This document shows, piece by piece, positions 1 to 45,681 of a stretch of DNA of 45,681 bases (position 1 is its first letter; each line of letters opens with the position of its first letter). The position numbers were made by a program, and so were the translations under genes. The notes beneath the pieces are model-generated. The model did not search any database. It saw only the letters and a list, made by a program, of their open reading frames with translations, and had not been told where the DNA came from. The stretch is taken from assembly GCA_022984795.1 (NCBI GenBank), contig JALIHJ010000088.1, forward strand, positions 1 to 45,681. The letters are read 5' to 3'. The stretch comes from Fabrea salina. Lineage: Eukaryota; Ciliophora; Heterotrichea; Heterotrichida; Fabreidae.

Positions 1-390
1 TAGTTGTGCAGCACTTCTATTGCTTCTAGTTTCTTTTAAATGGTCAATATGACTTTGTGAAGAAAACCTAGTAATATCTTCATCATTGTCGTGCGTAGCC
101 ACCCCAGCCCCACCTTAATTGATTGCTGTCTGGGATGAGCATATGAAACGGAGGCATAAGTCGGGGTATGATTGTTTCTGCTGATTGTTTCTGCCCAATA
201 GAAAGTATTTCACACTCACTTGCTCCTAGCCTAACTTGGCAATTTTGAGGGTTCAAATCGTCTGTAAAGTCCCCTAGTAAAAAAGGCTGCTTAAACCGTT
301 AAAGCGGTCGGGGTCAATGGTTTTATTATCTGGAGTAGCTATGTTAGTAATCGTCGCTGCTTGGCATAATTTTAGCAATAGCAAAATCAT
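1..390 (-). CDS. PKHD1-like secreted/surface protein, 5' part only (copy 1)
   Basis: On the minus strand an ATG at 388-390 opens a signal-peptide-like start (MILLLLKLCQA), followed by sequence resembling an IPT/TIG domain (NPQNCQVRLGASECEIL). The gene runs off the left window edge. Its frame is interrupted several times, which I attribute to poor sequence at the contig end. The fuller copy at 36794-38492 shows further IPT/TIG, PA14-like and PKHD1-type segments. Proteins of this architecture (fibrocystin-L kin) are large extracellular or single-pass membrane proteins. It is divergent from NUP188, with about 130 bp between starts in copy 2. The domain assignment rests on motif appearance only. 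Confidence 0.5.
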
Positions 391-516
391 ATTTATCACC
401 CGCTTTAACTAGTTAGATGATTAATTCGGGTAATCACACTCAAGTCACTGTTCACTAGAAGACAGAAACAAAGTTTAAAGACCACAGAGTTCAAGAATTG
501 ACCTATAACTAATATA

Positions 517-3500
517 AAGTTAGGCACTTTCAGAGAAAGCAACAGAACTTAATGAACAACGGAGTTTACAGGTACGACCCAGAAGAGGTCAAAGAAGTCC
601 TTAAAGACAAATCATTTCCAAAAAGTCTAAACTCTACGAAAAGCCCAACCCACAAAGCAGAGAAAGGTTCCAAAAGTCAGAGATGAACTTAGAGGCACCC
701 AAACCTTCAAAGAAGTACTTAAGACCTTTGTAGTTGAAGAAAATCGAACCAAGAAGAACACTCTTCAACAAACTCAAAGGCGAAGAAGGCGACCAGGTCG
801 AAAAGACTTCAGGTCCTGTTTAACCCCATCACTCAGTTGTACTACAACAGGCATAATGCTCTTCTTAAGACTTTAGGAGTCATTAGCTAGGCACCAGCAG
901 GGCAGAAGCTGACCCAGGGACAGCTTCCTTGTCTGGAGTTTTTTTGGGAGAAGCTTCAGAGAAAACTCCGTTGAAAACCTTGTTTGGGAACTTTACTGCC
1001 AAACTTCTGCGCGGGGAAATTCCCCAACAGGTTTACGCTCCCCAAGAACGCGAAGAGTGGATTCTGCAGTGCTTGCAAGAACAAAAGGAACTTCTTAGAA
1101 ATCTTAGTTCTGGGCCCATATTGCCTTTGCACACATTGGCTCTGCAAGGTTCCTAGACTACCTGCAAACCTTCACTAATCCAGATTCCAAGGCAACTTCA
1201 AACAACTTTACAAAGACTCTTTTTTGGCTGAGTACAAACTAGCCCAGAGACTGCTGATTTCCCAAATAGGAGACTTAAGCATGTTTGTGTTGTTGTCTGC
1301 AGTGAGACTCGACGCCTTTGCTGAAAGAGGGTTCTTGGAAGGATTCAATCCCACAAAAACCCTTACAGCTTAATTAACAACCAAGAAAACACACCTAAGA
1401 TCCTTGAGTTCTTCAAAACACTTTTTAGAAGGCAATGAGTTTGTGAGTGAACACATGGGATCAGTCGTGGTGAGTTGGTTGTGCTTGATGACTTGGGCCC
1501 AAACCCTTCCTCAAGGCTACACTGTGTTTAGCCCAGGAGACCAAGATCCCGTTCAACAACTAGCCACTAAGTTCTACGTGCTGGACTTTCTCCGCAACAC
1601 CACTCAGAGAGAAACCTTCCAGGACTCCTCTTTAGAAGTGGCTTCAGCCCTCAAATACACCCTCATGAGTTTGGTTTCTGCTGTTCAGTCACAAACCAAC
1701 GTAGAGATGGCAAAGGACTACGGAGTCTTTGTAGAAATAACTTGTGCTTGTCTCAGGAACCAAGGCTCTTCAGAAACACTCAAGCACTTTTGGTACGAAG
1801 ACTTTCCTAACCAAGTAGGCCTCTACTCTATGCTGCACCACCTAAGCATGAAGTTCCCCCACGACGGAGAACTCTTCCTCAAGTTCGTGAACGTTTTAAT
1901 AGGCAACTCTGAGAACCCCTACGCCGAAGAAGTCATCAAGTACCTAGACACCCTAACTCACTTCACTACAGTGGTGAACTTTGAGGAAGTGATGTCTAAC
2001 CCAGACCAAAGCTCTGAGTACGAGTTCGTGGCTGCAAGCCAACTAGTGTCTTCTACCAACCAAAGAAACATGATAATAATTCCAGGCAGGACCAGAGCTA
2101 AAAAGCTTGGAGAGCAGGGCAGAACTCGACTTTTAGTGAGTTTCAACATCAGGTACTCTTTCTGGCCTTTTGTGTTTAACTACTGGGAAACAGAAGTCCA
2201 AAGGATCAAAACGGGTACCCCTACACCACTCAGGACTTAAAAGTTTTGTTCGAGTACATCAAACTAGTTTGCGAAGTAGTCATGATTGACCCCTCTGTGA
2301 CTCCTGCCTTAGAAAAGTTCGGCTTAAGGGAACCTGCAAACCACCCTTCAGAAGTCCACGTTACCCGAAGAACTCCTGAAGTCCCCAAGACCGAACTAGT
2401 TTACTTACTGATAGAGTCCTTTATAGAGCTTTCGAAGCTGACAAACACTCCTTTAGAAGTCCTTTCAGAACTAATAGAAACCACTCTGGCAGTTTACGCA
2501 AGTGAAAACAAAGAAGTAGAGAACCACGCAGTTGCTACTGTTTTAGCGAGGGTTTCAGCTGAAAGGCACGGTACAAGGGGGATATTCCACTCACACCCCC
2601 TGTTTCTTTCAGCAAGCAAACTCAGAAGCGTAGAAAAAGAAGCTGAAAGGTACAACGTAAGTTTAGCAATGATGGAGTTGGTGTCCTACATCTTGGAAGA
2701 CGAAGCTGTGCTGCTTCTGTACCCACTTGAAGACTCTGTTGTGATCCAGGAGTCCCTTAAGTTCGGCTTAACTGAAGTTTTGCCTGAGTGTTTTTTGTGG
2801 CCTGACAACTACAAGTGGCAAGCTGCAAACTTAACTTTGAAGTTCCTAGAAAACTTGGTCTCTAAGTACTTCAGGTTCGTCAAACAAAAGCCTCCTTCTT
2901 CCAACCAAAGGAACTCCTTACTGAGTTTAATCACTACCCAACTTAACAAAGTTGACTGTGCACAGTTTATCTTGCACTCCTTAAGGGTGTCTCACTACTT
3001 AAACGAACTTGAAGAAATGGTTTTTGAAAACGTGCACTGGACCTACGCTACCAAGAAGCATGAGTTCCAAGCCGAAGACCTCAGAAGCATCAAAACCATG
3101 GTTTTCAGGGGACTGAGTTTGCTTAAGTTAGTTACTGAACTAATCATTTACACAGAACAACTTCCCCAAGAGCACGGACTAGACTTTCTGCACTTGATTC
3201 GTGAAATGAAGTCAGCAGTTCTGCAGACTCTGAGTGAAGACTCCCTTCCTTTAGTGACTGCTTTGATGTCTTACATAGACTTTGCCTTTGAGCTCTCCTT
3301 AGTTGAAGAAACCCAAGAAAACATTGCTTTGGTTGCTTTGGAAAACATCAACTTGTTTGTGATTATTTGGAAGAACTCAGTCCAAAAACCCGCCTTTGAA
3401 AACTTCTTCTCTTCAGGCACACAAATGATCAAAGACAACTTTTGAAGCACTGTTCTGAAAGCATTCTTGAAAAAAAAACCAACAGTTCAGTGCAGCTGCA

Positions 3501-6087
3501 GCTAGGCATGCTGGAACTCCTTGTTAGCTCTTTGCCTTACCAAGTGTCTTTTTGCAACTCTTTGTTTGCTTCTCAGAACTTCTCACAGGAGTTCACCCTA
3601 GTTGTAGAAGCTTACAAAATGCTTCCGAGAGAAGAGTCCAGCACTGAAAAGATGCAACTTTTAGAGCACTACTTGTGTTTTTATGAACAGTTAGTTCTTT
3701 GTGAGCACAACTACTCCATTTTGGAGTCTTTAATTGGGTCCAAAGAAAAGCTGATTTCTTCGTTTATAGAAGCTGTCAACAAAATGTTTTCTGAAACCAA
3801 AGAACCTTCTGGGTTCGAAGCTTGTGTGTGCATGCACTGTTACTCACTTGTGTTCAACTTACTTACTGTGTGCCACCACCAAAACCCCAAGTTCTCAAAC
3901 GACTCCCTTGAGTTGGTGTTCAGAAGCCAAGTACTGGCTAAGTTCCTTAAGTTGGGAGTGAAGAGTTGCTTGACTGAAATGACTCTCTACAGAATGCAGG
4001 AAGCCAACAACAAACTGGCAGACTGCAACACCGACCTTGCTTTGGAAGACTTTGCTGTAAGGCAACTCGACGACTCGCCCAACTGGAAGTTCTTTGAGTG
4101 CAACTCCAACCAGTACGGCACTAAGTTCCAACTCGACAGTTTAAGAATGACTTTGGCTCTGGAAATGTGTGGAGTGCCTGCTTCGTTTTTGGGAGACTTG
4201 ATTAGCATTGCAGAAACTTACAACGTCGAAACTTCACTATTGGACTGCCAAGAGCTTATGATGGACAGTTTCAAAAAGCTGTTTGGAGTGCTTTCGAGTT
4301 ATGGAACTAAAGGAGAACCACTTACGGGCCTGCCAGTTCCTTGGCACTTTGAAGAAACCAAACAAGTTAAGTTCGTGGTGGGGTCCCAGGGTCCTGAAGC
4401 TTCAGCAGAGTGTTTTAGAATACTTACAGTGGTTGTGGAGAGTTTGTGGTTGGACACCAAAAAAGAACTCAACATCTTTGTAGACTTAGTGAGGAGGAAC
4501 TTAGAACACAGGTACCAGATTTTGAGTTTTTGCTACAACTTAGCTTTGCACATAACTACTGACTCCAAAAACGAAGCTGTTGAAAGAGCTAAGGACGAGT
4601 TCTTCAACTGCTCAATTAAAGTCCTTGCTGAAATGCACGAGTTCCTTGGCCAAGTCCAGTTCTTGAGTCCAGACTTACTTACTTTGCTGATCCTCATGGA
4701 AGGATTCTTTTTAAGATCTGCAGAAATCCAAGGACGTCCAGGCCAGTTTGTAGTTTCAATGATTCCTCAACTAAAAAGGTTCTTAGTAGCAGACAGTCCT
4801 TCGTTTGCACTGTTGATAGCTCTGATTACTGAAAGTTTGAAGTTCATGAAAACAGAAGACTACCCCTACATCTTCAAGAACTTAGGCGTCACCAGAGTGC
4901 TTTTTGAGAAAATCATGAACCCCCGCTGCACTCACCAAGACTTCTTAGCTGCCATTAAGTTCTGCCAAGCTTACTCCAGCAACAAGCAGTGTGCCAGACA
5001 GCTTTTGTCAGAACGCATTTTGGTCCAGATCTCGAACTCCCCAACTATCAAGGACTTCCAAACTGAGTACGAAGGCAAGCACAAAAACCCCAAACACATT
5101 CTGTGGTGCTGGGTTCTGTGGATGATGAACGGCATGCACGACACTCTTTTTGACGACAAAGCTTTTCTTAACCAAGTAATGGACTTTCTGAACTCTTACT
5201 CTGAAAGAGTCACTAAAGTCCTTAGGTTCAACTACGTAACAGAAGGCAGGTACGGAGGCCACATTGCTAGTAGCAAGCAGTTTTCTCTGGCTTACGTGGA
5301 GGAACTCCAGCTCCTAACTAGTTTGCTGGCAAAGCTTTCTTCGAACTCAAAACTGTGGAGGTCTTCCCACAAGAACTCATTGGAGTTGTGGCTCAGTGAA
5401 GCTATGCAGCACACCTTCAGGGCCTTTTCTTCACAGGCAGAGACTCTCCAGAACTTCCCACCAATTTCTATGAATGAAGACGCCTTAACAGCTAAAACAG
5501 TCAGTGGAACTCCCGAAACACCTACCAGAGTGTCTCACTCAGAAGAAAGAGTGACTATTTTTGACAGAGTCCAAACTACTTACTACGAATACATCCCTAA
5601 GTCCCAACCTTCAGGATTTTCTTTCAGTATAGAAAGTGGATTACTGCGTTCACTATACAATTTAATTACGGCTTTGATACAACAAGCCCAGTTCGACAAA
5701 CACGTGCCTTTCCCCAACAGCACTTTACTTGACTCCTGCAAGTTTGTGTTGCTGTACTACACAAAACTTAAGGCCAACCACAACATCTACTCAGAACTAG
5801 AAAAACTAGCCAACTCTTTGATCAAAAGTGCAGAGTTTTCGCTTGCTTACGGTTCACTGAACCACCTCTTCGAACTAGACTTGGAGAGTCAACTGCAGAT
5901 GGCAAAAGAAAGTTTTGAAATGAGTTTTTACTACTTTTTGAAGTCAGACTTAGCTACGAAGAGCGAACTTAAAGCAGAAGCACAAGGAGTGTTAACTGGG
6001 TGGATTGGCCAAGTCGAAACTTCAACCTCAAGACACGAGCCAGAAGACCCCTTTATAGCTTGGATGCAAGAACAAGTTAGAGTTTAA
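517..6087 (+). CDS. NUP188: Nucleoporin NUP188, inner-ring scaffold (copy 1, frame interrupted)
   Basis: Large alpha-solenoid nucleoporin of the nuclear pore inner ring, about 1,800 residues, close to human NUP188 (1,749). Recognisable stretches: an N-terminal LLNFYEKPNPQSRER (seen in copy 2), like LSYYKPPSPSSAEK of human NUP188; a YYNERITLL stretch like YYYEERTCIL; and near 2080-2240 an SH3-like insert with IRYSFWPFVFNYWETEV, like the YSYSSWTLFTCEIEM region of the human protein. The start codon lies in copy 2 at 38624; here it has dropped out. The reading frame shifts several times before 2246 and again near 3445, where copy 2 has one more T and reads straight through. I take these as sequence errors, not decay. 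The stop TAA is followed only 6 bp later by the next ATG. Confidence 0.8.
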
Positions 6088-6093
6088 TTAAAA

Positions 6094-6675
6094 ATGATTT
6101 GGGTGATATTGGTTTGTCTAGGAGCAGCCCAAGACGCTTCACAGGAATCCAGCAACTTTGACCTGGAGTCCCAACTTGAAAAACGGTCTCTTTGGTTCAC
6201 TTGTTTGTCTGTGGTTAGGAGTGCTTACGAACGCGACTCAGAAACAATCCAAAAAGTAGCCCAAGAAAACAACTTGCCTGAAGACCGTTTGCAACACAAA
6301 GTGATGGCTGACGTTCTGCTGAAGTGCTCGAATTCCTTGAGCAACCAAAAAGTTGAAGAGATCCTAAACACTGAAAACCTAGACCTAGAAGACCCTGAAG
6401 TTAAAGAAGCAAGTCAGGTAGACCTGCAGAGTTTCAGTAACGAAGAGGACTTAGAACTCACTGAAGAGCAACTGAAACTTTTGGACGACATCAACTGGGA
6501 GCTCAAAAAAGCACAACAGTTTGTTCAAGCAAATGAAGAACTCCAAAACCAAATAGGCATTCTTCCAGCTCCTGTTTACTATGGAAGTTTGGTGTTTGGG
6601 ATGATTTTTCTGTTTGGGTTGTTCTTTTTAGGTATAAAGTTACTTAGCCAAAAGCCTAAAAAAAAGAAAAAGTAA
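6094..6675 (+). CDS. Small type I membrane protein, ER-type, unknown function
   Basis: A protein of 193 residues. Residues 1-13 form a signal peptide (MIWVILVCLGAAQ). A charged, helical, acidic luminal segment follows (about 14-155), containing two Cys near residues 40 and 80. One transmembrane helix lies at about 163-185 (YYGSLVFGMIFLFGLFFLGI). The cytosolic tail ends in KKKKK, which places lysines at -3 and -4 as in COPI retrieval signals and suggests ER or early Golgi residence. I do not recognise the family. It starts 6 bp after the NUP188 stop. The second copy is at 44244-44819. Confidence 0.75.
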   Translation: MIWVILVCLGAAQDASQESSNFDLESQLEKRSLWFTCLSVVRSAYERDSETIQKVAQENNLPEDRLQHKVMADVLLKCSNSLSNQKVEEILNTENLDLEDPEVKEASQVDLQSFSNEEDLELTEEQLKLLDDINWELKKAQQFVQANEELQNQIGILPAPVYYGSLVFGMIFLFGLFFLGIKLLSQKPKKKKK

Positions 6676-6717
6676 TTAAGCACTCTAGAAGTAATAGGTT
6701 AAAGTACCTGTACATAT

Positions 6718-8145
6718 TCACACTTGCGAAAGAACAATGTGCTGGAATTCTTTTAAGTCGATTTCCCCGTCCCCGTTTTGGTCCACTAACTGAATGAATT
6801 CTTCCCAAACTTGCTGGTTGCACTTGTTATCTCCTTGAAGTATTTTCTGGAGTTCTTCTGAGGAAATACTTCCACTTCCGTCTCTGTCAAACACTTTAAA
6901 GGCTTCGTTTAAGTTTTCTTCTGAAAGCACAGTTCCAACGTTGAAGCTTCCTTTTAAAAACTCAGTGTAGTCTATGAACCCACTGCAGTCTGCATCAAGC
7001 TTTCCAAGGACTTGGTTAGCAAGTTCAGAAGCTGCTTCAGAGTCCACTAACTTAAAACTACTTTCAAGTTCTTCAAAGTCAAGTTTTCCGTCCCCTTTGG
7101 AGTCAATAGCTCTGAAGACCTCCCTAGCTTTTCTTAGTTCTGGAGCAGACATGCACTGGGTGGCAATGAAGGTGTAAACTGCGTCTTTCAGTTTGTTGTC
7201 TACTTTGAAGTTCTGTAAGTTCTTTAGGGTGCTAATGATTTCTTGGTTACTCGAGTTGCTTTGAAAACTGTTTTGGAGGATCCACTTGTGACCAAGGGCT
7301 TCTTCTGCAGAGTACCTTTCACTTACAGGACAAATCAGCTTACCCAGCAGTTCCTTAGCTTCTTCTGACACTGCAAGTCCTTTTAAACTGCTTGGAGTTA
7401 CCTCGGAGGGAAAAACTCCACACAAAAGAGAGTACATCACTACACCTGCACTCCAAATGTCGCACTTTTCGTCGTAGTCCTTGCTTAGTACTTCCGGAGC
7501 TAAGTAAACAGAGTTGTTTACCACTTCAAAAATATCCTCAGAAGTACCTTCAGTGACTTTGCAAGCAAGACTTAAGTCTATGAACTTAACGTTGAAGCAG
7601 TCCCGCGAACTCTCTACAAGAACTGACCCAGGACACACGTTCCGGTGCATAATGCCCTTTCCGTGCATATAAGCAAGGGCTGAAAAAATGTGCTTCATTG
7701 CCTGGGAAGCTTTAGGTTCAGTAAAGCCTTTCTTTTTAAGTATTTCTTGGTGCAGTTCAGTTCCTCTGCAGAACTCCAAAACCACGTAAAGTCTTTTCCA
7801 GTCCTCAAAGAACTCAAAAATCCGTACCACGTTAGGGTGGTCTATTATCTTCATTATCTGGATCTCGCGTTCTACTTGGCACCGCAGCATTTCAGAAGTT
7901 ATCTTTTCTTTTCTGTAAACTTTCACAGCACGTTTGCGTCCAGTTTCTCGGTGGAAGCAAGCTCTGATCTCTCCAAAAGCTCCTTTAGACACTACGTGGG
8001 CTATTCTGTAAACTTCTTCGAACTTTTTGGAGTTTTCTTGGATGAAGCACCCTGCTAGTACCTGGAGTTGGTCTGCTTTTTCTACTTGGTTGACTTCAGG
8101 TTCCTGTTCTATGTACCTGCGTTTTGTCGAGACCGAACAGCCCAT
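6718..8145 (-). CDS. CDPK-like protein: degenerate kinase domain plus four intact EF-hands
   Basis: A protein of 475 residues starting MGCSVSTK, an N-myristoylation and palmitoylation type N-terminus. An upstream in-frame ATG at 8181 is rejected because it would run into the divergent gene starting at 8158. Kinase domain about 47-290: glycine loop SKGAFGEI, VAIK-type Lys (AVKVY, K75), alpha-C Glu. The catalytic loop reads HRNVCPGSVL (167-176): the HRD aspartate is Asn, the loop Lys is Cys and the Asn is Ser. DFG is DLS (190-192). APE is present. Four EF-hands follow (about 348-359, 384-395, 420-431, 455-466), each with the Ca-binding pattern D-x-[DNK]-x-[DS]-G and Glu at 12. The kinase is probably inactive, with intact calcium sensing. 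The stop is TGA. Telomere addition in the second copy cuts this gene at about residue 344. Confidence 0.9.
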   Translation of the reverse strand: MGCSVSTKRRYIEQEPEVNQVEKADQLQVLAGCFIQENSKKFEEVYRIAHVVSKGAFGEIRACFHRETGRKRAVKVYRKEKITSEMLRCQVEREIQIMKIIDHPNVVRIFEFFEDWKRLYVVLEFCRGTELHQEILKKKGFTEPKASQAMKHIFSALAYMHGKGIMHRNVCPGSVLVESSRDCFNVKFIDLSLACKVTEGTSEDIFEVVNNSVYLAPEVLSKDYDEKCDIWSAGVVMYSLLCGVFPSEVTPSSLKGLAVSEEAKELLGKLICPVSERYSAEEALGHKWILQNSFQSNSSNQEIISTLKNLQNFKVDNKLKDAVYTFIATQCMSAPELRKAREVFRAIDSKGDGKLDFEELESSFKLVDSEAASELANQVLGKLDADCSGFIDYTEFLKGSFNVGTVLSEENLNEAFKVFDRDGSGSISSEELQKILQGDNKCNQQVWEEFIQLVDQNGDGEIDLKEFQHIVLSQV

Positions 8146-8157
8146 CTTAATATTCCA

Positions 8158-8883
8158 ATGGAAATAAAAGTCAACTCCCACTCGGCCAGAAGACCCAAAA
8201 CAGTTAGGTGCAACTTATGGTAGGGTTTACTTAGTCACCAAGAATTCGGAACTGCCTCACTTCCAATCCACCAAAAGCGCTGTTCCAGAACAGGCACAAA
8301 ACCCACTGCTTTCAAACCACCGCCTAAAAGGAAACCCAAGCAACCCCCTTTGAAGTTCCAAGCTGTCCAAGACGAAGACGGACGCGTTTCTTGCAGACGC
8401 TGTGGAAGGAAGTTCGCCCCTGATAGAATCACCAAGCACGAAACAGTTTGCATAGGACCTATTAACCAAAACCCCAAAAAGCTTCTTCCTGTTGCAAAGA
8501 AGAAACCAGTTAAGTCTGGAATGCCACTTTGGAAACAACAGCACCTGGACTTCATCAACTCAGTGCGCTACGCCAAAAAGATGGACCGAGTTGAAAAGAA
8601 GGGAGGCGACCTTAGAAAAGTCGCACCTCCTCCCCAGTTCCACGATCCTACCCAGCACTACAAGCAGTGTCCTTACTGCTCTCGAAGGTTCAACCCTGAT
8701 GTTGCCCAAAGGCACATTCCTAAGTGTAAAACCACCATCAACAAACCCAAACCTCCTCCCAAAAGCAACCCCAGACCCCAAGTCAAGCCTGTGAAGCCTT
8801 CGCCCCAAACTCGGTGTAGGGTTTGCCGCAAACAAATCTCAGTCAATGCACGAATCTGTGGATCTTGCGGAGCTAGGCGATAA
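8158..8883 (+). CDS. ZC2HC1-type zinc-finger protein (one 15-nt intron)
   Basis: No ATG is in frame upstream of the long open frame unless the 15-nt intron at 8220-8234 is removed. Splicing joins an ATG at 8158 to the rest and gives 236 residues. The splice restores the second Cys of finger 1 (CNLCHQEFGTASLPIHQKRC). Two more C2HC fingers follow (CRRCGRKFAPDRITKHETVC and CPYCSRRFNPDVAQRHIPKC). Each has the C-x2-C-x12-H-x4-C spacing typical of the ZC2HC1/FAM164 family. Pro/Lys-rich linkers separate them, and a C-terminal CxxC...CxxC knuckle (CRVC, CGSC) ends the protein. Members are common in ciliated organisms; their function is poorly known. It is divergent from the CDPK-like gene, with only 12 bp between start codons. 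Confidence 0.85.
8220..8234 (+). other. 15-nt spliceosomal intron
   Basis: GTAGGGTTTACTTAG. It is flanked by GT...AG and carries an A at position 10, five bases before the terminal AG, as in the intron at 27774. Removal fuses TG and T to a Cys codon in the first zinc finger and links the frame to an ATG. It contains an in-frame TAG, so unspliced RNA would not give the full protein. Confidence 0.85.
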
Positions 8884-8911
8884 AGTAATAACCATATTCT
8901 GTTATTATCTA

Positions 8912-11900
8912 ATGTTTGAAGACTTGTTTATTGAAGAGGGAGAAGAGGACTACATGGTTCTGTCAAGCGAAGCTCCTAGACACTCCAACTTAGCAGAAAC
9001 CCAACCAACACCTCCTAACCCCAGAGGCTACTCTAGTTTGTGTGGACTCTACAACCAAGGCACTACCTGCTATCTGAACTCAGTGATCCAGTCCATGTTT
9101 ATGACTCCTGAGCTCAGGAAAGCCGTGTTTGAGCTTCCACTTTGTGAAGGCAACTTAGAAACCCCCAGCAACTGGGTGCCTTCTGGACAGAAGCGAGAAA
9201 TCTTGCTGGCCTTACAAAGACTTTTTGTGGAGATGCAAACTTTAGACGTAAGTGCTTTGTCCACACAAGACCTGACTGCTAGTTTCAGGTGGACAGGTGA
9301 CGAAGTGCTTATTCAGCACGACGTGCAAGAACTCAGTAGGGTTCTTTTTGACGCTATTAACCGTTCACTGAGCGGCACTCCTTACCAAGACTTGATTTAT
9401 AACTTATACAAAGGAACTGCTTGCAACCAAATCATTTGCAAAACCTGTGGAACTATCAGGGAGATCGAAGAGGAGTTTTGGGACTTGTTGCTTCAAGTAA
9501 GTGGGTTTTCTTCGCTTACTCAGAGTTTAAGGTCCTTAGTGAAGTTTGAACTGCTGCACGGAGACAACCAGTACTTCTGTGAAGTCTGCAACTCCAAAAG
9601 CGACGCTGAAAAAGGCTACAAGTTAAAACAAATACCACCTATTCTGACTTTTTCACTGAACAGGTTTGAGTACGACCTTCAAACTTTAGAGCGCAAAAAG
9701 GTAACTAAGAAGTTTGAGTTTCCTTTGGAGTTAGACATGCAGGAGTTCCTAGGTCAAGAGTCTAAGTACGAACTGTTTGCTGTAGTCATTCACATTGGAA
9801 GTGCGCACTCAGGCCACTACCATGCTTACATCAGAGACTTACTAGGAACTGGAGTTTGGGAGCCAGTTACAGAAGAGTCTAAAGAATTCCAAGACTTGCA
9901 AACTGAACTCTCTAACGAAGAACTGCACCAAAACTGGTTTGACTTCAACGACACATCTGTGACTCCCATTAAATCAGGAAAGATTCCTAAGCAGTTCGGA
10001 GGCCAAACCGAAACAGCTTACATGCTTATTTACAGAAAGGCTTCCCAAAACACCACTGCAGAGTTGCCTAGGGTTCCAGAGTACTGGGAACCTGTAATTG
10101 AGAACCTAAATCAAACTTACAAAAAGTCCCGCGAAGAGTACGAGGAACTTAAGAACTGGATAGAAGTCCAGGTCCAGCCAGCAGAGTTGTTTGCCTTTGA
10201 AGATGGACTTGTGAGGTACCTGGACACTCAAACTAAACTTACGGACCAAGGAGTTTCTGTCAAAGCCAGAGTTAGCTTTACTGTTTCCGAGTTCAAAGCC
10301 AAGGTCCAAGAACTGTTTCCGAAGGACTTGCTTTGGAATAACTACTTTTTGGTGGAGGGAATTCCCTTGAGCAACAAGTACTTCCACTTAATTAGGAAAA
10401 TTGACTTGGAAGAAACAGTGTCTTTGCAAGAAGCTAACTTCAGTCACAAGTCCTGCTTTTTGCTGGTGCCTTTCAGTCCAGACCCAAATGTAGCTGTTGC
10501 GCTGGAAAATATTGGAGAAGAGCACGAACCCATCACCATTAACTTGGTGGTGTTTGACGAAAAGCAGCCCATCACAGTCAACAAAGGCTGGACTGTGGAG
10601 TACTTGATGCTGAAAGTAATGGAACTCTCAGGGCTCTCTCCAGACACACAAACACTCAGGATGCTCAAAGGCTACAGTGAGGACAGAGACATCTTTCCCA
10701 ACGAATACAGCAAAACCCTCCACAGCTTAGGGTTCTACCACTCAATGAAACTGAGTGTCAAACTTAAAGAAGAAGAGTTCCCTGGACTCCCAGCAGCACA
10801 GTCTGAGTCCAGCGATAAAGTAACAGTGCTGGCTAACTACGAAGAAGACCCTAACAACGTTGTCCAGCACTGGGTTTCTCTCAACTCAAGAATCAAAAAC
10901 CTGGTTAAGGAACTGAAGGAAGTTTTTGAGTTGCCCAACAACCAACCTGTAAGACTTAAGTCACACATCAGAAACGCTTACTTCACCCAAGAAGAAATGA
11001 ACCTTAAACTCAAGAAAATCGAAGAGTTCGACGACGGAGGCTACAGAGTTACTGTGGAAAAGGGAGAACCGCCCCACACGGGGGAAATGGTGCTCCAGAT
11101 AGCTTTTGAACCTGACGAAGACCCCAAAGAAATATTTGTGTCTCCCAAAGACAAGTTTTCAATGATAAAACCCAAAATTGAAGAAGCTTTAGGGATTGAC
11201 ATGAAAAACTACAAAATTTACAGAACAGACTGGCTCAGAGAACCCATTTCGGTGCTTAAAAACGAAGAACAAACACTCCAAAAAGCAGTGCTTAAAGACG
11301 CTGATCTTCTACTGATAAAGCCTTTAGACGAAGTGCTTGCTACAGAAATGGTTAAGTTGAACCTGTTCATCTCAAGAACAGGAACGCCTGGAGACTGCAA
11401 ACCCTTAGCAGACATTTCAGTTAACGAAGAAACAACCTTAGCTGAACTCAAAGAACAAGTTTTTAACCTGCCTGAAGTCTACCAAGAAGACAAAACTCCC
11501 AGTCAAATACGCATTAGGGAACGCACCAACACTTACTGGTTCGGGAAGGTTTACAGAGAAGACTCTAAGTCACTTAAGAAACTAAACATAGGCTTCGGAG
11601 CAACTTTAGTAGTGCAGTTACTCAACTCTCCAGACACTTCTTCCCAAACAGCACTTCACTTGTTCGTGGCTGAAAGACTTGTTGAACAAAAAGAGATTGG
11701 ACCCATGGTTAGTTGTGTTTTTGAAGGAGGACCCACACCCAACGTAGACAAACTTTACAAGTTCTGCCTTGAGACTCTTGGCAAGGACTGGAACCTCCGG
11801 GATGTTACTTTGGCTAAGTTCATTGCCCACAAGTTCGAGTGGCAAGTAATTGAGGACCAAAGAGACCCATCTGAAAAGGGGTCTTTGCTTAACCAAGTTA

Positions 11901-12136
11901 AGGCTGCCAGAAGTGCCCAAGGCATCTACAACCTGCGTAAAGGACCCTTCCAACTCAAGGACGGGGACCTAATTGCGCTTAGAAACGAACAACTCAACAT
12001 TTCTGGCCAGGACGACTTTCAGTGCGTGAGTGACAAGAAGAAGAAGGAAGAGTACCTTAAAAACAAAAGAGAACAACACGAAGAAACTGCTCCACAAAGA
12101 CCTGAACGAGCAATCAAGATCGGCGACTTTAACTAA
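8912..12136 (+). CDS. USP40: Ubiquitin-specific protease USP40
   Basis: A deubiquitinase of 1,074 residues. The start at 8912 gives MFEDLFIEEGEEDY, which parallels human USP40 (MFGDLFEEEYSTV). The open frame extends upstream to 8846, but that would overlap the preceding gene. The USP domain spans about 40-400. It has the Cys box GLYNQGTTCYLNS (C53), QHDVQEL, a zinc site C176xxC179 with C223xxC226, the His box HSGHYHAYI (H302) and FNDTSV supplying the third catalytic residue (Asn, about 346), so it looks active. The long C-terminal part (about 410-1074) holds several ubiquitin-like segments, as in USP40 and USP47. The N-terminus is lined up with human USP40 from memory; length is also similar (human about 1,235). 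Confidence 0.88.
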   Translation: MFEDLFIEEGEEDYMVLSSEAPRHSNLAETQPTPPNPRGYSSLCGLYNQGTTCYLNSVIQSMFMTPELRKAVFELPLCEGNLETPSNWVPSGQKREILLALQRLFVEMQTLDVSALSTQDLTASFRWTGDEVLIQHDVQELSRVLFDAINRSLSGTPYQDLIYNLYKGTACNQIICKTCGTIREIEEEFWDLLLQVSGFSSLTQSLRSLVKFELLHGDNQYFCEVCNSKSDAEKGYKLKQIPPILTFSLNRFEYDLQTLERKKVTKKFEFPLELDMQEFLGQESKYELFAVVIHIGSAHSGHYHAYIRDLLGTGVWEPVTEESKEFQDLQTELSNEELHQNWFDFNDTSVTPIKSGKIPKQFGGQTETAYMLIYRKASQNTTAELPRVPEYWEPVIENLNQTYKKSREEYEELKNWIEVQVQPAELFAFEDGLVRYLDTQTKLTDQGVSVKARVSFTVSEFKAKVQELFPKDLLWNNYFLVEGIPLSNKYFHLIRKIDLEETVSLQEANFSHKSCFLLVPFSPDPNVAVALENIGEEHEPITINLVVFDEKQPITVNKGWTVEYLMLKVMELSGLSPDTQTLRMLKGYSEDRDIFPNEYSKTLHSLGFYHSMKLSVKLKEEEFPGLPAAQSESSDKVTVLANYEEDPNNVVQHWVSLNSRIKNLVKELKEVFELPNNQPVRLKSHIRNAYFTQEEMNLKLKKIEEFDDGGYRVTVEKGEPPHTGEMVLQIAFEPDEDPKEIFVSPKDKFSMIKPKIEEALGIDMKNYKIYRTDWLREPISVLKNEEQTLQKAVLKDADLLLIKPLDEVLATEMVKLNLFISRTGTPGDCKPLADISVNEETTLAELKEQVFNLPEVYQEDKTPSQIRIRERTNTYWFGKVYREDSKSLKKLNIGFGATLVVQLLNSPDTSSQTALHLFVAERLVEQKEIGPMVSCVFEGGPTPNVDKLYKFCLETLGKDWNLRDVTLAKFIAHKFEWQVIEDQRDPSEKGSLLNQVKAARSAQGIYNLRKGPFQLKDGDLIALRNEQLNISGQDDFQCVSDKKKKEEYLKNKREQHEETAPQRPERAIKIGDFN

Positions 12137-12180
12137 CGAACTTTTGGTAATAGTTAAACTGGTGTATCTGACATATTTTA

Positions 12181-13839
12181 ATGATTTGGCTGTTGCTAGT
12201 TGGAGTTTGTCTAGGTGATGAAAAGACCCACACTTACACTAAAGGAGAGGAAGTGGTTCTTTGGTTCAACAAGTTAGCCCCTGTTAGCAACCCCCAAGAA
12301 ACTTATAGTTACCAAGAAGTGCCGCTTTGCACCGGCAGTAAGAAAAAACACCTTTACTCCTTAGGACTAGGTGAAGCTTTGGAAGGCAACAAACTAACAG
12401 ATAGTGGACTGGACATCCAGTTCCTTGAAAACACCCACAAACAAAGGTTCTGCACCAAAAGGCTTCTGGACTCTGAAGTTTCCAATCTTGCAAGTATGAT
12501 TGCAAGGTCTTTTTGGCTGCAAATGTACATAGACGACTTGCCTATTTGGACAGAACTAGGGAAAGTTGACAAGTCGACAGGGGACGTTTACATATTTACT
12601 CACTACAAAGTGTTGATATCTTTTAACCATGAAAACATCATACAAGCCCAAGTCCACCCTGACTCTTTGCAGAAGATTTTTGACGCAAAAACCAAGTCAG
12701 GTGTTTTAAGTTCACTGGAACTGCACTACTCAGTTTCTTGGCTGTATACAACTATGCCTTTTTCCAGAAGGTTTGAAACTTACCTAGACCCGGGCTTTTT
12801 CGAAAACAACATCCACTGGCTTTCGATTCTGAACTCCTTGCTTATGGTGCTGGTGCTTTGTGGAACTGTAGGACTCATTGTTTGGAAGACTGTTAAAAAA
12901 AACTCTTCTTGGGAAGACTTAGAAGACTCTAACTTTTGGAAGAAAACTGCAGCTTTAAAACCTCCTAAGCACCTGGAACTGTTCACAGGACTCTACAGTT
13001 CTGGAGCCCACATACTAGGAGTGGCTTGTGTAGGACTGGGGGCTTGTGTAGTGCACCCTATGTACGCCCAAAGAGGAATGCTAACAAGTATTTTGTTGGC
13101 AGCTTATACTCTTTTAGGTGTGCTGGGGGGGTATGTTTTTTCTTACTTTTACTGCAGCAACGGAGGCACTAAGTGGGCAGCCACTGGGCTTTACAGTATG
13201 TTTTTGTTTCCAAGTGTAGGAGTGCTGAACTGGTTTCTGTTGCCTAACGCAATTTGGGTAGTTGCTGGAGTTGGAGTGTTTTACGTTCCCTTGTTTGTAG
13301 TTGGTGCTGTGGTTGGACGTGTTGTTTCAGTTAGCATTCCAACTAAGAAGCACTCCTTTTTGCCTTCTCCTTCAACTTTAACTACTAAGCCTTGGTACTC
13401 CAGTCCGGGGTTTTTGGTGGCTTTTGGAGGAGTGCTACCTTTTGGGTCGATTTCAGTGGAAACTTACTTTATTTTTACATCTTTTTGGAATTACAAGTTT
13501 TACTATGTTTACGGGTTTGCAGTGTTGGTGTTTTTGATACTGGTTCTGTGTTTAGTTTGCGTTTCGATAGTTGCCACTTACATTACTTTAAGCAACGAAG
13601 ACTACAGGTGGCACTGGGCGAGTTTTTTGAGCAGTGGAAGTGTAGGAGGTTACCTTTTGCTTTACTCGTGTTACTACTACTTGTTCAAAACCCAAATGGA
13701 AGGTTACTTGCAGACTGCTTACTACTTCGGAGCCACTGGAGTTCTGAGCTTTGCCACATTTTTGGTAGCAGGAGCAATCGGGTACTCTGGGTCACTTTTG
13801 TTCGTCAACAAACTATTTAAGGACGCAAAGAATGACTAA
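12181..13839 (+). CDS. TM9SF3: Transmembrane 9 superfamily protein (nonaspanin), TM9SF3-like
   Basis: A protein of 552 residues. A signal peptide (1-12) is followed by a luminal domain (about 13-210) that parallels human TM9SF3 throughout: HTYTKGEEVVLWFNK, QETYSYQEVPLC, LGEALEGNKL, QMYIDDLPIW, and RRFETYLDPGFF just before the first membrane helix. Nine hydrophobic helices follow; PFGSISVETYFIFTSFWNYK is the most conserved family segment. The C-terminus ends KND, fitting the KxD/E Golgi/COPI retention signal of this family. It probably acts in Golgi or endosomal membrane trafficking. It starts 44 bp after USP40 and ends 11 bp before the BTB gene. Confidence 0.88.
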   Translation: MIWLLLVGVCLGDEKTHTYTKGEEVVLWFNKLAPVSNPQETYSYQEVPLCTGSKKKHLYSLGLGEALEGNKLTDSGLDIQFLENTHKQRFCTKRLLDSEVSNLASMIARSFWLQMYIDDLPIWTELGKVDKSTGDVYIFTHYKVLISFNHENIIQAQVHPDSLQKIFDAKTKSGVLSSLELHYSVSWLYTTMPFSRRFETYLDPGFFENNIHWLSILNSLLMVLVLCGTVGLIVWKTVKKNSSWEDLEDSNFWKKTAALKPPKHLELFTGLYSSGAHILGVACVGLGACVVHPMYAQRGMLTSILLAAYTLLGVLGGYVFSYFYCSNGGTKWAATGLYSMFLFPSVGVLNWFLLPNAIWVVAGVGVFYVPLFVVGAVVGRVVSVSIPTKKHSFLPSPSTLTTKPWYSSPGFLVAFGGVLPFGSISVETYFIFTSFWNYKFYYVYGFAVLVFLILVLCLVCVSIVATYITLSNEDYRWHWASFLSSGSVGGYLLLYSCYYYLFKTQMEGYLQTAYYFGATGVLSFATFLVAGAIGYSGSLLFVNKLFKDAKND

Positions 13840-13850
13840 CTTAATAATAA

Positions 13851-14807
13851 ATGCTTAGCCGACGCGGAAGTGCAAGTCCTTGTCAGGATGTGATTTTCGA
13901 AGCAGCAGAGGACCTTTACAGCAACGCTACTTTAGTTTTCACAAAAGGAGCCCACAAAAGAATCCAGTTGACTCGGCCTCGAGTAGCTTCCTCGTACTGT
14001 TACGAGTTCTGTGGAATGGTAGGCGTTCCCTTTTCAGCTCTAAGGTTCACTCTAGACTCAAGGCCTCTCAACACAGAGTCTTACTTGTTAGGACCTTGTA
14101 TCATTAAAGTCCACCACTCCTGTGACATCCTCCAGAGTTCACAAAACTCACTCCAACCTGCTTTGCTTGACTTACTGAGCACTGGACTCCAAGCTGACGT
14201 GCAAATCAAAACCCGGGACTCTGTTTTTTACGCACACAAGTGCATCTTAATGTGCAGGTCTGCTAAGTTCAAAGCTATGTTTTCTAACTCGATGTCTGAA
14301 GCTGACACTTGCTTGGTGGACTTGGTTGAGACAAGTTCTTTTCTCTTTGACAAGTTACTTAAGTGGATTTACACAGGAAGTGCCATTATGCCTGAGAACT
14401 GGTCAGAGGTTTGTGACTTACTCGTTATGGCAGACGAGTACTTCTTAACTGACTTAAAGATGCGCTGCGAAGAAGACTTAGTTTCTAAGCTCAGACCTGA
14501 CAACTTAATTGAACTTATGGTTATTGCTCACCAACTGCCCTTGCTCAGCAATACACTCATTAACGAATGCAAAGAAATGTTTGTGAAAGAATTCCCCAAA
14601 ATCCGGGACTCCAACCCCAACTTAGAAGAAATGATCAGTTCTGTTCCTGGACTCATGACTGAACTCTTTTCTAGGTTCCACAGAGTCTCCAGCAAAGCCA
14701 GGAAGAGAAGAGTGACTTTCCGGATCAACGAAGACATAGTAGACACTCTAGACGACGTGTCGACAATAAACTCAGGGTACTCCTCCACAGCTAGTTCTTT
14801 TGCGTAA
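13851..14807 (+). CDS. BTB/POZ domain protein with N-terminal ubiquitin-like segment
   Basis: A protein of 318 residues. Residues about 25-90 look like a ubiquitin-like beta-grasp (ATLVFTKGAHKRIQL ... FTLDSRPL). A BTB domain follows at about 105-210 (ADVQIKTRDSVFYAHKCILMC, FKAMFSNSM, LLKWIYTGS), then a short BACK-like helical stretch (about 210-285) and a basic, Ser/Thr-rich tail. BTB-BACK proteins usually serve as Cullin-3 substrate adaptors; that role is inferred here. Its TAA stop (14805-14807) directly abuts the stop of the convergent calcium channel gene, with no base between. Confidence 0.8.
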   Translation: MLSRRGSASPCQDVIFEAAEDLYSNATLVFTKGAHKRIQLTRPRVASSYCYEFCGMVGVPFSALRFTLDSRPLNTESYLLGPCIIKVHHSCDILQSSQNSLQPALLDLLSTGLQADVQIKTRDSVFYAHKCILMCRSAKFKAMFSNSMSEADTCLVDLVETSSFLFDKLLKWIYTGSAIMPENWSEVCDLLVMADEYFLTDLKMRCEEDLVSKLRPDNLIELMVIAHQLPLLSNTLINECKEMFVKEFPKIRDSNPNLEEMISSVPGLMTELFSRFHRVSSKARKRRVTFRINEDIVDTLDDVSTINSGYSSTASSFA

Positions 14808-17800
14808 TTAATGTATTATAGAGATTTCGTCAGGGAACTCCAGTTCTACAGAAATGCTCTTCATAGACTCCACCCACTTCCTCCAGTAGTCCAGAATCTT
14901 CTTTTTTTGCCTGTCTTCCATGATTAGCAACCCCAAGGGAACTAGTTGTTTGTCTAGGCGAGTTTTCTTTTTTCTGAGTTTGTTGAGTTTAAGAACTACT
15001 TCATGTTCTTTTTGGTTTATGTAGTTCTTCACGCCTCTGTTTGCTCCTTTTTTAACGTTTCTGCCGAAATTCCTTTTAAAAACTGCGTAAAGCACGTCGT
15101 TATAAAACAAATACCCTTCTGAATTCACTTTTAAGTCCATAGCTAACAACACCTTCCAAACTGCTTCATAAGGCTCATCTGTGGTTACTCCTAGTTCGGA
15201 GCCTACTTCGTACATAAGTTCAGGAAGTTTTTTGTAGTGAATTACGCACTCTTTTGTGGGTTCTGAGTTAGCTTTCCAAGCAGTTTTGAATTCCTTACTG
15301 AGGGCCACAAACACTCTAAAAATGCTTTCGGGGTTCGTTTTGTAGTCCTCGTAACTCTGAACTACTACCATCAAAAAGATGTTTAGCATGATGAAACTAG
15401 TCATCATCACAAAGCTTAAAAAGTAGACTAAGCACACTGAGTAACTTCTGTGCTCCATAGTGTCAAACATCACATGGTGCCAGTTTTCTCCAGTAGCAAC
15501 TCTGAAAAGGGCCAGCACTGCCATTCCGAAGTTGTCGAAGTTAGTGTACTCGTCCAGCTCCTTACCTCGGACTCCGTAAAACAAGTGGGCACCTAAGATT
15601 GAGTAAATGATCAGTATTAGTGTAAAGATCGACAGCACGTTTAAAATCCCTGGAAGGGAGTTGTAAGCTACGATTGAGATTCCTTCAATTGAATTGAACA
15701 GCTTCGCAGCCTTAAACAGTCTGAAAGCCCTGAAAGTCCTCAAAGCCAAAAGCAACTGAGGTCCTACCCGAATCATTTCGGTTTCTTCCCCAATTGAGTA
15801 GTTCAGAATTAAGTCCACCACTGAACAAACCACCACAAACAAGTCTAAGCAGTTCCACTTTTGCTTGAAGAACTTTTTAAACCCCAACCCAATCACTTTG
15901 ATGACTACTTCAGAAACCAACACAAAAGTAAAGGCCAAGTTCAGGAGTTCCAGCGTCTCCAAGTAAGTAGAAGAAGCTCCTTCGTAAAACATTGCCATCT
16001 GGACCATGTTCAGAGCTATGCAAACCACTATAAACAACTCAAACTTCTTGCTTTTAGCTAATCTGTGACAGAACTTCACTAGTTTGTTTTCAATCTGCTC
16101 AGAAACAAAGGACTCTAGAGACGACTGGGGAATCAGTTGCTGCAGCTCCACCCAAGTTCTTTGAGGTTTGGTTAAAAAAGCAGTGAAGGAGCTTTCGTCG
16201 TTTTTTGCTTTCATGAACTGTTCAAATATAACTCCAACCAACAAGTTTAGCAGAACAAAGCAAGAAACCAAAATGAAACTCACAAAGTAGTAAGCAGAGT
16301 AAGGCCCAGTAGTTTCCACTGCGTGGTACATTATGTCTGGCCAGCCTTCAAGTGAACTAACTATCCACAGTGTTAGCATACCTTCTAACACGTTGTCAAA
16401 ATTAGTGTATGCTTTAACCCAGGTGTAGCCATACTCTTCACACTCAAACTGGGTTTCTAAAGCTATGTTCTCGCAGGAGTAAAACTTTCCTCCAAACAAA
16501 GTGACTCCCAAAATAGCAAACAGCAGCCATATAATGAGTATGACAATCATTACATTCAAAAGAGCCAGAATTGACTGGAACAGAGCTTTGACCACTACCC
16601 TCATAGACACATTCTGGGAAATGAACCTCAAGGGCCTCAAAGCTCTGAGCAGCCTAAATGCCTTAATGGCTTTGAGTTCTTGCAGGAAAACTACTTCTGC
16701 CAAACTCACAACAACTATCAAAAAGTCTAGTTGGTTCCACTTGTTGCGCAAGTAAGTGCCTTTTTCCAGTACAAACCCTGCAGCGGTCACTTTCACCAAA
16801 ACTTCTAGTACAAAAGCCACCACTATGGCTACATCAAAGTAGTAGGATACTTTTACTTCTTGGGACTCTTCTGAAGCATTTAGTAGGTAAGTGTCCCACA
16901 CTAAGTTCATAGTGCTGAGTAGTATAAGTGCCAAAACAACCCTGTCAAAGTTCTCTGACCTACACAACTTAATGCAGAACTTCCTGAGTTTATTTTGTTT
17001 TCTGAAGACAAAACAAGTTTTCTTTTCCGTGATTTCTGAACTCACAATAGAATTTTGTCTGGAAAAGTTTCTCTTTGTAGTAAGCTCCTCACTACTGTCT
17101 AGTTCTTGGTTATGAAGTAAGTTGCTGACTTTTTCAAATTGTTTAAGGCGTTTGATTCGGGACTTTTCGCGAATGTTCCTTATAATGGTTTTTTTTCTGG
17201 AGTCTTTGGGTGCCTCTTCTTCCTGGGGTTCACTGAAAGACTCCAGCAGTATTGCAAGGAACATGTTCAGAATTAAAAAATTGCCCAAAAATATCCACAA
17301 AAAGAAAAAGATTAACCCAAAGTACCCCAATTCACTCCTGATTGCACTGTAGAGCACATCTGGCCAGTTCTCCATGGTCAGCAACTGGAACACGGTCACG
17401 AAAGACCAGTTAAAAGAGTCAAAGTTAGCTTTTGGAACTTCTTCTTCAAAGTTAAACTTGCCTCCAAACATTTCCATCCCAAGCAGGGCAAATACCACCA
17501 AAAACACCATTAAAAACACTCCCAAAGACACAAAATTCGAAAAGTTCTCTGCCAGCACGTTGAGTATACGAGTCAATGGCTCTAAGTAACTAAAAAGCTT
17601 GGCAACTCGAAGAAGCGATAAAGTTTTAATTGTTTTGAAGGCCGACACTGAAGAAGTCGTGTCTTCAAACAATATGACTTCCAGTAAACTCAGCACAACC
17701 ACTGTTGCGTCGAAGCAGCACTGGAAGTCCCCAAAGTAGCCCTTCAGGCCATAGCCAAAAAGCTTCAATGCCATTTCAGCCACAAAAACAAAAGTAAACA

Positions 17801-19763
17801 CCAAGTTTGCGAAGTAAACGAAAGTTTTTAAGTCTTCAGGTGCTCCGTAGTGGTCTACTGACAAAACTGCAGTGTTCAAAATGATGCACACCAGTATTGT
17901 GCTTCTGAAGCCCGAACTGTCTACAAAGCTCTTCAAGAAACTAGAAGTTTTTGCTAGTGCTCCTCTTAAACCACTTTCCCAGAGCACCAGTTCCATTTCA
18001 GAGAGCTTCCGGGCAAATTCTGAGTTTTTACTGTCGTTGTTGCTTACCTGAAATCCAGACCATTTCCCCACAACGACTAGTTGCTTTCTGTCAGTTCCAA
18101 AAGTTTCCTCAACAGTAATTTTTGCATAACAATTAACTGCTTCAAAAGCTCCTTGACACCCATACTTTTTAGAAAGCGAATTGAAAACTCCAAACTTAGT
18201 TTTTACTGGTTTTTGGAGACTCTCAGAGTCTTCTAGGTCAAAGGACTCAAACTCAAGTTGCGGGGCTTCATTTTCATATTTGAATGTATAAGTTTGGCTT
18301 TTCCTAAGTTGCATTCCTAGTTCTTCTGGGATCACGTCTTGGCTGGACTTACTAGAAACAGTAAAGTCTTCTCTAATCTGGGCTTTCAGTTCTTGGTCCG
18401 CAAAGAGTTTAGTTTCTTTCCTCACGAGACCAGAAACTTGCTTTACCTCCCCAGAAATTATCGTGCTAAAGTAGTTTGTTTGTCTAGGTTCATTCTGGGA
18501 GTTTTCACTGTATTTTTGGTGCTGCCTGCTTATCAGCATCTCAATTATTGTTTCAGTAGCTAAGTTTTCTTGGACTTTAGAGTTCTTTTCTTCAGGTCCT
18601 TCTTTGACTGAGTTCATGGCTTCGTTGAATTCAGAGTTGATCACTGCAATCACTAAGTTCAGAATGAAAAAAGACCCAAAAACAACCAAAGGCAAAAAAA
18701 GAAAAATTGCTGAACTTCCTAAGGCTCTCTGGGCGTCATTCATTACTTCAGTCCAACCTTCCAAGGTAACACACTTAAACACAGCTATCAAAGCAGAAAA
18801 TATGTTGTCGAAGTTAGTCGCTCCCCAGTTAGGGTTGTCTAGTCCCTTTACACACTCGTAGTTCCCTCCACACTCTCTGTTGCCACAGATCTCGTCCCCA
18901 AGAACTCCACTTTCCATGTCCAAACACCTCATTTTAAAGGTCCCTGCTAAAGTATGCAGTCCCATTATAGCAAAAATAGCTAAAAAGAACATTAAAATCA
19001 AAGTAAAGGTAAATAGCGGCTTTAGACTTCCTATCAAAGCTTCAAAAACTACTCTTAAGGCCTTAACTGAGGCAATGCTTCTCAAAGGACGGAGTAAACG
19101 GACACTCCTTAGAGCGGCTAAGTTAACTATCTCGTCTGCAAAGTAGTCCATCCACCCAGACACCACTATCAAAAAGTCCAGAATGTTCCACGTTTCCCTG
19201 AAGTAAGTTCCTTTTCCGAAAAATAACCCCTGTGCCAGCATCTTAATGAAAGCTTCAGCTGTGTAGATGTAAAGAACCAGATTTTCGAACTGTTGGAGGT
19301 AAGGTTCTTGTTCCTCTACTAAGGGATTCTCAAGACCCATTGCAATGATGTTCAGGAATATCACTCCAGTGATAAACCACTCAAAGCTCCTTGAATTTAC
19401 TAGCACCCTACAGAGTTCTCTGGTTGCTTCTTTCATCCTCAAAAGGGCCTTTCTCAATTCAAGTAGAGGGTATTTACTCTGCATGTTGTCTATCTCTTCG
19501 TACTTGTTCAAATTTCTAACTATAAAGTAAGTATCTGCAGTTTTAGTTTGGTGCTCTACTTCAGCAGCCTTTTCCAAGACTTTGCGGTAGTCTTCGTAGG
19601 ATTCAATCGACCCATTATTAGGTGAAATCAAACTTTGGCTAAAGTCTCTGTCGTTTATTCCCAAGCTTTTCTTAGCTTTGGGGGAACTAACTGCTGAAAA
19701 AAGATTTGGCTCAAAGTCTAAATCAAGTTGAACTCTTCTTAAACTACCCACTGCTTCCTTCAT
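14808..19763 (-). CDS. Four-domain voltage-gated calcium channel alpha subunit
   Basis: A protein of 1,651 residues, intronless. It has four homologous six-helix domains at about 125-390, 610-845, 930-1190 and 1230-1480. Each pore filter carries Glu: TLEGW (E335), TMENW (E798), SLEGW (E1139), TGENW (E1426). This EEEE ring is the signature of Ca2+-selective Cav channels. S4 sensors have regularly spaced Arg/Lys (LRSVRLLRPLRS; FKTIKTLSLLRVAK; IKAFRLLRALRPLR; LRTFRAFRLFKAAK), with domain II weakest. The III-IV linker has QRTWVELQQ. The C-terminal tail carries the EF-like/pre-IQ region and a basic end. In ciliates such channels underlie the ciliary Ca2+ action potential that reverses or arrests beating; that role is inferred. 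The stop abuts the BTB gene stop. Confidence 0.95.
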   Translation of the reverse strand: MKEAVGSLRRVQLDLDFEPNLFSAVSSPKAKKSLGINDRDFSQSLISPNNGSIESYEDYRKVLEKAAEVEHQTKTADTYFIVRNLNKYEEIDNMQSKYPLLELRKALLRMKEATRELCRVLVNSRSFEWFITGVIFLNIIAMGLENPLVEEQEPYLQQFENLVLYIYTAEAFIKMLAQGLFFGKGTYFRETWNILDFLIVVSGWMDYFADEIVNLAALRSVRLLRPLRSIASVKALRVVFEALIGSLKPLFTFTLILMFFLAIFAIMGLHTLAGTFKMRCLDMESGVLGDEICGNRECGGNYECVKGLDNPNWGATNFDNIFSALIAVFKCVTLEGWTEVMNDAQRALGSSAIFLFLPLVVFGSFFILNLVIAVINSEFNEAMNSVKEGPEEKNSKVQENLATETIIEMLISRQHQKYSENSQNEPRQTNYFSTIISGEVKQVSGLVRKETKLFADQELKAQIREDFTVSSKSSQDVIPEELGMQLRKSQTYTFKYENEAPQLEFESFDLEDSESLQKPVKTKFGVFNSLSKKYGCQGAFEAVNCYAKITVEETFGTDRKQLVVVGKWSGFQVSNNDSKNSEFARKLSEMELVLWESGLRGALAKTSSFLKSFVDSSGFRSTILVCIILNTAVLSVDHYGAPEDLKTFVYFANLVFTFVFVAEMALKLFGYGLKGYFGDFQCCFDATVVVLSLLEVILFEDTTSSVSAFKTIKTLSLLRVAKLFSYLEPLTRILNVLAENFSNFVSLGVFLMVFLVVFALLGMEMFGGKFNFEEEVPKANFDSFNWSFVTVFQLLTMENWPDVLYSAIRSELGYFGLIFFFLWIFLGNFLILNMFLAILLESFSEPQEEEAPKDSRKKTIIRNIREKSRIKRLKQFEKVSNLLHNQELDSSEELTTKRNFSRQNSIVSSEITEKKTCFVFRKQNKLRKFCIKLCRSENFDRVVLALILLSTMNLVWDTYLLNASEESQEVKVSYYFDVAIVVAFVLEVLVKVTAAGFVLEKGTYLRNKWNQLDFLIVVVSLAEVVFLQELKAIKAFRLLRALRPLRFISQNVSMRVVVKALFQSILALLNVMIVILIIWLLFAILGVTLFGGKFYSCENIALETQFECEEYGYTWVKAYTNFDNVLEGMLTLWIVSSLEGWPDIMYHAVETTGPYSAYYFVSFILVSCFVLLNLLVGVIFEQFMKAKNDESSFTAFLTKPQRTWVELQQLIPQSSLESFVSEQIENKLVKFCHRLAKSKKFELFIVVCIALNMVQMAMFYEGASSTYLETLELLNLAFTFVLVSEVVIKVIGLGFKKFFKQKWNCLDLFVVVCSVVDLILNYSIGEETEMIRVGPQLLLALRTFRAFRLFKAAKLFNSIEGISIVAYNSLPGILNVLSIFTLILIIYSILGAHLFYGVRGKELDEYTNFDNFGMAVLALFRVATGENWHHVMFDTMEHRSYSVCLVYFLSFVMMTSFIMLNIFLMVVVQSYEDYKTNPESIFRVFVALSKEFKTAWKANSEPTKECVIHYKKLPELMYEVGSELGVTTDEPYEAVWKVLLAMDLKVNSEGYLFYNDVLYAVFKRNFGRNVKKGANRGVKNYINQKEHEVVLKLNKLRKKKTRLDKQLVPLGLLIMEDRQKKKILDYWRKWVESMKSISVELEFPDEISIIH

Positions 19764-19844
19764 AGTTTTATTATTATGAATTAACTTCCCAAAAATTCAA
19801 TTCTATATTTCTAACAACCCAACTAAGGTTTATTGTACAACAAA

Positions 19845-21830
19845 ATGAAGCCAAAAACTATGCTTTTGCTTTTACTGTGTCTTCAAACCATTGCAGGGGA
19901 GTACGTGTCTTGCTTGAATTCCTTGAAAGCTTGGGTATTTGCTATACCTGAGCAGTTCAGTCAGAACCCAGAGGGTTACGGGGCCATGGTAGCTTACTCG
20001 GGCAAGCACATAAACGACATGGGCATGTATTACGAGTGTCTGCAGACACAAGACGCCAACTACGTTGTGTTCCAACTCCACGAAAGCCCCAGCATAGTAG
20101 TGGGTATGTGTCTTCCTAAGAACTGCACAGAAGAAGACTACTGGGAAATAATCCAGAACTCCAAGCACCACCCAGAAATATTCCAAGCTCCTCTTAGGAA
20201 ACTCCAGCAAACTCAGTTTGAACTCGACCTAAAGATCTTCATTCACCAAGAAAAGTACACAACTCTGGATGCTGGAGCTTGTGTAATGCTGGCCTTTGTT
20301 TCCACTTTGCTAGGAGTGTGCTTGGTTGCTACTGGGGTAGACTACTCCCAAGAACTCAAAAAACAAAACCCGAAACACAAAAATTCGGTCTCAAGCGAAA
20401 ACAGCATAGTGAAAGAAGACCCTGAGTCTGTCCAAACAGACAGTTTTATTAAGAAAAGTTATTTTTCTGAGGAGTTTGTCCCCTCAAAAGGACTTAAGGT
20501 GCTGCTTGCCTTTTCACTTTACTCCAACTCAAAAAGACTTTTTGAACCAAAGCAAGAAAAGTCAACTTTAGATATTCTGAACGCTATGAGGGTGCTTTCC
20601 ATTTTGTGGGTGATTTTAGGTCACTCAGAGTACTTCAGGTTGCTAGACTCAGTGATGCTGAACTTACAAGACGTAGAAAGCAAGACCAAGCACTTCAACT
20701 ACACTATTTTGTTTTCAGGTCCCTTTGCTGTGGACACTTTTTTCTGGATTGGAGGGTTCCTGCAGAGTTACATTCTGGTGCAGAGACTCACAAGCAAAGG
20801 CAGTTTGAACTGGTTTTTGGTGGTGTTCCACAGACTTTTGAGGATTGTGCCTTTGTTTTTGTTTGTGATTTGTTTGAGTTGGAGTTTAGCTAAGTACATT
20901 GGAGATGGACCCAAGTGGTACAACGCAGACCAGATAATGCACAGGGACTGTTCAGAGTACTGGTGGACCTTTTTGCTTTTTGTGAACAACTTCGTGATGC
21001 CTAAGGACAGGGACGTGACTTGCTTAGTAGGTGCCTGGTACATTCCTAACGACATGCAGTTCTTTTTGGCATCCTTGCCAGTGTTTTACTTGTACTGCAA
21101 AAAAAACCGACTTTACGGTTGGGGAGTGTTTTTGGCAATGACTCTGCTGTCCGTGGTAATTGGAGGCATCATTGCTTACGACAAAGAGTTCAACGTAGTG
21201 CTTTACGCTCCTGAAAACATCACCTACATGCGGGACTTTTACTACAAGCCTTACTGCAGAGTTGGGCCTTATTGCATTGGGGCTCTGGCAGGGTTTGTTT
21301 ACTTTGCTTTTACTCAAAGACAGTTTGGAACTAGTTTTGACTCCTTTGCCTCCAAAGTTTCTGAAGGCATCGACAAAAGTACTTGGAAGAGGTATGCTTG
21401 CTACGCTTCAGGACTCTTTTTGATCAACTTAATCATCTTTGTGCAGTACGACGCTTACCAAGACATGGACAAGTGGACTAGGATGCAGAACACTAGTTAC
21501 TTTGCCTTTTCAAAGGTAGTTTGGGGCATTGGACTTAGTTTGGTGTTCTTGCCTATGCTCATGGGCCACAACAAACTAGTTGCAGCCTTTTTGCAGTCTG
21601 ACTGGTGGACTGTGCTTGCTAGACTGACTTTTGGAGTTTACTTAGTCCACATGGTGGTGGGCCAGATTGTTTTTATGAGTCAGCCCACCACTGTTTACTT
21701 CAACCAAATCAACGGACTCATGGATGCCCTTTTTTTGGCTTTTATGTCCTTTCTGGTGGCAGTTCCTCTGAACCTTATGATTGAAAGTCCAGTCATCAAC
21801 TTAGAAAAACTTTTAATTAAAGGACTGTAA
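19845..21830 (+). CDS. NRF-6-like membrane acyltransferase (NRF domain + acyltransferase-3)
   Basis: A protein of 661 residues. The signal peptide is MKPKTMLLLLLCLQTIAG, so the ATG at 19845 is preferred over non-ATG extension upstream. Residues about 20-115 form an NRF (nose-resistant-to-fluoxetine) N-terminal domain with paired cysteines (SCLNSLKAW, YYECLQ, GMCLPKNCTEEDYW). One membrane helix and a charged loop follow, then an acyltransferase-3 domain (about 245-655) with about ten helices, starting LDILNAMRVLSILWVILGHS, with the conserved His, and FHRLLRIVP. Family members are O-acyltransferase-like membrane proteins linked to lipid or sterol uptake in nematodes; the substrate here is unknown. 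It is divergent from the channel gene (81 bp) and convergent with CC2D1 (7 bp). Confidence 0.85.
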   Translation: MKPKTMLLLLLCLQTIAGEYVSCLNSLKAWVFAIPEQFSQNPEGYGAMVAYSGKHINDMGMYYECLQTQDANYVVFQLHESPSIVVGMCLPKNCTEEDYWEIIQNSKHHPEIFQAPLRKLQQTQFELDLKIFIHQEKYTTLDAGACVMLAFVSTLLGVCLVATGVDYSQELKKQNPKHKNSVSSENSIVKEDPESVQTDSFIKKSYFSEEFVPSKGLKVLLAFSLYSNSKRLFEPKQEKSTLDILNAMRVLSILWVILGHSEYFRLLDSVMLNLQDVESKTKHFNYTILFSGPFAVDTFFWIGGFLQSYILVQRLTSKGSLNWFLVVFHRLLRIVPLFLFVICLSWSLAKYIGDGPKWYNADQIMHRDCSEYWWTFLLFVNNFVMPKDRDVTCLVGAWYIPNDMQFFLASLPVFYLYCKKNRLYGWGVFLAMTLLSVVIGGIIAYDKEFNVVLYAPENITYMRDFYYKPYCRVGPYCIGALAGFVYFAFTQRQFGTSFDSFASKVSEGIDKSTWKRYACYASGLFLINLIIFVQYDAYQDMDKWTRMQNTSYFAFSKVVWGIGLSLVFLPMLMGHNKLVAAFLQSDWWTVLARLTFGVYLVHMVVGQIVFMSQPTTVYFNQINGLMDALFLAFMSFLVAVPLNLMIESPVINLEKLLIKGL

Positions 21831-21837
21831 ATACAGG

Positions 21838-24042
21838 TCAAGAAAGCTCTGCTAGTTCTTTCTTCATAGTTTTCACCCTGTTAACTACTACTTGCAGTTT
21901 GGCTTGTTGTCTTTGCTGTTTGAAGTACTTAGCAAGTTCGATGTCGTGCTGGATTTGGTTGTTGAGGACTTCTTTGTACTGCTCTGGAGTAATCATTCCG
22001 TTTTCAGTTTGCGTTTCAATTATAGACATCTTTTTCATGACTTCTCTTTGTTTGGTAAGTAGAGACCCAGGGTCTTTTCCATTAGACCTACAGGCTATTA
22101 TTGCTTGTTTGAGGTTCTCTATTTGGGCTTCAAGCACTTCGTAGGAGTTCAGGTTGTCGATGCAGTTGGGGTCTTCTAGTTCTTGTTTGGAAAAGTTCCT
22201 GAGGTTAAGTTCTTCTTTGGAGTCTTCTTTGGAGTCTTCTTTAGAGTCTTCTTTGAACTTCTTTTGGGGTTTATTGCTTTGGTGCTTTTCAAGTTGCTTA
22301 AAAGCAGGCACCAAGGGCTCCACGTACTCTACGCTTTCTGTGACTTGCTTCACTTCGTTCTTCACAAAGGCTTTTCTTACCTTAAGCACTAACTCTAAGT
22401 TAGGGCCTTTTCGGCTGAAAGGAACAGTTAGTTGGTAGCTACAGGTGTTTCCAAGTTGCTCCAACTTAATAGTTGCTTTTGCTTTTGACTTGTTGCTGCG
22501 GATTATGTGGCTTTCAAACACCTCAAAGTTCATTCTTCTTCTGTAAAGAGAACTGTAAGTCTTAGGGTCAAGTTGAACACGCAGGAACTCCTTGAACCCT
22601 TTTTGGTTTAGTTTTTTAACTGTGGTGGTTCTTCCTTTGTACACTTTATCAGAAGCACCTGTAAGTGAGTACTCGACAAAGTACTGTTCAGAGTCCTTCA
22701 GTCCTTCGCATTTTCCAAAGTAGACTTCTAGCACTCCTTCAGGTACTTCTTCATTGATGGCAGGAACTGCCCTCAGGGCACTCTTGACTCCTACTTTAGG
22801 AGGAATTTGCCAGGGGTTCTGCATTGACTCTTCGAGTTCTTTTGCTTGTTTTTCGTAGTCAAGCATTTCTTTTTTGAACAGTTTGGCAGAGTCAGTGTCT
22901 TTGGTCTTCAAAGCCTCCAGGGCCTTTTCCTTGGCTTCAGCTGCCTTTTGTAGACAGAACTTCTGCAGCTTAGCTATGGACTGTTTGCGCTGGGCTTCAG
23001 TCATGCCTGTTATGTCTTCTGGGGTCAGAGGCAAGAAGTCTTCTGAGGGTTGGTTGCCACTTTTGAATTCTTCAATGCTTCTGTGGACTTTTTCTGTCTT
23101 TTGCAGAACCTTTTCGCACCTTTCATGGGCTCCTATGCCTTTCAAGTAGTTAAAGGCTTCTTTAAGTTCTTCAAAAAGTTCGTAGTGTTTTCTGTACCTA
23201 AAGTTGGTTTGCATCAGGTGTTCATGGATGCTTTGGGTTTGATCTTGGGGTTGTTCTAGAGTTTCTTGATCCTCTTCATCTTCTTCATCCTCTTCATCCT
23301 CTTCATCCTCTTCATCTTCCAGTTCTTGCTGCATTAGTTGGACGTGTTTGGCAGTTTTTTTGCTAGGTTTGAGTTGGTATTCTTGGATCTTTTTGTGCAA
23401 GGAAGCCACATACTGTTCTTGTGAAATGATTCCTGAGTTGATGTTAGCAGTCAGCAAGTTAATAGCCATGTCTAGTTTTTCAACTAAGTCTTGGTTCCTG
23501 TTTCTTTGTGCTTGTTCTTTTTCGTACTCCAGCACTGACATACTCACTATAGAGTCGTAGTCGAACTCGTCTAGTTCTTCTTGTTTCCTGCTTCTAGCAA
23601 TCTCCAGAACTTTCTTTTCTTTCTGGAGACTTTGCAGTTCCAACTGGAGTGACTTGTAATTCTTAAGCCACTCCTTAGCTTCTTCAATGCTGCCTTGCTT
23701 CTTGCATTCCAGAGCCTTTTGCTTGCAGTTTTCTATTTGTTGGGTGAGTTGTTCTTCCCGGGGAGGTTCTGGAGCACCACCTAGTTCACTTAGCTCTGCA
23801 GCCAAGTCAGGGTCTTCTAGGTCTTCTTCGTTGAGTTGGGTTTCTTCTATGTTCTCAGTGAACTTGAACTTGGCATGCACGCCTTGGAGTTGTTTTTCTA
23901 ATTCTTGCTCTAATTCGGACTCGTCGAACTCTTCCTCTTCGCTTTCTTCCCAACCTGCTTCTTTGAGTTCTTTGAGTAGTTTCGGGTCGTTTAAGTCAAC
24001 TTCTAGGTTGCCTTGACCTGAGTAATTGAAGCTAGGTTCCAT
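21838..24042 (-). CDS. CC2D1A: CC2D1A/B (Lgd)-like protein, DM14 repeats and C2 domain
   Basis: A protein of 734 residues. It has an acidic N-terminus with the DP-LL/DL-xEL pattern (LNDPKLLKELKEAGW; EDPDLAAELSEL) and several DM14-type helical hairpins (for example QKALECKKQGSIEEAKEWL and LCLKAAEAKEKALEAL-like, about 100-160 and 365-410). An Asp/Glu tract follows near 240. A C2 domain (about 435-565; VLEVYFGKCEGLKDSEQYFVEY) and a coiled-coil C-terminal region end it. A SKED repeat precedes the last helix set. Lgd/CC2D1 proteins bind ESCRT-III Shrub/CHMP4 and act in endosomal sorting. The stop is TGA, one of two in the window. A vs B paralogy cannot be assigned. Confidence 0.8.
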   Translation of the reverse strand: MEPSFNYSGQGNLEVDLNDPKLLKELKEAGWEESEEEEFDESELEQELEKQLQGVHAKFKFTENIEETQLNEEDLEDPDLAAELSELGGAPEPPREEQLTQQIENCKQKALECKKQGSIEEAKEWLKNYKSLQLELQSLQKEKKVLEIARSRKQEELDEFDYDSIVSMSVLEYEKEQAQRNRNQDLVEKLDMAINLLTANINSGIISQEQYVASLHKKIQEYQLKPSKKTAKHVQLMQQELEDEEDEEDEEDEEDEEDQETLEQPQDQTQSIHEHLMQTNFRYRKHYELFEELKEAFNYLKGIGAHERCEKVLQKTEKVHRSIEEFKSGNQPSEDFLPLTPEDITGMTEAQRKQSIAKLQKFCLQKAAEAKEKALEALKTKDTDSAKLFKKEMLDYEKQAKELEESMQNPWQIPPKVGVKSALRAVPAINEEVPEGVLEVYFGKCEGLKDSEQYFVEYSLTGASDKVYKGRTTTVKKLNQKGFKEFLRVQLDPKTYSSLYRRRMNFEVFESHIIRSNKSKAKATIKLEQLGNTCSYQLTVPFSRKGPNLELVLKVRKAFVKNEVKQVTESVEYVEPLVPAFKQLEKHQSNKPQKKFKEDSKEDSKEDSKEELNLRNFSKQELEDPNCIDNLNSYEVLEAQIENLKQAIIACRSNGKDPGSLLTKQREVMKKMSIIETQTENGMITPEQYKEVLNNQIQHDIELAKYFKQQRQQAKLQVVVNRVKTMKKELAELS

Positions 24043-24053
24043 TTATTAAGACT

Positions 24054-24974
24054 TTATGATAAAGAATGAACTATTTTGCTTTCTTCTCTTCTAGTTTGAG
24101 TAGCCCTGACTCGTTTGAAGCTTTTGGCTTCAATGCTTTCAGGAACTGCTTCTTTCAAAACGTCCAGCAGCACGTCTGTGCGCTTCCTCATGCGCATGTG
24201 CAAGTAGGTTTTGCATGCATGGATATGGTAGTTCAAGTACTGTCTAAAACAACATAACTGGCGTGCAGACTGCTCAGGGTCTCTTAAGTGTTCTTTCAAA
24301 ACCGTGAAACTCAAAAAGCCCACAGAAGGCTTGCGTCCAGAGTTAGGGAAGGACCGAATGTACTCGGGACTGTTCGGAGAAAAAGTAACTAAGGGAGAGT
24401 TGGGCACTTGTCTTTTAGCTTCAACAAATTCTTGCACAAACACCTTAGCAAAGCTAGAGTCAGTGCTGTCGAGAAAGTTTATTTCAAAAACAAAGGACAC
24501 TCTGCTTTCTCCAGGCACTACCCACAGGTACTCGTTTTTCCGCAGCAACACTTCAGCAGGAGTCACTGAGTTGTTTCCCAGGCCTTCAAGTGCCTGCAGA
24601 AAAGGCCCAGACATCAACACTACTCTTAAAATGCTCAACTGGGAAGCTATTTGGTTGGCGAGGTTTTGCTTTTCAGTAGGGTCGTCTGAATTGATTCGAT
24701 CAACAATCAGTGTAAAAGTGTTTGGCGAAGTACTTAACTCGAAGTTGGAGTAGTTTCTTTGCAGAGCTGCCATTCCCCCAGCTTGACTTACAGAGTCTAA
24801 GTTTGGAGAGTAAATAGAAACACTTAGTCTGTTGCTATCTAAGCCCTTAATGAGATACAAACACCCGTCGAAGTCCGTGAGTTTCACGTCAGTTTTCACA
24901 AAGTCTGTTTCTGAACTCAAAAGTGACTTTAAAGAATCCAGCAGAGCTGGGTTTTCGTGTTGAATGGCCATCAT
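24054..24974 (-). CDS. ARPC2: Arp2/3 complex subunit 2 (p34-Arc)
   Basis: A protein of 306 residues starting MMAIQHENPALLD. The open frame continues 21 codons upstream, but that would overlap the preceding gene. Two alpha/beta domains fit ARPC2. The C-terminal signature is clear: VGFLSFTVLKEHL, FRQYLNYHIHACKTYLHMRMR and a long basic helix ending at TQTRR, matching the [25 protein letters not shown] region of the human subunit. ARPC2 and ARPC4 form the core of the complex that branches actin filaments. It starts one base after the stop of the upstream ceramide synthase on the same strand. Next downstream, after 11 bp, is CC2D1. Confidence 0.93.
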   Translation of the reverse strand: MMAIQHENPALLDSLKSLLSSETDFVKTDVKLTDFDGCLYLIKGLDSNRLSVSIYSPNLDSVSQAGGMAALQRNYSNFELSTSPNTFTLIVDRINSDDPTEKQNLANQIASQLSILRVVLMSGPFLQALEGLGNNSVTPAEVLLRKNEYLWVVPGESRVSFVFEINFLDSTDSSFAKVFVQEFVEAKRQVPNSPLVTFSPNSPEYIRSFPNSGRKPSVGFLSFTVLKEHLRDPEQSARQLCCFRQYLNYHIHACKTYLHMRMRKRTDVLLDVLKEAVPESIEAKSFKRVRATQTRREESKIVHSLS

Positions 24975-24975
24975 T

Positions 24976-26004
24976 TTAATTTTTATTTGAAGAAGTAATC
25001 TTGTGCTGGATATCTTGGACTTTGCCTTTAGTTGCAAAGCGCATCCCCATCTTAATCAGCAAGTAGAACCAGTAGAAGTGCAACACCAACAAGAAGTGCA
25101 GCATTCCTCCTAAAAGCCACATGCCGTGTATTTCTTCGTAGACTGGGTTGAAGTAAGTGGCTGTGGCTATCAATTCTACTGGGAAAACGATTAGCCTTGT
25201 ATACGCCCAAGAAACCATCAGTAAAGTGTAACTTGCCAAGGTGGTCTTTTTGAAGTCAGTGTCAACAAACACCCTTGTGAGGTACACAAACATGTCCGAA
25301 ATGTCATGAGTGAACAACACCAACAAAGACATAGTCACGTAGTTCATGTAGTAAGCTAGGCCTATCAAAAAGACTGTCATTGAGTGATGCAGTAGCATTT
25401 CAATGAAGTCGTTGCGAGGCTTGCTCAGAATGTGGACTATAAAAGAGTTCGTGTGGTACGCCAGCTGAACCATTAAGTACTCTCTAATTAAAGGAAACTC
25501 CTCTGTGCCTTGGTAGGGGAAGTCCCTAAACATTTGTTTAACATATCCTTTGCCTCCAAGGGACTTGGGCAGGAAGTAGGAGTCTTTAGCAACGTAGTAG
25601 GCAAAACACACCGAAAACACAAAGTAGCCCGTTTTAAATATGCAGTCAATCTGTCGTTTAGCCCTGTCTTGTCTTTCTTGTTCAGAGTAGCGCTGGGATA
25701 CCAACTTGGTGGCTGAGGACAAAAGAGTGAACCTCATGAAGTTCTGGACTAAAATAAGCACTGCCAAGGCTTTGGTCATCAGCCACAAGTCTTCGTACGA
25801 AGGCCAGTTGTAGTCTGGATTCCCTTGTTTTCTAGACTCAACTATTTTGTTGAACTCCTTCAGGAAGGCAGCCAAAAAGGGAAATATAAGGATAAACATC
25901 AACAAAAACAACAACTGGACTTTCCTGCCCCCGATAATGATCCAAATTAAGTCAGTGATTGGGAAACGTTTCGGAACTATTTCTGACTTTTCGTCTTTGG
26001 CCAT
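24976..26004 (-). CDS. Ceramide synthase (Lag1/CerS, TLC domain)
   Basis: A protein of 342 residues with 6-7 predicted membrane helices and a cytosolic N-terminus. The TLC/Lag domain spans about 120-320 and has the Lag motif intact: DFIEMLLHHSMTVFL supplies the two catalytic His, and LFTHDISDMF supplies the HD...D pair. It has no homeobox-like domain, as in other protist Lag1 proteins. Family enzymes N-acylate sphingoid bases at the ER. The C-terminal tail is polar and basic. It sits in a same-strand cluster with a degenerate paralogue upstream (1 bp before its start) and ARPC2 downstream (1 bp after its stop). Confidence 0.9.
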   Translation of the reverse strand: MAKDEKSEIVPKRFPITDLIWIIIGGRKVQLLFLLMFILIFPFLAAFLKEFNKIVESRKQGNPDYNWPSYEDLWLMTKALAVLILVQNFMRFTLLSSATKLVSQRYSEQERQDRAKRQIDCIFKTGYFVFSVCFAYYVAKDSYFLPKSLGGKGYVKQMFRDFPYQGTEEFPLIREYLMVQLAYHTNSFIVHILSKPRNDFIEMLLHHSMTVFLIGLAYYMNYVTMSLLVLFTHDISDMFVYLTRVFVDTDFKKTTLASYTLLMVSWAYTRLIVFPVELIATATYFNPVYEEIHGMWLLGGMLHFLLVLHFYWFYLLIKMGMRFATKGKVQDIQHKITSSNKN

Positions 26005-26005
26005 A

Positions 26006-26839
26006 TTAATAGTTACTTAAGAAACCTCTTAAAGACTTTTTGACTAAAAAGTAAAACCAATAAAGGTTGAGGCACAAAACAACATGCATCAACAGGTTAA
26101 GAACTAAGTAACTTTTGTTGTCAACCAGCAAAGAATACGACTGGTTATACAAAATGTGGACTGAACAGAACCAAAGTCTTAAGTATCCCCAAGAAATCAC
26201 CAGAACTCCCAAACTGAGTCTAAACAACAACCTACACCCTAGTTCGTAGAATATCTTTGTCAAGGACACAAAGATCTCTGGGATGCTGTGCACGTTCAGC
26301 ACAAGCACTGACACGTAGTGCAGACCTAGTAAGTTCCCCAGAGCTACCAAAATCACTGTTACTGTGTGGTGCAGCAGAACTTCCACGAAGTCTTTTCTAG
26401 GCGAACTTAGAATGTGCACTAACCACCAAAACACGTTGTAACCAAAATGCATGTCCAAAAAACTTCCAAGGCCTTCTCCAGTCACGAGCAAGTAACAGCC
26501 TGCCCCAAAACTCAAAGTAAAAAACACCCCCTTGAACACTTCGTTAGTCAGTTTTTGCGCTCTTTCTTCCCTCAACTTGCCAACTAGCTTTACAGTTATG
26601 CTTTTCCTACAAAAGGGTAAAAGAAAGTACTTCAAACTACACACTGACACAAATAACCCAGCAACCCAGACACACCCGCCCCTGAGTTCACTCAGTGAAG
26701 TTTTGCTAAAAGTTGAATCCCAGTCCTTAAGGAACCAACCCATAAGTGGAACTAGCAAAGCCAGCACTAGCAAGAACAAACTCTGCAGAAAGTTTTGTCT
26801 CACAAAGGTCCTCATGAGCCCTTTAACTCCTAACTCCAT
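26006..26839 (-). CDS. TLC/Lag1 family paralogue with degenerate Lag motif
   Basis: A protein of 277 residues starting MELGVKGLMRTF; the longer start at 26866 would overlap the divergent gene at 26854. It parallels the neighbouring ceramide synthase over most of its length (SSPRKDFVEVLLHHTVTVIL; FYWFYFLVKK) and keeps the two His. But the motif that reads HDISDMF in the neighbour reads HSIPEIF here, so the conserved Asp is Ser and the second Asp is Glu. It also lacks about 60 residues compared with the neighbour. Probably an ancient tandem duplicate that lost or changed catalysis; a regulatory or different TLC role is possible. Confidence 0.85.
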   Translation of the reverse strand: MELGVKGLMRTFVRQNFLQSLFLLVLALLVPLMGWFLKDWDSTFSKTSLSELRGGCVWVAGLFVSVCSLKYFLLPFCRKSITVKLVGKLREERAQKLTNEVFKGVFFTLSFGAGCYLLVTGEGLGSFLDMHFGYNVFWWLVHILSSPRKDFVEVLLHHTVTVILVALGNLLGLHYVSVLVLNVHSIPEIFVSLTKIFYELGCRLLFRLSLGVLVISWGYLRLWFCSVHILYNQSYSLLVDNKSYLVLNLLMHVVLCLNLYWFYFLVKKSLRGFLSNY

Positions 26840-26853
26840 TATATTGCTTATAA

Positions 26854-27210
26854 ATGGGACAACCACAACGTAGAAAAAAGACCACTGCCAAAGACAAGTC
26901 AGTCCACAGAGCTGTGAAAAATAAACACTACCAAAAAGACATCGACCAAATCCACAAGGACTTAGAACCCCAAAACCACCAAAAACTAACTAACCAAGAA
27001 ATCGACGAAGAACTTCCAGGACAGGGCCAGCACTACTGTGTGCCCTGTGCAAGGTACTTCATCAACCAAAGCAGCTTAACTCAGCACTACAAAACCAAAC
27101 CTCACAAAAAAAGACTCAAAGCCCTTAAGGAACAACCTTACTCGCAAGAAGAAGCTGAAAGGTGCGCAGGCATGACCAAACCTTCCCGAGACATCACAAT
27201 GAAATCCTAA
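26854..27210 (+). CDS. ZNF593: ZNF593/Bud20 family ribosome-biogenesis zinc finger
   Basis: A protein of 118 residues, the usual family size. It has a basic N-terminus (GQPQRRKKTTAKDKSVHRA), the DIDQIHKDL motif, then one C2H2 finger (HYCVPCARYFINQSSLTQHY, then KTKPHKKRLK) and the tail PYSQEEAERCAGM, which is nearly the same as in human ZNF593 (PYSQEEAERAAGM). Bud20 in yeast is a shuttling factor for pre-60S export; the same role is inferred here. It is divergent from the TLC paralogue with 14 bp between starts. PDPK1 follows 15 bp after its stop on the same strand. Confidence 0.93.
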   Translation: MGQPQRRKKTTAKDKSVHRAVKNKHYQKDIDQIHKDLEPQNHQKLTNQEIDEELPGQGQHYCVPCARYFINQSSLTQHYKTKPHKKRLKALKEQPYSQEEAERCAGMTKPSRDITMKS

Positions 27211-27225
27211 ATAATAACATAATTC

Positions 27226-28449
27226 ATGGAGTCCAAAAGGATAAAAACAACAGACTTTGAGTTCCTAGAAACCCTCGGCAGGGGTTCCTACGGAAAGGTA
27301 GTAAGAGCCCTTAAACTAGACACCCAGCACCCCTACGCTATAAAAATAGTTAAGAAAAGCCTGCTTAAAAAGGTAACTCCAAAGCAGGAAAACAAAGTCA
27401 AACAAGCCCACAACGAAAGAAACATTCTGGCACAACTCAAGGGAGAACCAGGAGTTGTTAATCTCCACTACACTTTCCAGGACTCCCACAACTTGTACTT
27501 CGTCTTAGAACTTTGTCCCTTTGGCAACCTTTTTTCCCTGATTTCTAGGTTCCAAAAGAACTTTCCCCTCGAACTTGCCAAGTTCTACACTGCACAACTT
27601 GTTTCCACTCTGGAGAGACTGCACTCCTGCGGAGTTGTCCACAGAGACATCAAACCCCAGAACCTACTTTTGGACAAAAACTACCACTTGAAACTAACTG
27701 ACTTTGGCTCAGCCAAAGTAGAAGAAACTCCACTTCAAAAAGTCCGAACAAACACCTTTGTAGGCACAGCAGAGTAAACGCTACTTAGGTATGTTGCGCC
27801 TGAAGTGCTTTACGGACACACTGCAGGCCCTCCTGCAGACCTTTGGGCTCTTGGGTGCGTAGTTTTTCACTTGCTGACCTCCTTTCCTCCATTCCAGGCT
27901 GAGAACGACTACCTTACTTTTGAAAAAATCAAAAAGGCAGACCTTGAGTTTCCAGAAGGCTTAACTAGTGAAAGTGTGCACCTCATCAGGATGCTGCTCA
28001 AACAAGAACCTTTGAAACGACTAGGGTCTGGAGTTCCTGGTTCTTCAAAGGATTTCCAAGCCTTGAAGTCGCACTCCTTTTTTTCTGGAATTAACTTTGA
28101 AGAGATTTATGCTCTAGACCCTCCCCTGGACTTCACACTTAGCCCCCAGCACTCCGAGGACGAGGAACTTAAGTTGCCCCAAACTCTAGTGTCTGGAGTA
28201 GTTAAGTTGTGGGAAACTTGGATATACAAAAGAAGACTGCTCTTCGTCACCGATGAACCCAACATTCTTTACTACAACACAAAAAGTGAGTATTTAGGAA
28301 GCATCAACTTCAGTTCTAGCTTGAAAACTAAGATCCGAAGCAACAAGTGTTTTTGCTTAGAGACTCGCAACAAAACCTACTACTTCAAGGCTGTAGACTA
28401 CGACGCAACTCACTGGGTTACAGTCATCAATGGGTTGCTTAAAGTTTAA
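27226..28449 (+). CDS. PDPK1: 3-phosphoinositide-dependent protein kinase 1 (one 15-nt intron)
   Basis: The frame is open to 27777 and resumes after a 15-nt intron (27774-27788); the joined protein has 402 residues. The kinase domain is at about 11-275: LGRGSYGKV, AIK, VHRDIKPQNLL, DFGSAKV, and the activation segment NTFVGTAEYVAPEVL, where the splice falls exactly between Glu and Tyr. This segment and the lack of a C-terminal hydrophobic motif are typical of PDK1. A PH domain fills about 300-400 (KRRLLFVTDEPNILYYN ... HWVTVINGLL), as in PDK1. It phosphorylates activation loops of other AGC kinases, probably at PIP3-containing membranes. It is convergent with the snoRNA and F-box genes. Confidence 0.92.
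27774..27788 (+). other. 15-nt spliceosomal intron
   Basis: GTAAACGCTACTTAG, in PDPK1. Without removal the frame ends at TAA within the intron. Removal restores the invariant GTAEYVAPE segment of the kinase, so the boundaries are unambiguous. The A at position 10 is the likely branch point. Confidence 0.95.
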
Positions 28450-28458
28450 GCTATAAAT

Positions 28459-28521
28459 ACTTTAGTCAGATTCTAAGTTGCATCACTTATCAAAGCAGAT
28501 CTTGTGATCATCACTCAAAGT
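28459..28521 (-). ncRNA. Candidate C/D-box snoRNA (63 nt)
   Basis: On the minus strand, box C GTGATGA (28508-28514, matching RUGAUGA) and box D CTGA (28466-28469) are 38 nt apart. They are framed by a terminal stem ACTTT/AAAGT with an extra G-U pair. Degenerate D' (CTGC) and C' (TGATAAG) boxes are possible in between. The guide upstream of box D would be about GCAACTTAGAAT; I could not place its rRNA or snRNA target. The element sits in the only gap above 150 bp in the main gene array (28450-28632), between the convergent PDPK1 and F-box genes. It may be processed from the F-box gene 3' end. Confidence 0.5.
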
Positions 28522-28593
28522 CTATACAGTTGTTCCAGCTTATGACTCAGTCACGCTTAAGGAAGGCAACTTTAAGAGTCTGGATCCCTGTTC

Positions 28594-28614
28594 CACATAT
28601 TCCATTAATATGTG
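28594..28614. other. Perfect 8-bp hairpin just downstream of the F-box gene
   Basis: CACATATT and AATATGTG pair perfectly around a 5-base loop (CCATT). It lies 18 bp past the F-box gene stop on that gene's strand, and upstream of the candidate snoRNA. It could be a 3'-end processing or termination structure; this is inference only. A palindrome TGACTCAGTCA also lies in the same gap, near 28543-28553. Confidence 0.3.
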
Positions 28615-28632
28615 ATTACTATTAAATATGAA

Positions 28633-29400
28633 TTAACTCTTAAAAGTATTAGGAAACTTACTCAGAAAGTAAGACTTTAAGTCGTTTATGTTGTTCTCGT
28701 ACTCATACTTTTGCAAGTAAGTTTCTAAGTAAATCAGTGGTCTTTTTAGAGGGTCTGTCAGTCGAATGAGGGTTTCAATGTAGCTGTGCATGCTCTTGAA
28801 CACTGGAATTTCTGCGTGGCTCTGGATTCTTATCTTCCTGAACTTCTTTTTGAGCCTTTTTCTTTTGCTTTCGGGCAAACTAGTGACTTTTAGTTTGTGG
28901 AAGTTGTTTTTGAACCTCCAGTACTCAGAAAGCATTTCTAAGTAAGGAACAAGTTTTTCCTTCTTTGTTTGTGTTCGGTTCATCTTAGGGTGGGTGTTGG
29001 GTCTACTGAGTTTTAAATCAAACAACAACACAAAGCAGTCAAGTAACTTTAGCACTTCTTTGCTGACTGAGTTTTGGTTACTTTGACTTATGTGGTCAGT
29101 TACCCTTCCCAAAGAGAACTTGTCAATTTCGTCTAGAGATTCTTCCAGTTCCTCAAAGAGTCCCGAAACTCCAATTGCTTCCTTTGAAAAGTGATCTATG
29201 TAAACTCCAAACGACTTTTGGTACTCTTCTTCACTGTTTAGTGGAGATAGTGGACTGGTTACTTGGAACTTGTAAAACTTTACAACAGCCTTATCGAACC
29301 TCTTATTTACTAGTCTCAGCGTAACCAACTCAAAGCTCACTGCCCAATCTAAGTAAACAAACAAGCAGTTCACCAAAATGTTGTCTGACAAAGACTCCAT
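28633..29400 (-). CDS. F-box-like protein, otherwise unknown
   Basis: A protein of 255 residues. Residues 4-45 resemble an F-box (LSDNILVNCLFVYLDW ... LRLVNKRFDKAV), which would bind Skp1. The rest is helical and charged without a recognisable substrate domain; a basic cluster lies near 175-190 (SKRKRLKKKFRKIR). The F-box call is tentative. The start codon is 8 bp from the divergent gene at 29409. Downstream, 111 bp separate its stop from the candidate snoRNA on the same strand. Confidence 0.5.
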   Translation of the reverse strand: MESLSDNILVNCLFVYLDWAVSFELVTLRLVNKRFDKAVVKFYKFQVTSPLSPLNSEEEYQKSFGVYIDHFSKEAIGVSGLFEELEESLDEIDKFSLGRVTDHISQSNQNSVSKEVLKLLDCFVLLFDLKLSRPNTHPKMNRTQTKKEKLVPYLEMLSEYWRFKNNFHKLKVTSLPESKRKRLKKKFRKIRIQSHAEIPVFKSMHSYIETLIRLTDPLKRPLIYLETYLQKYEYENNINDLKSYFLSKFPNTFKS

Positions 29401-29408
29401 TACAAACT

Positions 29409-30356
29409 ATGGAAACCAAGTTACTCAAAAACCTGCGCTCTATGGACTTTAGCCAAGTCTTACTGGAAGCAGAAAACCTTTTACTGAAAAAGTCAGGCAC
29501 TCCTAAACTGCACTCTGCCATGCTACAAAGGTGCTCTGAAGTATACCGGAAAGAAAACACCAAGGATGCTTGTAGACTGTTTGAAGTTTACAGTCAATAT
29601 AAGCCTAGTTCTGAGTCCTTCAAAGAAACATTTAACCAACTCCAAGAAAAACTGCTGCCTAACTTAGTTGAGTTCAGAGACTGCCTAAGTGTGCTCAAAA
29701 CAACCAGTGCTTACAACACAGGAAGCAAAGAGTTTTACTTAGCAATCCACTCTAAGATGCTTGAGAGTTTTCCTGAAGAACTGCACCCTAAAGAAGTAGC
29801 TGCTATTTCCAACAGTTTTTGTGACTCACTAAAGCAACTTCCGCACACACAGTCAATTTACGAACCACTTGAAAACAAAATAAGTTCTTCAGAGTACCTA
29901 GTCTTTACTATGCAGGGCTTTTTACTTGCACAGAAAGGGTCACCCTCTTTTGTTCCTAAAGTTTGCAGAATCTTTAAGGACAACCTAGACAACTACAACC
30001 CTTCAGAACTCTCACATGCAACCCACTTGTTTACTCTGTTCAACTACCGAGACATTGAGTTCTACAAACTGCTGGAAGAACAACAGTGCAAGTTAGGTTC
30101 TTTCCAGGACTGGGTCGACGGAGCCCAGGACTTAGCTGGAGTAGGGATTTATCCTGAACTGTTTCTACAGCAAATCCTCAACCACCTAGAAGAGTCAAGG
30201 GACCTCATGCAACTTACTGTAGTGGAGTGGGTGCTTTTGAAGTTCAAAAAGACCCCCCCAGAACACTTTGTCCAAAAAAGAAGGGAATTAACTTTTCTGT
30301 CTAACTTTAGCGAACTTAAAGAACACTTAAAACTTAGGTACTGGATAAGTAATTAA
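29409..30356 (+). CDS. Helical-repeat protein, unknown; possibly organellar RNA-binding
   Basis: A protein of 315 residues, almost entirely helical, with repeated units of about 35-40 residues (for example YNPSELSHATHLFTLFNYRDIEFYKLLEE after FVPKVCRIFKDNLDN). This look is shared with FASTK-type and octotricopeptide-type proteins of mitochondria, but there is no RAP domain and I would not assign a family. The N-terminus (METKLLKNLRSMDFSQVL) is amphipathic and could be a targeting helix. Its TAA stop overlaps the stop of a convergent 48-aa gene within one TTAA. Confidence 0.6.
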   Translation: METKLLKNLRSMDFSQVLLEAENLLLKKSGTPKLHSAMLQRCSEVYRKENTKDACRLFEVYSQYKPSSESFKETFNQLQEKLLPNLVEFRDCLSVLKTTSAYNTGSKEFYLAIHSKMLESFPEELHPKEVAAISNSFCDSLKQLPHTQSIYEPLENKISSSEYLVFTMQGFLLAQKGSPSFVPKVCRIFKDNLDNYNPSELSHATHLFTLFNYRDIEFYKLLEEQQCKLGSFQDWVDGAQDLAGVGIYPELFLQQILNHLEESRDLMQLTVVEWVLLKFKKTPPEHFVQKRRELTFLSNFSELKEHLKLRYWISN

Positions 30357-30499
30357 CTACTGGAAGGGCTGGGTCTTTTGAGCTTGAGTTTCTGGATTAA
30401 GAAGTTGTGCCACTTAGCCCGGAACACCTCGGACACGGTTGCGGTTGCCAATAGAAAAAACAGCCCATAACTAAGTAGTATCTTCCTGCCAGACTTCAT
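30353..30499 (-). CDS. Micro-protein, 48 aa, one transmembrane helix
   Basis: The minus-strand frame ATG (30499) to TAA encodes 48 residues. A short basic N-terminus (MKSGRK) precedes a membrane helix at about 7-23 (ILLSYGLFFLLATATV) and a basic, amphipathic tail ending RPSPSSS. It fills an otherwise unexplained interval whose neighbours are packed, and its stop sits in the same TTAA as the convergent gene's stop, the arrangement of real gene pairs here. It resembles small mitochondrial inner-membrane or SMIM-type subunits in form only. It is too short to be certain. Confidence 0.5.
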   Translation of the reverse strand: MKSGRKILLSYGLFFLLATATVSEVFRAKWHNFLIQKLKLKRPSPSSS

Positions 30500-30569
30500 T
30501 TAACTAACAACACACAAGTAAGTGCACCTGCTTAGATCGCTAATCCATTTAATGCCTTGGAAGAATTTA

Positions 30570-33500
30570 ATGGCGTCTATTTGGCTAGAACCAATAGTTC
30601 ATGAAACTACAGGGTACCACTCGGACCCGATCAAACTTAGAAGACCTCTGCAGGTTTCGCAAATCAGAATAGCGAAGCCCGACACAGCCATTTCGCAGTT
30701 GGAGTTCCTTGCAAAGAACCTGAGACTACCTTCTGACGAATTAGTGAGCATAGAGAAGCTAGAAAGAGTAGAACCAATGGGAAATGACGTTCAGGTAGCT
30801 TTGGATGAGCCAATACTGACGAACTACATTTTGGTGAAGGGCGAATTCAAGAACCTCTCTTTATGTCTAGAAGCTTCCGAAGCTACTCTTAAACACGAAA
30901 ATATAACACTTAGGCCGGTAAATTCGAATTTAGACAGAAGAGGATGTAGAGTTGCTTGCAGCGTGCCCCCTAGGGTGGCCCGGTCTTTTACGGTACTGGG
31001 TTGATTCAGAAGGTTCAGGCGAAGTCCACTCTCTGCGCTACTCAGGACTAGGCACTCCTGGAGATCACCCCTTGGTAAGCGTAGGGCCTCCCACTCCCTA
31101 CTTCCCCGAAGCTCTCGTCGACACAACCCTTGCTGCCCTCCAAAGCCAAAACATACCCCAAATTAAGTCTGCACTTCACTTAGTTGACCTAGCAGGCGGA
31201 CAACTCATAGGCTCAGTGCGCGATCTTTTGCTGGCCTTTACACACCCCAGCAGTTGCTCAGTCTTCAAACTCAACATCGTTCGTGCAATAAGTTCAGTAC
31301 TCCACAACCCCCACAACTTCCACTTCTTCATGCACTCAGACATCACTCAGGGCCTAGATGCGAAGACAGCACATACTCACTTTGGCTATGGCAAGGCTAA
31401 GAAAGAAAACCAGAAAAAGCTAAAGACAGAAGAAGATGGAGTCTATACCTCTGGGTACCAAGTCATGCTGGCTCACCTGAAGAAACCCTTTAAGTTAGCT
31501 AATGCTATCAAAGCTCTTCTTAACAAGGCAGGGTTGTTTGAACTGCTAGAAAGGTTGCAAAAGGCTGCCAACAAACTGGATGAGGGAGTTCTGCCTTTGC
31601 TCGACACTGTCAGAAAACACCTTAAACTCCAACTCCTTCAAACATCAACAGTCCACATGACTAAGCACGAGTTCTTAGTAGGCAGACTCACGGTAGACTT
31701 TACTCAAGTATTTCCCCTGAGCTCCCAACTGGTTCTGAGTGACAGCCTTTCAGCTTGGCTGACCCACACCCGTTTCTTAAGAAACTTGCTACTCGTTATG
31801 CTGCACTCCCCTTTCCGGGAGTCCCCCACTGACTTCAGAACTTTGTTCATTACAGTTGCAGACATCTTTTTGACTCTAGTAAGGTCCCACGGAGGAGTGT
31901 TTTTTTTGAGTCAACACAAAAGAGTTGTTTTGCACACAGTAGCTGTTTTAGAAGCCATCGAAGGACCTCAGGAACCTGGAGAAGTCTCTCTTTTAGAAGA
32001 AGAGTACTTGCTAGGATTAATTCCTATTGAGAAAGTTACAGTCTACGCAAAGCAGTTGTCTGCTATTCTAAGGGCTTTTTTGAAGCTTTCTGAAGTAGTA
32101 GCAACACTTATGAACCAAGACTCAGGTTTAGGACTCAAGGAACTTTACTGCTACTTGAATTCTCTGCACCCTGACTTTCCTTTTATTCCCCACCAAGCCT
32201 TTTACACCATTTGCCGACTCCATCCTCAAGTTTTTGACTACGTTTTGCAACAAATCGACCCCAACTCTGAGATTGGCATGATCAAGAGTTTCTACGCCCT
32301 AGAAATAGCTGCAGCTGTCCTGAAAGAGGATCGGAACGCTGAGCTTATTTTGTTGAGAGGAAACTACATCAGGGAAGTTCTCGGACCCCTGGCTGAAATA
32401 AACACTTTGTTCAAGAAACAAACTGACCTTGTTTTGGAGTGGGTAGGCAGGCGCAACTTAAGCATCGACTCCTTAATAGAAGAGGTGAAGGAGTTTGGGG
32501 GAGTCAAAAGCGACTCTGTTGCTGGCAAAAAGAACCACTTGCCAATAGGTGGTGTGAGTGACTGCGAAGTTGAAATTGGAGAGTTTGGTTTAATGAGTGA
32601 AAGCGGGTCTAAAATCATTCCACTGAGTTCTGCCTTGAGGACCCTTAACTCTATGATTTCAACTTCAAAGGGGGTTTCTGTACAGCTTGTGTCTAAGGGC
32701 TTTTTAACAGTCCTCTCGAACCTTGTAGGCAAGGTCACCTACATACTCCACACTCTGTACTTGTGTCCCTTCAACACAGAGGCCTTTGTGCTTGACTTTA
32801 AAAACCAACGCAAAACTGAACACTTTGAACTGTTGTTGCCGTGCTTCAACATGCTCAACATCATCTTGGAACAACTTTTAGCGACTAACTTGTTGCTTTA
32901 CAACAACTCTTACTTGCTTGAAAACATAGTGCATGTTTTTTGCATCTCAGACCTCATTCTCAGCAAACAAAACGACATCACTGTCCACAAAGTGTCCCGT
33001 TTGATCAAAACAACTCTTATTCTTTGGGGCCAAGAAGCCAACTTCACAGCCGTTTACCTCCCTGTGGTCCTTGAGCACGCTTTCCAGTACCCTTTCAAAG
33101 CCAGTGCAGTTATGAACCTCCTAGGTGGGTTGTTTGAGCACTACATCTCTTATAAAGACCCTTCTTTTGGGTACAGGTGCCTCAGCTACTTAATGCAAGA
33201 ACCTACTCCGGTTCTTTTTTCTCCCCAACTGATGTACTACTACTTAATGAAGGCTGAAAACACCGAAGCTGAAGACAAAATACTCAAAACCATGATGCTC
33301 AAGTACGAAGACTTCAAGGACAGGAGTTCCCGCAAGTACGAAGCACGTCAGGTCTGGGAAACTAAACAGGTCCCTTCTCTACTCCACTCCCGTAACAACT
33401 CCATACTCAAAACTCTGTTGAAGGGCTTCATTCCCTCTAACTCTTACGACTTAAACACAGCGCTTCTCAGACTGCTCAGGTGCATAGCAGCAGTTGGCCA

Positions 33501-34758
33501 CCTAGAAGGAACACAAACCATAGTTGAAACCCTAGTGGGGCACCTCGAAGCTGAAGAAGACCTCCAGGCCAAAGCTCTCTGGGCTTTGGTAGCTGTGACA
33601 GAAGTCCCTATTGGCAAAGCTGTGTGTCTAAAGCACTCCCGACTTATAGTTCCCTTTTTGCGCAAACACCAAGTTTTGGCCCTGAGGATCTACAGAAACT
33701 TATTGGACCCAAGCATAGGCGACGACTTAGACCTGCCCCAACTAGTAGAAATCCAAAACTTCCTTTTGGAACTAAGACCTCTGCTTTCGTTTTACGTGCC
33801 AGGCATGGAAACCAGCATGTCAGTAGAAGAAGAAGAAGATGACCTTTACGGAGAGTTCGTTGAGCCTGTTAACCAGCAAACTGGGTGTGACTGGGAATTC
33901 ACTTTCTGGGCTTTAAAGTGCACTTTGGAACTAAGCAAACACGAAGTCGGGAAATCTGTGATCCAGTGTGGCCAGTTCCCCTACGACCCGAACTCCCCTC
34001 CTTCTCTTGACTTCAGCGAGTGCTTGAACAGGTTGAGTTTAGCACTCCAAAAGCCAGAAATGCTCGAAAAAGTCTTTGCTTTGACTGAGTTGATGGTTCA
34101 AGTTCTAAAAGAAACAAGTTCAGCTATAGTTTCAAAAGACTCACTTGAGAAACTAAAACTCAATTTAGAGTCCCTCAAAAACAAAAGGGCAGAAAACGTG
34201 CTTGGACTTCTTAAAAAGGTCCCTGAGTCAGCTAAGCCTTCCAGCAGCAGTCCCAAAGAACCTAAAGAACTTTCCCAACGGTTCACTAAACTAACTCCTG
34301 AGTACCAAAAAATCAAAGAGTTCCAAAAAAACGTCAAAAAGAGCCACAAAAAAGAAGTGGTTCAAGGCAAAAGGGCTGGAGAAAAACTAGAAGTCAAACC
34401 CATCCAGTTCCTAACCGACCTGGTGCCTCCTCCCTACCCACCCCTTTTCAAATTCAAAGGCGACCTCAAGAGTTGGTGGACACGAGAACACCAAGAATTC
34501 ATCCCAGAAGTCACCTTAGAAAAAATGCAAGCTGAAGAAGAAAGGCACAGGTCTCAACAAGTTCCCCAGATGCTCCAGTACCCACGTATGTACTCCATGC
34601 AAAGCAACTTCAGCGACGCTGAAAGGAACGCCTTACAAGAACTCATGCAGTTACTCCAGAGAAAAGACCGCAGTCACGACCCAAGACTCCAGCTGCGCAT
34701 TGAGCACTTACTCACAGAACACCCAAATTTGTGTGAATATATTTCTAGCAGAACTTAA
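30570..34758 (+). CDS. VIRMA: Virilizer/VIRMA, m6A writer complex scaffold (one 16-nt intron)
   Basis: Two frames are joined by removing the 16-nt intron at 30918-30933, giving about 1,390 residues. The N-terminal beta-rich part (WLEPIVHETTGYHSDPIKLRR, then QVSQIRI) matches the start of virilizer (LFLDTFKHPS, then FPCVVYINEVRV). After it comes a long armadillo-like helical region; SGYQVMLAHLKK ... KALLNKAGLFELLERLQK lines up with SGYQKLLELILL ... SAILQKCHFYEVLSEIKRL of human VIRMA. The C-terminal part is polar and Lys-rich. VIRMA scaffolds the WTAP/METTL3 mRNA N6-methyladenosine complex. ATG at 30552 is also in frame; 30570 (MASIWLEP) fits the family start better. Shorter than human (1,812), lacking the acidic insert. 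Confidence 0.8.
30918..30933 (+). other. 16-nt spliceosomal intron
   Basis: GTAAATTCGAATTTAG, in VIRMA. Removing it joins ...NITLRP to TEEDVELLAACPLGW and connects the two reading frames; leaving it in stops the first frame at 31004. With the 15-nt introns at 8220 and 27774 it shows the 15-16 nt size class of heterotrich ciliates. Confidence 0.9.
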
Positions 34759-34773
34759 TCATTCTAAATTTAA

Positions 34774-35800
34774 ATGGAACACTCACATTCCAGGCTGGCT
34801 GACAAGTTTCCCAGGCACAAAGAACCAGCATGCAAAACTAAGGACAAAGAAGCCATAAACAACTGGATTAAAAGTTTGGACACTTCCAAGATGAGTGTCA
34901 TCGAAAGAATGACTCTAGACATAAACCGCAGAGAACTCCTCAAAGCTGGGTCTTTGGAAACCAACGACTTCAAACCCAAACCTACGAACAAGCAAGTCTT
35001 TGAAAGACTCACTCAAGACGTCAGCAGAAGAACTGAACACCAAAAACTGGTAGAAAACTTCAAAAAGTCGCAAGAAAATGAGTCACTTGCTTCAAAGAAA
35101 GTAGGGAGCAAGGACCAAGTAAACCGTGTGGTTTCAAGACTAAACGCAGACGCTTTGCTGCGAGAAGAACAAGAAAAACTCAGGCAGAGGTTCAAACAAC
35201 TCCAAGAAGAACAAAGCATAGTTAGGAGCCAGTGCGTTGATGTTGCCCAACAAATCGAAATAGGCAAACGACTCAACTCTGAAGCCCAAAGAAGGGAAGA
35301 AAAACTCGAAACTCTCAGAAAACAAAAAGAAGTCTTAGAAAAACAAGAAATTCACCGAATGCAACACAAACTCCATCCTAACCGCAAGCCCGACCCACTT
35401 GTCCTAGAACGCCTCACTAAAGTCAGATCAAACTCAATCACTAGTGAACAAAGTGCGAAGCAGTCCAAAAGAGTGTTCAATCTCGAAGAAACTAAAAGGT
35501 CTGGAGAAAGACTAATGAACAGCCACAAACACCTCAAGAGGTCCGAAACCCCCAAAACAACCACCAAAAAGGTATCTGCCCAAGAATTGACTTCTATTGT
35601 TGATAGACTCTACCACAATAAATCATTCGAACGCCAAAGGGCTTCTTCTAAACCTGACGCAAGGCACAAAAACAACAGGAAGCCTCGCTCTTCGCTAAAT
35701 AGGAAGTCAGTAACTCCCCAATTCAAACCTTGTGAAACTGAAGTATGTCCAGTTCCTGCACTGTATATTCCAAAGCCCCAAAAAATTCCAGAAGACTACC
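34774..35800 (+). CDS. Coiled-coil protein with R-L-x-x-[DN] repeats, 3' end lost at telomere junction
   Basis: About 342 visible residues, Lys/Arg/Glu-rich and helical. A short motif recurs about every 30-45 residues: ERMTLDINRR, ERLTQDVSRR, SRLNADALLREE, KRLNSEAQRREE, ERLTKV, ERLMNS, DRLYHNKSFERQ. The last recalls the RLYxDAxxR motif seen in many protist cytoskeletal proteins. A coiled coil spans about 125-200. I infer a structural role, perhaps cortical or basal-body. The frame runs straight into the telomeric tract at 35801, so its true C-terminus is missing and the open frame to 35826 is artificial. It starts 15 bp after VIRMA. Confidence 0.7.
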
Positions 35801-36793
35801 AACACCCTAACACCCTAACACCCTAACACCCTAACACCCTAACACCCTAACACCCTAACACCCTAACACCCTAACACCCTAACACCCTAACACCCTAACA
35901 CCCTAACACCCTAACACCCTAACACCCTAACACCCTAACACCCTAACACCCTAACACCCTAACACCCTAACACCCTAACACCCTAACACCCTAACACCCT
36001 AACACCCTAACACCCTAACACCCTAACACCCTAACACTCCTAACACCCTAACACCCTAACACCCTAACACCCTAACACCCTAACACCCTAACACCCTAAC
36101 ACCACCCTAACACCCTAACACCCTAACACCCTAACACCCTCAACACCCTAACACCCTAACACCCTAACACCCTAACACCCTAACACCCTACCACCCTAAC
36201 ACCCTAACACCCTAACACCCTAACACCCTAACACCCTAACACCCTAACACCCTAACACCCTAACACCCTAACACCCTTAACACCTCTAACACCCTAACAC
36301 CCCTAACACCCTAACACCTAACACCCTAACACCCTAACACCCCCTAACACCCTAACACCCTAACACCCTAACACCCTAACACCCTAACACCCTAACACCC
36401 TAACACCCTAACACCCTAACACCCTAACACCCTAACACCCTAACACCCTAACACCCTAACACCCTAACACCCTAACACCCTAACACCCTAACACCCTAAC
36501 ACCCTAACACCCTAACACCCTCAACACCCTAACACCCTAACACCCTAACACCCTAACACCCTAACACCCTAACACCCTAACACCCTAACACCCTAACACC
36601 CTAACACCCTAACACCCTAACACCCTAACACCCTAACACCCTAACACCCTAACACCCTAACACCCTAACACCCTAACACCCTAACACCCTAACACCCTAA
36701 CACCCTAACACCCTAACACCCTAACACCCTAACACCCTAACACCCTAACACCCTAACACCCTAACACCCTAACACCCTAACACCCTAACACCT
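35801..36793. repeat. Telomeric tract, (CCCTAACA)n, about 124 units, left-end orientation
   Basis: About 993 bp of CCCTAACA with a dozen or so variant units (inserted or lost bases, for example CACTCCTAAC and CACCACCC). The C-rich strand reads 5' to 3' on the plus strand, so this is a left-hand chromosome end belonging to the sequence on its right (36794 onward). No gene is present. Confidence 0.97.
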
Positions 36794-38492
36794 GAACTTT
36801 CAGAGAAGCTTTTAATGACTGGCTGGAAAGAGCAATCCCCTTACACATGGTTAGTCTGTTGTCAATCCAAACTCTGGAGTTGAGGCTTAGTTTCATAAGT
36901 TCTTAAAAAGTCAGAAGGGATCACAAACCAGAACTGGGGAGTCTGTTGAGGCTTCTCGTAAAGTTTCTCCATCTACTTCACTGCCGTCGTTGAGTTTGGA
37001 ATTTTAGGTCAGAGGGGCTGGGATTCATGTAGCTAGGAAGAATAGCGTAAATGTAGTTATTGTGGCAGTAGATAAACAAATTGAAGTAAGTTGCACTTGT
37101 GTAAGTTTGAAGAAGATAGTGGTTTGAAGGACAATCACCAATATCGAACCCATTCAAGATTGCCTTGTTTTGTCCTTTGTAAACAAATGGACGTTTGTTG
37201 CTGTTAAGGGTATTAGAGCTCAGGTCCAGTCTTTTGATCAGAGGGAAATCCATTTCTTTGACCACTCCCAGGCATCTCTACTCCCATAACAAAAGAATTG
37301 CGCCCTGCTGAGTTCAGGTGCTCTACTTCTAAGTAGTAGGATTCTCCTGCTGTCAAAGCTATAGAGTTTGACTTATTACCTTCCCATATGAAGTAAGTAT
37401 GTTCATCTGACTCCTCACTCGCTGAATTAATTATTTCTTGCTTGTTGAGAGGGTTGGAGTCGGTACTCAGGTAAACTCTAACACTCCTCTGAAAGAAACA
37501 TAGGAATGTATGCTCCCCTGTTCTGGTGGATTGAAGAGTCCGTAGATGAGCGAATCGTAGTTGTCCATGGTCGTAAGAATAGCTGCTGAAGGAATGACTG
37601 TTCTCTGAACTAGTTCACTCTCCACTCGAATGCTTCCTGGGTTGTGCTCTCTGACCAATCCCGCACTTCCTCATAGTAGTTTCTGTTCTTCAAATCGAAA
37701 TAGACTCCACTGCTGCACTTAATAGTGTTGAAGCTCGCTTCTGAGACTTGGCATGGTGATCCATCTACTTCTACCTGGACTCTAGAAGTGTCACTAGGAA
37801 AGGATTTCCCTGTGACTGTAACAGCTACTCCTTGTTCTAAATTAGCTGACACTGACTCCACAGCACCTATAGTTCTGAACCAGTACTGCTCTCCTTCTAG
37901 ATTGTACCCTGATTTCCAGTAGACTCCTTTTAGCCTACCTGAAGTATTATATTCCACACTCTGGTCCCCGTGCACATTATTGCCTACTTGTACTAAGAAT
38001 GTAAGGATTAGAGTTTTCTACATATTCACTCTCGAATATTGCTTCTACTCCGTTTACTTTTAAATGGTCAATATGATCCTTTTAATTTCTTTGTGAAGAA
38101 AACAAAGGCTAGTAATATCTTGAGCAGTTCCTTCGCTCGGAATCAAAACTAATGCGTAGCCACCCCAGCCCCACCTAATTGATTGCTGTCAGTATGAGTA
38201 TATTGAAACGGAGCGCAGCACTTCTAAGTCGGGGTATGACCCATCATCATTGTGGTTCCAAGGAGGAATGAGGCATTCGATTGTTTCTGCCCTTTTAATA
38301 GAAAGTATTTCCTACACTCACTTGCTCCTAGCCTAACTTGGTAATTTTGAGGGTTCAAATCGTCTGTAAAGTCCCCTTAGTAAAAAAAGGCTGCTTAAAC
38401 CGTTAAAGCGGTCGGGTCAATGGCTTTATTATTCGAGTAGCTATGTTAGTAACCGTCGCTGCTTGGCATAATTTTAGCAATAGCAAAATCAT
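36794..38492 (-). CDS. PKHD1-like secreted/surface protein, 3' end cut by telomere (copy 2)
   Basis: Starts at the ATG ending at 38492 with signal peptide MILLLLKLCQA and reads leftward. In order: an IPT/TIG-like segment; another IPT/TIG (AVTVTGKSFPSDTSRVQVEV, CQVSEASFNTIKC at about 37720-37850); a PA14-like segment (YDSLIYGLFNPPEQGSI, about 37500-37560); then ESYYLEVEHLNSAGRNSFV, typical of PKHD1-family repeats (about 37290-37350). Coding character continues in shifting frames up to the telomere (VWIDNRLTMCKGIALSSQSL). So the gene lacks its 3' end on this molecule. The frame is broken by several indels, which I attribute to read error. Probably a large extracellular protein; adhesion or surface roles are only a family-based guess. 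Confidence 0.55.
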
Positions 38493-38623
38493 ATTTATCA
38501 CCCGCTTTAACTAGTTAGATGATTAATTCGGGTAATCACACTCAAGTCACTGTTCACTAGAAGATGAAACAAAGTCCACTCTAAAGACCACAGAGTTCAA
38601 GAATTGACCTATAACTAATATAA

Positions 38624-41600
38624 ATGTCTGAATCCCTAGGCACTTTCAGAGAAAGCAACGAAGAAGAAATTTACGACTTAATGAACAACGGAGTTTACAG
38701 GTACGACCCAGAAGAGGTCAAAGAAGTCCTTAAAGACAACATCATTTCCAAAAAGTTGTCTAAACTGCTCAACTTCTACGAAAAGCCCAACCCACAAAGC
38801 AGAGAAAGGTCCAAAAGTCAGAGATGAACTTAGGAGGCACCCAAACCTTCAAAGAAGTACTTAAGACCTTTGTAGTTGAGTTGTCCCAGAAAAATCGAAC
38901 TCCAAGAAGAACAAACTTCAGGACTTAGTTAGGGTGTTTTATAAAGCACCAAGCACTCTTCAACAAACTCAAAGGCGAAGAAGGCGACCAGGTCCGAAAA
39001 GACTTCCAGGTCCTGTTTAACCCCATCACTCAGTTGTACTACAACGAGCGTATTACTCTTCTTAAGACTTTAGAGTCATTGTAGGCACCAGCAGGGCAGA
39101 AGGCAACCCAGGACAGCTTCCTTGTCTGGAGTTTTTGGGAGAAGCTTTCAGAGAAAAACCTGCTGAAAACCTTGTTTGGGAACTTTACTGCCAAACTTCT
39201 GCGCGGGAAATTCCCAACAGGTTTACGCTCCCCAAGAACGCGAAGAGTGGATTCTGCAGTGCTTGCAAGAACAAAGGAACTCTTTAGAAATCTTAGTTCT
39301 GGCCCATAATGCCTTTGCACACATTGGCTCTGCAAGGTTCCTAGACTACCTGCAAACCCTTTCACTAAACAAGAGTTCCAAGGCAACTTCAAACAACTTT
39401 ACAAAGACTCTTTTTGGCTGAGTACAAACTAGCCCAGACTGCTGATTTCCCAAATAGGAGACTTAAGCATGTTTGTGTTGTTGTCTGCAGTGAGACTCGA
39501 CGCCTTTGCTGAAAGAGGGTTCTTGGAAGGATTCAATCCCCACAAAACCCTTACAGCTTAATTAACAACCAAGAAAAAACACACCTAAGATCCTTGAGTT
39601 CTTCAAAACACTTTTAGAAGGCAATGAGTTTGTGAGTGAACACATGGGATCAGTCGTGGTGAGTTGGTTGTGCTTGATGACTTGGGCCCAAACCCTTCCT
39701 CAAGGCTACACTGTGTTTAGCCCAGGAGACCAAGATCCCGTTCAACAACTAGCCACTAAGTTCTACGTGCTGGACTTTCTCCGCAACACCACTCAGAGAA
39801 ACCTTCCAGGACTCCTCTTTAGAAGTGGCTTCAGCCCTCAACATATCCCTCATGAGTTTGGTTTCCTGCTGTTCAGTCACAAACCAACGTAGAGATGGCA
39901 AAGGACTACGGAGTCTTTGTAGAAATAACTTGTGCTTGTCTCAGGAACCAAGGCTCTTCAGAAACACTCAAGCACTTTTGGTACGAAGACTTTCCTAACC
40001 AAGTAGGCCTCTACTCTATGCTGCACCACCTAAGCATGAAGTTCCCCCACGACGGAGAACTCTTCTCAAGTTCGTGAACGTTTTTAATAGGGCAACTCTG
40101 AGAACCCCTACGCCGAAGAAGTCATCAAGTACCTAGACACCCTAACTCACTTCACTACAGTGGTGAACTTGAGGAAGTGATGTCTAACCCAGACCAAAGC
40201 TCTGGAGTACGCCCGTGGCTGCAAGCCAACTAGTGTCTTCTACCAACCAAAGAAACATGATAATAATTCCAGGCAGGACCAGAGCTAAAAAGCTTGAGAG
40301 CAGGGCAGAACTCGACTTTAGTGAGCTCAACATCAGGTACTCTTTCTGGCCTTTGTGTTTAACTACTGGGAAACAGAAGTCCAAAGGATCAAACGGGTAC
40401 CCCTACACCACTCAGGACTTAAAAGTTTTGTTCGAGTACATCAAACTAGTTTGCGAAGTAGTCATGATTGACCCTCTGTGACTCCTGCCTTAGAAAGTTC
40501 GGCTTAAGGGAACCTGCAAACCACCCCTTATCCACGTTACCCGGAAGAACTCCTGAAGTCCCCAAGACCGAACTAGTTTACTTACTGATAGAGTCCTTTA
40601 TAGAGCTTTCGAAGCTGACAAACACTCCTTTAGAAGTCCTTCAGAACTAATAGAAACCACTCTGGCAGTTTACGCAAGTGAAAACAAAAGAAGTAGAGAA
40701 CCACGCAGTTGCTACTGTTTTAGCGAGGGTTTCAGCTGCTGGCACGGTACAAGGGGATATTCCAGACTCACACCCCCTGTTTCTTTCAGCAAGCAAACTC
40801 AGAAGCGTAGAAAAAGAAGCTAAAGTAAATACAACGTAAGTTTAGCAATGATGGAGTTGGTGTCCCACATCTTGGAAGACGAAGCTGTGCTGCTTCTGTA
40901 CCCACTTGAAGACTCTGTTGTGATCCAGGAGTCCCTTAAGGTTCGGCTTAACTGAAGTTTTGCCTGAGTGTTTTTGTGGCCTGACAACTACAAGTGGCAA
41001 GCTAGTAAAACTAACTTTGAAGTTCCTAGAAAACTTGGTCTCTAAGTACTCAGTTCGTCAAACAAAAGCCTCCTTCAACCAAAGGAACTCCTTACTGAGT
41101 TTAATCACTACCCAACTTAACAAAGTTGGACTGTGCACAGTTTATCTTGCACTCCTTAAGGGGTGTCTCACTACTTAAACGAACTTGAAGAAATGGTTTT
41201 TGAAAACGTGCACTGGACCCACGCTACCAAGAAGCATGAGTTCCAAGCCGAAGACCTCAGAAGCATCAAAACCATGGTTTTCAGGGGACTGAGTTTGCTT
41301 AAGTTAGTTTACTGAACTAATCATTTACACAGAACAACTTCCAAGAGCACGGACTAGACTTTCTGCACTTGATTCGTGAAATGAAGTCAGCAGTTTCCAC
41401 AGACTCTGAGTGAAGACTCCCTTCCTTTAGTGACTGCTTTGATGTCTTGCTATAGACTTTGCCTTTGAGCTCCTTAGTTGAAGAAACCCAAGAAACATTG
41501 CTTTGGTTGCTTTGGAAAACATCACTTGTTTGTGATTATTTGGAAGAACTCAGTCCAAAAACCCGCCTTTTGAAAACTTCTTCTCTTCAGGCACACAAAT

Positions 41601-44237
41601 GATCAAAGACAACTTTTTGAAGCACTGTTCTGAAAGCTTTATTCCTGAAAAAACCAACAGTTCAGTGCAGCTGCAGCTAGGCATGCTGGAACCTCTTGTT
41701 AAAGGCTCTTGCCTTACCAAGTGTCTTTGCAACTCTTGTTTGCTTCTCAGAACTTCTCACAGGAGTTCACCCTAGTTGTAGAAGCTTACAAAATGCTTCC
41801 GAGAGAAGAGTCCAGCACTGAAAAGATGCAACTTTTAGAGCACTACTTGTGTTTTTATGAACAGTTAGTTCTTTGTGAGCACAACTACTCCATTTTGGAG
41901 TCTTTAATTGGGTCCAAAGAAAAGCTGATTTCTTCGTTTATAGAAGCTGTCAACAAAATGTTTTCTGAAACCAAAGAACCTTCTGGGTTCGAAGCTTGTG
42001 TGTGCATGCACTGTTACTCACTTGTGTTCAACTTACTTACTGTGTGCCACCACCAAAACCCAAGTTCTCAAACGACTCCTTGAGTTGGTGTTCAGAAGCC
42101 AAGTACTGGCTAAGTTCCTGTTGGGAGTGAAGAGTTGCTTGACTGAAATGACTCTCTACAGAATGCAGGAAGCCAACAAACAAACTGGCAGACTGCACAC
42201 CGACCTCGCTTTGGAAGATTTTGCTGTAAGGCAACTCGACGACTGCCCAACTGGAAGTTCTTTGAGTGCAACTCCAACCAGTACGGCACTAAGTTCCAAC
42301 CGACAGTTTAAGAATGACTTTGGCTCTGAAATGTGTGGAGTGCCTGCTTCGTTTTTGGGAGACTTGATTAGCATTGCAGAAACTTACAACGTCGAAACTT
42401 CACTATTGGACTGCCAAGAGCTTATGATGGACAGTTTCAAAAAGCTGTTTGGAGTGCTTTCGAGTTATGGAACTAAAGGAGAACCACTTACGGGCCTGCC
42501 AGTTCCTTGGCACTTTGAAGAAACCAAACAAGTTAAGTTCGTGGTGGGGTCCCAGGGTCCTGAAGCTTCAGCAGAGTGTTTTAGAATACTTACAGTGGTT
42601 GTGGAGAGTTTGTGGTTGGACACCAAAAAAGAACTCAACATCTTTGTAGACTTAGTGAGGAGGAAACTTAGAACACAGGTACCAGATTTTGAGTTTTTGC
42701 TACAACTTAGCTTTGCACATAACTACTGACTCCAAAAACGAAGCTGTTGAAAGAGCTAAGGACGAGTTCTTCAACTGCTCAATTAAAGTCCTTTGCTGAA
42801 ATGCACGAGTTCCTTGGCCAAGTCCAGTTCTTGAGTCCAGACTTACTTACTTTGCTGATCCTCATGGAAGGATTCTTTAAGATCTGCAGAAATCCAAGGA
42901 CGTCCAGGCCAGTTTGTAGTTTCAATGATTCCTCAACTAAAAAGGTTCTTAGTAGCAGACAGTCCTTCGTTTGCACTGTTGATAGCTCTGATTACTGAAA
43001 GTTTGAAGTTCATGAAAACAGAAGACTACCCCTACATCTTCAAGAACTTAGGCGTCACCAGAGTGCTTTTGAGAAAATCATGAACCCCCGCTGCACTCAC
43101 CAAGACTTCTTAGCTGCCATTAAGTTCTGCCAAGCTTACTCCAGCAACAAGCAGTGTGCCAGACAGCTTTTGTCAGAACGCATTTGGTCCAGATCTCGAA
43201 CTCCCCAACTATCAAGGACTTCCAAACTGAGTACGAAGGCAAGCAATAAAACCCCAAACACATTCTGTGGTGCTGGGCTCTGTGGATGATGAACGGCATG
43301 CACGACACTCTTTGACGACAAAGCTTTTCATTCAAGCATGGACTTTCTGAACTCTTACTCTGAAAGAGTCACTAAAGTCCTTAGGTTCAACTACGTAACA
43401 GAAGGCAGGTACGGAGGCCACATTGCTAGTAGCAAGCAGTTTTCTCTGGCTTACGTGGAGGAACTCCAGCTCCTAACTAGTTTGCTGGCAAAGCTTTCTT
43501 CGAACTCAAAACTGTGGAGGTCTTCCCACAAGAACTCATTGGAGTTGTGGCTCAGTGAAGCTTATGCAGCACACCTTCAGGGCCTTTTCTTCACAGGCAG
43601 AGACTCTCCAGAACTTCCCACCAATTTCTGAATGAAGACGCCTTAACAGCTAAAACAGTCAGTGGAACTCCCGAAACACCTACCAGAGTGTCTCACCAGA
43701 AGAAAGAGGACTATTTTTGACAGAGTCCAAACTACTTACTACGAATACATCCCTAAGTCCCAACCTTCAGGATTTTCTTTTCAGTATAGAAAGTGGATTA
43801 CTGCGTTCACTATACACTGATCACGGCTTTGATACAACAAGCCCAGTTCGACAAACACGTGCCTTTCCAACAGCACTTTACTTGACTCCTGCAAGTTTGT
43901 GTTGCTGTACTACACAAAACTTAAGGCCAACCACAACATCTACCTGTAAACTAGAAAAACTAGCCAACTCTTTGATCAAAAGTGCAGAGTTTTCGCTTGC
44001 TTACGGTTCACTGAACCACCTCTTCGAACTAGACGGAGAGTCAACTGCAGATGGCAAAAGAAAGTTTTGAAATGAGTTTTACTACTTTTGAAGTCAGACT
44101 TAGCTACGAAGAGCGAACTTAAAGCAGAAGCACAAGGAGTGTTAACTGGGTGGATTGGCCAAGTCGAAACTTCAACCTTCAAGACACGAGCCAGAAGACC
44201 CCTTTATAGCTTGATGCAAGAACAAGTTAGAGTTTAA
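38624..44237 (+). CDS. NUP188: NUP188 nucleoporin, copy 2 (start present, frame interrupted)
   Basis: This copy supplies the real start: MSESLGTFRESNEEEIYDLM at 38624, preceded by an AT-rich leader. The following KLLNFYEKPNPQSRE and, near 39010-39060, the LFNPITQLYYNERITLLKTL stretch fit the human NUP188 N-terminus. Around 41610 it reads through the point where copy 1 shifts frame near 3445 (MIKDNFLKHCSES). Elsewhere it shifts frame many times through single-base indels, each at a place where copy 1 is intact. The two copies are therefore best read as one gene seen twice, not as a gene and a decaying paralogue. Confidence 0.75.
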
Positions 44238-44243
44238 TTAAAA

Positions 44244-44819
44244 ATGATTTGGGTGATATTGGTTTGTCTAGAGCAGCCCAAGACGCTTCACAGGAATCCA
44301 GCAACTTGACCTGGAGTCCCAACTTGAAAACGGTCTCTTTGGTTCACTTGTTTGTCTGTGGTTAGGAGTGCTTACGAACGCGACTCAGAAACAATCCAAA
44401 AAGTAGCCCAAGAAAACAACTTGCCTGAAGACCGTTTGCAACACAAAGTGATGGCTGACGTTCTGCTGAAGTGCTCGAATTCCTTGAGCAACCAAAAGTT
44501 GAAGAGATCCTAAACACTGAAAACCTAGACCTAGAAGACCCTGAAGTTAAAGAAGCAAGTCAGGTAGACCTGCAGAGTTTCAGTAACGAAGAGGACTTAG
44601 AACTCACTGAAGAGCAACTGAAACTTTTGGACGACATCAACTGGGAGCTCAAAAGCACAACAGTTTGTTCAAGCAAATGAAGAACTCCAAAACCAAATAG
44701 GCATTCTTCCAGCTCCTGTTTACTATGGAAGTTTGGTGTTTGGGATGATTTTTCTGTTTGGGTTGTTCTTTTTAGGTATAAAGTTACTTAGCCAAAAGCC
44801 TAAAAAAAAGAAAAAGTAA
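44244..44819 (+). CDS. Small type I membrane protein, copy 2 (frame interrupted)
   Basis: Second copy of the gene at 6094-6675, beginning MIWVILVCL and ending in the same transmembrane helix and KKKKK tail. At least three single-base losses (for example near 44270 and 44310) break the frame compared with copy 1. They are probably sequencing error. It is the only gene besides NUP188 that lies wholly inside the telomere-capped segment. Confidence 0.7.
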
Positions 44820-44860
44820 TTAAGCACTTAGAAGTAATAGGTTAAAGTACCTGTACATAT

Positions 44861-45253
44861 TCACACTTGCGAAAAGAACAATGTGCTGGAATTCTTTTAA
44901 GTCGATTTCCTGTCCCCGTTTTGGTCCACTAACTGAATGAATTCTTCCCTAAACTTGCTGGTTGCACTTGTTATCTCCTTGAAGTATTTTCTGAGTTCTT
45001 CTGAGGAAATACTTCCACTTCCGTCTCTGTCAAACACTTTAAAGGCTTCGTTTAAGTTTTCTTCTGAAAGCACAGTTCCAACGTTGAAGCTTCCTTTAAA
45101 AACTCAGTGTAGTCTATGAACCCACTGCAGTCTGCATCAAGCTTCTCCAAGGACTTGGTTAGCAAGTTCAGAAGCTGCTTCAGAGTCCACTAACTTAAAA
45201 CTACTAAGTTCTTCAAAGTCAAGTTTTCCGTCCCCTTTGGGAGTCAATAGTTC
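44861..45253 (-). pseudogene. 3' fragment of the CDPK-like gene, cut by telomere
   Basis: Matches 6718-7114 and encodes only the C-terminal EF-hand region (from about residue 344). The promoter side, start codon and whole kinase domain would lie to the right, where the telomere begins. The last shared bases are GAGTCAATAG then (C/T)TCTG; beyond them copy 1 continues into the gene and copy 2 into TTAGGTGTTAGGG. On this molecule the gene cannot be expressed from its own start. Confidence 0.85.
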
Positions 45254-45681
45254 TGTTAGGTGTTAGGGTGTTAGGGTGTTAGGGTGTTAGGGTGTTAGGG
45301 TGCTAGGGGTGTTAGGGTGTTAGGGTGTTAGGGGTGTTAGGTGTTAGGGTGTTAGGGTGTTAGGGTGTTAGGGTGTTAGGGTGTTAGTGTTAGGGTGTTA
45401 GGGTGTTAGGGTGTTAGGTGTTAGGGTGTTAGGGTGTTAGGGTGTTAGTGGTTAGGTGTTAGGTGTAGGGTGTTAGGTGTTAGGGTGTTAGGGTGTTAGG
45501 GTGTTAGGGTGTTAGGTGTTAGGTGTTAGGTGTTAGGGTGTTAGTGTTAGGGTGTTAGGGCAAGTTAGGGTGTTAGGGTGGTGTTAGGTGTTAGGGTGTT
45601 AGGGTGTTAGGGTGTTAGGGTGTTAGGGTGTTAGGGTGTTAGTGTTAGGGTGTTAGGTGTTAGGGTGTTAGGGTGTTAGTG
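45254..45681. repeat. Telomeric tract, (TGTTAGGG)n, right-end orientation, to window end
   Basis: About 428 bp of TGTTAGGG with many irregular units (lost G, TGTTAG without GGG, a stray CAAG near 45560). The G-rich strand runs 5' to 3' outward, as it must at a right-hand chromosome end. The high irregularity compared with the left tract suggests single-read base-calling noise. The tract reaches the window edge. Confidence 0.97.

Follow-up and report, generated by a model that had tools for sequence, protein, structure and literature searches.

The closest described counterpart of the locus analyzed here is found in the heterotrich ciliate Blepharisma, which has CCCTAACA as its telomere unit (PMC9942806). 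In Blepharisma stoltei, potential sites of alternative telomere addition number 46,705, of which 38,686 were seen in one read (PMC9942806). HiFi reads with telomeres at both ends make up 1.3% in Blepharisma, some of them being as short as 4 kb (PMC9942806). Widespread capped isoforms resulting from alternative fragmentation have also been described for the nanochromosomes of Oxytricha (PMC6937825).

The window, i.e., the whole stretch of DNA that was analyzed here, is the entire Fabrea salina contig C90 (45,681 b), which belongs to an assembly of 18,328,466 b in 103 contigs. Its last 9.9 kb, from here on the tail, consist of a segment flanked by two telomere arrays. As in Blepharisma stoltei, the telomere unit is CCCTAACA and the caps lie inside otherwise continuous somatic sequence (PMC9942806); whereas genome-wide HiFi reads are at hand for that species, the Fabrea example is a single case known from an assembly only, of low quality and fused to another fragment. 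Nesting of short forms in longer ones is shared with Oxytricha, where both are telomere-capped; however, that organism is a spirotrich with gene-sized chromosomes and its isoforms appear as complete single reads (PMC6937825). Short two-telomere forms are thus already known from the related ciliate Blepharisma, and the Fabrea case is best read as one of that kind. A literature search on Fabrea, which did not cover the species genome paper (Mol Biol Evol 2022, msac062), returned no title on telomeres or chromosome forms. If confirmed by reads, alternative telomere addition and two-telomere minichromosomes would extend to another heterotrich with an 18-Mb somatic assembly.

Caps and gene content of the segment

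The features of the window are as follows; C77 and C3 are further contigs of the assembly.

1-35800, plus strand: body of the contig, without a telomere at base 1; sequence quality is poor over the first ~1.2 kb
18-7114, plus strand: second copy of the segment, from segment base 1,244 on, running past the right telomere site
34774-35800, plus strand: part of an open frame that spans 34774-35826 and is truncated at 35800 by the join; without a Pfam match
35800-35801, no strand: abnormal join, at which unique sequence is followed immediately by a CCCTAACA array attached by its distal end
35801-36793, plus strand: CCCTAACA array, left cap (TRF)
36794-45253, plus strand: segment between the caps, a copy of C77:40144-48641, ~97% alike, with more gaps than substitutions
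36794-38510, minus strand: part of a gene, by comparison with C77, where the copy is the ORF C77:40405-41847 with TIG and PA14 domains
38624-44237, plus strand: copy of a 1,884-aa ORF, by comparison with C77, with 75 frameshifting indels
44238-44819, plus strand: copy of a 195-aa ORF (5 frameshifting indels), the product of which was earlier described as a small membrane protein
44861-45253, minus strand: 3' part of a protein-kinase/EF-hand gene, by comparison with C77, cut by the right telomere
45254-45681, plus strand: TGTTAGGG array, right cap and end of the contig (TRF)

TRF reports the left array at 35801-36792 with a period of 8, 122.8 copies and 97% matches, and the right array at 45254-45679 with 54.8 copies and 88% matches. 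In the rest of the window, apart from 35801-36793 and 45254-45681, CCCTAACA occurs once as an exact unit and TGTTAGGG not at all, and this near absence excludes a chance origin of the arrays. In full agreement with the sequence-only reading, the 8,460 b at 36794-45253 are capped at both ends by arrays in capping orientation, as confirmed by TRF and by the count of exact units. Five bases (ACACC) are common to genome and telomere at the left site, and two (TG) at the right site. These shared bases would be compatible with priming by telomerase, a weak indication when taken alone. With regard to array length, the array at the start of C24 (C24:1-5576) seemingly extends over ~5 kb, positions 540-1000 and 4500-4900 having been read as array, and those at other contig ends are shorter, with roughly 0.4-2 kb.

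Two whole and two cut genes had been assigned to the segment. Their extents hold in the comparison with C77, but the reading frames are broken in the capped copy, and a single stop-to-stop frame of at least 150 aa is present within 36794-45253. The kinase domain of the protein-kinase/EF-hand gene lies, by its coordinates, beyond the right cap. The name NUP188, previously proposed for the 1,884-aa ORF, finds no support in Pfam (no match at E ≤ 0.001), in a search against PDB sequences (best match at E 0.16, to an unrelated protein) or in the fold: residues 1-1,199, folded as a single sequence, come out mostly helical with a mean pLDDT of 37, a value at which the confidence is useless.

The gene at 36794-38510 has ~40 matching places in the genome, and in C77 and C3 homology extends to the left of the telomere site. 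The family has several members per contig on C31, C43, C56, C58 and C77; near-identical copies aside, its members are 67-86% alike, and TIG and PA14 domains are present in the one member examined. A transposon with telomeric ends was considered and rejected. The start of the segment matches ~40 places (43 rows), yet arrays are found in 4 of the 20 stretches examined, namely at three contig ends and at a join in C77, and in C77 and C3 the homology does not stop at the telomere site but runs on beyond it on the left. Subtelomere copies of the left-end type also reside inside C9 and C12, with no array in the adjoining 351 and 331 b, respectively.

The uncapped long form and a variant at its left side

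C77:40138-48643 aligns to 36788-45255 with 96.9% identity. Within C77:30000-60000, all but one base of which was examined, a single array is present, running from 57474 to about 58077, and neither cap is therefore present in C77. The left telomere site is uncapped at C77:40138-40144 and at C3:9034, and C3 contains no telomere array in its 11,978 b. The right site is uncapped at C77:48641 and at position 7112 of the window itself. The short capped form and the long uncapped form thus both occur in the assembly and, since the segment is uncapped on both sides in C77, both caps are internal to a longer chromosome form. The earlier proposal of alternative telomere addition gains support here, as both sites lie in sequence that continues uncapped elsewhere (C77, C3 and C90). 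Judged from the sequences, the caps are best read as alternative telomere additions within a longer form, and that longer form would be C77.

The body of C90 had itself been taken for the long form. This does not hold, because 1-35800 starts 1.24 kb inside the segment, while C77 spans both sites. It is correct, on the other hand, that most of the segment duplicates 1-7114: window positions 18-7114 match 38037-45255 at 94.5%, with 142 gap openings and 79 mismatches. The first 1,243 b of the segment (36794-38036) are absent from the left part of C90 and present in C77 and C3. The left copy is better read after its first ~1.2 kb, and C90:18-15948 as a whole aligns to C77:41371-57473 with 98.6% identity.

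The left side of the segment carries a second variant of the locus. At 25 substitution sites between 36794 and ~37.8 kb (about the first 1.1 kb of the segment), the tail has the letter of C3 where C77 deviates; the reverse case, a letter shared with C77 and not with C3, does not occur, and at one site each of the three sequences has a different letter. From 39.3 kb on, there are four sites near the right end of C3 at which C3 alone deviates. Between C3 and C77, there are 72 substitutions up to about C77:41,250; the next stretch, as far as 42,750, is free of them, and four more follow at the end of C3. As the tail carries the letters of C3, its left side derives from a molecule of the C3 type and not from re-use of the reads behind C77. 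C3:7224-11976 and C77:38334-43067 are two versions of the locus, which are unlike each other to the left of C3:7224. They look like two haplotypes or paralogue arrangements, with a divergence that ends abruptly.

Sequence quality and joins near contig ends

A three-way alignment of 38037-45255 with the left copy in C90 and with C77 comprises 7,327 columns. Private to the tail are 92 deleted and 45 inserted positions, together with 77 substituted ones (~3%), and every 600-column bin contains such private differences. Those of C77 amount to 6 insertions. For the left copy in C90, 40 substitutions, 179 deletions and 8 insertions were counted, all but one within its first 1.8 kb, i.e., at the tip of the contig; past the first 1.2-1.8 kb, it agrees with C77 almost throughout. 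In the 5.65-kb ORF, the tail shows 78 indel events, 75 of which shift the frame and nearly all of which involve 1-2 b; the left copy has 21 such events, 19 of them frameshifting. Of 72 substitutions in the tail, 40 lie within 5 columns of an indel. Deletions outnumber insertions in nanopore reads, as they do in the tail. Over 7115-15948, the alignment of C90 with C77 shows 5 substitutions and 6 gap columns, which assigns the low quality to tip and tail and not to the locus at large. Because of this low quality, with ~3% private differences and 75 frameshifting indels, the capped copy is probably based on a single read or a small number of reads.

It is the distal end of the left array that abuts 35800, and the array at 35801 therefore cannot cap 1-35800, a feature for which the sequence-only reading gave no explanation. 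Head-to-head joining of chromosome ends, i.e., TGTTAGGG followed by CCCTAACA, was rejected, since there is no G array in front of the C array at this join. A second join of the same type is found in C77 (67,077 b), where unique sequence extends to 57473, a C array starts at 57474, and 9 kb repeating the start of the contig follow. C77:58102-60000 corresponds to C77:1-1909 and C77:66078-67077 to C77:7994-9004, both at 97%; the difference of ~3% between tail and start could be due to error in either copy. C90 crosses the C77 join site unbroken and in ordinary sequence, the site being located inside an ion-channel ORF (window 14808-19796). Microhomology at the C77 join amounts to at most 1 b, and extra bases are absent. 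Examination of this join for an adapter remnant yielded none, which makes a fusion of reads by software unlikely there. In C19, a clear join of the distal end of an array to non-telomeric sequence is present at ~285526, with 374 b examined beyond it; the tail starts with sequence found near many contig ends (40 rows). A further join of this kind, at ~291216 in C17, is graded as probable because the sequence covered beyond it comprises about 50 b and the array could resume. The distances of the joins from the right contig end are 9.9 kb for C90, 9.6 kb for C77, 2.6 kb for C19 and 0.6 kb for C17, such that the first two tails are of similar length.

The census behind these figures targeted distal array ends beside non-telomeric sequence and returned 56 rows over the 103 contigs; the sensitivity of the pattern, simulated beside perfect units, was 91%. 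Six rows fall on the joins (two each for C90 and C19, one each for C77 and C17). Eleven more were inspected by sequence and are not joins: interrupted arrays account for those on C24 (three rows, one of them partly covered), C85, C73:74224, C7, C56, C14 and C90:45419, and a stub of ~20 b at the contig start for the two on C57. The remaining 39 rows were judged by the matched letters and their position only. The joins in C90, C77, C19 and C17 are most likely chimeric molecules absorbed into contig ends, because the same type of join recurs near contig ends and is followed by poor sequence in C90, the contig in which the drop in quality after the join was seen; chimeras in a long-read library would leave such a pattern.

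In C90 as well as in C77, the joined piece comes from the contig's own locus. Random ligation is inadequate to account for this; either an intramolecular process or selection by the assembler is needed. Such own-locus tails would be explained if a polymerase had switched templates inside a single branched molecule, or if the assembler favored self-closing paths. A preference for joins within one molecule is also a feature of the chimeras formed during multiple displacement amplification, more than 85% of which are inverted while more than 70% start at 2-21 b of complementarity (PMC1855051). Unlike most of those chimeras, the C77 and C90 joins have direct orientation, and that in C77 has at most 1 b of complementarity.

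Origin of the capped tail

In the explanation that we consider probable, a two-telomere isoform molecule became attached in vitro to a fragment with a broken end. The isoform would have been a short linear molecule of the macronucleus, in which gene-dense DNA (8.46 kb) was flanked by telomeres of ~1 kb on the left and 0.4 kb on the right. It would have arisen when telomerase capped two breaks in a longer chromosome, represented by C77 with the C3 variant at its left side, while the somatic nucleus developed. This minichromosome may then have been physically joined to the broken end (35800) of another fragment of the same locus, through ligation or polymerase template switching during sample or library preparation, and the assembler would have retained the chimera as the tip of C90. 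The orientation of the arrays, the long form without caps, the poor quality of the tail and the repeated occurrence of this type of join are directly visible in the sequences. That both caps belong to one molecule appears likely, and we infer that telomerase made both caps and that the join arose in vitro.

The tail could instead be a composite, in which reads capped at 36794 were merged with others capped at 45253, such that a single 8.46-kb molecule never existed. We consider this unlikely. Linkage of the caps is not shown by assemblies, and telomere-bearing Blepharisma reads are as frequent as 1 in 8, those with two telomeres making up only 1.3% (PMC9942806). However, the private differences of the tail fill every bin of the alignment from end to end, and the total length of 9.9 kb including the arrays would fit one read.

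It is improbable that the caps themselves are artefacts of amplification or library construction, produced by a template switch to telomere DNA. Telomere-ended chimeras do seem to occur in this assembly, and chimeras from multiple displacement amplification are mostly intramolecular, most of them using short complementarities (PMC1855051). Yet both caps present the proximal side of a long array to the genome, as telomerase would leave it, whereas the abnormal joins described above use the distal side of the array.

We regard it as very improbable that the join at 35800 already exists in the cell, with circular or concatenated somatic molecules arising by fusion of broken chromosome ends with the telomere at their own opposite end. 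The return of the C77 and C90 tails to their own locus in direct orientation would fit such fusions, but the tail of C90 is unpolished and ends in a second telomere rather than continuing round a circle, C90 runs through the C77 join site without a break, and the three clear joins and the probable one in 103 contigs are each located near a contig end. Even less credit is given to a mixed state in which broken ends of this chromosome fuse to their own left telomere, such that circular or concatenated forms with one telomere array at the junction occur in the somatic nucleus alongside short two-telomere forms. Least credible of all is a stable, separate small chromosome representing a diverged duplicate of the locus: the letters of the C3 type at the beginning of the segment (about 1.1 kb) and the 77 private substitutions in the rest would agree with it, but of the 78 indel events counted in the long ORF, 75 are frameshifting and nearly all have a length of 1-2 b, and 40 of 72 substitutions lie within 5 columns of an indel, as in raw reads.

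Contig tips in this assembly can hold abnormal telomere joins and frame-broken duplicate genes, which would inflate gene counts. Contig ends of a different kind were observed for C39, where the matches to a subtelomeric query at 1920-6258 and 233552-237890 are mirrored exactly, with coordinate sums constant at 239810; by these coordinates, the two ends resemble an indel-free inverted repeat of several kb, either real or a palindromic artefact.
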